In this document: positions 1 to 64,000 of the stretch, in pieces
How positions within the stretch are numbered: position 1 is the stretch's first letter
How the letters are laid out: every line of letters begins with the position of its first letter
From: Branchiostoma floridae
Taxonomy: Eukaryota > Chordata > Leptocardii > Amphioxiformes > Branchiostomatidae
Assembly (NCBI RefSeq): GCF_000003815.2
Contig: NC_049995.1
Span: 14,102,262-14,166,261 of the forward strand
Direction: 5' to 3'
DNA: 64,000 bases
Notes under the pieces: generated by a model
Databases searched by the model: none
Seen by the model: only the letters and a program-made list of their open reading frames with translations
Told to the model about the DNA's origin: nothing
Translations under genes and position numbers: made by a program

Positions 1-129
1 ACAGTAGGGAGGTGGGTTACCATTTCTGTTGTTTTACAAGTTTGTTGTTTTACAATGGTAAAGTTTAGATGTTAACTTGCATGAAAAGATTGATGATGTT
101 TTTCAGATACCGGTACAGCTTGGTCCTCT

Positions 130-280
130 TCCTCTCACTCCAAATGTTTGACCTTGGAATGTTTGACCTTGGAACGATTGACATTTGAATTTTTGACCTT
201 GAATGTTTGACCTTGAATGTTTGACCTTCAAATGTTTCACCTTGAAATATTTGACCTTGAATGCTTGACCTTCCCCATAC
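130..280. repeat. degenerate 13-14 bp minisatellite built on TGACCTTGAATGTT
   Basis: About nine imperfect copies of a TTTGACCTTGAATG-like unit lie directly upstream of the first visible CAMSAP exon acceptor (AG at 284-285). TGACCTTGA is the reverse complement of TCAAGGTCA, the extended half-site bound by ERR and NR5A nuclear receptors. The match comes from one repeated unit, so binding is only a possibility. The last copies form the T/C-rich stretch before the splice acceptor. Confidence 0.7.
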
Positions 281-285
281 CCCAG

Positions 286-3200
286 GAGGCCGTCTTACCC
301 GAGAGCCCCGGAGCAGAGGGCAAAGCTGCCGCTGTGGGCTTCTTCTCTTTTAACTCCGCAGATGCAGATAAGGTAAGGCTTCACTCAGACAGTCAGTTCA
401 GTTATACGGTAAACGCATACTAAATCACTTTTTCATTGTGATTCTTATGTATGGCTGAAAGTTACAGAAAAAAAGCCCATAGAATCATAACTTATATTCT
501 TGGATGATTGATTTTTCACACATAATTAACCCCAGAGATAAGGATATAGAAGCCTGTTGTCCATCAACTCTGCCCAGCTCTCCTCCTAGGGTGTGACTGA
601 TTACCAGGAATCACAACAGGAACATACTATAATTACAGTCTCTTATTGACTATAAAGAAACTATTAGATATGTAAACAAACATTAGAAGCTCTCTGACTG
701 GGGAAAAAGGTATGATACACACATGAGATGTCTCCTCTTCTGCATTGTTTGTTTCTCCTGCATTTCCCCTGTGCCTCGACTATTGAACTGAGCTTTAAAA
801 TCTCATTATTTTACACGTTTTTGTCCTCTCATTACAGACAAAAGAAGAGGAGATGAGCAGAAAACGTGAGCAGTTCCTGCGAGCACGGATGAAGCGGGAG
901 GAACAGCTGAAGGCCAGACAGATGGAGAGGGAGGCTGAGCAGGAGAGGGAGAGGGAGGAGAGAAAGTAAGACGTCAAAATGCTTCTTTAAGACATTGGCA
1001 ACATTCTTAAGAAGGCATAGATATTTGCCCTGTCTTCATTTCATAGAAAAGTAAGGCTGAAACTGTCATGCAAAGATTGAAAAAGAAAAAGCTTGAGAGG
1101 AGCAGCTGAAGGAGAGGGGGGAGAGAAAGTAAGACGTCAAACAGTTTCTTTAAGACATTACCTGGTCAAGCATTCTTAAAGACAATGCCAACTTTATTTA
1201 GAAGGTATAGATATTTTGAAAATTAAGAAAAAGCTTGATAGGAACAGCTGAAGGCCAGACAGATGGAGAGGGAGGCTGAGCAGAAGAGGGAGAGGGAGGT
1301 GAGAAAGTAAGACGTCAAAATGCTTTTTAAGAAGTTGCCAACAAGTCTATAGATAGTTATTTGCCCTGTCTTCATTTTATAGAAAAGTAAGGCCGAAACT
1401 CTCATGCAAAGATTGAAAATTAAGAAAAAGGGAGGCTGAACAGGAGAGGAAGAGGTAGGAGAGAAAGTAAGATGTCAAACAGCTTCTTTAAGACATTGAC
1501 AACATCCTTAAGAAGACATAGATATTTGCCCCGTCTCCATTGCATAGAAAAGTAAGGCCAAAACTCTCATGCAAAGATTAAAAATTAAGAAAAAGGGAGG
1601 CTGAACAGGAGAGGAAGAGCTTCTTTAAGACATTGACAACATTCTTGAGAATAGATATTGGCACTGGCTCTTATTTATTGATTAGATTATTTCTAAGATA
1701 ACACCGAAAATGTCATGTAAGGATTGAAAATTAAGAAAAAGCTTATGTTGCAAACAGCAGCACATTTTGCCATTGTACATCTTCTGTGCAGCATGTCTCT
1801 CCATTTAACTGAGATTTGGTCATACAAGCTTGTTTTGGAAGGTCCAACCTTCCCACCTTTTCTCTAACAGGGCTCGAAATACTGGGTGCATGTGCACCCA
1901 GGTGCACCCAAAATTGGAACTGTGCACCCAATTTTTTTCAGTGGGTGCACAAGGTGCACCCAAATATTTTCTTAGGTTTATGTATGGAAAGGTATCAAGT
2001 ATGCTAGTATACATCATATTCTTGACATCTAAGTGTTAGAAAGATAATAAAAATGTCTGTCATGTTACTTGTACAAGAATTTGATAGCTTGTAACTAAGT
2101 TTTGTTATTAGGTTTTCTTGACATTGTACTTAAATCTAAGTGGTGCACCCAAAATTTTTTTGATGCACCAAATTTATTAAGCTGGGTGCACCAGTGCACC
2201 TAATCCCAAAAATGAATTTCGAGCCCTGTCTAACATGTGAGGGATTGAAGTGTGTACAGTGAATAACAGTTCTAAATAGGAACTGTGCATCTTGTCTGAG
2301 GGATGACTATGGTGTGAAAGTTGAAGTATTTGTCCGTTCTCTACATCTACGTAAGAGAATTTGAACTCTCTTTTAATCATTGATGATTCCGAATTACTGA
2401 CTGTTACTGGCAGTTGACTGATGAGGGTTTCCCTTTCCGTGTTCCAGACGTCGTCAGGAAGAGGCCGAACAAAGAAAGGCGGAGGAAAAGGCGCGAAAGG
2501 AGCTGATTTATCAGGAGTACCAACGGAGAAAACACGAACAAGAGATGGCACAGCAGCAGCAAAGGAAGGGAGCACGGCCCAAAAAATCCCGCCCCAAGTC
2601 TGGGCCTCCTGTGGATACACACAAGGGGTCGTCTTCAGGTTTGTTTGTTTGTTTGTTTGTTTGTTAACACGAGTATCAGTGTTGAAAACACGAACAGGAG
2701 ATGACACAGCAGCAGCAGAGGAAGGGAGCGCGGCCCAAAAAATCCCGCCCCAAGTCTGGGCCTCCTGTAGATACACACAAGGGGTCATCTTCAGGTGCTT
2801 TTTTTTGTTCTTGTTGTTTTTAAGCCTACACGCATTTGTATTATGCATTCATGATAGTAATGCTACAGTTTTGGATCACTCTTTTTAAGTTGTCACAAAG
2901 AAGCACTCTGGTATTTGAGCAAGACAGCTGAAACCCTTACACAATTTCATCCTGGTGAAATAAATTCCCAAAAAATTGTCCCAAACAGCCCAAATCCTTC
3001 AAACTATGGAGTCCTTTCGCATTGTTCTGGGATGGGGGGTGAACCTACATGTATATTATAATTGCCATCTTGGCAGAAAGTTCTGAGTGATGTCTAGGTT
3101 GGGATGACATACCTGTCCATCGAAAGGTCATCCAACCATCAATCTCATTTAAAGTGAAGGTCATGTATAGAGAGTGAAGGTCACGCTGTGTGTTTTCTCT

Positions 3201-6200
3201 CCCAGGAGGCTCCCGGCCGGCGAGTGTTGTTGAAAGTCATGATGGGACGAGCGGCAGCTCTGGGAGTGGGAGGAAGACTCCAGACTGGGAACAGTCGTCA
3301 CAATCATCAACTAGTGAATATACAGGTATGTACCACTACACACACCGGGGAACAGTCGTCACAATCATCAACTAGTGAATATACAGGTATGTACCACTAC
3401 ACACACCGGGGAACAGTCGTCACAATCATCAACTAGTGAATATACAGGTATGTACCACTACACACACCGGGGAACAGTCGTCACAATCATCAACTAGTGA
3501 ATATACAGGTATGTACCACTATATACACCGGGGGGAACACTCATGACACTCATCAACCATTGAATATATAGGTATGTCAAGTTTTATATGTCTGCTTTGT
3601 ATGTTTGTGCAACTCAAAGGGAGCAAAAGTTTAAGTTTGTTTTTGGTTTTCCTGTGTTTCGACAATTTCCAGTATACGCAGTGCAACGTTGCTATACGTG
3701 GTCAGTACCGCTATCACAAGTATCACAAGCAATATTGGGTGAAGTCTAACAGTAACATCTCTGTTTCTCCATGTGTCAGATCTACTAGCCTTTTGATAAA
3801 ACCTATGCCACATTCAACTACATACCACACCTCATAGTGGATCCATTATTTCATTCTATGACCGCACCTTGGCCTAGGACTGTTGTATTGAGAAATGACC
3901 TGAGTAGTTGAGTGCCAAATGGCAGCCACTCTAGCTAGCTCCTTGCAATTCAGCCCCTGGCTGTAAAGAGAGAGCCAATGAAAATAACAACACTTCAACA
4001 CTTTGTCACGGCCGAAGCTGTTTGAGATAGTACCAAAACATGTAAGCAGAGTCACGGGAAAAGCTCCACGAGAAAGTGCGGGTTCCCGCCTCGGGAATCT
4101 CTCCACGGAAAAGCGCGGGTTCCCGGACGTCCTCGAGACGGGATTCTCTCCACCGGGAGCGAATGTTCCCGGACGGGAATTTCACCCGACGGCACCGACG
4201 GTGCCCGCAGCCCACTCGCCGATATAGTGGAATACGCAACGAAGTTTCAAAGAAAACTGAAATATTTCACGCAACGTTTACATATTTCAAATAGACAAAT
4301 ATTTGAAATAGACAACCTTGCACTGTCATAAACATTAGCAGTACGGGGATTTTCGCTAGTGGGCTGCCGGGCGTCTTTGCGCGCAAGCGTTCTCTCCGGA
4401 ACATTTGGAATTAAACATGGAGGGTTCAACCTCCTTGGAATCAAACCTTTCAAAGAAAATTGAAATCTATCCAAGAACGTTGATATACTACGGTGTACTG
4501 TCAAAGCAATCACCCCCACAAATCATCGATTTTTTTTTACAGCTGCACAGATAAAGGTATAGTAAAACGAAATACGATAAGATCGCGTTCCGAACATCAC
4601 AGCAACTTTGTTACCGAGAATGCAAAAAGAAACAAAAAACGACTTACCTTTGGATGGGGGAGACTCGATATGGATCTTCAGAGCTTGGTGTTGACAACTG
4701 CAACTGTTGTGTACGCTAAAGCTACATCGGCGTACGCTAAAACTACCCTGAAACTTAGTAAACACCGGCCAAGCACCCACGTAAATCGCACTGCATCAAA
4801 ATTCCAAACCCACGCTACCTAATTACATATTCATAGGTCAAGGGTCACATTCATGGGGTCACGGGGTCATGGTGTCCTCATTACATATTCATATATCAAA
4901 GCCACCAAGCGCTACCACCAACAACGATACATTGTCACTTAGCATAGGCTTACACAAGTGCAAATACCGGCAAATCGGCACAATGTCAAATTTACATATT
5001 ACGGTAATTCTAATCAACAACAAAAAAAGACATACACATCACATAAGACGCACACGGTGACCGTCGGTACGACATTACTATATACACATGACGTCTGCCG
5101 TAGAAAAAGTAAGTGTAGCACATTCAAAATACACACATGTGGATATCTACACCTCGGTAAGCACCTAATCGGTAAATTTACATACTACGGTACATTTTCG
5201 ATGGAAGAAAAAAAAAACACAAAACAATAAGATACATAAACTTGTCGAAAAGAATTAAAGGAAAAAGATAACCATAAAAAAAACAAGACTCTTTCAACCT
5301 CCTTGACAAGACACACATACATAAGCTAAAAATACATGACATTGTACATGTACTTCATATACAGTATCATCATATACACATGACGTCTGTCTACAACATA
5401 TGGATTTTCACATCACATCACATCAAGAAAAACTGGTTGAACATGATCCTAATGTCAAACATATGTAAAACATGTTGGAATAGTTCGGTAAGACAGTTGT
5501 CAACACAAGGTCCTCTTTCAACCTCCTTGGTCTACATGACATGTTTCACCTTCATGCGCCACAATCTGCACCAAAAATGAAAAAAAGAGATTAAAAAAAA
5601 CACAGCCTAATAAAAGGATAGACAAAGGCGTCAACAGGCCAAGGTAAAAACATTTTTTTTCTGATGTTCATTACCTACGACAACGAAACAGTGTCACTTA
5701 GCATAGACTTACACAAAAAACATAAGAAAGACATACAAAACTGAAAATCTACAGTACCGTCGGCAAATCGGTAACATGTCTACTAGGGTACATTTTTCAT
5801 AAACACAAAAGAAAACAACAATATACACATGCATAAGACCTTACATTTGACATACATGCCGGTGACCATAAGTACACATTACGATATACACATGATGTCT
5901 GTCTAGAGAATTTCTAGGCAAAGGCACAGCCCCAACACCGCACAAATCAGCAACTTTACACAAATCAGCAAATTGAACATGTCATAGGAATGTATCGTAC
6001 GCAACACGGGCACCACTTTGTACTTTGAAAATGATAACAAAAAAAAAAACATTTGAATTCAGAAAAACTTGTTGATCGTATGCTAATGTCATTTGTAAAC
6101 ATGAGATAGTTCCATAAGACAATAGCCTACATGCTTAACCTCCTTGTGTCATACTAACAATCTATAGAAAAAAATGAAACAAACCAAAAAAACTTTTAAA

Positions 6201-9200
6201 AAATCAAGCTTAAAAGGGAAACAAAAACGTCAAGAACGTAAAATCATTTTCTCTGAACTTTCTGTGTAGGGGTTTTCTCCCCTAGATTTTCTGTGTAGGG
6301 GTTTTCTCCCCTAGATTTTCTGTGTAGGGGCTTTTCTGCCCTATTTGTACGGATTTACACGTTGCATTGCATGTTTTTGAGTGCCAAGAACAAAGAAACA
6401 TGAAACATGAAGTTCGACGGTGTCATGTAGGCCAGCTGTGGCTGAATCCTGATGAGGCTGGAGTTCGCCTGTTCATTGACCTGAGAGTTGATGGACCGGA
6501 TGTCGACTGCAGCGGTATAACTGTCCATGCAGTACCCTAGCGAACAGCCGACATGCCCCTTGAAGTGGAACCGGTCCACCAGAAACACGGTCTTCTGGAA
6601 GAAGTGTGGCTCCCTGTTCATCGCGTACTTGTGCAGCTGACAACTGTTGTCGTACACGACTACTCTGGGGGCCACCGGGAACCGTGTCCTCAGGATCTCG
6701 AACGGGTGGCGGGGCGATTCACAGCTTTGCATGGCAGTGAAGCCATAGCACACGCCATGTGGACAGAACAGGGTAAACAGCCCGGGCGTGAGCGAATGGT
6801 GACCATACGACTCCTTCCGGCAGCTGTCCTTCTCCCTCGACTTACTCGCTTCCTCAACAGCGTACCTTGGCAGACCACAGAGCTGAGGAAGGGAAGGGAA
6901 AAAGGAAAGAGTAGATGTAGGGGGAGGAGCGGGGTAGCAGTCAGGGGAAGGTTTCTCAACCTCCTTGAAAGTCTGAATGAGTACAGTCATGAGGGAGAGA
7001 ACAAGAGCAGAAATGTCTGGAGGAAGATGGCCTGCCTTGGTCACACTACAGAGAAAATCCGTCAGTACCGGCGCCTTCTCAAAAAGATAAGCAGAGTACC
7101 GATGGAAACGAGAGCTCGTAAGATCGATCGTACCCTCTGCCACCATCTGCATGATGCGAATGGCTTTCTTGTCACCAGCCATCTGTATCATCCCACACAC
7201 CGGCGTACTCCTTGCCACCTCAGACAGGAACGTGCTGTACTCTGGCGGTGCGCGTGTTGCATGTCCCTCTGCCTGCAGACGCCTCAGGAGATCTGTCACA
7301 TCGCTACGACCCGACTGGATCAGCTTGCCCTGGAGATCAGCCATCTCTTCTTCGCTGATCCCCAGCTTACCTGTAAACTTACCCCTGCCCCTCCGTTTGT
7401 TGCCCGAATACCGGAGGAGCAGATCCCGTGACTTCGCACAGGTGATGAAGACACGTCGGCTGTGGTTCGATCCGGTCACTAGCTTCTCAGGCTGGGCTCC
7501 TGCAGCTTCAGGTGTGGACAGGTACGGGAGGAAATCCTTACGGAACCCAAGCATAGTACCTAAGGATTACACAAAAGAACAATAAGGTCTCAAGATCTAA
7601 CCTCTATGCACAATACTAGTATTTCGACAGATAAAATGAAAGCAGATAAGAGATAAACTTACCGTCACACACTATGATCTTGGGTTCCGGGCCGCATTTG
7701 CTACAGGTGTACACCTACAGTTTGGGAAATAAAAATTGCTATTATAAAGCGTCTGAATAGGTTCAAGAAATATAGCACATTAGAATTCTGACAGTACTAA
7801 TGTGCATATGATATACTTGTGAATTTTTCACCTTTTCCCAATCGATGACCAGTCTGCGGGCCCACGAGTTCCATGCCTGTCGCAACTTCTCGTATGGGAT
7901 GTTCTCGGGATGGCTGCCGCATGCACTTCGGATGTCATTGCAGACGCGTTGTGTTGTCCGCAATGGCTGCTTGCCTTGTACCATCGAGCTTAGGTAGTCC
8001 GCCAAGAGCCCGAAGTAGAACATCACCCTGTTTGAATGCAATACAAAGATACGGTAAGTATAGCCTTCTTTTATCTCGGTGCACTTACGTAACATAATAA
8101 TTGTAATGAATGAATGAATGAAGACCTTTATTGTACCTTTTTGCCCCACTGGGCTAAGTATAGGTCACACGGTAGCAATCAAATATATGTTACAATGGGA
8201 ACAATCCTACACATCTATATATGCAGATGTGCATCTAATCTATTCTAGGACACTCGACTTCCTCTCGCTCCTTGGTAATTGCATAAATGTAGCTAGGTGT
8301 ATAGTTGGTTAGAGTTAGTTGTAATAATAATACAATATTGTATTATATAAGATATTGCTTCTCTATAAACTGATCCGCACGATTCAAAAAGTCAAAGAAT
8401 AGAATTAAAAAAGGAACAGGACATGCCTGTTGTCGAGGTTGTGCAGCAGGTCTGCCGTTCCGTCATACATGTGGCGGCATGCGCAGCTGCCGACGGTGGG
8501 TCTGTAATAGACCACCCGGGAGTGGCGCTTCCCGTCCTCCCCTAGGTAGTCGGCCAGGTTCTTGTACCGTGTATAGATGATAACACGGTCGTGTTGAACC
8601 CACTGTTGCACAATAGGGTCCCGGGTGTCCCAGCCATTCCCGTGAGTGCATGTACCAGATGGCACATCTGGCACAAGGTGGTACGGGAATGTCTCATCCT
8701 TGTCTTCATACCTACAAATATTGAATAGAATTAGTTGATGCTGCATGATGCATTGCAATCAGCTGTAAAGTATTGAAAAATTGGTCAGGTAATTCATACA
8801 ACTACATGCACTTATTCTTACACTGACATACCTGTCAAACTTTTCCCGCATATCCGATGTCCATGGGCAAGGGACTGGGGATGTGGAGACAGACTTAAAC
8901 GTCGGCTCGTCTAAGGTGGTGAATGCTACGTTCACATCCACGTTCCTTTCATCACACCAGTCCTTGTACGTCTCCACGTGAGAGCAGGCCATCTGGCGCC
9001 GACTGCACGTCACACAGGAAAGTCTTCCTCCCCCAACGCGCTTCAAGATTCCTGAAAAACATACAAAATAATGTTTAACTTTAACTGTTATATTGTAGTA
9101 TATGACTTCCCTAACAAATCTCGCACCGAACAAAATACTGTCACGAGACTGCTAAGCCATGAATGAAGCTATTCTTACCATATGTTTCCCCGTCGTGAGC

Positions 9201-12200
9201 AGCAGCGAGGAAAGGAGACGTCTGAAGCTGCTCAACAACCTCATCATCGCTTCCCTCATCTTCTTGGTCTCCCTCAACCCTGGGTGGCGTTGTGATGATC
9301 CGCTTTGCTGCACGGGCGTGTAGACAGTAAAGCCCTTCCTCGCGTGCAGCAAAACCATGTAGAGTCTCACCCATCTGTATAACGATGAATTTTCAATTTT
9401 GCAAACATTAATCACAAGGGTATGCAGGGCTTCTAGTCACGTCATGCAAACCAAAGCACACGTCTCTTCCTGGTACACAGAATTATATTTTCCATATCCT
9501 GCTATCCTGTTCATTATTGGTTGTCATACATTTAACCTTGTGCGATTGTTGAGTAATTAATTAATCCATTCATTTACTCATCCATTCATTCTCGCATAGC
9601 AATAAGCAAACGGCCGCTGTCGAGTCGACGTAACTCACGTCTAAACTGTTTCACGTCTCTTTAGTAAACGGATTAGGCGAAATCACGATCGCGAAATCAG
9701 TTCTCAAGTTTCCACAGACAATCAGGTCCAGGTTCACGTCCACCTGGAAATGATCCTCTGGACCTGAACGGGACCTATCCTGAATTTCAACTAGTACATG
9801 TACAAACCCCTACCAAAAATCCTTTTTTCTTTCTTTCTGTCCTTTCACATCTTATTCTTTAACTTTTGAGATTTATTTTGGTATCAGTAAGACATTTGTT
9901 TATGTCACTTGATCATCCCTAAAGGAAACGGTGATCAGTGACATTGAAGATGTTTTTTCTTTATGGTTATCGTGCGCATTGTTACATTGTTTCTATAAAA
10001 AAAAAACACGGTGACATGTGTATTACAGTAACTGTTTTCGACAAGATTTGTGGAGAAGTGTGGAATATGATTGTGAAAAATGACATATTAGCACAAAATG
10101 GCATACACTGTATTTGACGGAAGTCGGCCATGCTGGCAAAATCATATACAGTTGAATCTAAAGTACAAATGCACAACTTACATTGCCGTCGGGGTTGAGT
10201 CTCTGTTCACATCTAATGTCTGGACATTAGAAGTGATATTGTCAACTTCATCAGCTGTAGATTTTGCACTAGCCTCCATCAACCTCTTTAGCTGACTCGG
10301 TTTCAGCGGGACCTTCACGCTGTCTGGTTGCATGTAGAGTCTTCGCGAAGAGCGGCGTGACATTGTGCGATACGGAGTAAAATTCGACTGAAGTACACAC
10401 GCCGTATAGGGTATTTATATACAGTCCGTTTCTTTGTCAACTTCCAATAATCTAAAGCGCTAGCCGCAAGCTCCGCCAATCAAATACAACAATTGGTTGG
10501 CTCATTAGAGACCGCGTTTCTTTGTTGATGCAAATATTGACTCCATACGAACTGCATTTTTTGTCAAACAACTTCGACAAGTGTGAATCGCTAGCACATA
10601 GCCAATCAAATGCAACAATACGAATGACTCCATAGAGTCCGCGTTTCTTTGTTGATGCAAATGTTGACTTCATACGAACTGCGTTTTTTGTCAAACAACT
10701 TCGACAAGTGTGAATCGCTAGCACATAGCCAATCAAATGTAACAGCATAGTTCTTTGTCAGACAACTTTGACTACTGTAAACTGGCGGCACATCGCCAAT
10801 CAAAATGCAAAATAGTTGACCCAATACAGGCCGCCTTTCTTTGTCACACGGCTTACGTATTATTCTTTAATTTAGACATACAAAATCTGCATCACAAGGA
10901 AAACTGGCAATAAAAAGAGAAGATCAGGATCGGGTCTCATTCACTTTCTTCACATTTTTGCATTGCCTATCGTGTCATTCTCTTCCAATCTCGACGACCC
11001 TATCCCCATGGCTCCGCGTAACTCTCACCTCAGGAGATGGTTCGGTACCCACTGGTGTCGTGCTAATGCTGCAGTGAACAGCAGTTTGAGCAAAGGACTG
11101 CCCGCATTTTCGGTGAATTTGGACGCTGATAACTGCTGGCAGTTTACCGGACCAGAGGAGCTCCTAGAGGTCCTACTACCTATACAGGAGCAGCTGGAGG
11201 CAGCTATGGTCGCGTGGCAGGAGGCCAACTCCACAGGGATAAGCACAGGAGAAGACGGTGACAACACAGGTAATAATACTGATATATTATATCATATGTA
11301 GAACTTTCGTTGTTTGTGGGTTCACTACAAATCATTACTATCTTGTTTGGTGTCAAGCTCCTACTTTTCTTATAAGATTACCAGTGTGTAAAAGCATATC
11401 TCATATGTTTATACCATGTACATGTACTTGCAATTAGCCCTCGGGCATGAACTTGCAAATAAACTTATTATAAGTAGCCATACACTGATATTCATGCAAA
11501 TGTCTGCAGTGGGGCTTGCCGTGAAGAAGACGGTGCTGTGCAAGCCACCGAAGCCCGTCGCCCAGCTCAAGTGCGATGATGTGAGGTCATTCGTGTCCGC
11601 ATGGATCAGAGCTCTCAACCCCGGTAGTTCCATGCCGTCATACAGCGACTCTACAGCAAAGCCGCCCTACTGGCCCGCCGACATCCCGTGGGCGTGTCCT
11701 TCCAAGGCTCCCCCAGGATACTCAGGAGGTACCTTATGTCTATGTTTTTTTTCCTATATATGACATGCATTTGTATTATCTTGGTATGATCAAACGGATA
11801 AGGGAAATGTATTTTCAATACTAGAAAAAGATTTAAAGTTATGAAACATTCCTATGATATGAATATCTCTCCCATTACTTTATAAGCATGATTACGTTAT
11901 GTAGCAATACCAAACAAGATCAAAAGACATATACAGTGACGGTATATAATGACAAGTGGAATGATACAGTCGAATGATACGTATATATGTATTTCCTTGT
12001 TTATTCTCGTGTGCCTATCCCTTTCGTACAGACTGGACTATGGCAATGAGAAGGGTTCTGAGAAGCATCCTGCTTCACGTCGGGAAGGACCCCGACACGT
12101 ACTGCGCGGGGAGATCCAGTGATCAACCAACCATGCCGGCCCCCAGGAGAGTCAACATGCCCGTCCAGGCGCCGCCCATCCAGACGAGCACGCCTCAACC

Positions 12201-15200
12201 ATCAACATCCAACTTCCTGTCCGACAGCCAAGACAGCGGCCCCGACTTTTCCCTCCTGGCGGGCCGGTCCTTGGAGATGGCCACCAGTCCCCTGGCACCA
12301 GTCACGTCGACCCCCGACCGTGTAGCTGCTTCGCCGGCCGCCTCTTCGCCGAACCCCGAAGGACCCCTGTCACCAGTCCGCTTCCAACCACCACCCCCAC
12401 CCCAACCCCGCAGACCCCCTCCCCCGATGAGCCCCAGGCAACCCAGCAAGAGGAGCAGGAGAGCCAGGAAGGCGTACTCGCCTTGATGTTTTTGTTTATT
12501 TTTTTTAGCCTGATTTTAAAATATTTTTATTTCAGTTATCTTTTCATTTCTGATGTAGATTGTCAGCGTGGCACAGAGTTTTTATTCTTATGTAGACATT
12601 AAATTGGATTTACATTGCATGACGGGATAGCGTACCTAGACGCCATGTTTCCTTTGTTTGAAAAGCGCAACTTACTAGCACCAAGGCACTACGTAGAATT
12701 TAGATTGTGTTAATTTGTCGAAACTGGTAGTTTATGTGTATGATTATGAACCGTTCCTGTGTATATTTAAAATAGTAACTGAAGTGTTTTCGTCTGTTCT
12801 TTTTTTTTTGCTGAAGTTACGCAACGAATACGGTTCTCTTTTTGTATATATTTTTTTTGTTTGTACATGTTTATCGACCACTGTTACACCCTAGAAGTAC
12901 TAATGTCTGAATAAAGTTTTGTGAATGAAGTTCCGTGTCGTGAGGATGCTGTCTTGCTCAATTCTATATTCGCCCCTTCCGATATATTCTCTTCTTTATA
13001 TGCCGGACTGTCATATGTGCGTAGTAAACTCCTTGGTAAGTTATCCTACACCATGTACATACAAATGTTCTTTTTTTTTAATTTGTATTGTTTATGTGTT
13101 TGTCAGCAGGGCTAGCCCTTTGTAATAGCCATAGGCTAGTTGGGCAGCCCTGGCTGTGTGTTCGGTGCAGCCAAACCAATAAATAAATAAATAAATAAAC
13201 TCCTTGGTAACACAGAGTTCATATGACGTCAAAATTTACAGTATGGAATTATGGGATACTGCTAACAAACTCAACCAAACCACGCAACCCGCGGCCGCCA
13301 TTTTGTTTGTTTGTGTACCTTTTTTTGCCCGCGGCTTTGCAAAATTTCCTTATAATCTGCGGGCATCGTCAGGTAAAATATCGCAAATATGGACATCAAC
13401 AATTTATACAAGCATTAGCTACGAGTATTTTCATGTTCAACCAAATCAAAGGCTGTTTTCGTGGTGTTTTCGGTTTCGCCATTTGTCGGCAAATATACAA
13501 GTTGGAAATCGTACGCATCGAGGCATTTATACCGCAAATAGCTTGAACGTGGCTACATAAGTTTACTCCTTTACTTTGTGTTTTATCATCTGCGTAGCCG
13601 ACGGTTTTCTCAGCGTCTGCGGAGTGGAAAAAAACACCTTATGATGTGATTTGTAAACATAACGTTAACAAAACTTTGTAAGTAAAACGTGTGGTTCTTT
13701 TGCAAAATATTTTTGCAAAATCATGTAACAACAGTGCAGTTGTAAGAAAATGTTACAAGGATATTCACTGATGAATAAATGCACTGACAAATGAAGTACA
13801 TGTACCATCATACGATTAAGAACCAATTAAAATGCCTTTAAATCGTTAGAAAATTGAAAATTATGTCTGCCCCGTGCGGACATCGCCCAGCCTACACAAC
13901 TGCCGGCTTCCCTGCCGGCTTGAAGGTGAAATTCCCGTGCCTGCAATGTAAGTCCCCCGTCCGGGACACGTTGCTTCCCGGTGGAGAGATTCCCGCCACG
14001 GGAACCTGCGCTTCCGCGTGGAGAGATTCCCGCCACGGGAATTTCTCCCCCTGTATGGTGCTTTTCCCTCACGGGAATCGTTCCAATTCCCGTGAATCTG
14101 CCTACCTCACCAAAAGGCAGCAACCTCAGACCCTGGCGATTTAGCCCCACCTATTGCTAACTTCTTGCAATTCAGCACCTGGTTGTAAAGAAAGAACCTC
14201 ATGATCAAATAACAATAACAACAACGTTTCAGGTCCGAAGCTGTTTGTGAAGCCGAGCACCAAGTCCAACCGGCACATCATCATCAACGCGCTGAAGGAC
14301 TGCTGTCTGGCTGGAGAGGTCAATAACCAGGTCAAGGGGAAAGTGTTAGAGGTGAGAGGGCAAAGGGCAATAAAAGAGTCTAGTGAATCTGAATAGAAAA
14401 TTTATTCATACATAATTGGTTTGACTATAAAAGACATACAACTAATGCTGCATAGTTAGAACAAGGGCTTGCTTTAGTCATGAAGACAATTCAAAGACAT
14501 TACCGGGTTTCATTTGATATTTATTTCACTTATTGGAGAGGCTTGAAGTGATGTAATACTAGAAGAAGATTTCTGTTACAAGAAATATTAATATTCACTG
14601 ATGCATAGTATTTTTTTTTTTGCATCTCCTGAATCAATCTGAATTGTGCACATCTTTTTCCTTCAGTAGAAATCAAATGGAGTAGAAATCAAATGGAGAA
14701 TAGAGGTTTCATTTACTTTCCTCCCACTCTCCAGGCTCTTGCCATGTCCGAGTCTTTCCACTACGTGATTCTGTTCCGCGACGCGCGGTGCCAGTTCCGA
14801 GCAGTTTACTCTTACAACCCTGAGAACGAGAAAATCCACAAACTGGTGGGAAACGGGCCATCCAGCATCCAGGGGAAGATGATCAACAGCCTTTACAAGT
14901 AAGTTTGTTTGCTTGTTTGTTATTAAAGGCAACTCATCAGAGAAAAGTCACATTTTTTTTTTTTGTTCTTGTTTTTAGTCTGTAACAAGTTTTCTTTTAG
15001 AAGATAATCTACTATACTTTTGTATGGCATTCTATTCACAGTAACACACTGCACAAAATGCTATTTGCAAGATGAAAGGGTGTCGGTAACACTAAGAACG
15101 TTCTGAACTAAGCTTTCCTGATGTAGGCACAACAGGGGAATTCCCTCCAAAACAATCTCACTTCTATTTGTTCTGAATATTTCCCACTTAGCCCAAGACT

Positions 15201-15943
15201 GCCTTTCATAACAAAGATGAATTACGACTTGCCTTTTAGAGCCCACATTTTCCTACCCTGTTGCCTTTTCCAGTGAAGGTACAACAGTGGAGGGAAATAG
15301 TTTGTAGAGATTCCCTCCAAAGCAGTCTCTTTGCAATTTTTCCAAACAAAAAATTTTCCCACTATCATGAGACTGATAATTCCTTAGGACCTCCCCCATG
15401 TCAAAATGTTCCTAAGGCCTAGGAAAAAAAATGTTGTGTTTCCTGTTTCAGTCCTGAAAAAATTAGGGTCGGTAGGTAGGGATTATCTTTTTTTTTTTTT
15501 TTTTTTTTAGGCTAGCCAAAATTCTAGTGATACATATTTACAATACAGTTGAACAAAGTAAACTGAAATGTATGATTACACTTGTCTTTCAATGTCAAAC
15601 TTTAATTTTGTGCATGATAGATACATTTATCCTTCATTAGATGGGACAAGCAGTGTTTTACTTCAATAGGAAGCAGGCTAAATAAAAATTCTAACTGGAA
15701 GCTATGTGACTCCACTGCCCACCCAAAAAAAAAAAGTCTAGGGTCGGCAGGTTTTTTTAGGGTAGGTAGGGAAACAGGAAACACAACATTTTTTTTCCTA
15801 GGCCTAACCTGTTTCCTTTTTGCTGCAGGTACAATAGTGGAGGGAAACAGTTTGTAGGAATTCCTTCCAAAACGATGTCAGTCAGCGTCGACGCTTTAAC
15901 CATCCACAACCACCTGTGGCAGAGTAAGAAGTCGGGGAAGTGA
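286..15943 (+). CDS. CAMSAP: CAMSAP (calmodulin-regulated spectrin-associated protein), C-terminal seven exons with CKK domain
   Basis: CAMSAP/Patronin proteins bind and protect microtubule minus ends through a C-terminal CKK domain. Visible exons: 286-372, 838-965, 2448-2638, 3206-3325, 14233-14352, 14735-14898, 15829-15943 (TGA 15941-15943). Exon 1 encodes a GFFSF segment. Exons 2-3 encode a highly charged Arg/Glu-rich helix (EQLKARQMEREAEQ, then KARKELIYQEYQRRKHEQEM), the usual coiled coil ahead of CKK. Exon 4 is Ser-rich linker. Exons 5-7 are the CKK domain, with family-typical blocks GPKLFVKPSTKSN, INALKDCCLAGEVN, ILFRDARCQFRAVYSY, YKYNSGGKQF and LTIHNHLW near the end. The gene is 5'-truncated by the window. 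All junctions keep frame except exon 5 to 6, where exon 5 has one surplus A in the run at 14340-14343, so conserved KVLEALA can only be read after a -1 correction. A 10 kb transposon occupies intron 4. Confidence 0.92.
905..1745 (+). repeat. tandem array of ~160-185 bp units containing the exon 2 end and its splice donor
   Basis: The end of CAMSAP exon 2 plus the start of its intron recurs about five times in diverged form. Each unit has a Glu/Arg-rich purine stretch, GAGAAAGTAAGA, a CTTCTTTAAGACATTG-like segment and ATAGATATTTGCCC. Intact donor-like GAAAGTAAG strings remain at 966, 1129, 1307 and 1467. The first is the annotated donor because it joins exon 3 in frame. The fourth and fifth units are shortened. 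Confidence 0.8.
1868..2228. mobile_element. hAT-like non-autonomous element with CAGGGCTCGAAAT ends
   Basis: The left end CAGGGCTCGAAAT and the right end ATTTCGAGCCCTG are exact inverted repeats. Between them, TGGGTGCACC-type motifs recur in both orientations, giving a foldback-rich interior and no coding capacity. CAGGG-type ends are common in hAT elements, which duplicate 8 bp of target. The flanks share only TCTAA, so the target duplication is not clean. It lies in CAMSAP intron 2. Confidence 0.65.
2512..2796 (+). repeat. direct duplication of the 3' part of CAMSAP exon 3, separated by a (GTTT)n tract
   Basis: The exon 3 segment ending at 2638 is followed by (GTTT)6 at about 2639-2664. 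A second copy of the last ~125 bp of the exon (about 2669-2794) comes next, including CAGCAGCAG and the AAATCCCGCCCCAAGTC block, and ends in TCTTCAGGTGC, again a donor. The copy is over 90% identical by eye and keeps the reading frame, so it is young. It has no good acceptor of its own, since only about 45 bp separates it from exon 3. Confidence 0.85.
3287..3575 (+). repeat. 61-bp minisatellite that repeats the end of CAMSAP exon 4 with its splice donor
   Basis: Four near-exact 61-bp units (AACAG anchors at 3290, 3351, 3412, 3473) and one degenerate unit (3536) each contain the final ~36 exon bases, ATACAGGTATGT, and ~25 intron bases. Only the first donor (GT at 3326) joins exon 5 in frame. 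Because 61 is not a multiple of three, reading into the second unit meets a TAG at 3373-3375. Confidence 0.95.
3860..4036 (+). repeat. SINE 3' fragment followed by a decayed copy of the CAMSAP exon 5 acceptor region
   Basis: GCCAAATGGCAGCC, then CTCCTTGCAATTCAGCCCCTGG and AATAACAACA, match the 3' part of the SINE at 39530-39940 and the sequence just upstream of CAMSAP exon 5 (14155-14222). The similarity continues past the SINE tail through CCGAAGCTGTTTG, the first bases of exon 5. In this copy the acceptor CAG has become CAC, so it cannot splice normally. The segment sits immediately outside the left end of the 10 kb transposon, and the true copy sits outside the right end. Confidence 0.7.
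4042..4195 (+). repeat. left terminal inverted repeat of the 10 kb transposon
   Basis: A GC-rich block in AT-rich surroundings. CGGGAATCTCTCCAC and TCTCTCCACCGGGA recur, with short GTTCCCG/CGGGAA inverted motifs inside, so the arm itself can fold. It pairs with about 13905-14106 on the opposite strand, with some gaps. Confidence 0.75.
4930..5920. repeat. degenerate subterminal repeats of the transposon
   Basis: Segments such as CTTAGCATAGRCTTACACAA (4938, 5697), ATACACATGACGTCTG (5080, 5376, and a variant at 5886) and ACATATTACGGTA/ACATACTACGGTA (4993, 5180) recur in loose order in a stretch with no coding exon. Subterminal arrays of this kind usually bind transposase. The role here is inferred. 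Confidence 0.55.
6259..6345. repeat. three 29-bp tandem copies forming TAGGGG/CCCCTA stem-loops just past the transposase stop codon
   Basis: TCTGTGTAGGGGTTTTCTCC followed by CCTAGATTT is repeated three times (the third slightly changed) within 10-96 bp downstream of the leftward transposase gene's stop at 6355. Each unit contains a 6-bp perfect stem (TAGGGG/CCCCTA) with a 6-base loop. It would fall in the 3' untranslated RNA. Function unknown. Confidence 0.6.
6355..9374 (-). CDS. KDZ-type transposase with SWIM-like and CxC zinc clusters
   Basis: Exons (5' to 3'): 9374-9179, 9051-8832, 8711-8427, 8027-7832, 7714-7663, 7559-6355. All keep frame, giving 717 residues from ATG 9374, or 691 if the 78-nt pyrimidine-rich in-frame intron 6960-6883 is spliced. 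An acidic stretch is followed by a SWIM-like cluster (CVTC, then CSH), a CACRH motif, then CSKCG and the ICDG-like VCDGTMLGFRKDF. The core has CPHGVCYGF, VYDNSCQLHKY, LVDRFHFKGHVGC and VNEQANSSL, matching the acidic triad region of KDZ transposases as I recall it (candidates: Asp in YDNSC, Asp in VDRFH, Glu in NEQ). The intron after 8427 uses a GC donor. An upstream exon (10182-10363) may belong to it, but its phase does not join. It would excise and insert the host transposon. Confidence 0.75.
8103..8240 (+). repeat. possible retroelement 3' end beginning with (GAAT)n
   Basis: GAATGAATGAATGAA followed by GACCTTTATTGTACC and GCCCCACTGGGC lies between transposase exons. It resembles, from memory, a short interspersed tail seen repeatedly in amphioxus DNA. 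No coding sequence. Identification is weak without a repeat library. Confidence 0.35.
10182..10363 (-). CDS. probable first exon of the transposase gene (or a separate short transcript)
   Basis: ATG at 10363 opens 60 codons of basic then polar sequence (starts MSRRSSRRLYMQPDSV) and ends at a GTAAGT donor (GT at 10181-10180) in phase 2. The next recognised exon (9374-9179) is clearly coding in phase 0, so the two cannot join directly. A short exon between 9400 and 10180 would be needed, or translation starts at ATG 9374. I could not find that exon. Position and orientation next to the divergent promoter support assignment to this transposon gene. Confidence 0.45.
10364..11007. promoter_or_regulatory. 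divergent promoter region with ~126-bp repeats and four CCAAT boxes
   Basis: The transposase gene runs left from here and the second transposon gene runs right. About three copies of a ~126-bp unit (10440-10830) share CGCGTTTCTTTGTTGATGCA, GTCAAACAACTTCGACAAG and AGCCAATCAAATG. CCAAT boxes lie at 10476, 10602, 10729 and 10796, spaced 126, 127 and 67 bp. The repeat plus CCAAT arrangement suggests a shared bidirectional control region; this is inference. Confidence 0.65.
11008..12486 (+). CDS. second transposon gene: 311-residue protein with a WPxDxPW motif and proline-rich C-terminus, function unknown
   Basis: Exons 11008-11269, 11510-11728 and 12032-12486 join in phase 1 at both introns and end at TGA 12484-12486. 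The start is ATG 11008 (CCCCATGGCTC context). I do not recognise the protein. The N-terminal half has LRRWFGTHWCRAN and WQFTGPEELLEVLLPI. The middle has PPYWPADIPWACPSKAPPGY followed by DWTMAMRRVLRSILLHVGKD. The layout (WP-D-P motif, then a Met/Arg/Leu helix) loosely recalls DNA-binding regions of NRF1/Ewg-type proteins, but this is a weak impression. The last 150 residues are Pro/Ser-rich and disordered, ending in a basic run (KRSRRARK) that could be a nuclear localisation signal. Position inside the transposon suggests a transposition helper or DNA-binding accessory factor. Confidence 0.75.
12910..12915 (+). terminator. AATAAA poly(A) signal of the second transposon gene
   Basis: AATAAA followed by GTTTTGTG lies 424 bp downstream of the stop at 12486 and is the first canonical signal after it. 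The intervening 3' region is AT-rich with no exon. Confidence 0.55.
13105..13200 (+). mobile_element. probable retroelement 3' tail ending in (AATA)n
   Basis: GCTAGCCCTTTGTAATAGCC and ATAGGCTAGTTGGGCAGCCC form a GC-rich foldable segment. It is followed by GGTGCAGCCAAACC and (AATA)5, the arrangement of a non-LTR or SINE 3' end. It is nested inside the right part of the 10 kb transposon. The family is not certain. Confidence 0.5.
13905..14106 (-). repeat. right terminal inverted repeat of the 10 kb transposon
   Basis: On the opposite strand this reads ...GGGAATCTCTCCACGC, CGCAGGTTCCCG, GGGAATCTCTCCACCGGGA, matching the left arm block for block. It contains an internal direct duplication (GTGGAGAGATTCCCGCCACG at about 13991 and 14018). 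The sequence TCTGCCTAC at about 14097-14105 corresponds to GTAAGCAGA on the left. Confidence 0.75.
14150..14222 (+). mobile_element. SINE 3' fragment with (AAC)n tail abutting the CAMSAP exon 5 acceptor
   Basis: CACCTATTGCTAACTTCTTG, CAATTCAGCACCTGGTTGTA and AATAACAATAACAACAAC match the end of the SINE at 39530-39940. The A/C-rich tail ends about 8 bp before the exon 5 splice acceptor (AG 14231-14232), so the branch region of this intron lies within SINE sequence. Confidence 0.6.
15113..15335 (+). repeat. two degenerate upstream copies of the start of CAMSAP exon 7
   Basis: The last exon begins CAGGTACAATAGTGGAGGGA and continues AATTCCTTCCAAAACG. Diverged copies occur at about 15261-15335 (GTACAACAGTGGAGGGAAAT, GATTCCCTCCAAAGCAG) and about 15120-15165 (GGCACAACAGGGGAATTCCC). 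The nearer copy is preceded by a pyrimidine tract and CAG, so an acceptor-like site persists (CCTTTTCCAG). Neither copy stays open in the CKK frame. Confidence 0.7.
15416..15804. mobile_element. Harbinger-like MITE with 34-bp perfect inverted repeats and TAA target duplication
   Basis: The termini start GGCCTAGGAAAAAAAATGTT and continue GTGTTTCCTGTTTC. The right end is the exact reverse complement. TAA flanks both sides (15413-15415 and 15805-15807), the 3-bp TWA target type of PIF/Harbinger elements. The interior is poly-T and AT-rich with no gene. It ends 24 bp before CAMSAP exon 7. Confidence 0.8.
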
Positions 15944-16138
15944 ACGCTCTACGCCGCTTTTCATACCGTCTCAGATGCGACGGCCACTTGTATGCGTCGC
16001 TTCCTGTCGTTTGCAGCTATACCAACTTTCAACAATCATGTATTTAGGAAAAAGCCATTCGATAATCTGGATACATTTAAATGTTTCCTGCACTGCTAGT
16101 ACGTCCTTTCAAAGGTTGCAGTCAGTCTCTATCTGTTA

Positions 16139-16920
16139 ACCATTACTCCACCAAGGGTGTACCCATGTACCAAATTTTTGTTGGTGACAGCAGAAGGTAG
16201 CAGGGTTGGGGTTAACCATTTCCTTGCTAAGGGTGTGCCTGTGTACCACATTTTTGTTGGTCACAGTAGGGTTTGTTTTAACTTGCTGTAAGCTAAGGGT
16301 GCACACATGTACAGTCAAACCTGTATTAGGGGCCACCTCTACAGAGGGGCCACCTGTCCATAGTGGCCACTTTTTGTCGGTCCCTTGGGTATTTTATCTA
16401 CAAGTTGCCACCTCTATACAGAGGCCACCTGTCTATAGTGGCCACATTGTCCAGTCCCTTGAGTGGCCGCTATAGACAGGTTTGACTGTACCAAATTTGT
16501 GTTGGTGACAACAGAAGACAGCAGAGTTAAGATTAACCATTCCCATGCTAAGGGTGATGCCTAGATACCAAATGTTTGTTGGTTACATCAAAGTTAGGGT
16601 TAACTGTCCCTAAGCTAAAGGTGCACCCATATACCAAATTCGTGTTGGTCACAGCAGAAGGCATTAAATTAAGCTTAACCATCCCATTGCTAAGGGTGTT
16701 GCCTGCGTACCACATTTTTGTTGGTTACAGTAGGGTTTGGGTTAACCTACCCAATGCTAAGGGTGCACCCCATTACCAAATTTTGGTTGGTTAGAGCAAG
16801 GTTAGGGTTAACCTGTCATGTGCTAAGGGTGCACACATGTACTTGCACCAAATTTGTGTTGGTTGTAGCCATAGTCAGCAGGGTTAACCATAACACTGCC
16901 AAGGGTACACTCGTGCAGGA
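16139..16920 (+). repeat. ~70-bp minisatellite (GGTTAACC...GCTAAGGGTGCACAC...TTTTTGTTGGT)
   Basis: About nine diverged units share GTTAACCAT, GCTAAGGGTG, GTACCAAATTTTTGTTGGT and CAGCAGAAGG, spaced about 67-75 bp. The array starts about 200 bp after the CAMSAP stop and may lie in its 3' untranslated region. A MITE (16312-16488) interrupts the third or fourth unit. Confidence 0.85.
16312..16488. mobile_element. Tc1/mariner-like MITE, CAGTCAAACCTG ends, TA target
   Basis: A 177-bp element opens CAGTCAAACCTGTATTAGGG and closes CTATAGACAGGTTTGACTG. TA flanks both ends. The interior repeats GGCCACCTCTA/TATAGTGGCCAC. The same end sequence occurs at 37672, 41285 and 58910, so this is a family in the window. 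Confidence 0.85.
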
Positions 16921-19129
16921 CAGTAAATACAATGTTCGTGTATAATGTTTCATAGTTACATATAGGCTAGGGAAACATTCATCTTTCTTGTTCTTGTATT
17001 TTATATCTCCCAGTTGAGATTGTCCCATATTTATTGATAGGAATTACAGCTATTATTGTGTCTTTGTTATCAAGTTTGTGGAGTTTATCCTAGACCTAGT
17101 GTTGCACTTATTTTATATTGTAGGCAGTCTCCAAGCAGGCGTATCGGTTCGGCTTGTTCAGTTTGTCTTGTGGCCTTTTCCGCATTTCTACGGCCCTGTT
17201 CATGATGCAAATATGAAAACGGTTTCTTCGATTCACGGCCTACAATCAGCCTGTAAACGGTTGCCCTTTGTGTTCACGATACAAACTTTCATCCACTCGT
17301 AAACGGTATTAGATGTTTTACTTTGTATTTCAATTGTGTATACAACTAGTGGCGCTCATGTCTTTCTCTGGCGGTGTAATATAGGAGTAGAGTTAATTGG
17401 TGTACTAGCAGATAGATGTACTGAATGTTGCAAAAATACACATAAAACACAGAGATTGAATCCTTACGTCTGCTTGGAGATTGCTTACTATGGTCCCTGC
17501 CTCTGACATGCAGGATATAGCAAATCTGTAAGTAAGGGCCTGTATATATACTGAAGCAATGGATTGAATTGATTACTCAGATTGATTGAAAGGTGTCACG
17601 TAATTGATTGACATGGAACCTGATGGACAGTTATGGTTCATTTGTGTCTTGTGCTGATTGACGTGATGATTGGCGGGTGTCACTTCATTAACAGGTCATT
17701 AATTGGTCGTCAGGTAGCAATTGGTAGGCGTCAGTATGGCAACTGTATTGTACTGCCACCAAGCTCTACATTCAGAATTATGCATAAATTTTCTTAAATT
17801 TCTACCAAAGCAGACATCAATGTAACCATAGCAACCACATCGACATTGTACTAGTGGTGTATGCGTACCTTTTCATCATTTTGAATGCCGTGATGATATT
17901 TATAGCAGGAAAAAAAGATACACAGGAGATTTGAGAGTGCATACAGGACTGTAAGAATGCAGTGTGAACGTGCAATGTGCTATACCCCCTTCACACTTCC
18001 ATAGTGGGCTTCATAATGTACAATGTAAGCACAATGTACTGTATTTACTAGTTGACTACTGTATTATACACTCTTACATTATATGTCAGAAGGTTGGCGG
18101 TCAACTCAAAGAATTATTTCAAGCTTCTCTTAGCGTTTAGTTTAATAGCTGCAGGAATCACTAGTGCAATTTTTTGTTATTTTTTTTTTTTGCATATACT
18201 TTAGTTCAATAGTTAGACTGGCATACAAAAATTTGAGATGTTATAATGTTACTATTGTTAGAATATGCTTGTCAGAAATTATTCTAGGACTTGCTGCAAG
18301 AAGAAACTACTGAGAACAATCTTGAGAAGATGTAGAAAAAATACACTATACGATGAGCAAAATACATCTTAGTTTTGTTGTATAATGTTCTGTATCCATT
18401 TGAACATTGCACAATGTATATTAATCACTGCTTTGATGTATGCATTAAGAAGCTTTTGTCTGATATATAAGACATTTCACATCCAATAGTTGTATGGGAA
18501 TGAAGGTTCTTTGTTCAATTGTGTTCTAGTTACTTTGAAAAGTTTGATATCGCTGCATTTGCCTTGTCCCGAATATGCAGATTATCTTGTTACGCTGGCG
18601 TCGCTGCAACTGCCTTGTCCCGAACATGCAGATTATTGAGAGAATTTTTTTATGTAGCCAAAAGTATTGATAAAGCTAAGTATTCAGTTATGAACATTGT
18701 GGTGTAGTCACAACTTGTCAATATTCATACTCCTTGTTAGATAACTGCATGAATAGATAATGTTTAACTAAGAATGAAAAAGTGTCCATGATTGTTTGGA
18801 CTTATATTACGTAAAAATGTAAAATGCAACATTTGTCAGATTTTGCAATTTTGTGGGTGAAACTCAGAATGTGGCTTCGCACATCTCATATACATGCAAA
18901 AGGACTTCATTTATTGTCCCAAACTAAACAGATTGTACTAAGCGTAATAATCATAGTGTAATTTCCTTGTAAAATGGATATTGATATTAACATATTTATG
19001 GGAAAGGATATTCAGCATATTGGCTAGCTCCTTTTCATGGCAAATCTAGCCACCTAGTGGCTGATAGCGTGTTCTGTATATATTAGAGATATGATAATCA
19101 TAATTATCATAGACATTTACAAATATTGC
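16921..19129. other. gene-free AT-rich intergenic stretch
   Basis: I see no coding exon with splice support here. One small direct duplication (18555-18583 and 18609-18636) shares TGCCTTGTCCCGAA and CATGCAGATTAT. The stretch separates the tail-to-tail CAMSAP and minus-strand genes and may include the CAMSAP 3' untranslated region. Confidence 0.5.
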
Positions 19130-19335
19130 TGTCTTCAAGGTCATGCCCTTGACCTCTCGTTATGACCTTGACCCCTGTCGTGACCAGGGTTGTGGCCTTC
19201 ATCTCCATGGTGATGACCTTGCATTTTGTCTCCCTGGTCTTGACTACCCAGGTTCATGACCTTGACCTTTGTTTCCAAGGTCATAACCTTTGACCCATGA
19301 CCTACACTTGTCAGTAACTATTAGTGTTGTCTGAT
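19130..19335. repeat. cluster of TGACCTTG / CAAGGTCA motifs
   Basis: At least eight TGACCTTG or CAAGGTCA strings in both orientations lie within ~200 bp (for example TATGACCTTGACCCC and TCCAAGGTCATAACC). They are irregularly spaced, unlike a simple microsatellite. The same motif makes up the array at 130-280 and appears three times at about 21785-21820. Confidence 0.6.
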
Positions 19336-20093
19336 GACCTTGTATTTTCCAGTGGGGCTGAAAGGTGTGAAAAGAGATTGTTGCATTAGTCGTTATTAGC
19401 TTAACTCTGTATCATTGGAATACCCATCAATACATCTTGTTGGAAGCAAGGACTTGTTTTTTTGCCTCATTTTTTATGGTTACTAGGTTTATGCTAAGTC
19501 TTACATATTTTTAGTAGTACAGTGGACTGTTATATCAATGTAACCCTACTTTACATGTGCAGTCTCGAGTATTTCATGCATGACATTGACAGAGTCAAGG
19601 ATCGTCCTGGTGTGAGTGCATAAAACCGTACAGTCTGGTTTTACACAGCTTACACAGTTCTGTGCAAAACTGGTATACATGTACTTGTTACTCGGTTACA
19701 CCAGGTCCTTCTGCTATTTTATCCGGAAACTGTTGAATGCAAAATAGTTTTCTTAGGTTAATCTAATTCTTTTAAACCATTGCAATGGCTTTTTTTTATT
19801 CAGTTGTGAAAAAAAATGCCACAATTGTTCCTCAATTTCAGACAAAATTTAATGTGGCTTTATTTGTCATGTAAAAATACAAAGTTTCACTCACTTGTCA
19901 TTCACCAAGAAAACCTTATTGATATGTAACTCCATAAGTATGGAATATATGATATGATGAAAATCACATGCAAAATCTCACGTTATTAGACCTAAAAGAG
20001 CAAAATATGAAAATGACCAGCATATATAAATGTGATATACATTTAAGTCCATGCAAAAGGACTTAGATAGATAATGGTAAAGACATGTAGAAC

Positions 20094-20230
20094 TACTCTC
20101 CAAGCAGAGGTCGAATAGCGCAGATATAGTAGTAGTCGAAAAAATTACACTCAGGCTCTTCGGAAGAGCGCGAGTGTATTTTTTTCGACTACTACTATAT
20201 CTGCGCGATTCGACCTCTGCTTGGAGAGTA
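20094..20230. mobile_element. 137-bp foldback element with 9-bp target-site duplication
   Basis: Arms of about 60 bp begin TACTCTCCAAGCAGAGGTCG and are nearly perfect inverted copies around a short loop (GGCTCTTCGG). ATGTAGAAC occurs immediately left (20085-20093) and right (20231-20239), an exact 9-bp target duplication. A 9-bp duplication is typical of Mutator-like elements. No coding capacity. Confidence 0.85.
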
Positions 20231-21293
20231 ATGTAGAACTACCTGGTACAAAACTTGAGGTTGCCAGAAAGTCAGAAATTTCCATTTGTACTGCAATTTA
20301 AGTTCTTACCTTCTGGATTTTATGAAATTAGATGCTAAACTAGAAGAGAGGTATTTAAGAAAGTCAGTGCTTTGGTGCACACAGTGCTCTTATCAACGTA
20401 GCAGCATAAGAATCACAACATCAAAACAGTTATGATTACACAATTGCGTAACATATTACTGGATCATCATAGTGCAGCAATTATCATAGCGCAGCATACG
20501 TACGATTTCTCATCAATATAGCAAAATAATGCACAACTGAATTTAGACCAGCTGTTACTTTTTTTTTAAATTTACATCAAGTTAGAATGGCACAGGCATG
20601 AGTTTATGTGTCATAGGGCAAAGCTATATGCAGAGAAATGCATTTAGAGCTTACACAAAAAGTCATGTTTAACATTGATATGTTACGTTAATTTTTTCTC
20701 TCATTATCGATTTGCACTCTTATTAGTAAACCAAGCAACAAAGTTTGTCAGCATAGATGACATGGTTCAAAGCTCCTGATATAAACTTTACAGCGTTGAT
20801 ATGGGGAGAAAATGTTTCATAGTCTTACGAGACTGATGAAAGTCTACTACAATGTACATTGATATGGGATCTGACACTTCTCAATATCATAGCAGAACCA
20901 GCCTGTCAACAACTATCTTAAGAAAAAGAACTGGGGGGGAAATTCTTTCAGCTTCCACACAGTCCACCCCATGGTCCATGGTGGCTTACCCTCCATTATA
21001 ACATTATCCCGCATTCATAAATAGTGTCCCCCACTCCCCCCTCCCCAATCGGTGGCCCTAACCCTTGTCTCTGTGAATCAATCTTAATCTTCTTTTAGAT
21101 GGACAAAACAGTCATGATATCCCTTGGATAACCATCTAGCACAGTGTCCAGTATATATAAAAATTTGCTTGGGGGGGTAGCTTAAGCTACCATTTAGGTT
21201 AAGTCCTGTGGCCCAAACTAAATCTCACAATCACATGCCCACTCCCGCTGTAGTAGAATCCTACAGTGCCGCGGCTGTTCTCAACCGCGCCGA

Positions 21294-24200
21294 TTAGTCC
21301 AGTACTTTTGCCAGCATGCTGATGGCCCTCTGTGATCCGGGTGTTGTACCCAGGTAGGTGGTACAGGCAGCCTTCATGTGACCCCGGTTTATCGGGTGGA
21401 TGTACTTCAACTTGTCCAGCTCCATTCTAGATAGGCAGAAAAACAATTGTGTTAGCCTACGAGGTCCATGAGGCATTGTAATCAAGTAAAGAAAATTTAA
21501 CATAATAGGCCTTGTCATCAGGCTCACAAATCTGCAACCTATAAGGCCTTCTAATCTGGCACAAAAGCATGCAAGCTATGAGGCCTTGTAATCAGGCACA
21601 CAAGCATGCAACCTATGAGGCCTTGTCTCAAAACCAAAGGTAGTTGAACATACGTAAATTCAATGTGATCTTTTTCTGTCACAAGAACTTTCAAAGTGCT
21701 TTGATGGCACTTTTTGGCGACGCTCTGGGGTCGGAGCCCTCTCTTTTTTAGTTCTGGGCTACGCATAACATTGTAACATGCCATTTGACCTTAGTAATGC
21801 TACTTTTGACCTTGACCTTGACCCTACCTGTAGAAGTCTTGCTTGGTTCTCCTGTAGTCTTCCCTCCGACGCTCCTCCGCACCTGATCCGTACTTCTCTT
21901 TCACTCTTGCCTAATATGGGACAGAGAAAATTACGTCATGAAGTCTTCAAAAATGCAGACAGAAAGATCAAATTGAACACGCCACATGCAAGTCCAACTG
22001 ACCATAGTACAGCAACACTAATTACCGTTTTGCAACATTTGTGTTTATTTTTCAACAGTTTTACTACAAACTTTTTCTATTCTACCGAAAATACAAAGAC
22101 AAGTTTTTGAATGACTTTTCAAATTCCTTTGACACCAACTGACGTTGCTGTAAATCTGTTTGAATGGCTTTTTTTCACTTGCCAAAGATAATAACTTTGA
22201 ATTCTATCCGTTCGGTATTGCTAAGGTATAATCATTTAGACTATCATCAGTATCAGTTTAAGTTATAGCCAAACGTGGAATCTCACCTAAGTTTTGGGAC
22301 CTCGCCATAGTTGATAATCTCTTTTCTGGCGGTTTCCGTCTTGCTGTAGTTGATCTTGGGGAACATTGGCAGGTGGGTGCTGCCTGCTTTAGGTGGTCTG
22401 GTGTCAGGCTCGTAACTTCTCCTGGCACTGAAATCACAAATTACAGAATAAGACTTATACCTGTGTTGTTTTTATTTTGCTTTGGACAGACGAGGACAAT
22501 GTCACACTGCACTCAAGTTATTATTAGTAAGCAAATACAAAGTACTTGGCGGACGAACACCACAGACGCCGTATTTACCTCCTCGACCGAAGTCTGGTGC
22601 ACATTTCTACAGCTGGGTGAAGTGAGGAAGGTCGTGTAAAGTGCTTTTCCAGAAGGCACAACGTCGGAGGCACTGCGAGTATCGAACTCGGAATACTCTA
22701 CCAGGTTACGCTACACACGACTCCATAACAAGGATACTTTTTCGTTAGATATCCCAACACTGGAATAACCATTTGTTACTTTCAAGTTCTTAGGTATAAT
22801 TAGCGAATTCAAACTTTCCTAACGAGAAAAGTTTAAAATGATGTTTTACTTACGTTGGAGCGGGCTCTGTCATTGGTCGTGACGTCATCATGGGCAACAT
22901 CACGCTGGAAGAGCATAAAAACACGAGAAAGATTAGCTACTGAAAATCATACCAAAGTAGTTTGATCTTTTAAATTTCAAAATAAGGACAATTCCCCCAA
23001 GATTGTTTCTTTATACATGTATAGTTTTGTCCAAATAGAAATCTGATGTCGTCTGTTGTTGTCATGGAAACACACCAGTGCCACACAGCGAAAAAGTGAA
23101 AGTTTGCTTTTCGAGTTTCGACTCACTGGTCCATTCTCCAGGAAACTTCCGGGTCCGTCAGGCCGATAGCCGTCTGTCTGGTGTTGTAGCCTTGACTGGC
23201 CTCTTCTGGCTGCGGATAAATAAACAAATAAATAAACAAACAACAAACAGATATATAAATCACCAGTGGGACAGGCTATGGATTCAGCGTTATTTTAAAA
23301 GATACAATTATTATTTGAGTGAATCAAAAGACAGAAAGGTGCAAACAAAAACCATCCCTTGTATAATGTACATACATGTTAAAGGTAGTTTCAAGAAGAC
23401 GGATTTAAAAGTACGGGGGTAATATACTCTGTACATCAACAAGATACAACATCTGGTACAAAAATCACGAATGCATTTCGCAACACAGTTATGACCTACC
23501 AGATCTAGTAGGAACTGCACGCTGTAAGTAGAGTAGTAGGGAGCCAGACTGTTCCATACAAACGGGCGGTAAGGTTGTCTAGTGAGAAAAAATAACAAAA
23601 TCATGATTAACATCGAAAGCAATAAAGATTTATTTAAGGGACCTATTGTAGGATTTTGCCTTCCAAGACTTGAAATATTCTTTAGAACAATACTTTACAT
23701 AAAGTTTCCATTTATTCCAGCTTCTTTTACATACCTTTTGCCATAATATCACATTTTAACGTTTCATCTACGACCCACTGAATGCAGTACAATATGTATT
23801 TAAATAATAAGTCCGACTAAAACAACGTCAATATGTGAACAAATAAAGGGTCTATATTTTCAGCCCTTCCCGTTTGCTACGAAGACGTCGCATTTGCGTC
23901 CTATGTCTCAATCACTGGGCAAATCGTGATCATCAGTAGGTAGATTCAACTTATTTTGTAAAGAATTACAGGTAAGAAAAGAGGAAGAACTTACAGCTGA
24001 GGCCGCTCTATGTGAGCAGTGATCTTCCTAAAGCTCGTCTTGACCCTCCTCAGCTCTTCCTTCATGAACTCCTTTGTCTTCTTCTCCCGTGACCTTGAAT
24101 CTGCCGCTGTGCGTGTGCGGGGTGACCTTGGCGTGTAGGAAGTGCCCGGATGTACGGAGCGGAAGCCTTGAGGAGAGGAGTAGCCTGTTGTCGGCTTACG

Positions 24201-27200
24201 GTCCTCCGTCTTACCTGCCGGGGCGTCTGGGGGAGAACAGCAAGGGTGTCAGAGATGGCAGACTTCAAACCCTTATCCTATAGCTATTCCTCTTACTACC
24301 CTGATTGCGTTTCAGTGCTTTGTCTGTAAAATAGACATCATAGTTCTCTTCGGAGTTTCCGAAGAGAGAGGGCGGACTTCACCCCCTTACCAGACATGCT
24401 TATCAACCCGTCCGGTCCCACTGACGAAAATACTAGTAGCATCCGGTATAGCAATACTTCTTTGACATTGTATACTATAGACTTGCGGAAGCAAGGAAAG
24501 CCATAACTGATCGGTCTGATCATGATACTTATCTATTGACTCACTTCTTTCTCTCTCCTTTTCTCTTTACCTAGTATCTCCACTAGATGTTTCCTCCGAA
24601 AAGAAATTAAAGAGTGAAATACTTCATGCTGTCCACATACCTTGCTTTTCGGTGTCATCTTTTTCCTTCTTCTGTGTCTTCACTGGTTCTTCTTCTTCCT
24701 TCTTGTCTTGACCTTCTTCATTGTCCGTCAAGGTCGCGCGACTTCCTCCGGTCTCCTCCTGTTTCTCCGGTTCCTCCCTGGGAGACTCCTGCGGTGACTT
24801 CTCCGGAGGAACAGCTTCTTCTTCGTCCGGAGTCTTTTCTTCCTCCGGAGTTTTCTCCTCGGAGACTTCCTCCGCCTCCTCCTGAAAATAAAATCATGAA
24901 ATTTTTTAGAAACATATTGAGAAAACACATTGTGCTGTGGCGTTGTGCGTAGCGTACTCGTAAGTTGTAGAGTGTTGGGCACGAAACGGCCTCAGAAGTC
25001 CCGAGTTCGATATCCGTCTGCCAAGCCCCCGACGTTGTGCCCTTGGGAAATGCACTTTACACGAACCTTCCTAACTTCACCCAGGTGTAAAAATGGGTAC
25101 CTGATGACTTCGGCCGGGGAGGTAAAATACTATCATTACCTTCTGTCTGTACTGTGTACTAAGTTTCACACAATTTCATGGAGAGAATATAAGGAAAGTC
25201 AAGTTGTCCTCCCCAACACCTTTTGTCGATTTTATTTCTATCTAAGATATCCAATGACCAAAAAGAACGACATGATCTTTCACATACTAGTAACTAATTC
25301 CACAGACTCTGGCTCTAACGATTCCCTGCATGCGCTTTTCATGGCAGTAGAGACGCCAGGCTTGCGTGTCAGACAGTGCTTAATCTTAATCATTACTTAC
25401 TCTCAACACAAATGCAGGAGCTATTCGCTTGTAATTACAATGCAATTTATTTTGTCCGCACGTCAAATAAAAGCGCCATTTGGTAGTTCTACAATTTAGG
25501 TCAGAGATAATGTTAGTAAACTGTGTGCATGTTTGAATGCTGTTGTTATTTCCCAGTGCTCTTTTTGTTCCCCTTTCCACTAGGATGGCGGTCTCGCCGA
25601 GCTCTCTCTCTGCGACCTCAAATTTGACAGATCGCTCAACGAATTGTAGAGAAAAGAAACGAATCTTTTTACACTTTCTGTGTTTTGTTGTCTTGTAAAG
25701 GTTACACATATCCTATAGGTCGCGCGATCGCCGTCTAGCGGGGGGCCTTATCAATATGTCATGGGAGCAACATGAAATGCGGGCGTCAATCCTTTGTGTT
25801 TTTGCGCTCAACGCTGACGAAAAGTTGCTCAGCGTATCGCATGTGTCACGTTAAGGGATCGAATGTTAAGAAAAATGTGGTTCCCATAGAAATATATATC
25901 CCATTGGTCTGAGACACTGGCTTCGTTACCAAGCAATTACTGATTCACAGGCAAACGGAAGTCGAAATGTTGTGACAACCATATTCATAGAATTGTTTCG
26001 GTTGTTAATACTCGTCTTAGATCAGGAATTACCCGTACTCTTTTGTAAACAATGTAGATGTATTAAATCAATGATCACCGTACCCTAAAAAGGCCATGAC
26101 AGCATGAACGCACTGCGTGTCACTTGGTATACATTTTACACGTTATGAGATTGCCGTAGGTATACGTAAGCATGACGTAGTTTCGATTGCAATGTTTTGA
26201 ATGTTAGCAATTACCTACTCTAAAAGTCCATTGTAAATATCCCATGTATCTGTCAACTATCATTCTGTTGTGACCTGTACTTAACCTGGCAGTGGGTATA
26301 TATGGTCATATATGTACAATAAAAGTCGTCATTCATATAAAATGAATCGCTGTTGCTACTAGTATAAGATTGGGTCAGATTTATCATGTACCTGGCACAC
26401 TATCAGTCTTGCATGGAAAAGTAAGCCATGGCAACGGGAAATGTTTCGGTCACTCGCTTATATTTCTTAGCCCTCAATGAACAACTTAGTTCAGTACTTT
26501 TGTATTTACAAGTATACACAGGGTACATACTTCATTGTAAGCATCATGTACCTATAATTACCTTGTCCAAATGGTAGCTGTGCAAGATAACGACTTGCTC
26601 TTTTTAGAAACAAAACAAATCATAAATAGGTCACAGTCTGTATTGTGAATTGTGCACCACCTGTCACATTTATAGGTCTACAAAAAATGTACATGTGGGT
26701 TATTCTCAGGCTTGGGACAGCATCGGAACTTCCGATGTGGGAACTTCCGATGTGTCACACAGAAATGTTTAAATCCAGTAGTTTCGTGACAGGAAAGGTG
26801 CCATAGCGCCTTGTCGACAGGCAGTTTACTTGGCTGGACACAGTGTCTATTGTGAATTGTGCAGCGCCAGCCTCATTTATCTTTCTGTAGATCTACGAAA
26901 GCAAAATGTAGTCTATTATGAAGGTCGCGGTATGTAGCACAGAAATATCTAAATCTAGTATTTTTGTGACAGGAAAAGTTGCCATAGTGCCTTGTCGACA
27001 AGCAATCCGCTTGGCTTGACACACAATCCTTGTAGAAGAAACCATGCAACGAGCGGAACTGGTCGAATTCCTTATTCGGTGTCAGCCAACCGACCGAAAC
27101 ATGGCAACATGAAATGGTTGGGTTGCTCCCTTTTGACTTTCCGCTCAACAATGGAGCAAAACTGTTCGATAACACGCCTGATTTCGTATGAAGGGATGAG

Positions 27201-27830
27201 ATATTAAATTAGACATGCGATCCCTATAATCCACACACAGGTGTGTAATGTTTACGTTTACCTGTGTAACTTTACCTGGTCTGTTTACACTCTCCCGACA
27301 GGTGAGCACGGACTGAAGCACCTTTAGTTATTCTTGTCAGTTCTTAAGGGAATTGAGACATTTAAACGCGACTATACCTTGTATAAACGAATAAAAACAA
27401 TTACCATACAATATTGGCTAATTTGCCCTTTCAATTTTTGCCTTATTGCCGACTTAATTGCATGAAAAGTTTTTTGTTGTTCGAAGTTTATTCCAAACAG
27501 ACAGAGAAAGGCCTTGTGGTGGGAGCAAACAAAGCCCTTGGTATTGTCAAGGGGACAGCCAGATTGTGAAGTGAAGCATGTGCGTGATTTTAGCGACGTT
27601 CACTCATGATTATACACAATGTACAAAGGTAATAACGCTAAAATGATTGTTTTACACTTCATACGTGCTCAGCTCGAGTGATATAATTTTGACAACGTCT
27701 CGGTCGCCTGGATTTTGAGGAAAGGCTGCCATACGGTCTGACATAAAAGAATAAATCTGTCATACTCTAACGCCCTATATTACGTCACCTGTGGTTCGGC
27801 TGCGGCTTCTTGTTTCTCCTCGTCGGCCAT
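21294..27830 (-). CDS. 359-residue protein with acidic N-terminus, possible ciliary/axonemal protein
   Basis: Exons (5' to 3'): 27830-27789, 24881-24641, 24226-23995, 23578-23500, 23209-23127, 22904-22854, 22427-22287, 21905-21828, 21426-21294. All eight junctions keep phase and total exactly 360 codons with stop TAA. Residues 1-100 are Glu/Lys/Pro-rich and disordered (EEKTPEEEKTPDEEEAVPPE). The conserved-looking part follows: PYRPFVWNSLAPYYSTYS, QGYNTRQTAIGLTDPEVSWR, LPMFPKINYSKTET, KYGSGAEERRREDYRRTKQD, and a C-terminal PINRGHMKAACTTYLGTTPG. Short Tyr/Pro-rich motifs of this kind occur in sperm and ciliary microtubule inner proteins (SPMIP7/SPATA48-type was my best guess), but I cannot name the family. 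An RFX X-box lies 184 bp upstream of the ATG. Confidence 0.85.
21505..21635. repeat. three ~42-bp tandem copies (AGGCCTTGTAATCAGGCACA)
   Basis: Units share GAGGCCTTGTAATCAGGCAC and CAAGCATGCAACCTAT with a few changes, inside the last intron of the minus-strand gene. No coding role. Confidence 0.75.
22590..22730 (-). mobile_element. tRNA-type SINE, reverse orientation
   Basis: On the minus strand it reads a box B-like GAGTTCGATACTCGCAGTGC, CCGACGTTGTGCC, GGAAAAGCACTTTACACGAC and CTTCACCCAGCTGTA, the same order as the copy at 24930-25130. It lies in an intron of the minus-strand gene. Confidence 0.7.
24930..25130 (+). mobile_element. tRNA-derived SINE
   Basis: A tRNA-like head with box B-like CCGAGTTCGATATCCG is followed by the shared body GACGTTGTGCCCTTGGGAAA, TGCACTTTACACGA, TTCACCCAGGTGTAAAAATG and GGTACCTGATGACTTCGGC. 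The same body occurs at 22590-22730 (reverse) and in part at 39590-39660. It lies in intron 1 of the minus-strand gene. Confidence 0.75.
26636..27035 (+). repeat. diverged two-copy direct repeat (~200 bp each)
   Basis: The segment from 26636 (TCTGTATTGTGAATTGTGCA) recurs from about 26846 (GTCTATTGTGAATTGTGCAG). Both copies contain CACAGAAATRTYTAAATCYAGTA, GTGACAGGAAA, GCCTTGTCGACA and a TTGGCT-GACACA end. A shorter repeat (GGAACTTCCGATGTG, twice at about 26727-26757) is nested in the first copy. The repeat lies in intron 1 of the minus-strand gene. Confidence 0.75.
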
Positions 27831-28100
27831 TTCTTCTCCTCAAAGACGCAAGGAACCGCCAAGAAGGGAGCCCGGATCCAAGAAAGTTCCAAGGAGCTCG
27901 GAGAAGTGTTTCGCCCAGGTGACCCGAGTGTGTTAAATGCTTTGTTACCCCCTTTCTTCCCCCCGTGTTGTGGGTAATACTAACTGAGCCGCCTTCAGAC
28001 GATACAATGAACCGTCGCCATAGCGACGTTGGCGGGGGCGTCGGCCGAGCTGCCGCGATTGGCGGAAGGTCACGTGATATTTGTGGTGGCCCAACAGGTG
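27831..28100 (-). promoter_or_regulatory. promoter of the minus-strand gene with an RFX X-box at 28014-28027
   Basis: The GC-rich region directly upstream of ATG 27830 contains GTCGCCATAGCGAC (28014-28027), a 14-bp imperfect palindrome of the RFX X-box form (GTNRCC-AT-RGNAAC-like). An inverted CCAAT box (CGATTGGCGG, about 28057) and an E-box-like CACGTGAT (28072) are close by. X-boxes 50-250 bp upstream mark many ciliary genes, which supports a ciliary role for this gene. Confidence 0.6.
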
Positions 28101-29480
28101 CCATTGATATGGTAATCCAGGTGTGTGCAGGTAGAACTGCGGGTAGGTAACAGGTGTAACACCTGTGTCAAGTCCTCGTTAGGTTCGCCATGAAGAAAGG
28201 TTTATGACAATGTACGACATTCTTGAAACAATCGTTGATATGTTGTACGAAATTCAGTTGTCTTGTAATGGAAAGGGTTTGGTAGATACTATTATAATAG
28301 TAAACGATCGGTTGTGTCAGTCTCGCTGAAACTGATCATACGACGAAATGCATCGACGACGAACGGTAACAAAACGTGGACTCAAAATACCAAATCACGA
28401 CACAGCTACAACTGGCCTGTATCTCTTGACGTTAGTTTTTATACTGACACTCTTGGCCTCCAACCAAACCGCGGAGACTGCATTGAAAATCGTTGAATTT
28501 GCTGGCTGAATGATTCAGTAGGGAAGTCATGCGTCCAGTAGGCCACTAGTGCCGTGGCCTCAAGGCGACTGACCCCTTGCCTTGGGTGCGTCGAAAATTT
28601 GGCTCAATGATTTGTATGGGAAGGCAATTTGATCATGAGGACACCTTGAAAGTCCAGTAGGCCACTACGCCGGTCAAGCTGGCTCACCCCGCAAGACTTT
28701 GGTTAATCATTAATTAGCTCCTCTACTCTCCGGGCCAAATTTTCCTATATTTGTTTTTCAGCCACAAAAGTGGCGATTGAACAGAGGCGGTATTGTTTAG
28801 AATTAGCTAACCCTCCTTTCTCTAAATTGTCATTTTTAGCTAAATGTATGTCTCTGTGTGGGTTCACCGTACTGACAAAAAGCTAACACTGCTTTCTTAG
28901 CATAAATTCGTTTTTTAAACTTAAAGCTGTTTAGGACTTAACTCAGATATAACTTTTTGTAGGGAATCATGTGGGACAAGCTGGTCAGTATATATGTGAT
29001 TGTCGATGATAAACGCTTTGATCATATTTGATGCGCCCATAAGATGCTAACTGTAGTAGAGCATACTCAGTTTATCACTCAGTGACAAGCGCTAAATAGG
29101 TACTTCCAACAATTCTGAATGAAAATTTATTGATGACCTTCCGAAAATTTATTGATGACCGCGTACCATCCGGGTCCTATTATTGTCATTGAAGGGTGCG
29201 AATATACTAGTGCAAACTGTTCTTGTATGTCACCAGTTGAATTACTAAGCGAAATGTTGAAAAAAATAAAACAGGGACACTTTTTAGTCAAGAAAAAAGT
29301 ACAACTTTCAAACAATGACCCTCAAACAACATGCCCGATATTCTAGATATGAAAATTCGCATTAATTAATAAAATAATGCTTCATACATTATCATTTAAT
29401 ATTGCACCATTCTCATCATTTACATATTGCTGTAGGAATATGAAATATCTATACAGAAATCTGACGTCATTTTCGGAATC
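28101..29480. other. head-to-head intergenic region
   Basis: I see no supported exon. A short direct repeat (GTCCAGTAGGCCACTA at 28532 and 28651) is present. The stretch separates the divergent minus-strand gene from the Schlafen-like gene. Confidence 0.5.
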
Positions 29481-29687
29481 CCGAGGGTTTTCTCAGGTTT
29501 CCTGGCCACGAGCTTCATTACCCTGGGCACGAGGGTGACCTCTCCTGACCCCTCCGTCTCGACCAATCAGCGCGCGCGGCGTTATTTTCAACCGCGGGCT
29601 GTGAAAGCACTTCCTCAGGGGTTTTCAGAGTCATCAGACGTCTTCGGCTGCGAGATTTGGCAAGAAAAGCGTCTTAGAACTGTGCAG
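29481..29687 (+). promoter_or_regulatory. promoter and first (non-coding) exon of the Schlafen-like gene
   Basis: A GC-rich island with a CCAAT box (29563, GACCAATCAGCGCGCG) lies before a probable 5' untranslated exon ending at 29687 with donor GTAAGAA (CTGTGCAG|GTAAGAA). The next exon begins at 30765, one base before its ATG. The transcription start was not located; about 29580-29620 is likely. Confidence 0.55.
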
Positions 29688-30765
29688 GTAAGAATTTGAG
29701 TCCCTAATTATCGAAATAAGTATTTTATGGCCCTGAAAAAGCAATCCAGTCCTTATTTTGAGGCACGATTTGGGCGTTTAGCTAAAACGCAAGTTGCACA
29801 TTTTTAAAACACGTTTCACAGTTGAAGTTAAAAATCATGCCACGTTTTCGCGTTTAGACCTGTTTTGAATTCAGAATTTTTGTTCACAGTTATTGTGCCC
29901 CACTTGAAATCTCATATATGATAGCTAACGTTATATGCAGTGAAGTGTTACATCCACACAATGAAATGCATTTTTTTGCACATAAATTAAAAGATAACTT
30001 TGATTTGTGATTGTGGGAGGGGGGCGTTGACAAATTTGGTCACAGATTTTCTCTGGATTATAATCAGTTCAAATAAATCGTTCAAGTTTTATTTTGCAGT
30101 CTTTATTTGTAACATCCAAGCATATAATTTGGCCTAACAATTCGTTAGGGATTTTGATTGAACAAGGGTGTCTTGAAGTTGAACAAAATCTTGGGTCGAT
30201 TTGTTGCATTTAGAGAGAGAGATGTAAATGACCATGTTCTACATATCTAAACAAACTGGAGCTTTTCCTAGTGTGAATAGGTTAAACAATGGCCTATAGG
30301 CCCTGTACTTGTACAAAATTATTTTCATTGTGATTTGCTTGTCATTTATATGGTAACTTGTCTTTGCATAATCTAACACAATGCAAAACACAGCATGTTT
30401 TCACACAATCACAGTGTTTTAAATAACAATTACTGTGTGAAATGCAGCTTATATTAGTTTATAATCTGTGTCTTATAATAAGATGTTGGCAAAGTGTTAA
30501 CAATTCCTTAGAGTTTGACTTCACTTAATTCAAGTAACTGTTGCTGATATTTTATGATTTGTTATATCTTTTATTTCTGTATTACATATAATTACTAGTA
30601 ACCCAATATATTACTAGTACTCAGTTAGTAAAAAGTTAGGCTTTGTGACTGTGTGTTTGGTCCCATTCCATTGCTAATGCTATCACCCGTGTTACTAAAA
30701 TAGACTATGTTTCAGTAAGGAATATTGCAAGAGTTTCAACAAATACACTGGTTTTGTTTTGCAGG

Positions 30766-33700
30766 ATGTCCAGAAAGGATGAATTTGGGAGAGAACTTCA
30801 AGTTGATGCCAAGAAGGTGAGAATGAGACAGTAATAATAGTGATTAACTGATAGAGGCACAAGCTTACTAGTTACTAGTAGAAACCTCCACCAATTCAAA
30901 GTAGTATACTATTGCTGTACAGTAGAATCCAGTTAATTGCACACCGGATAATCGCACACTTCTGTTAATTGCACGAAATCTCCAAATCCCATGGTGGTGC
31001 AGTCCAGCTGTATAACTTCGCTTTGTTGCACCATTCGGATAATTGCACGAAATATACTGGCAAATGGGGTGTGCAATTAAGCGGCTTCCACTGTATAAGT
31101 TTTGCCAATTTTTCCTATTCACATTTAACTTATGATTTGTGTATTGTAGCCCATGTGTTCCATGTCCCCATGCCAGGTCAATTAAAATTTGATTATAAAG
31201 TTGGCCCTTGTGTGTCTCCTTCCCAGGTAAGTAAGAAGCTGTATCCTCCTGATACGCTAAGAAGCTGTACCAGCTTGAGATTTTATCTCAGTACTAAGAA
31301 GCTGTACCGCCTGATATATGCCGCCTTTTCAAGGTACTATATGATAAGCCATAGCATCAACGGACATGTTAATTGTTATATATCTTGTTCCCAGAGCACC
31401 AGAAAGCTGTACCAGCTGGAGGAAGTGTTACAGCTAACACCAGGCCGGTTCGAGAGCGCCATTTCTGAAGCTCCAGTGCTTTCCAAGTTCAGTGAAGTAA
31501 GTCAATAGAAGAATACTTCAACCAGTGACTTGTAACTAACATATAAAACATGTACCTCCAAATCTATGATCGTCTTCAACGATCAGTAAAGGAAGAATTG
31601 TAATTTCCCAATCACTTTAGCATGATAGTATTGAAGTTTGTAACTTCCATTCAACACAAGCAAATTTTTTACCTATAATCTTTAAGTACATGTTGTACAT
31701 AGTTTTGGACTCGAAGTCTTGAGCAACTGTAATTATTGATAAGTTGTGCTATATTAGTATATATTGCTTACTAGTAACTTAATGCATGTTTAGTGTTTTG
31801 CATTGCTACATGTAGTTTTGTTTCTAACAGAGACAGTAGCACCGTTTCTCAATCTTACTAAAAATTCAGAACTCAGCATTAGGAAAAATTTTTAATCGGT
31901 GACAAATTTCCCCCCACAGCAAGTTGGGAAGTACATGGGTGCCCTGCTGAACAGCTATGGAGGCATCGTGAGATGGGGAGTCACTCGTACAGGTGAGTGG
32001 GCAGGTTTACTGTACATGTTCTTAGCCTGGGTACCTTCCAAATAGTAGTTTGCTTTGACGTTTATTACTACTAGTAAGTAGTATACACTATATACAGTCG
32101 CTTTTCTGCTATTCCATTCAGGAACTTAGACATCTCTAATGCCTGGAGTAGTAAGGTTTTTTGTGCTCCTAATCCTATGTTAACCTATTTATACCCAAGA
32201 AACTTGAAATGGTTAATTAACTGATCGCTGTAATCAAACAGGCATTGGAACCCTTGTTCAAACGAACGCTCCAGAACCCATTCCTTAATTAATTGACGTC
32301 AACACCAAAATATTTAAATATACATTTCCCGAGACGGGTAGCAGAAGCAAACATAAGAGCAAACTACTGCCCAGATGATACTCAGGCTAACATGTTCTCT
32401 GACAGTACAGAAATACTGTACATGGCTGAAAATACATTTAAGTTTGGAACTGCATGTTCACTTTTGTACATACAAACTTGTTGCTACATACATCTATTAC
32501 TTTTGACTGTCGAAATTCTCTTATCAAATGTACCTGCGGTACTACATGAAATATAAAATATATATATGATATATAATAGAATAGACTTGTCAAGTTTACA
32601 ACTTGCATCTTTATCCACCATTTACTAGGTTTGGCCAAAGTCAAGGTCATCGGAACACACTGTGACCGGAAGATGGAGGACGAGTACAAGGTCGTGGTAG
32701 ACTGTGTCGCTAAGAGCTTCAGTCCTCGCATCGACCCTTCTCTGTACAGGTATTACCATGGAAACGGCATCATTTATTCTTGTGATGGCTATGATAGTGG
32801 CAAAAAAAATAGTGGCATTGTTTGTTGTGTAGGTATTTCTGATGTCAACCTGCCCCAGACTTTTGAGACTTGTACTTGCAATTCCTAATCCTATACATGA
32901 AAAATGACCCAGCTGATCACAAAGAGGACAGTGATGATGATCACTGATAGTTTGTCATTATTTTGAATACATCAACTTGTAACTTGTTATTTAGTTTCGG
33001 GGCAAGGCAGCTTTCCCTCGATAGTAAACAGGTGTACAAAGTATTTTGTACAAGGGGTAGTTTTATCCTCTTTTGAAGTACATTTGAAAAGTGCATGTAA
33101 CATTTGGCTGATGCAGGTAATTTCAAAAATTAAGTTAAAAGGTAGAAAAAAAGTATTTTGAGACCTGTACTGTAGTGACCACTGGGCTCATAGGTTTAAA
33201 TCTTAGTCTCACAAGGAAGAGTTTTGTTTCTGTTTCAGGCTGGACTTTGTGCAAATCCTCCGCAAGTCGACAAACCAGCCGTTCCGAGAGATCCGCGTGA
33301 TCGAGTTACGGGTTCAGGCAGGGCAGGAGCTGCTTTACATGGATCAGGAACAGCGGGTATGTGCACATATAAATGATAGTGATGGTTAGAAAAACAACTT
33401 GGAATCATGTGCACTGAGCATTGAACCAGTTCTTTTTAAAAATTTGAATTACATTTTTCTATGTCTTTTCACTTTCAGCAATGGAATTCTTTTATCATTG
33501 GCTCTATTTTTTCTATGTTGACCAATGATTGATGCCATGTCTGTGAAAAGTAACAAGTTTATGAAAATCTCATTCATTGAAACATCTTACTTGCCTGATC
33601 GGGCAAGTGGGGTAGGACATGCACCTACCCGATCTGCACTTTCACTTGCCCGGGGCAATCGGGCAATTAAATACATGTACGTTACAGAATACATTGGATT

Positions 33701-35619
33701 TCAAAAGTGAACACTATTTGTTAACATTTGTTTCATGTTGTTGTTATTTAGTATGAATGACTTGTTTGTACTTGCAGGTGAGAGTTGTAAACGGCAGCAC
33801 CTTGTACGGACCCCTCATTCCTCAGGAGATCAAACGCCTGGTGCTGAAGAAGTATAGAAAGGTATAATCTGTGTCTTGTCATGTCTTAATCTTAAAGACG
33901 CCCAAGAAGGTAAAGTTTTCCTTTCTTCCAACACACGGATCAAATTTTCAATGACCACTGCCGCCTTCTTAAGGATCAATACTGATGACCAATCACTTCT
34001 GAACGTAAACTTCAGAGAGATCATGTGTCTTTAACTCGAGTTTACATTCTGAAGTGATTGGTCACCAGTATTGATCCTGAATAAGTTGACAGTGGTTGTT
34101 AAAAATTTGATCTGTGTGTACTTTATTTTTTTTTGTGTGTGGGAAGAAAGTTCAGCATTGTACTCAGGGCTGTTTCCAGCTTGAATTTTTTCCCGTCCCT
34201 ACAGCATTGTTTTGAAGCCCATGTTGTTGATTTTCCCGGTTAGCTATGTCAGTTTTAACTTTAATTACTTTTAAACATTTTCAACAGTTTCATGACATTG
34301 TGATTTTTGGGACGGATGGGGTAAAAATATTTTATGTACCAACAAGCAAATTTCTGTCACAGGGCAGATTCTGGAGACAGCTCTGATTGTATAAGTACTA
34401 GTACACAGTAAATGTGTTGTTGGCTAGGAAAAACTGTCCATTAATTGACCACTTATTTCCTTCCCTTTCCAGGAACTTCTGGATTCCCAGAGTCTGCTGG
34501 ATGTGATCACCCCCCTGGTCGGCCGCCCCCTCCCCGCTGCTGTCACCCCCCTGCAGGACAGACCCCCCTCTGGAGTCAGCGTGGACACACAGACATCACC
34601 TGCATTTTGCCATGGCAACGGGGGAAACAAGAGCAATGTGCAGGTATTGGATATGTACAAAGAACATTTGCAAATAGATGTGCAAAAACTAGGTGTGATA
34701 GGTCGTTCAGAGTACTATAACCAGCTACTACCGCACTGCGTGCCTGCAAAGCTGGTGTGTTACATCAAAGAGAGGTTATATACCAACTTTATCTATACAG
34801 GTACACTAAGGGGATGAAGTATTGTGTTTGTGTGTGAATCTGTATGTGTGTGTATATGTGGTGTCTGTGTGTACTCTCCAACTTGTCCAAGCAGAAGTTG
34901 ATGGTCTTCTTGAGTTTCTGTAATTCCCTGTATACATACAAATGTACTGCAGTGTTACCATACTGTACATTCTCATTGTAGGGATAAAGTCTGCCATCTT
35001 GCCCAATGTTAATAAATCGGGATGCTGTATATCTACTAGTAGACAATGTTAATAGTAATATGATTACTTCTACACAGCATACATATCTATTGTATACATG
35101 TAACTTTATTCACCAATTCTGTACTTCGAGTGATTCATATAGTGATATACACACTCTGTTGTTCCTCTATATCTGTCCCAGGCAACCCCCATACAGAGCC
35201 ACATCAATAAAAGCAAGGTGGCATGTCTTGGAACCCCCATGCCTAGCCACATCACTACCAGCATGGTGCATTCTGCAACCCCCATGCAGAACCACACCAG
35301 TAAGAACAACGCCTGCTCCATAACCCCCATGCACACCCACGTCAGCAACAGTAAGATGTCTTCCCCCATCGAGACTCCAAAGCAGAATCTTCAGACAGCC
35401 TTGGAGACGTCGGTCTGTACACCTTTCGTAGGGAAGGAGTCTTCTAGCGAATCAGACATTACAGGTACATAGTAGCAGACATGTCCTTCTTTGTAAAACA
35501 ATAATAAGTTGGAGGAATAAGTACGTTTTTTAATTTCTGGTTCATTACAGAATTCCTACTCAGTCACATATTCACTATCCGCGTCATCATTTGTTGTTCC
35601 CCATCAGGTGAATGTTAGA
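30766..35619 (+). CDS. Schlafen-like protein (SLFNL1-type AlbA_2 domain)
   Basis: Coding exons: 30766-30816, 31395-31496, 31920-31992, 32629-32749, 33239-33356, 33778-33861, 34473-34643, 35182-35464, and a proposed 11-base last exon 35609-35619 (TAG), total 337 residues in frame. If the last intron is retained, a stop follows at 35470. Residues ~45-183 match the Schlafen AlbA_2 fold: LLNSYGGIVRWGV (60-72), a charged EDEYKVVVD segment, FSPRIDPSLYRLDFV, IRVIELRVQAGQELLYM and NGSTLYGPLIPQEIKRLVLK. This is the order seen in SLFNL1, whose exact role is not settled. The N-terminal segment is short and no helicase follows. The C-terminus is Ser/Pro-rich with four TPM-x-x-H-like repeats in exon 8 (ATPIQSH, GTPMPSH, ATPMQNH, ITPMHTH). 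Confidence 0.85.
30920..31093. mobile_element. Tc1/mariner-like MITE, CAGTAGAATCC ends, TA target
   Basis: The left end CAGTAGAATCCAGTTAATTG and the right end, reverse complemented, CAGTGGAAGCCGCTTAATTG form ~26-bp imperfect inverted repeats. TA flanks both sides (30918-30919, 31094-31095). Interior repeats of AATTGCACGAAAT occur. It lies in the first coding intron of the Schlafen-like gene. Confidence 0.8.
31225..31420 (+). repeat. decoy copies of the start of Schlafen-like exon 2
   Basis: The real exon starts CCCAGAGCACCAGAAAGCTG and continues TACCAGCTGGAG. Related strings AAGTAAGAAGCTGTATCCTC (31233), CTAAGAAGCTGTACCAGCTT (31257) and CTAAGAAGCTGTACCGCCTG (31297) precede it. The first is preceded by TTCCCAG, an acceptor-like site. 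Confidence 0.6.
33921..34150. mobile_element. foldback element with ~80-100 bp imperfect arms
   Basis: The left arm CTTTCTTCCAACACACGGAT...ACCAATCACTTC pairs with the right arm GAAGTGATTGGTCACCAGTA...GTGGGAAGAAAG with few mismatches plus a poly-T insertion in the right arm. No coding capacity and no clear target duplication. It lies in an intron of the Schlafen-like gene. Confidence 0.7.
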
Positions 35620-35762
35620 TGTGCTTGCATGTAGAAGTTGCTTGATTCAATTGTTTATTACACAAGGTTCTACCATTGGATGTCTTACATTCATTGAGAT
35701 ACAATGATTAGTCTTTGCAAGTGACACAGCCAATCAAGCCTGAAACGGAACACATAGACTAC

Positions 35763-35765
<3 letters not shown>

Positions 35766-35818
<53 letters not shown>
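35766..35818. repeat. (GT)n microsatellite
   Basis: An uninterrupted TG repeat of about 26 units, capable of left-handed DNA in principle. It lies between the Schlafen-like gene and the repeat block at 35991. Confidence 0.97.
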
Positions 35819-35820
<2 letters not shown>

Positions 35821-35990
35821 GTATAATGTATAGAACAGGCGACAGTATAAATCCGGAAAAACACTCTAAATCCGGAAAACTTTGATTATTAGGACATACT
35901 TTGAGAAGGAAGTTTAATATTCTATAGTATGACATAGTACATGATGACGGTTACGTAGATAACATCGGCAGGTCCCACGGGACTAGGTCA

Positions 35991-36212
35991 GTTCTGCAGA
36001 ATTCTGCATCTGTTCGAAGAATTCTGTGCAGAATTCTGCATTGGACTGCAGAATTCTGCAAACCACATGCAGAATTCTGCAAACCATATGCAGAATTCTG
36101 CAACCAATGTGCAGAATTCTGCACTCCATATGCAGAATTCTGCAACCCAAATGCAGAATTCTGTACTCCATATGCAGAATTCTGCAAGTCACATGCAGAA
36201 ATTCTGCATATA
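35991..36212. repeat. 21-bp minisatellite of palindromic TGCAGAATTCTGCA
   Basis: About ten units, mostly 21 bp, each consist of the 14-bp perfect palindrome TGCAGAATTCTGCA plus a variable 7-bp linker such as AACCATA. Because the period is a multiple of three and the unit lacks stops, several frames on both strands stay open for 60-80 codons. These are not genes. Confidence 0.92.
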
Positions 36213-37671
36213 AAGATGAAATATGAGTAATATGCAATGCTACAGTTATTTAATGATGTAAGGGAGTAGATTTATGCCTACTCCATGTAGAAGATAAAAC
36301 TAGAAGTCATGATTCAATATGGATTCATTTCAAAGGCATTACCATTACTGTCAGTGTTTCTGAGAAAAAAGCTACAGTATCCATTGATTCTACAAAACTT
36401 CTATACAACACTACTCAAATTGTACACAACAATTCTAACTGTTTAATTCTTAACAACTCCCCACGTACTCTTTAATTGAATTAAGTAATATCAGCATATG
36501 GCTGAATACAATGTGTCTGACAAGGCCTGTCAAAAGTTAGATTACAAAACCACTTTGAGGGGTGATTTTAAAAACTTGTCTTTGATATTTTGTGAATAAT
36601 CGACCGTCTTGTTGTAAACATCGCCCTCATTTATGCCGAAAATAATATGTAGGATAAAGGAAGTGTCTGTAGGTATAGGAAATACATGGGGTAGGGTCTG
36701 CATGGGTTTAGTGAGTGTCACATTGTTGTACTAACACATGTTGCATATTTCACCACAAGTGAAGTTCTGCAAAAAGTAGGCTGATTGTGTATTCATTGAT
36801 TCATAATCTATTGGAAAATAACACTTTCTTTTTAGGTTTTAGAGTTTAGGACTCCTTTAAACTTTACAAATTAATGTATGTTGCCACTGAGTAGCTAGAC
36901 TAAGTACTTCTTATTTTCAATTTTGCGCATATAATTGGCCTATTATATAAAAAGCCATCATAATGAATTGTATTGTGCTATTGACACATAAGTTGAAAGC
37001 AAAAAATGCAGTTTGGCTTCTAGTGCAGACAAAATATTTAGATCCCTGCAAAATAATAACCAGCACCAGTCATCATAAACTTTCAAGGCGGCCTTCAGTG
37101 CTATCTTGCAATGGAGATTGTAATCTCTCCTTGTTATTGATTGATAATATACAGATGCCTCTTTTGAATTAAAAGCAATATTATTTTGTCTTTCCATGAT
37201 TAGATCACTTCTGTAGAAAAGTTAAATAGAGTCAAACCTGTCTATAAGACAACCACATAAGGGAATGAGCAAAGCCTGTCACCAAAACAGCAGGTTGCAA
37301 TATTCTGCCAGACCGCAATGATGATGGTCTGACTTGCATTTGCTTTGGGCAGGTGGTCATGATTGGGAAGTGGTACTTGTCTGTCTTGTCAGCTTGAACA
37401 GTTATTGGTACAATATATGGATGGAGGGAGGAAAAAGTCACTATTTCATTCCATACACAGTTGCATGATATCAAAAGGCCTATAAATCTGTACAAGTATT
37501 GAGATTTATCTGAGCATTGACTTTCTATCAAAACTTATTTTGATATTAGTCTCAGGTTCTATCAGTATCTTAGACAACTTACAATGTCAATGTAACGTCT
37601 ACTAATAAAATTCCTCTAGGTGACATCACACTAGTTCACCTTTATCTGCAGATAACCTATACAGTCAAACC
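36213..37671. other. gene-free stretch
   Basis: No exon with splice support is visible. AGTCAAACCTGTCTATAAGA at 37231 is a lone degenerate end of the CAGTCAAACCTG MITE family. Confidence 0.5.
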
Positions 37672-38235
37672 TGTCTATAGCAGCCACTCAAGGGACTGGA
37701 GAAATGTGGCCACTATAGACAGGTGGCCACTATAGAGAAAATATTGATCAATTAACCACGAGCAATAAGTTACACATGATTTCAGTACCCACTAAACTTT
37801 CTCACCAAGTAACATTGTCTCGATCGTCTCAAAATTCAACTGACCCTGCTAAAGACAAATCTAACGAAAATAATTGATATTGCTATGCGTAATGTTGGTA
37901 GATTCGCCGACAAAAACTTGCAATCTAATATACTTTCTGATTCTGCCAAAATGACCCTGTCGGGAACTCCAAATCCTCGCAATGATTTTAAACTGGGCGC
38001 AGGCTGACATATGGCCGCTGGATGGTCACCATAGGCAGTGTTTCTGTATTACGGAATTATTATTATTAGTGTTACGGTCCCACCTTGTTTCTGTATCTAC
38101 GGGACTGGAAAGCATGTGGCTGTGGCTTCGTTAGACAGGTGGCTGCTATAGACTATTTCTTAATGCTTAGGTCAATGGGAAAAATCCAAGGGACCGACCA
38201 AATGTGACTGTAATGGCCAGGTGCCATTTTTTTTT
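37672..38235. mobile_element. decayed MITE of the CAGTCAAACCTG family
   Basis: The left end at 37672 (after TA) reads CAGTCAAACCTGTCTATAGC, with GTGGCCACTATAGACAGGTGG shortly after. Inner and right parts (GGACCGACCAAATGTGACTG near 38200) are degenerate, so the right boundary is approximate. Confidence 0.6.
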
Positions 38236-39529
38236 TTTAGATAAGGATATTTATGTATACGAAGTCAATGGACATTATTGGTTTCAAATTGCAATATTTT
38301 GAAAAAAAGTTTTAATTTGAAACCACTGTCTGACAGCTACATGTACCTCTGAATCAACAAACCATACAATCTGCAATCATTTTTGTTTAATTCCTAGCAT
38401 CAAGGACATTCTGCACGGAGCAGCAGATTTACAGTTGTATGTTTCCTGGCAGATGCCAAGAAAAAAAGCTTTCGCTGTCCATGATGCTTTTGTAGCTTTA
38501 CACCTGGTGGCATATGGGGGTTTATAATGTAGCAACAAAGCAAATCCATTATTTTGTATCAGACTACAAATTGTACAACATTGAATCACAGTACCCTGGA
38601 TTGATGCTTATTCATTCAGAAGTGCAGATTCAGCCCTAGCTCACACCTTGGTTTGACATCAATGACAAGTGAATCTTTTTTTGTTGCATCAGGTCTCTCT
38701 TTAATTGTTTTCTTCCGTCATCTATTGTAAAGCAACATGTAAGAGAGCATGTGGTATGTGATTTCAACATTGTCAGCTCTGCATGTCCTGCAGTAAAGGT
38801 TACTCAATATGATCTACATGTAGTTGTTTGGGCTAGCTACAAGAGAACTTTTCCTGTGGTAGGTTCCCTTGGTACACCGTGACTAATCCTTGGTAAACAT
38901 ACACTTAAGACTGCTACTGAATTCAGCACTGTGGGTGTTACGGTCCCACCCACATTATTGCTAAAACAAACATGGGGCCCTAATAGCTTTGGGTTCGCCT
39001 ACTCCTAGAAAATCTCCATTAGTCACACCAGTGTTCCCAGCAGATCTGGTACACATTTCACATTTGCCAGAATGATGAGCTGCAAAGTAGGCTAATTGTG
39101 ACGTCTAGTTGACAAGCTCCAGATGCCTGCCCCTGTTACACAAGTCAGGCCACCCGACCCCCAGCTGTGATCCTGTGTGATACACACATGTAGGCACTTG
39201 CTCAACCTCCAGTTGAAAAGAGACCATTGTCAATGCAACATACAATGTACACAAATGAATGGTTTCTTCTAGCAATGAGATTTTGTCATGATTGTTGATA
39301 AAACCTCATTATTTTCAGCAAAAGAAATGGAAGGCCAATATAATAAAATTTCATGTAGTGTGCATATGATAACATTTGGGTACTGGAAAAGTTTCTCTGA
39401 TCATCTGAGCACTTTTCTGTGGGAAGGACTCAAGGCAGTGATTTAAGGGTCACTGACCAAAATGTACAGCCTCGTTTAGCTGTACCATATTGAAACCTTT
39501 ATTTACATTGAATGTTTCGAATCGTGTGG

Positions 39530-39940
39530 TAGGAACCAGAACCCAGATGTAAGGGGTTCAAAATCGCTGATTTGTCCCTGATTTTGTGTCCATGGGCACT
39601 TTACACATCAAGTTTTCTCACTTCACACAGGTGAAATTGAGTACCTACATGTGACTTTGGTTAGGGCCGTCCCTTGGATAGGACCTTAAATGGAGGTCCC
39701 ATGTTTGAGGACAACCACACAAAACAGCAGGGCAGTCCTCCATGGTGTGAGTGGTACAAAACCTATAGTCCTTTGGTCGCACACCATGGGGCAACTGCTA
39801 TCACATTGCCAAATGGCAGCCAGGTCAGACCCTTGCATTTGTTTTAGCCTATTGTAAGCTCCTCGTAACTTCAGTCAGCTGCTGGCTGGGGAAGGGAGAG
39901 GAGTTACAAGTTGGCCCACCCAATAACAATAACAAACCCA
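39530..39940 (+). mobile_element. ~400-bp SINE with (ATAACA)n tail
   Basis: A diverged head is followed by TGTGTCCATGGGCACTTTAC, TTCACACAGGTGAAATTGAG, GGATAGGACCTTAAATGGAG, CACACCATGGGGCAACTG, TTGCCAAATGGCAGCCAGG, CCTATTGTAAGCTCC and a CAATAACAATAACAA tail. Parts of it recur at 3860-4005, 14150-14222, 22590 and 24930, which defines the family's order. Confidence 0.7.
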
Positions 39941-41284
39941 TCCCATCAGAGGTTGATGGGGAGAAATTGTGATCCTACTTTTACATACTTCATTATGTTA
40001 TCTTCCTTTTGGTGGGGCCAATGAACATAACTTGGGATATAAAGAAAAATTCACAATTTCTCCCACCAACAATGTTTGGAGAGTACCACTTAATCACTTA
40101 GTTTTCTTTCATAGCAGACTTCACTTCCCCCAGACCATTTCTCTTCTAAGGAAAACAAAAGGTTGACATATAGGGGATAGGTCGGGTCAGCTGAATGACC
40201 CCAGGTCCAGAAGAAGCCTTGCCAGCCATCAGCTTGAAATTACAGCTTAAGACATGCATTCCTGAGGACAGCTCAAATTACTTCATGAAATGCACTTCCA
40301 AAAAGGGAAAGACTGTGAGGCCATCATAAGAAAAATGCACAAAAAAGCAAGCACAGACTCTGCTTACTACAAGTGTACATGTGTATTATTTTTATAATAC
40401 AGAATATTCCCGATTCTGAATAGACTCATAGTTCAAAGAACTGATCATTCTGGTATTCAACATAGTCATATGCTCAGATGTTACATTTTTTCTGAAAATA
40501 ATTAAATATGCCCACCCACTTCATGTTGACACAGTGACAATGTACTGTATTGCATCATATCAGATCTTACATTGTACTAGACTGTATGGATGTTCTTGGG
40601 TAACTGTATTCCTAAATGTAGCACAGATCCTCATCACATCCTGACTTTCAGTGACATGACAATTTTGGCTACTAGTACATGTATCTGTACTTTGTTCTTT
40701 TAATGTATGTGGTAAAACAACCATCGCTGTCGCCACAAAAGCACTAGTGCCCTTGGGCAAGGACGATAGGCAGTACTTGAACACCACTGTTACGGTGGCT
40801 GATCAGCATCTATATTCAATAAATATGTGTATAGATGCTCTCATCCCCTCAAAATAGAAAGAGGGCGATATAAGAGATTACCAGTGTGTGACAAAATTGT
40901 AAAATACCAAAATATACTGTGCATGTAGAGTGGAAATGAAAGAGGAAACACATCTTAATTCCAATTGTTCATTTAACCACACCAAAAAAACTCCATTGTT
41001 TAAAGAAATCACAGTTATATTCCCCAGCTTTCCCACATTTATGGATGAACCGAAAAAAAATACTTTCCTCTGATCTTAAAATCACAAAGCCCAATTGGAA
41101 AAAAAGTGGAAGTCTTTGTATTCCTCTGCTGCCCAAAAATAGTCAAACCTAGCTTATCTAGATATAGTCAACACTAGTATTCCAGTAGTCTCTTTGTATT
41201 ATAATATTTACAAAAACATGTATCACAGTTCATAATCATAAATATATTGTTCCATGCATATTCCCTATCTTGTTATGCAGTGTA

Positions 41285-41769
41285 CAGTCAAACCTGCCCA
41301 AGACGACCACCCGGGGGACCGGAAAAAATCGGTCGATTTGGACAGGTGGTCGCTGAGAAGAGTATCGACTCAAAACATGCCCGATGCAAAGTATAAATGG
41401 TTTCCGTTGTGTTTAATGGCAAATAGCAAGCACACTGAATGCACGCAAAGTAGCGAGGTCTTTAATGTCAAATACAACACGCACACTGTAAACTGTAAAT
41501 TTAACCCCAAAATCCGACGTAAACTTTCCGATTTCGGCACAAAATCGCGCTAGTTATCATCAAAAATCGATGAAAACCTCAATTTTGAAAATGATGCGGT
41601 CCTTATGGGTCCCAATTTGGGTCGGTCGCGGTCGCGTTGGCCAGATGGTCGTTGAGAAAAGGTCGCTTAATGCTTACGTCAATGGGAAAATAATTCTGGA
41701 CCGAGAAAAAGCGGTCGAAATGGCCAGGTGGTCGCTGAGAAGAGGTGGTCGCTCGGGCAGGTTTGACTG
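41285..41769. mobile_element. 485-bp Tc1/mariner-like MITE, CAGTCAAACCTG ends, TA target
   Basis: It opens CAGTCAAACCTGCCCAAGAC and closes GTCGCTCGGGCAGGTTTGACTG, flanked by TA on both sides. Inner repeats of GTGGTCGCTGAGAAGAG appear near both ends. It is longer than the copy at 16312 and also has no gene. Confidence 0.85.
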
Positions 41770-42717
41770 TACTTGCAATTAGCCTATGGGCATGAACTTC
41801 CAAATAAACTACATATTATACACCTGGATGTTGCCACAATTGCGAATGGCTGCTTTTGTTAATACTGTACATGATCCGGAATTTTCCATTTGCAAGCTTG
41901 AAACGATTTCAGACCATGTTTTCATATTGCAGCAATGTACTATATGCTTGAAGTATCTGAAAGTTTCTTGATTTAACACACACATGACACAAAGTTTGTC
42001 CATTGGATATAAGATCACCTACATGTATACCTACAAAAACTTAAGGGCAAGATGCAAGAGTTACATACTTATGATGGAATGGCCTTCCAACAGCCTGTAG
42101 CTAGCCCCCTATCAAACCACTCTTTGGTCACTTTTTTGCTTGAATATAGAAAACAGTGGCCCTGACTCAAAATGAATGTGTCCAAGTCAACTCCAACAGA
42201 AGACATACATTGTAAATAAACTGATTTACTACTACATTTATAATATGACCAACCAAATTTATGACCAACCAAAATTACAAACTTTTGTACATTTACAATA
42301 ATGGGCAAGACGAGTAACTCCTTGAGCAGTTATTGTGTAACTCAGAAAAAAGCTTGCTTAGCTAATGCCTGCACCTTTTCACAAAGTTGGCTTTTAATTC
42401 TTTGAGAAACATTGAATCAGAAAATGACAACAAAATGTTTTAGTTTGTGGTCACACAAGTAGAATGTACGTGTACGTATGTTAATATGTATGTACAAAAT
42501 GTAGTTTAATGCATAGCAAGACCAAGGTAAAATGTTCACAGTGAGTATTCTGTTGAAAAATCATCAGGGAATTGGGATTGGGACATTCCAATCCCTGCCC
42601 TGTCACACACTGACACAGCACACTGGAGGTCAAAGTATCATATTCTCTGTTCTCAAGCCTCTGGTCTGTTATATCAGACTCAGGTCAGTTCAGACTCAGG
42701 TCATATTCTGTCTTGTC

Positions 42718-45700
42718 ATGGCATCCTGGTCGCTATATACCTTTGCTGGCCTGTCAGGCCTGAAGAAAGTTGGGTACCAGGACAACTTCGATGATGCTGC
42801 TAGGTATGAGGTTCGGAATGTCTCGAGATCGCTTGATGACCCGACCGCTTTGGTTCTCTGGGTGAGTACACACATGCTTTTCACCATGGGAAGGGAATTT
42901 ATTTACCTAAATACAAACCAGCCAACTCAACTGTATGTTACTGCAAGAGTTATATCCAGCTTATTGCTACAGTACCTGAAGATTTTTGTTGTTGCTTTTT
43001 TGGGGTTGATGGTCAGCTGTCCTAACATCCTATTTGTCTGAAACAAAACTCAACTTTTATACAAGAGGGATGTCATATCAACACCATAAGAAGTGTAGTG
43101 CAGTATATGACATCTTTATACTTTATAAAGTAGTACTAGCCATCTGTACAAATTTTCCTATATTGCACTGTGATGGTAAAAAATGTTTTTTGATACAATT
43201 TCAGTTCCAAAGTACCTATCACAAGGGACAGGCTCCACCCTCCAAGTTGTTGGTCAAACTGGAAGACTACCTAGCCCCACCAAATACAGAGTGGGTTCAG
43301 CTTGAGAAAGCTAGGGATGCCTTGAGCTTCATTGAAACATACCAGCGCATCAGGAAGGAGCTCAGCAAGTCCAATGATGATGATGAAGAAGAAGAGTCAG
43401 AAGAGGACATGTATGCCTATAAATCTGACTCCCCAGGTACCTCTCCCTCCAAGAAGGGAGCAGACATGGAGGAAGAAGAGGAAGCTGGAGAAGACATGAA
43501 GGAAGATGGAGATGGCGTTGGGGACGATGGAGATGGCATTGGGGAAGATGGAGATGACGAGGGGGATGAGGTGGAAGCTGGAGGGGCAGTGGGACGAGGT
43601 GTTCTAGAAGATGAAGATGAAGGTGCGCCCAGTCCCAAAAAGCCAAGGTACGTGTCTAAAAAAGGGAAGAAGTCAGCTCTGGAGAGTGGAGATGATGGTG
43701 ATGACAATGATGATGAAACAGAAGAAAGGCCCATGGAAAGAGGGAACAAGAAGACCAAAGGAAAGAAAGGAGGGAGAGAAGAGCCGAAACAAGAATTTGA
43801 GAAAACTGTTGAAAAAATGAGACGCCTTCATCCAGAAGTCAACACCGCCAATGACAGTCAGATGCTAAATAAGAATGCTGGGGGTTGGAGGAAGGCAGTT
43901 GCTGCACAACTGAAGCTGAAAAAAGTGAGTGTACATTGCCTTTAACTATATCCCTAAGCACTATATACTATTTATCCTATTGCCTTGGACAATTGTATCT
44001 CACTTGTGGAAATTTCTGTTTAGGCCTTAAGGGTACTTTTACACACCTTAGATACTACAAGATTATGTATTTCACAAGCATTAATGTGATGCAAAAATAA
44101 CACTTTCACTCTCAGTGTAAGATATTTCTCTTCATCCTCCTAAATAAAGTTCAACAGTACAGACTGACTATGATTCTTAGTTCTAAAATGCCCTGAAAAT
44201 GAGAATAAAACATTCTGATTTGATCTGTGTTAGTCATCATACATCTTGGGATAAAAAAATCAAAAGCATTTATGCCTTTTATTTCATAATATATGTTAGG
44301 TAAAATAGCCATTCATTTTATGGAATCGATGTACAATGTATGTGGTACATTTACTACTTTGTCAGAAAGTCAGGAAGCAGTGTTTGGCTCTATGGTTTTA
44401 AGATTTTCACTCTGTCCTTCCACTTCATGACCTACATAATTTTGTAGATTACACAGTGATGTTCATGGTGGTTTTGGAAATGACATGTTACTCTTTCATT
44501 TTTCAGGGAGTACGTGAAGTATCGTCCAACATGGCGACACACGTCACGGTAGCTACCATGAGCCCACGGTGCTACCAGGAGGCCCTTGACATTATGTCGA
44601 AGTGGACTTCTGGTCAGTGCCAAGGGCAGGGCAGGAGTCTCAAACCTAGTCAGACCATCTTCAAACCACTCAATGGCTTGTCGGAAGAAGAGGAGGTATT
44701 CAGCCTGCTGAGTGCCTTACGGAGCGGAGCTATGGACAAGGATACGTTTGAAGCGCAGGCAAAGGCTAAGAAGGTGGGTACTTTTTCAACTGTTGCCATA
44801 CAATCAACATGTTTTTGTTGGATATAGAACCACTATTATTGCTGTTTTGCCTAATGACATATTTCCTTATTTTTAAAAAAAATCTTTGTTCAGACCTTGT
44901 AGACTTATGCTTTTTCATCAAGGAAATTATTGTTTGATTAACGGTAAAGAGTTAGAGTTCAGTTCACCAGCATGGCAGCTATGATGTAACATGCTTGACT
45001 ATAATACTGAAAGGCTGTGACACATCTGGTCAGATATGGATGGCCAGAACTTCACTTTGTAGGCCCTGTGCAGATGTATACATTACACTCAAAAACAGTC
45101 TTGTTTTCAGAAAACTACAACTAAAAGCCAGGCTGGCAGAAAGGAGACAGCAAGGGATGTGAGAGAGCTGAACAAGGAGAAGGAGAAGACTAAGCAAGAA
45201 GTGAACGAACTGAACAAGGAGAAGGAGAAGACTAAACAAGAAGTGAACGAACTGAACAAGGAGAAGGAGAAGACTAAACAAGAAGTGAACGAACTGAAAA
45301 AGAAAAAGGAGACAACAGAAAGTGACGTGAATGGACTGAAAAATGAACTCAAGAAAATGAAAAAAGAAATGCAGGGAGAGGTGACAGGTACATGTAAGTT
45401 GCAGAAAGATCAGACGGCCCTGGCAGGGAGCAGTGAGCCCCCAGTACTCCTGGATACCTGGGTTGGCGTGTGGTATAATGGTGAGGGGCCCACTGCTCCC
45501 GGGGTGTGGTATCCTGGCAAAGTGGAGAATGTATTGTCTGGGGGGAGATTGAAGGTGAAATTCATCCACCCAGCCCCCTCATCCATGGCAGATTGTGAAT
45601 ATAACTATGTAACTCCTGATACAAAGGACGAGAAGATAGTCCGGCCAGTATTTGTCATTGCATACAACTTGCAGGTAGAAGAAGTGAGTAAGGGCAAGTG

Positions 45701-45773
45701 GAAAGTTAACGTTAAAGACAAAAAGGAGACTGACAAAACATGCAAAAAGTTCAAGCCCCCTTCTCGCAAGTGA
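42718..45773 (+). CDS. 597-residue acidic, coiled-coil protein with a C-terminal Tudor/chromo-like segment, unrecognised
   Basis: Exons 42718-42861, 43205-43924, 44507-44773 and 45111-45773 all join in phase 0. The ATG at 42718 is the only good start and the stop is TGA 45771. Residues 1-105 are globular (YTFAGLSGLKKVGYQDNFDD, KLLVKLEDYLAPPNTEWVQL). About 108-230 are Asp/Glu- then Lys-rich with poly-acidic DEEEESEED and GDGVGDDGDGIGEDGDD. Exon 3 has MSPRCYQEALDIMSKWTSG. Exon 4 has a coiled coil built from three near-identical copies of LNKEKEKTKQEVNE. It ends with WVGVWYNGEG, GVWYPGKVENVLSGGRLKVK and VRPVFVIAYNLQVEE, a small beta-rich layout like the 'WYPG-V' tails of some transposon proteins. 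I do not recognise the family. It lies 2.7 kb upstream of the protease-transposase gene on the same strand. Confidence 0.75.
45174..45299 (+). repeat. three 42-bp coding repeats (14-residue coiled-coil unit)
   Basis: CTGAACAAGGAGAAGGAGAA, then GACTAARCAAGAAGTGAACGAA, is repeated three times with almost no nucleotide differences, encoding LNKEKEKTKQEVNE three times (two heptads each). The copies are younger than the surrounding coding sequence. Confidence 0.9.
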
Positions 45774-46049
45774 GCTACTGTAAGGTTTGGGAATATTTCT
45801 GAACAGAATCTTTCTTTTGTCTTGAGTGTAGTTGAATTACTTGCCCTCACTCACTTCTCCTACATACATGTTCTTTGCAAAGACAAATACTGCCAGGACT
45901 GTCTGAATGTCCTTCCATTCATAGAACCAAGTATAATTGAACAATGTAGTTAACTTGATAATCATATATCAATGTTTGATCAAAACATTTTGGTATTTCT
46001 GTAACAGTGGGGGGTTTAAGTAGCGACTAAAACCTCTGCCAATTAGCTG

Positions 46050-46145
46050 GTCAGCCTTTTGTAGCATAGTGGTTAGCGCTGCTGGGCTTGTGACCTGGTA
46101 GACCGGATTCGGTGCAGGTTCAAATCCCAGGTGTCGCGCTGTTGT
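46050..46145 (+). mobile_element. tRNA-like SINE head with boxes A and B
   Basis: TTTGTAGCATAGTGGTTAGC (box A-like TAGCATAGTGG) and GCAGGTTCAAATCCCAGGTG (box B GGTTCAAATCC) are spaced like a tRNA gene. The acceptor stem does not pair, so it is a SINE promoter head rather than a tRNA. A TTTCTTTCTGTTT stretch follows. Confidence 0.65.
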
Positions 46146-46369
46146 TTCTTTCTGTTTCTACTCCTTTCTTACATTCAATTTGGTTCCCACACCGACCCTG
46201 TGAGCAACAGGCTAAAACATGTGCCACACTGTGAGTAAAAGGCTTAGCGAGAGATGTGCCACACAGGATATCTAACTCGAAGATTCAAGGCCAAATCTTA
46301 AAAAGAAAAGGGGGAGTAGTGGGGGTTAAAGTACCATCAAACAACCATGATGATCCCAATTGACTGGTC

Positions 46370-46460
46370 AGTCTTTTCCAGCGTTGTGGTTAGTGCATAG
46401 GGTTTGTGATCTGCCGGCCTGGGTTTGATCCTGGGTGTTGGCATGTTTGTTTCTTTCTGT
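46370..46460 (+). mobile_element. second copy of the tRNA-like SINE head, more diverged
   Basis: AGCGTTGTGGTTAGTGCATA and GGGTTTGATCCTGGGTGTTG repeat the box A/box B arrangement of the copy 320 bp upstream, again followed by GTTTCTTTCTGTTTGTAG. Confidence 0.6.
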
Positions 46461-48129
46461 TTGTAGTACTTTCTTAGATTTCCTCCTGATGCGCTATTAG
46501 AATTATGTTGCCAGATTTGCTCACAAGATTAGCCATGTTTTGTACCACACCATTGTAAATTTGTTAAAACAATACAATTGAATCTGTTGTGTGTTTATTA
46601 TGTATCATGCTTAATGATCTCTTCCCATCGCTGAACTGAATAAACTGTTTGGAGACTTGATCATGAGCTGTTTATATCATTAATAGCAAGTACCTCACAT
46701 ACACTAAATGTCAGCACACTTAAGAATAAGAATAAGAAACAGTTAACTGTTGACTATAAAGTTCAAGGTGTCCAAGAATTTAGTCACCACTTGAACTATG
46801 CATATCAGCGTAAATAGACATCGCGAGCACTTTCACTTCTCAAATTTCAGGACAGAAATGCATAGTCAAGCTCAGCTTTAGCAATTCCTTTACTATCATA
46901 TAAGTAGCAGACTCAGCTGTAAGTGCGTGTGTCTAAAATTAAAGAAAAAACTACCACAGTGATGAATCCTCAAATTTGGTTAGAGATACAATGTACCAAT
47001 GAAATTCAATCAGATTTCTTTCCTACACTTGTAGCATTACAGTAAATATTTCTACATCATTATATACATATAAGTAGCGAATCAAATCTCCTTGTTGCTG
47101 CTTTTATTTAAAGTCATTAGGGTCAGAAGATATCTTGCAACATCTGCCGCTCAACTCTCCCATTGTTTGACTGTTTGAGACACTCATCTAGTTTTAGCCC
47201 AGTTCTCTGCATCTGTATCACAGGTACACTATACTACTGCCCTTCTGTGTAACACACCAGCTTCTGTATCTGTATAGCCTGTATATCTGTGTTACACATT
47301 ATGTATTTGTGTATTTATCTAACTGTTCTCCACTTCCCTAACACATTGAGCTTCTTGAGCATTATTCTCTATTGACATATTGTGAATGAGTCTGGTGTTT
47401 GTTTCTTACATGTGGGTATTTTACTGTCGCTGTGCTATCTATCAACCAGCATTTTACTTTTTTAAGTTATTTCCAGAACAAAATACACTTTTCAGACATG
47501 AACCAAAGATCATCTCCAGTCTCCACACATCGGCTCGAAATCAGTCACAAGTGACTTGTATGACCCTTGTCTAATTGCTGTTGGTGACTTGTATGACCCT
47601 TGTCTAATTGTTGTACGTGCCAGCTCTGTTTTTTGAACCTGAATATGCCTGGAGCAAGACATCTTTTCCAGCTGCTGGCAATTCATCAAACCTGCTACCA
47701 CACTAGAGATCACATGCATGTAGCAACACATGGGAGTTGGGATAGTAAGCTTTCTAGATAGCTTTGCCCATTGGCATGTGCATAACGGACAGAAAATAAT
47801 CCATAGATAAAGTAGAACATTTGATTGTAAATGCAAACTTCACAGAGATAGACATTGATGCAAGTCTTTCAAAGGGAAAATGTCTAAGTACAAGCTGTAC
47901 ATCCTTACATCTGCTTACAACACACTTACATGACTCAGAGGCACATACTTTGACAATTCATACAACATTGCACACTTCATAGTTTGGGCCATCCTTGAAT
48001 ATCAAACAAACTTTTTCTGCAACAAGATCTTGTTTTTCCTAACCCACCCCTAAACAAAGATAGCATCCCAACATCCCTTGACAACAAGCAGGGGGATTTT
48101 TGTTCCAGCAGTTTGACAGCAGGTCATTT

Positions 48130-48290
48130 GGGTTTCAAATCCCTTGAAGCCTCCAATCAGGAGGCAGATGCAAGCTGATTGGTTATCAGGCACTCCAGTT
48201 TTGGCTCCCACTTTTGGCGGGAAACTCGGTATACATGTGCAGGCTACCCCACAAGATTACTTCATCTTCTGCACAGACAACCAGCCGGTA
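48130..48290 (+). promoter_or_regulatory. candidate promoter of the protease-transposase gene: CCAAT boxes and an E2F site
   Basis: CCTCCAATCAGG (about 48148) and the inverted CTGATTGGTT (about 48174) flank a stretch that leads to TTTGGCGGGAAA (48213-48224), an exact E2F consensus. A donor-like CCAGCCGGTATGG follows at about 48280, which could end a 5' untranslated exon. The next acceptor (AG 48439-48440) is 14 bp before the ATG at 48454. Regulation in S phase would follow if the E2F site is used; this is inferred. Confidence 0.5.
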
Positions 48291-48453
48291 TGGGTCTATA
48301 CTGTTTTCATTATTTTGTACCTTGGTTGTAATACCGTAATGTACAATGTTTCTAGCTTGTTTAATATGAATACTTGAATCAATCATTGTAGAGTTGTGAA
48401 CTGTTTCAGTTTCAGTTTACTGTACTGTTAATTTTTTCAGCACATGACAGACA

Positions 48454-51400
48454 ATGTGGACTGATGAGTTGCCACAGTACTGTGACCTGTCACAGACTGC
48501 ACAGTACAGACCTCTATCCCAGGAGGATCGAGAACTTGTAAGTTGATTCTTCTCTGAAGGATTTATTCAAATCATTCAGCATTTGTGTAGTAGACCTTAC
48601 TCGAATTGTTACTGTGCCCCCATGACCTAGACTGCCCATGACCCACACTGAGGTTCAGGGATACACCCCACACAAATCTGGGGGTATACATATATGCAGC
48701 AGCCGCTTGAATTGGGGGTGCAGAAATGTGTGCATACACACCGAGTATTTCCATGGCCCAGTGCTGTTCATACACAGTACATACGGTACAATATACCCTC
48801 TCAGATTGTGGTGGCCTTTATGCCCCAAAATGGCTGCAATGACTAGATACTGTTGGGTCAGCATCCAAAATCTGCATTTAATTACCAAAAATTTGTCTTA
48901 TCCTATCTCCAGGTCACCAAACTTTTCAAAGATGCTAGTCCCAGTGGAAAACGCGGGGTAGACTTGTTGACATTACAGGATGGAGAATGGGTCCCAGACG
49001 ATGTAAGTATCTGTTAAAGATATCATTTTGATGGGAGCATGATTGAACTAATTTCTGCTGTAACTTAAGTCGTTATAGTTTGCATCTTCAGATGTATTAA
49101 TAGCTGTAGATGCCCTATTTAAGATGCACCTATCTTCAGACGGATTTCTTTCCTGATACACAAGTGGTGTTTGTTGACAACAAATGTATACTTGAGAAAG
49201 ATTAAAGCAACAATGATGGTAGCACTGAATAGCAGTAACACTAAGTGGCAGCTCATGCCACAAAATACAGCAGTCACCATCAACTGCACATAAAATGTTT
49301 GGGAGTCGGCCTCATAGAGAAACTAGATTTCTGTTGCCAACTCCTCTCCATCTGTGAAGCTGAATAAATAAAGGAATAGATAAATATGCTACGGCCGCGT
49401 GGCGCGTTGGTACACCCGATCCCTCGATCTCGGAAGTTAAGCAACGCGACGGTCCGGACAGTGCTTGGATGGGGGACCAACCAAGGACGTCCGGATTGCT
49501 GTAGCCTCACGAAGTTTCCACGAAATCGTCTTCCGGGAGGGACGTAAAACGGGGGTCCCGTGCTCGAGGAGGTGCCTCGACCACGTTAAACAGCCTCATT
49601 ACTCATACTGGGTACCTACTGGCTGGCAAAATACACCAGATGATTAAATATTAAACGGTTTTTAGGTTGGACCCGTTATGGATTTGTTTGTGTTTTGAAG
49701 CAGAATTTGATTTCTGATTCAGAAGGTTTCATGTATGGAAAAGGTCCGAAATTGTCTAGAATATGTTCCTCATTATGTTTTTGATAGAATATTTGCGCTT
49801 ATTGTTACTTCTGTCATCATGCGTGTTATTGAGCATGTTCAGCGATTCTGATTCATAGTAACATGTTAACAAGTGTGATGTGATTTTTTTTGTCAGTCAC
49901 ATTGATTAAAACTTATGTTATTCCCACCAAACCATACCATGTCTATTGATACTGTATGGCTACCCTAGACACAGTGTCCTTCAGAGGGAAACATAAAATA
50001 CCTTTTTGCGAAGTGAAAAAGCTTTATATTTAGGAATGACACTGTTGGATCTGCTATAGTGTTTGTATAGTAGAAAACCTACAGTAGAAATACAACCGTT
50101 TTCATGAACACTGCCCTCTGCAATTGACCACATTGTTTTTGTAAGGTTGCATCGCCATAGAATTACAATTGTTCTGTCAAAAAGATCATGCTATAACATT
50201 CTGTCTAGTGTTCAACCCTTCAGTTCGTTGTATTTATTTACATTCAACACAAATGAAAACAAGCGAAATACAAAAGCAATGATTCTTAAATCAGGACAAG
50301 ATGTCTTAGTGTAACACCAAATCACACCTACATTCACAAATCTTGCAGCAGTTACCAGTTGTAACCCAGAATGAGGAATTTTCATGAACAGCATGATTGT
50401 ATTTCATACTCAAATTATTACTCAGATTAACGCGACCAAACTTCATTAATTGGATCCTCACCATTCTGTTGGCAACTATAGACGAAGTGCTGTGGGTTTC
50501 AGCTTTGAGCATGCGAAAAAAAAGGCAGCACACCATTTTATATATATATATATACAACATTACAAAAATATCTCAATGGGAAAGTAGCCTTAAGTAGCTT
50601 TTGATTTGACCGAGTACCATTTCTTTATCAACCTAGATCATTGAAGAGTACCTGGAAGTCATTCAAACGTCAGCGCCTAAGGTAACTTTGACTTCATTAT
50701 TAATAAGTACATTGGCAATGGATTTTGTGCACTTAAATTCAAAGGAAATGTAACTGTACACATTATGGCATAATTTATGGCATTGTACATATTAGTCTTC
50801 TAAAGAGTTTGTTGACTCAGTGATGTTTCTCTTTTGAGAAATCACTATTCTTGTGGATATCATAATCATACGAAAAAAATGTTTCAGACTTGCAAAATTG
50901 AGTATTTCAACTACAACGTCTACTTGAACAAGTTAAGGACAAGGCCAGTCTTCGACAATTACAAGAGTAACCAGAAGACACAGAAGGTATGAATGATTGT
51001 TTTGTTCATACTAAGGATGTAATAGTGAACATTTCTTGTTCATACATGTTCGCAGTACATGTTTTCCTTAGTTTTTGTCTCAACAAGTCAAACTTTAATC
51101 AAACCTGTTCTGTTCTATTCTAGGACATACAAGGAAGTGACATAGTTTTCATGCCAGTTCACCAAGCTAACCACTGGGGGCTTCTTGTAAGTTGCTCTTA
51201 TTATTTGGTCCCTTACAGCAACAACTTTTGGTCCATATTATTTTCTTTTAGCTTTTTGTTGTGGTGTCTTTGTTTGCGCTTTCATCAAGTTGTTGTAAGC
51301 CTGGTACGCTTTGAACTGAGGGCATAGAATGAAACAAATAACAAAGATAAGATCAATGGACTCTGTCACTGTTGCTGTGCTCGAAAGTAGACTGGATCCC

Positions 51401-54400
51401 ACACTGATGAAATATGGATAATTTCTGCCTGCTTTTGGTGATAAAAATAGGACGTGAGGTTGACAGCTCTTTGCATAGTCAAACAGGGCAAACAACTTCA
51501 CTTTCCTCTGACATTTTGAGACCTTAACACATCGAGGAAGTCGCTGTAGTGATAGAACACCGAGATGGCTGCGCACAGAGGGAAGGGGTGATGACGTCAC
51601 CTGAATAAGCCCTAGGCTAAGGAAAATAGCTTGGCTTGACAGAAGCATCTACAAGTTCTAGCCTTATCTGTGGGGCTAATCATGTGTAGCATATCAATTA
51701 TCCATGCCCTGCATGCAAGGGGCTAAACAGTGTGTCTTCACCCAGCCCTGTTTTTATCTCCGTCATTTTATTCTTAATTAAGTAGAAGACCAACTATTTC
51801 TTCATAATATATACAAACCCAGCCCATATAAAACAGAACACAAAACATAACCATGACCCTCTTAGTAGAGATGTCTCAGCCATTTAAGTCTACACCTTCA
51901 AAAACCTTGGCTTAGTGTGGAACTTCTGGGGAACATGATTCTTGGGCAAGACCCCCAGGTACAGTAGTATCTTGGCCCAGTTTGGTACTTATTTGTGACT
52001 ACTAGTAGTTACCCTTCCCATAGCAGTCAGCTCTGTACAGGCCTTCTCCAGTGGGTTTAACATCAGTATCTTACATGTAAGTAGGTCCTGACAAATTGAC
52101 CATGTAATTGGTAAGACAGTCAGCATCACATGGGGTTAATGTGACACAGTAACTGTTATGTTTTTTTCTTCAGACATGTACATGTACATGTACAATGTAC
52201 ATTTTATCATACACAAAGTCTGAGTAAGAATTTGTGATACAAAGAAGTAAAGATTACATCATAAGTTTGTATTTTTGGAAACCACTTCAGTAATTGGTGA
52301 CAAGTGACTCTTTCAATCAGGCTGACTAGAGGGATCTGTGTCCCACAGGGGGTGACCCAGATACAACAGGCAGTGTGTACAGTGTACAAACAGTAGTTCA
52401 TGGGAGTGGGTCAATGACTTGGCTTACATGCATTTCTGTTAAAAGCAGACTGTCTTGTTGGCTGTTTTCACTTAAATTCTTGTTAACGCCAAATCACCTT
52501 TTTTCTTAGGGTAACCTAGATTCCACCCTCACACTCAGGGTTGACATCGCGGCAAAGCCTAACGATATCACCCCTGACAATTCAGCCAGGGTATTTGGGT
52601 ATTTGGGGCGCCCTGCTTATGAATATTAATGAGCTTGCCTGATTTGTCGCGGGCCAATCAGCGACCGGATTGCAAGTTTCGAACAAACAGCGTACGGCGC
52701 GGCGTGTACAAAGATCTGTTTATCTTTGCGTGATGGTAATGTTTTTTTTTTTCGTATGCTAGGTCGGTACATGTATACGGTGATGCCGTGGTTACCCTAT
52801 ACCCACAGAACCGACAAATGTTAAATTTGGTGCCTGATAAAGACGTCTGGACGCTGAAAGAACGTTACGCCGGTACTGTTATCTTGCTCTTGAATATTAA
52901 TGAGTCGCCTTATATGGCGCCTTTCCGAGCTTTCGACAACAAAAAGCCGATAGGCTGACAGTTGGTTAGAAGCCACGCCCCAAATACCCAAATACCCTGG
53001 CTGAATTGTCAGGGGTGATATCGTTAGGCTTTGCCGCGATGTCAACCCTGAGTGTGAGGGTGCCTAGATTCGTTCTTTTAAAAAAAAATGGGTATTTAGA
53101 GATTTTCGGTCATCGACGTGGGTTTCAAATGTTAAATCTTTCAAGATATTACGATGTGAAACTACGTTCCATCGACTTAACGATACCCAAATACCCTATT
53201 TTTATACACAACGGATATAGGTTACCCTACGGATAAAGGTAAACTAACGTTAAATATACATGTTGTTTATTTTGAAAATTTACAATCTTGTTTTGTTTAC
53301 CCATGCTTCTTTTTTCCCCCACCTTATCTCTTTTTAAAACTTTTACATTCTGCAGAGGATGTCATCCATAAACTTTAATTGTGCCCTTCAGTGGAAAATC
53401 ATCTAGAAAAGTTGGCTGGAATTTTTTCAGTAGCCGGGTGAAAGCCCCGGGGCCTCTAGTACACACAGTTATTACTATTTTAGGGACTAACAACTTAGGA
53501 CAGCCTGTATCAAGTGACCTGTGTGACCATGTCACGCGGTTTGACATGGTAGTCTCCACTTCTTCTTAGCTTTTAAAAATTCTTAATTTTGTGTGTCCCA
53601 TTTGAATATGCAGGTGTATTATCCAAAGAAGAAGTGGGTCATTCTGTTTGACTCATTGCAAGTATCTTGCTGCATCAATCAGAAGACAGCTTTTGAGAGA
53701 GCAAAGTAAGTATTTCTCCGTCTCAGCATCTCAGAGTCAGTCGGACATTTAAGACCACCCAAGACGCCACTTGCCATAATTTGATATAGTTAATGATTTC
53801 TTTTAAGATACCATTTTTATGTGCTTGATAATCATGGAAAGACTAATTTTGTCAATATTATCATAATTGTGTGGAAAAGTTCCATCAAGAATGATAAATG
53901 ATGAGCAGAACACTGACATATAGAGCTTCTTTTGTATAGTATTTTTATAAAAATAGATACATTTCATTCCAAGTTCCTTTTATATGAGGAATGAAACATT
54001 TGAAGCAACATCATTTTCTTATGAATAAGACAGTTCAAAATTAAATTGCTTCCTTTTTCACCCAGACGTTTCTTGACTTTCTACTTGCCTGAAAGTGAGC
54101 TAAACTGGAAGGACTGGACGTTCTACATGCCCTCACCTGATGTAGGTCTTTTCTTTCCTCAACTTAGAAATTATTATAATGATGAAATAGAATTCATTTT
54201 ATTAAGTGACGAGTATATTTACACTGACGAGTCATTGTTGTGGTTTATCATATCAATTTTTGACTTCTTATCTAAAAATGATGGGAGTACTGTACAATGT
54301 AGAGCTATTTATACATGACTGATTGTATGATGTGTATTACAGATTAAAGTTTATGAGTCATCAATTTTGGCTGTTGTTTTGAAGGCTCATAATCATGATC

Positions 54401-57400
54401 ATGATCTATATGCACTTATAATATAAGTGCATATAGATTTACAGTTACAGTTACTAACTGTAAATCTAATTTTAAAAAAATCACCAAAACATATCCATAC
54501 AAAAAAAAATGTATCAAATTGAATGTTATTCAAGGCAGCTGGATTTTCTTCCTTTTGCAGGAAATTCCCCAACAAAAGAATGGGGATGATTGTGGTGTCT
54601 TTGTTTGCCAGGTATGACTGTTCTATTCATAACTCATTAAAGATGGTGAAATTTATTTGTTTATTCAAATATTTCCCTTAATGGCATCAACATTAGAGAG
54701 TTGCATGAGGTTTTACACCACCAGTACCTTGCTTGTTATACCTAACTGCACAGAGTGACCTAAAAACCAAGCCCTGAAAGATTGCTGTATGTAACTGCAG
54801 TTGTGCATGATGTAAGGAATGACTGTTAAACTGCTTGGCACACAACTAATCAGTACCTAGTACCTGAGCTCAGACAAGAAATACTGGCACATGTAGTCAT
54901 GCCTCGAAGTTTGAAGTTGACTTATCAACCTAGGATTGATGTGTACACTTTCCCAGAACTACAATTGTATCTAGATGCTCGATGTCATAAAGTACTGTCT
55001 ACCATTCTTATTACACATCCCGTACAAGACAGGTCATCAGTGTAAATTGTAACCAGCTGCTTCTGGACTGTAATATTGCTTTGAAGGTGTTGTGTTATGC
55101 CAAAGGGCAGTTTGGGTGTAATTTTGCTTATTGGGCTATACAATCATCTTTGTTTTATTAGTGGTTATACCAGCTATACAGAATGCATAATCAGGTCCAC
55201 TACTATTGCATCTTAGATTATAACTCTCTTTCTGTTTTTCCTTCAAGTATGCATTCCATCTTGCCAACAAGATACCCCTGAACTTTTCACAGGTAAGCCA
55301 ATTCAATACCATTTTGTCAGTTTTTGCAGCCAAGCATTTGATAACATTTTTGTCAGTATATGATGTGCAGCCAAGCAAGAGCACAATGTAGCATACAGTA
55401 CTTATCATGCAGTTCAGGTAATTGAATCCTTGGAATAGACAGAAGACATTTAGCTTTGCTGAGGGAAGGATATTATAGAAAATATATTGTAGATTCTAGT
55501 AATTAATCAATTTTCAAACATATGCGTTTTAGGATTTTGGATGTTCATGTACATGTACGTAATGTAAGGGTGTCCCTTTCATCCCATAGTCTACAAGTAC
55601 GTGATTGTACAAATGTAGCACTGCGTCACAGGGTTGTCATTCAAAAATTCTGATTTCCGATTTCCAACATAATTGTAGATTCCAGACCCAAGGTCAGCCG
55701 GGCCCCTAGTAGTGAGGAGTGGCCTGTTACATAAGCTTCAGACAGTGGCATTTGTGTTATACAGACTATGTGAATAGCAGAGGAGTTAAAGCCATGATAC
55801 TCAGTATTCCATTTCTACATTCATGAGTCAACAATGCACCTTAGTTTTTTAAGTTTCTTTTCAAATTTGCTTTATTCAAATTTATTTTGGTCTATCCAGG
55901 CAAACAGGGCAATGTTACTACATCTTGGTTGAAATGGAATTGGGGACATTTTCCCCCACATTAAATTGTTCTCATATGACATGTAAAATGGAGCGGAGAT
56001 GTGTTGACTTCATCAAATGTCTTATTTTTACTGTGTTGGAATGCAGATTTTCTATATAAAGCTAAAGCTGTAACGGATTATTTCTGCACCTGTGTATGTT
56101 TGGATAAGATGGAAATATCAAGCACATATTATCATTACCATCACATCAAGCTATTCTGTACTTCCTTATGTGTTGACCAATGAGACTCATTATCTATATT
56201 TTCTGCAGGCTGCAATTCCTAACATTCGTAAGTGGATGGCACTGGAGATACACAGTGGATCCCTGAGGTATCAAAATTTCCACTTCACTCTAGATTGCAA
56301 ATTGACATAAAAAAATATCTGTATCTGTATTTATATTGCCGGTATAGCCGCTGTTCGGCGTAACACACCAGCTTTGCAGGCACAACATCAAATTCAAGTG
56401 TACTCATGAATGTGCACAATCCCTTCTTCGCTAGGTTCTTAAACTTTGAAACTATATGTTTTCACCTTCTTGCTCGTGACATGACTTCTTGGATTTTGCA
56501 GGAAAGAGCGCATTAAGCTGTTACCACTTGAAGCAATGCCAACAAGAAGGTATGTGCTGTTCCATCTACTAGTCATATTTGACACTAAGAAAAATTACTT
56601 AATGCCAATGTGCAATGTAGTTTCTGCTAACTGATGTTGATTTACACTGAAAATGTTTTTTGTCTTCTTACTATTCTATACTGTAACAAATTGAATGTGT
56701 AATCTTCCATGATTTCTGTGGCCACATACATATGTTTCTTGCAATATCAATGAATGATCCTACCTTTAAATAGTGCAAGATGTAGTAACAATTCATTTTG
56801 TCAGAGACAGAAGTAAAGGATTTGGCTTATATGATTTGGGTTATCATGCTTGTCTCTATGCCATATTTTCTCCTGTTAAATTGTCTTACACCAGTTTTGT
56901 TTGTAATAAGCAAATCTTTGCTAAAGATGTATTTGTATTTTTTTATTAGCTACATTTTACATATTAACAAACTTTTGTTTCTTTATCTAGGAAAAAAGTG
57001 AGGGATGATTCAAAGAAGCCCCGTCACAGGTCTCCCCCACCAATGCCAGGACAGAGGTCATTACAATAACTTATAATTCGTTTGTGCACATGCAAACATA
57101 CTTGTATTATATCATAGATGAATATGCAATGTGGTTTTGTTCACTGTGCTTCAGTCTGTAAATCCAGGTAATGAAAGAGCCGATATTTCTAAGCAGGCCT
57201 CACAATTGTTTGTTCAGGCCAACAAAGTCATTGCTGTTCATGGTACCAAATGAATGCCTAATTGTGGACAATGTGCACTTACATGTACATTGTTACTTAT
57301 TACATGTCATAACTGTTGCAGGTGTGCCGTTATCGCGAGAGCGCTTCGTTCAGCCTTGGAGCACAGCCTGAACAGTAGTAGTTCTGGTAATGATGCAGAC

Positions 57401-60400
57401 ATAAGCAGTTGTGATACATCTTGTAAGTACACTTTCTGTTTAAGTGAGTTGATTTGTTGCATTAGCTTGTTGGTTATCAAGAATGAAATATACAATCTGG
57501 TAACAACATTCAATTTCAATTTTGTTAGACTTGCCAATAGAAATATACATTTCATCTGTTTCTGAGTGATGCAGATTTTTGTAACACACCACTATCCACC
57601 AATTGTTGGAGAGCAAAGTAGGGCACGCTCTTGTTGCTTTGTGAGGAAATGCCTCAAGGCAGACTTGAGTCTGAGGATAGCTTAAACATAATTGCATTAT
57701 TTTGTGTTCCCATTACATTTTACCTACTATCTATACTGCAATGGAAGTGCATGCACTTTGGGTCATCCCAAAAATGCTCATATATATACTAGTATAAGCT
57801 TGCAAAATTTATAAACATTTAATGGTAGAATTTTAGGTGAAATCAAATCTGCTATGAATTACTAGAAATTTCCAAAGGCATGCTATATAGTCCACTTGTA
57901 TTAAAGTCAAACAGGTACTAATATTTTGTCGGCTCAATCAAGCCTGTTTTGTTTTGACATACATGACATTGTACATTAATCATCATATTACAGTTGACGA
58001 TGATTCAACTTCGTCGCTGACAAGGCTGCTCACATCTACTCCAAAGGGAAAAACAAAGCCACACCTCTTCAAGAAGAAAAAAGGTACAATTTTCATGTTG
58101 ATGAAATATCACATAGAGAGCATTAACACTGCTCACTTACAGAAATTGTGATACTAGCAGTTGTTCAACAGAACAATAAAGAACAGCACTGGTGACAAGT
58201 GCACCTTGAAAAGCCATGATCATTCCATAATTATGTACAAGAATGAAATTAACTTGAAATAAAAAAAGTACCAATCTGTGTTACAGCTGAAAAGGCAAAA
58301 AGAGGGAAATATGCTCAGATGGGTACTTCAAGAGAAGCCATCACAACAGCCTGGACTACGTACTGTGGATGTGGCCAGGACTGTTGTGGGAAATTGGGGA
58401 CTGACATCATACGAGTTTGCAGGGATAAGTTTTGGAGCTATAATCAAGACAAACAACGAGAGTTTATCCAAGGGGCTCTGGAAGCAGGAGACAGGAGGAA
58501 AGATGGTGGATCATATGAGTTCAGCATCCAAGGCTACAAGATATGTGCCAGGGCTTGGTGTCTTGCACATGATGCAAAGAAGTCCAGGTAATGTCACCAC
58601 ACACATTACAGTACACTCAGACTACATGTAGCTGTTCCAAACCCAGAAGCTATCCAGTTTTGCCATCATCTATGGCAAATTTTCCATTTTTATGAAAATT
58701 TCTCTATATTTATCATTTAAAAAAGCAACCATATGTGGGAAGGGACTGGTACCCTGTACATTCGGCCCTCATTCAACGTGGCCATGGCCGCATTGGACAG
58801 GTGGCCATCTTGGGAAGTTTGCTTCATGCTCCTATAATTTTTTTGGGGGAAAAAAGTGGCCGTTATGGCCAGATGATCTGCTACTTCAAGAGGCTTAGGT
58901 TTGACTGTAGTTCATAGCCTAGTTTCAAACCACTCCAGACCAGGACCCAATGTCCCTTTTTAAAATATCTATGTAAGGTCAGGGCCTGAAGCACTTATCA
59001 GTTTTAGCATGTATTCCATAATACTGATAGAAGTAGGCTGAGGTATCAAATAAAACATAACGTTAGATATATTCTTGATGCTTTGCAATCCCTCTATATG
59101 CATTTTTTTTTAAATTTAGATATACGCATACATGTACTATCCTCTTCAAACCGTTACAGGTTCTATGAGATTGTAAAGGAATACGAGGCTGGAAAGAAGG
59201 TTGTGCCAGATCTACGGAATGGAATGAAGTATGAATCTCGTAGGTACTTAGAGGCCAAGCAGTGGCTAGGTGAATATGCCAAAAAATATGGTGACATCAT
59301 GCCAAACAGCAACAACATCCACCTGCCTCAGTGCCTTCAAAAGGTAGATGTATTCAACAGCTACCTGGAAGAGATGTCTTACGAGAACCATCTGCAACTA
59401 ACATGGTTCAAGGCCATGTGGAGAAAAGAGTTCCCTAACCTGAAAATTCCACCGGTAAGTACTGGATAATACTTCTATTACTTATTAAGTGTTATTCATT
59501 GTTTTAATTTTTTGAGGACAAGTGAATGTGACGTGGTCCTGACCCAAAGCATACTTACTTATACAAAAATCATTATTGTCCATAGGGAGGTACATTGTCA
59601 TGAGTAGGGGTGGGTACCGGTACAAAAAATTCAAGTACAGTCCAGGTCCAGAGGATCAGGTCCAGATCCAGATCTTGACCTAAATCTGGACCTAACTGTG
59701 AATGGAGGATACTCAAAACAATGGTCCATTTTGCTGCAAAGAAATCTGTTTGGTGGAGTATCCTACATGTACCTTCACGTAAACACTGCTAACTGCCTCT
59801 TTATAGAAAATTCGTAATAAGGCTGACTGTCAACTCTGGGGTTCAGAGTCATCTTTATCTCAAGTTTGGAGTTTGGACATACATACAAGGACATTTTGAC
59901 ATATCATCAATGCATGATAGATAAAATACCTAGGTCAACCCTTTTTCTGGAATTATGGCATCCAGAGGGCACAAGGTACAATGTACATTGTACATGTACT
60001 ACATATTAAAGTCTACTTGGCTCTTGTTACTTTTTTGGACCAATAAGCCTCAAAACATGTTAACACCTGCCGCCATATTGCCGGTATAATCTGTTCATAT
60101 GCATATCTTTCAAAATGTGGTATACTGAATTTTTTTCAGGTCCGGTCAAGTAAGAAAAAACAGTTTTGCACCAGTAAACTGCACCGGTACCCACTCCTAG
60201 CCATGACCCAAAGCATTATCATGGCCATAATCATAAACAGTGCATGGGGCTACAGAAATTACAAGTACAGTTGTACTTATAATATCCATCTTGAGTGCAA
60301 CAAGAGGTATGGAAAGTAGTAAGAAAACATTTTGCAATCAACTGATTTACTCACAGTTCTCATTCCACTTCTCAAAACATATGAATATGTTCTACAGATT

Positions 60401-62446
60401 TGTCAAACCATGCCTTTGAATTATCTTCTCCTTAGAGAAATCGTTTCACAAAATGTGATGAATGTGAGGAACTCAAGAAACAGTTAAAGGAGGCCAAGAT
60501 CGAGGATGACTTCAATGCATTGAGAGAACGAAGACAAAGCCACCTTCAACTTGCAAAGTAAGTGAGAACCTTCCAGTTAAAGACAGGTATTAAATTTCTA
60601 CATTTTGAAATCAATATTGCACCACTTTGAATGCATTTACCTGAGCATATTATCATCTTTCCAGATGGCATGAAGTAGAAAAAATATTTTTTTTCATGGA
60701 AGTATGTGGTTTGACTATGATGTTAAACTAATCTGAAAGTATAGCTAAAGTATCTAGATTAAGTTTGTAGATGACATGAGTATCTATATAAGTTTTGTTG
60801 TTACAAAGCAGTGACATACAATTTGATACACCTTGTCATCCTTGCAGCTCTGCACGCCAGAAATATTACAAACACATCAAGAAAGCAAAGCAGTACCCTG
60901 ACAATTACCTCAGCCTGATCATCGACAGCATGGATCAGAACAAAACAGCGTTGCCCCACTTTTCCACCCCGACCAAGGTAATCAATAATAAGCTGCTAAA
61001 GTACATGTCGGTCTGAACATATGCATTTATTCATTTTGTAGGGTTTATAACTACATGTATCAGTAATTGTTTTCATGGTTGTTTTTGTTTTGTAACAATG
61101 AGTAGCCCTTAGTATTGGCAAAACCTTTGTTTACAAGAACTAGGTGAACCACTTAGTAATAGTAAAATGCAGAACAATGTGTGTGCCTGCCTCCGCTGCA
61201 TGCACATGATAAAAGTGAAATCAAGAAGAAAGCAGCTCTGGCACTCGTGGAGAGGGATCTTGACGAATGTACTCTGCACCAACTAATGGGACACTTCTAC
61301 AAAGTCTGCCAGTGCAGAGTCCCATGTCTTATACATACCCTGCTCTACACGTGCAACCTGCCCACCATCAATTTAACACTATGCAGTGGCTCTCGCTCCG
61401 ACAATACCTATACTCTGTGGGTGTCGTCTTCAACAAAGAATAGTATAGCATGTTTCTTTGGCCATTTCTGTTCAACTCAGGCTATTTTTGACGGAGGTTT
61501 CGAAATAGAATAAGGGGTTCCATCTTGTTCTATTTGTTCGATATGACGTTCGATCAGGATCAGTCCATTGGATCATATGTCAATTTTGACTTAAACTGCA
61601 CAATGATTCTTTAGTTAATGATTTGATTTATAAACATTTGTGGTATGATATAAACATTTGTGGTATGATGAACTAAGGATGGAAATGATAGCCCACTGTT
61701 AACAAGTGACAGCAATTTTGCCTTTTTATAAAGAATGGACATTTATTAAACAAATCCTGTTTCAACTGATTAAAGAGGTCAATTCAAAGCACTACATGGG
61801 GTAAAACACTTTCTATTGCTAACAACAAGGATGTGATATGATTTAATACATGTATATTAGGTAAACCATCTTTCACATTTTTATCAGGTGCAAAATTGGA
61901 TAGATCTTGACTTTATCTGAATTCATCTAACCCAATACAGAATCAGTCATCACTGGAACAGATGAAAGTTCACCTAACAGGAGTGTTGGCACATGGACAA
62001 AGGAAGTCCTATGTGTATGCATGGACTTCCAAATACCGCATGGATGTGAACATCACGACAAACGTCCTGATTGATGTCCTAACAGACATTTCTAAGGTGA
62101 GGCCTAGTGATTAAGACCACCCTCCTTGACATTTTCCTATGTGATAATATGTCACTGATAAATTCCGTACAAATTTTTTAGGTCATACTGAATATTTCTA
62201 ATTTGTGATGAAGAAAATTAAGTCATGTATATTGGGAAATCAGTACTGCTCAATGGGAAAATGGTTTCTTGCGAAACTGTAACCTGCAACTAAGACCTTT
62301 AAATTTGTGCCATTGCCTTGCAGGCGAGAGGAGGTCGGCTACCCAGCACACTATATCTGCAACTGGACAACAGTGCAAAGGAGAATAAGAACAAATTCAT
62401 GATTGCTTTCTGCACTTGGCTGGTAAAACTGCAAGTCTTCCAGAAG
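48454..62446 (+). CDS. Ulp1/C48 SUMO-protease-like domain fused to a DUF7869-type RNase H-like transposase domain (3' end outside window)
   Basis: Exons: 48454-48537, 48913-49002, 50637-50681, 50888-50986, 51124-51186, 53614-53705, 54066-54141, 54561-54611, 55248-55292, 56209-56267, 56502-56549, 56991-57056, 57322-57422, 57994-58083, 58287-58587, 59160-59454, 60436-60557, 60848-60977, 61941-62096, 62324-62446. All keep phase: 712 codons without a stop, ending at a donor. Residues ~45-215 are a complete Ulp1-type cysteine protease: GEWVPDDIIEEYLEVI, NHWG (His123), LFDSL (Asp140), IPQQKNGDDCGVF (Gln188, Cys194). A basic linker follows, then CGCGQDCC (363-370), CDEC (542-545), LIIDSMDQNKTALPHF (Asp602) and LQLDNSAKENKNKF (Asp686). 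The last two look like the first two acidic sites of a transposase fold; the third site, usually near a GHTHED-like motif, was not found before 64000. Many introns suggest a domesticated gene. Confidence 0.8.
49388..49645 (+). mobile_element. 5S rRNA-derived SINE
   Basis: The head follows the 5S rRNA gene: GCTACGGCC at the start, GATCTCGGAAGTTAAGCAAC (box A region), AGTGCTTGGATGGGGGACC (box C) and GCTGTAGCC at the end (49388-49506). The middle is too diverged, and the sequence continues into a non-5S body (GGGACGTAAAACGGGGGTCC, GGGTACCTACTGGCTGGC) to about 49645. This is therefore an SINE3-like element rather than a 5S gene. It lies in the second intron of the protease-transposase gene. Confidence 0.75.
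52524..53062. mobile_element. 539-bp foldback transposon with 87-bp perfect inverted repeats and 9-bp target duplication
   Basis: The left arm starts CACCCTCACACTCAGGGTTG and the right arm ends with its reverse complement. By eye all 87 bases match. The exact 9-bp CCTAGATTC flanks the element on both sides (52515-52523 and 53063-53071). The interior has CpG-rich unique sequence and no gene. Perfect arms and duplication imply a recent insertion. Mutator-like elements make 9-bp duplications, so this is a probable MULE MITE. It lies in the intron between the His- and Asp-encoding exons of the protease domain. Confidence 0.9.
54404..54467. repeat. two overlapping perfect palindromes
   Basis: ATCTATATGCACTTATA (54404-54420) and its exact reverse complement (54422-54438) are separated by one base. 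The second arm overlaps a further inverted pair, AGATTTACAGTTA (54435-54447) and TAACTGTAAATCT (54455-54467). It is an intronic, cruciform-prone site. Confidence 0.85.
58725..58912. mobile_element. partial MITE of the CAGTCAAACCTG family
   Basis: The right end CTTAGGTTTGACTG (then TA) at 58899-58912 and inner GCATTGGACAGGTGGCCATC and AAGTGGCCGTTATGGCCAGA match the family at 16312 and 37672. The left terminus (GGGACTGGTACCCTGTACAT region) is degenerate. Confidence 0.6.
59605..60199. mobile_element. 595-bp hAT-like element, TAGGGGTGGGTACCGGT ends
   Basis: The left end TAGGGGTGGGTACCGGTAC and the right end, reverse complemented, TAGGAGTGGGTACCGGTGC differ at two positions. Flanking 8-mers GTCATGAG (59597-59604) and GCCATGAC (60200-60207) match at 6 of 8, compatible with an old hAT 8-bp duplication. 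The interior has CCAGATCCAGATC-type short repeats and no gene. Confidence 0.75.
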
Positions 62447-62994
62447 GTAAAAATGATCAGCTTTGATGACATTGTCTGACTGACATTTTGCAATATATAG
62501 CATGTATGCCAAATAGCATGGTAACTGTATTTGATGTCTAAAGTACATTATTTCAATCACCTTAGAACTAGCTCCCTGGCAAAAATTCTACAAATTCTGG
62601 AGCCTTAACTTCTTATCGGCACAGTCTTTTGTTTCTTGACAGATTCATACATAATCATACTCATTGAGCACAATTTTCAAATGTGAAGTCCCCTTGATAG
62701 CCAAAAGTCTACAATCAGCCTGTAAATGGATTGAGAAAGAAAGTGAGCTCAGGTACTTATTAGGGATTGTGTTAAAGATTCCTCACACCCTTGGCACATG
62801 ATATGAATAATTAATATGGTGTCAAAGCAGTCTAGTTACGAACATCCTTTTACCTACTGCCATTAAGTGAAAATTGAATGTCAAATACCCAATATGCAAA
62901 AAATAGCGATCACCTGTATATTGAGCTTTAACTCAGCGAACAAAACTGAGAAGACAAACAAACCTTTAGAAATACCACAAAGTATTTAGACTTA

Positions 62995-63730
62995 GACCCC
63001 ATTCACACTAAAAAAACGATTCGAATAAAACATGTAAATTTAGCAGTGTGAACGCTCCCAAATCACTTGGATTTCATTGAAACGAATCCTTCGCGATCCA
63101 CCTCGGGAAGGTGGATAGAACTGGGGCAAGTGGATAGAAATGCGCTGCGGGGAGTCTCGATTCGTGCGATTCGGCAGTGTGAACGCGCAAATGGATAGGA
63201 TTCCGCTTGCTCCGATGTTCATTCAGGAACTTGGGGTCTTAGTTCGCATCGCACGGGAAACACAACACACGCCAGATCGCTTAATTTTTCAGCTAGCATT
63301 TTCCGCCGTGTTTCACTTGCAACAACAATGAGCATAAAGAAAGAGGAGTCACCATTTGCCAAATTGACAACCGAATAAACGAAGCTGCTCGTTTTCATCT
63401 GGGAGTGGGAGGAGTCGCAGAAAAAGCTCGGAAGGTCCATAAAAACAGGGACATTTATGAAGATACATCTAAAGGAATGGCGGAGTTAAGAAATCCCTTG
63501 ACCAGTGCAGAAATAGAGTGAAGAAACTAACCACCAACTACTGCAAGACGTAGCGATACGTCTGTGAAACGCAACTAACGTTTTATTCGGATAAGACTGA
63601 GGGCGCACTAATCGGATTATCGAAGAGCAGTGTTAACACAATTTTGGATCGGATAGAAATTTTTTTATTCGGATAGATGTTTTATTCGAATCGTTTTTCT
63701 AAGTGTGAACGGGTTCTTGTGAACGGGGTC
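62995..63730. mobile_element. 736-bp PIF/Harbinger-like MITE with TTA target duplication
   Basis: The left end GACCCCATTCACACTAAAAA continues with ACGATTCGAATAAAA. The right end holds the same motif inverted (TTTTATTCGAATCG) and closes GTGAACGGGGTC, with a partly doubled AAGTGTGAACGGG. TTA flanks both ends (62992-62994, 63731-63733), fitting the TWA target of PIF/Harbinger. No transposase is present. Confidence 0.75.
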
Positions 63731-64000
63731 TTATAGTCTGGTGGCAGAGACCGATAAGCATGCAATGCGGTTCATACAAAGTTTTTCTGCTGTTTCCATA
63801 CCTCTGAGGTGTGCTCTATCAGAATCTGGATGATGCCACTCTGTCATCATTTGGCAATCCGCACAATATGCAAATTAAGGCGGCCTTTAAGGAAATTCTT
63901 GTTTTCGTCAATATCTCAGTAACCACACATGGTATCAAATTGATTTTGGTATCTATCACCATGTTTTGAGGGGTAAAGAATCAGATAAAGCCATTTTAGT
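63731..64000. other. no exon recognised; presumed intron of the protease-transposase gene
   Basis: I looked for a continuation in phase 0 carrying a GHTHED-like motif and did not see one. The gene therefore probably continues past 64000. Confidence 0.4.

Follow-up and report, generated by a model that had tools for sequence, protein, structure and literature searches.

Does a predicted gene in Branchiostoma floridae (NC_049995.1) truly join a Ulp1-like protease to a DUF7869 domain, and does it belong to the host or to a transposon? The window analysed here, a stretch of 64,000 nucleotides, holds 20 of its exons. The reading that we favour, and consider probable, is that the gene belongs to a conserved host family of at least three members, with paralogues on C8 and C16, in which a Ulp1/SENP-type protease is joined to a basic linker, a Cys-rich module and DUF7869.

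Gene model and protease half

All 20 exons proposed for the window (48454–62446, forward strand) have GT donors and AG acceptors, and they splice without a stop to give a protein of 712 amino acids (Table 1). An earlier note had called the gene intact. Within the window this does not hold, as DUF7869 reaches only 92 of its 192 positions there and exons 21 and 22 lie past the window end. DNA beyond the window adds these two exons and a TGA stop, giving 22 exons, 953 amino acids and a DUF7869 match spanning positions 1–187 of 192; a scan of the three forward frames of 62448–64000 found no further DUF7869.

Table 1. Coordinates of the upstream elements and exons (window numbering)
Feature	Position	Strand	Remarks
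CCAAT ... ATTGG pair	48153..48182	+	upstream of exon 1; GCTGATTGG also in C8 paralogue alignment
Promoter-like block, 48 bp	48195..48242	+	45/48 bases (94%) identical to C8 paralogue, E 3.4e-14
Perfect E2F consensus TTTGGCGGGAAA	48213..48224	+	within upstream block
Exon 1	48454..48537	+	start ATG; MW...LP..C common to both paralogues
Exon 2	48913..49002	+	C48 N-terminal part; Trp54, Asp57
Exon 3	50637..50681	+	C48; weak in C8 (E 0.94), 8/11 in C16
Exon 4	50888..50986	+	C48
Exon 5	51124..51186	+	C48; catalytic His123, Trp124
Exon 6	53614..53705	+	C48; catalytic Asp140
Exon 7	54066..54141	+	C48
Exon 8	54561..54611	+	C48; Gln188, catalytic Cys194
Exon 9	55248..55292	+	C48
Exon 10	56209..56267	+	C48 end
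Exon 11	56502..56549	+	linker; C8 DNA match in order; no match in C16
Exon 12	56991..57056	+	linker; basic RHRSPPP; weak donor; motif and donor position same in C8, C16
Exon 13	57322..57422	+	linker; GNDADISS motif
Exon 14	57994..58083	+	linker; TSTPKGK motif; basic end
Exon 15	58287..58587	+	Cys-rich CGCGQDCC module
Exon 16	59160..59454	+	
Exon 17	60436..60557	+	CDEC
Exon 18	60848..60977	+	IIDSMDQ, Asp605
Exon 19	61941..62096	+	DUF7869 positions about 2–53
Exon 20	62324..62446	+	DUF7869 to position about 95; LDN, Asp686
Exon 21	67772–67926		window-equivalent, past window end; GHTHEDVDQ
Exon 22	68384–68954		window-equivalent, past window end; ends in TGA stop

The proposed Ulp1-like protease is borne out by a match to Pfam Peptidase_C48 (PF02902) in the 712-residue protein (E 3e-16, 60.4 bits against a cut-off of 20.7) and by one of 59.7 bits in the 953-residue protein, and the catalytic set predicted for it (His123, Asp140 and Cys194, with Gln188 at the oxyanion site) is present. 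In exon-level alignment Trp54, Asp57, His123, Trp124, Asp140, Gln188 and Cys194 are identical in all three paralogues. Another alignment shows Phe at position 123 at one of the three places compared; we take it to lie in intron sequence there. The nearest solved structures in a PDB comparison are SENP1 and SENP2 (E 9e-20, 73.6 bits).

The DUF7869 half

The assignment of the second half to DUF7869 is likewise upheld by Pfam, with a match to positions 1–92 in the 712-residue protein (E 8.3e-33) and a nearly whole domain (PF25273) at residues 619–807 of the longer one (238.3 bits against a cut-off of 26). The motifs reported earlier lie at residues 363 (CGCGQDCC), 542 (CDEC), 600 (IIDSMDQ) and 685 (LDNSAKENKN). 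Asp686, GHT and Asp726 are identical in the three paralogues. In alignments at E ≤ 0.01 Asp605 occupies 9 of 10 aligned places, Asp686 8 of 8 and Asp728 16 of 17, where both exceptions, together with one of the nine for Asp605, are alignments running into intron. These near-invariant acids are spaced 81 and 42 residues apart, an arrangement that we take to resemble DDE/DDD cores.

Of the alternatives, the best survivor, though an unlikely one, is that the family is a host family in which DUF7869 is an ordinary cellular domain without transposon ancestry and the fusion has a non-chromatin role. It is consistent with the absence of any match at E ≤ 1 to Pfam transposase families in the 953-residue protein, the KDZ transposase (PF18758) and the Gypsy-type integrase core being unmatched at the same threshold, with the lack of a solved-structure relative for this half (best PDB match E 0.28) and with the fact that neither DUF7869 nor PF25273 is named in the literature searched. 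Against it stand the likeness of the three acids to a transposase core and the presence of the Cys-rich module and basic stretches. A transposon origin, an RNase H fold and a chromatin role are putative here, no mobile ancestor having been found. An NCBIfam search gave nothing useful, the best PHROGs match reached only E 0.064, and no relatives were found in viral contigs or in bacterial or archaeal genomes.

Paralogues, copies and the upstream block

The gene differs widely from both paralogues. Over 768 codons it is 61% identical to the C8 copy (pS 0.79, pN 0.25) and over 706 codons 59% identical to the C16 copy (pS 0.82, pN 0.28), synonymous sites being saturated in both comparisons. Taken with the conserved exon order, the shared upstream block and the lack of near-identical full copies under a 1.3-kb probe, catalytic residues kept in three paralogues so divergent favour a conserved host gene family; a pN below pS would also arise in a transposon lineage under selection.

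Apart from the C8 paralogue, none of the loci examined has the 48-bp upstream block. Its E2F site is kept in C8; the 900 bp preceding the C16 paralogue showed none. Of the CCAAT/E2F-type promoter suggested for this gene, the E2F part stands, with one consensus in 64 kb where 0.04 are expected (it arose in 4 of 100 shuffles), whereas the CCAAT/ATTGG pair by itself is at chance level (one found, 1.4 expected). A 68-bp match of 56316–56383 to C8 (94%, E 6e-24) is stronger than the promoter match and not colinear; it looks like a dispersed repeat, since it recurs at two other places examined.

Near-identical copies across the genome, named in the earlier note, together with flanking inverted repeats, as the mark of an active transposon, were not found at full length with a 1.3-kb probe (58200–59500). 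Its ten genome matches, repeat counts from which are lower bounds, comprise itself, three pieces of 125–156 bp on unplaced contigs (84–88%) and six of 47–155 bp in intron 15 (70–87%). Searching the whole genome with Pfam C48 gave eight matches, and these three genes are not among them; their exons are presumably too short to pass the limit of the search. Three is thus a lower bound for the fused genes, the upstream DNA of the related loci at C7:18.18 Mb and C308 lying outside the comparison. DUF7869 has 70 exon-level matches, many of them on C6. The exon boundaries and the MDQ, DN and GHTH motifs recur at other DUF7869 loci, so the richness in introns, previously read as a sign of domestication, is not by itself proof of it. 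At four other DUF7869 loci (C16:3.57 Mb, C4:28.7 Mb, C7:20.12 Mb and C10:0.92 Mb) the stretches examined before the equivalent of exon 15 show no C48 signature. This absence carries less weight because Ns take up 2682 of the 9552 bases at the C16 locus and 1477 of the 7251 at the C7 locus, and because the stretch at C10 is 4.1 kb long, when the distance between exons 8 and 15 at C8 is 5.7 kb. Because none of the related DUF7869 genes examined shows C48, the DUF7869 gene is probably the older part and the protease a later addition. At C10:2.22 Mb there are only equivalents of exons 20–21, with nothing in the 10 kb upstream; this is apparently a partial copy.

It is improbable, in our judgement, that the three loci are instead old low-copy DNA transposons with introns, encoding a DUF7869 transposase with Ulp1, that moved between chromosomes and are perhaps still mobile. 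According to PMC2836005, transposases of the Ginger1 and Mutator groups can carry Ulp1 domains, and one to four introns are present in some Ginger1 genes; the copies here, introns included, sit on different chromosomes, the exon-level DUF7869 matches are many, and an interchromosomal C16/C4 duplicate of about 24–27 kb (90–99%) holds a DUF7869 gene. However, one test of the ends of this duplicate, which run into tandem repeats and Ns, found no inverted repeat, the probe detected no near-identical full-length relative, and the DNA ahead of the promoter-like block (36001–48194), compared with 3.8 kb lying before the copy on C8, gave no match at E ≤ 1e-3. Nor, presumably, would a transposon need a conserved E2F promoter. 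The window near 46.0–46.4 kb has two weak matches (70–74%) to C16 upstream DNA.

That the two halves form one gene had been argued from exons joining without a phase error, an argument that proved weak in its control: among 300 random stretches matched in length, 63 gave an in-phase three-exon path scoring at least as high, and in the real stretch between protease and DUF7869 another path outscores the called one (17.5 against 12.0). Phase agreement was therefore ruled out as proof and comparison of paralogues used instead. On two other chromosomes, C8 and C16, the paralogues keep the exons in the same order, linker included, together with the linker motifs and donor positions, and this supports a single gene for the protease and DUF7869. 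The exon 12 donors (CAG/gtatca in C8, TAG/gtatgt in C16; not scored) share their position. Besides exon 3 in C8, matches weak by score are those of exons 13–14 in both paralogues (E 0.03–0.15) and of exons 1, 3, 9 and 22 in C16 (E 0.001–0.04); coding scores of exons 13 and 14 are unremarkable. Two adjacent genes, one for a Ulp1 protease that stops after exon 12 and one for DUF7869 that starts near the ATG at 57254, are very improbable: the weak exon 12 donor in splice-site scoring, the read-through stop at 57067–57069, an ATG in frame with exon 13, the frequency of chance in-phase linkage and the existence of DUF7869 loci without a C48 signature would suit them, but the conserved linker exons argue against them, the exon 12 donor and the exon 13 and 14 motifs keeping order and position in both paralogues and exons 12, 13 and 14 being open in the called frame only.

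Possible function and known systems

If the gene does belong to a conserved host family, it may be activated by E2F, and possibly by NF-Y, when cells proliferate. The basic stretches would carry the protein to the nucleus, where the Cys-rich/DUF7869 half, with acids 605, 686 and 728 spaced like a transposase core, could hold it on DNA or on a DNA-bound complex, and the protease would strip SUMO from proteins at that site. A bolder version, which we regard as doubtful, makes these genes an ancient family of E2F-controlled SUMO proteases of the chordate branch, with a catalytically competent transposase-type DDD domain that binds or cuts particular DNA and removes SUMO there; if true, the product would be an enzyme of an undescribed kind, working on cell-cycle chromatin or in genome defence.

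Our literature searches found no description of the C48–DUF7869 architecture, and the family gives a first setting for a Pfam family unnamed in that literature. A family that unites a protease and a transposase-like domain in one predicted protein, its three ancient copies under constraint and an E2F-type upstream block common to the window and C8 members, lends itself to the question of what deSUMOylation contributes beside a domain of that kind.

Further genes with DUF7869 in this genome are alike in exon boundaries and motifs and differ in the C48 signature, which was not seen in the stretches examined at four loci. SENP1 and SENP2 have the same catalytic His, Asp, Gln and Cys, and SENP1 Trp and Asp residues align with Trp54, Asp57 and Trp124; the match is distant, and in the present protein the protease lies at the N-terminal end, with DUF7869 after it. 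Ulp1-type proteases occur in several transposon lineages, where their role is merely suggested (PMC2836005, available text). The same text describes Ginger1 transposases and the host genes Gin-1 and Gin-2 derived from that family, which likewise join Ulp1 to a transposase-type protein and have some introns; Ginger1, however, has a Gypsy-integrase-like core and a C-terminal Ulp1, whereas here Ulp1 is N-terminal and no such core was matched. PGBD5, as far as the available text of PMC3902484 goes, is also an intron-containing transposase-related gene, single-copy and conserved in lancelet, but it has a piggyBac core and is conserved to vertebrates.

A 22-exon gene and its domains

The earlier note described an intact fusion of a Ulp1-like protease with an RNase H-like DUF7869 domain, encoded at 48454..62446 by twenty exons that join without a phase error. 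When we rebuilt this model from the window, all donors were GT and all acceptors AG (exon 1 begins at the ATG), giving a stop-free frame of 712 amino acids. Pfam places Peptidase_C48 at aa 98-230 of this frame (60.4 bits versus a cut-off of 20.7) and DUF7869 at aa 619-712 (114 bits versus a cut-off of 26). SENP1 and SENP2 are the closest solved structures to aa 44-229 (E about 1e-19), and the proposed catalytic residues His123, Asp140, Gln188 and Cys194 were all found in place.

The in-window DUF7869 match covers positions 1-92 of 192 only, and scanning the three forward frames of 62448-64000 revealed no further DUF7869. The window maps to G000:C17:14102262-14166261 in the genome assembly, and further DUF7869 coding lies in the next 10 kb past it (L009). 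With two exons from this stretch, the complete protein is 953 aa long, encoded by 22 exons, and its DUF7869 match extends over positions 1-187 of 192 (238 bits), an extension that lends support to the way exons 20 to 22 are joined and strengthens the gene model. The description "intact" therefore holds for the gene model as 22 exons but was not knowable from the window, as the gene runs beyond it.

Terminal exons and other elements in and around the gene (window coordinates unless marked)
Feature	Position	Strand	Remarks
Exon 21	window-equivalent 67772-67926	+	beyond window, in L009; GHTHEDVDQ
Exon 22	window-equivalent 68384-68954	+	beyond window, in L009; last exon, ends TGA
403-aa frame	6355-7566	-	borderline Kyakuja-Dileera-Zisupton transposase match (26.9 bits versus cut-off 26.6); more open frames behind it, to about 9.1 kb
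5S rRNA-like sequence, intron 2	49387-49507		51.3 bits versus gathering 38; possibly a 5S-derived SINE
Element, intron 5	52524-53062		perfect 87-nt terminal inverted repeats and 9-bp target duplication; presumably Mutator-like, from the size of that duplication
Inverted-repeat element, intron 20	62994-63717
Repetitive stretch, intron 20	L009 1054-3054		past window; two kilobases, one frame open for 666 codons

Paralogues and the joint between the two halves

A genome search with DUF7869 gave 70 exon-level matches. Many of these are clustered near one end of contig C6, mainly at 26.2-28.0 Mb, and include near-identical neighbours (stretches L029 and L030). Two similar loci, C8:19.18-19.20 Mb and C16:7.57-7.59 Mb (upstream DNA included), have the same layout as our gene. 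The C8 paralogue has 22 of 22 exons in order, of which exons 3, 13 and 14 are weak (E 0.94, 0.07 and 0.15, respectively) and exon 11 was seen solely by DNA comparison. The C16 paralogue has 21 of 22 in order, with exon 11 absent and exons 1, 3, 9, 13, 14 and 22 weak (E 0.001-0.11); it also carries a second copy of exon 14 (4088-4183 and about 4655-4725 of L042, the DNA of this locus), a possible extra or alternative exon. Both paralogues possess the exon 12 motif RHRSP.P.P, the exon 13 motif (DADISS, ADISS or DADVSN) and the exon 14 motif TSTPK, and all three proteins start MW...LP..C.

These loci bear on whether the protease and DUF7869 halves belong to one gene. The joint between them (exons 11-15) matches no Pfam domain, and on the window alone a reading as two separate genes is still viable: the exon 12 donor is weak, read-through from exon 12 reaches a stop at 57067-57069, an ATG at 57254 is in frame with exon 13, and exons 13 and 14 do not stand out by coding score. 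Phase agreement proved too cheap to serve as proof of one gene: when 300 random window stretches of the same length as the joint were scored for legal in-phase three-exon paths, 105 contained some such path and 63 contained one that equals or exceeds the score of the proposed path (12.0), and in the real joint another path outscores it (17.5 versus 12.0). Against two genes, the called frame is the sole open frame in each of exons 12, 13 and 14, and these linker exons are present in both paralogues with the exon 12/13 donors at equal places. The paralogues are better evidence for one fused gene than is phase agreement.

Counting alignable codons only, our gene and the C8 paralogue share 61% protein identity (768 aligned codons, pS 0.79, pN 0.25), our gene and the C16 paralogue 59% (706 codons, pS 0.82, pN 0.28) and the two paralogues 61% (685 codons, pS 0.78, pN 0.26); because synonymous sites have reached saturation along the entire length, we give no dN/dS value. 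Trp54, Asp57, His123, Trp124, Asp140, Gln188 and Cys194 are the same in all three genes; so too are Asp686, Asp726 and the GHT in GHTHED. Among the loci that align at E<=0.01, Asp605 occurs in 9 of 10 places (one of the nine being an alignment into intron sequence), Asp686 in 8 of 8 and Asp728 in 16 of 17. Both places that deviate are alignments running into intron sequence, and we read in the same way the one aligned place of three that has Phe at residue 123.

Copy number and history

Intron richness had been taken in the earlier note as a sign of domestication. Several loci, however, share exon boundaries near DUF7869 positions 53/54 and 92-95, and the introns are therefore no evidence that this copy was domesticated. 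Used as a DNA query against the genome, with match counts as lower bounds, 58200-59500 gave at least ten matches: its own locus at full length, three exon 16 pieces (125-156 bp, 84-88% identical) on unplaced contigs C234, C222 and C384, and six matches (47-155 bp, 70-87%) all within intron 15. The unplaced contigs (L002-L004) are 92-99% alike over longer stretches, including the exon 16 piece, indicating that some fragment has been duplicated. On the 5' side of the promoter-like block (48195-48242), comparison of 36001-48194 with the 3.8 kb preceding the C8 copy yielded nothing at E<=1e-3, and comparison with DNA preceding the C16 copy yielded two weak matches (70-74%).

Four other DUF7869 loci show no C48 signature in the DNA preceding their exon-15 equivalent: about 9.5 kb each at C16:3.57 Mb (2682 bases N) and C4:28.7 Mb (100 bases N), 7.3 kb at C7:20.12 Mb (1477 N), and 4.1 kb, possibly too short a stretch, at C10:0.92 Mb. 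The first two loci are recent duplicates of one another, carried with their DUF7869 gene in an interchromosomal duplicate (C16:3549864-3576610 and C4:28697631-28721765) of about 24-27 kb that is 90-99% identical and ends in tandem repeats and Ns. The simplest history would have C48 joining a single DUF7869 lineage ahead of the divergence of the three paralogues, an argument that the Ns weaken without affecting anything else.

Upstream block, possible function and known relatives

A perfect E2F consensus, the single one in 64 kb against 0.04 expected, is located 241 bp 5' of the ATG within a block (48195-48242) that is identical to the C8 paralogue at 45 of 48 positions (E 3.4e-14) and absent from every other locus compared; a scan of 900 bp upstream of the C16 paralogue found no E2F site. 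The remaining non-exonic matches to the C8 locus are short (E 0.009 or worse), apart from a stronger 68-bp match (56316-56383; 94%, non-colinear) to DNA upstream of the paralogue, which is also found at window 34740-34805 and in another stretch (L051) and looks like a dispersed repeat. The CCAAT pair by itself is not above chance, though GCTGATTGG is common to our gene and the C8 paralogue. From the sequence we infer that the gene may be under E2F control.

Judged from its residues, the protease is likely to be active. Acidic residues 605, 686 and 728 (spacings 81 and 42) are compatible with a DDD core, and basic stretches, among them aa 250-264, 333-344 and 933-939, suggest nuclear entry. In the proposed mechanism the DUF7869 half would hold the protein at DNA, where the protease might strip SUMO locally in proliferating cells.

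Among the papers searched, none names DUF7869 or PF25273. Ginger1 transposases carry Ulp1 domains at the C-terminus, and Gin-1 and Gin-2 are host genes descended from this family (PMC2836005). F-box proteins with a KDZ-transposon cysteine cluster are described in a report whose main text does not name Ulp1 (PMC12062965). PGBD5, a piggyBac-related gene with introns, is found in lancelet (PMC3902484), and MAIL1/MAIN demonstrate that silencing can involve a transposon-related domain (PMC5418596).
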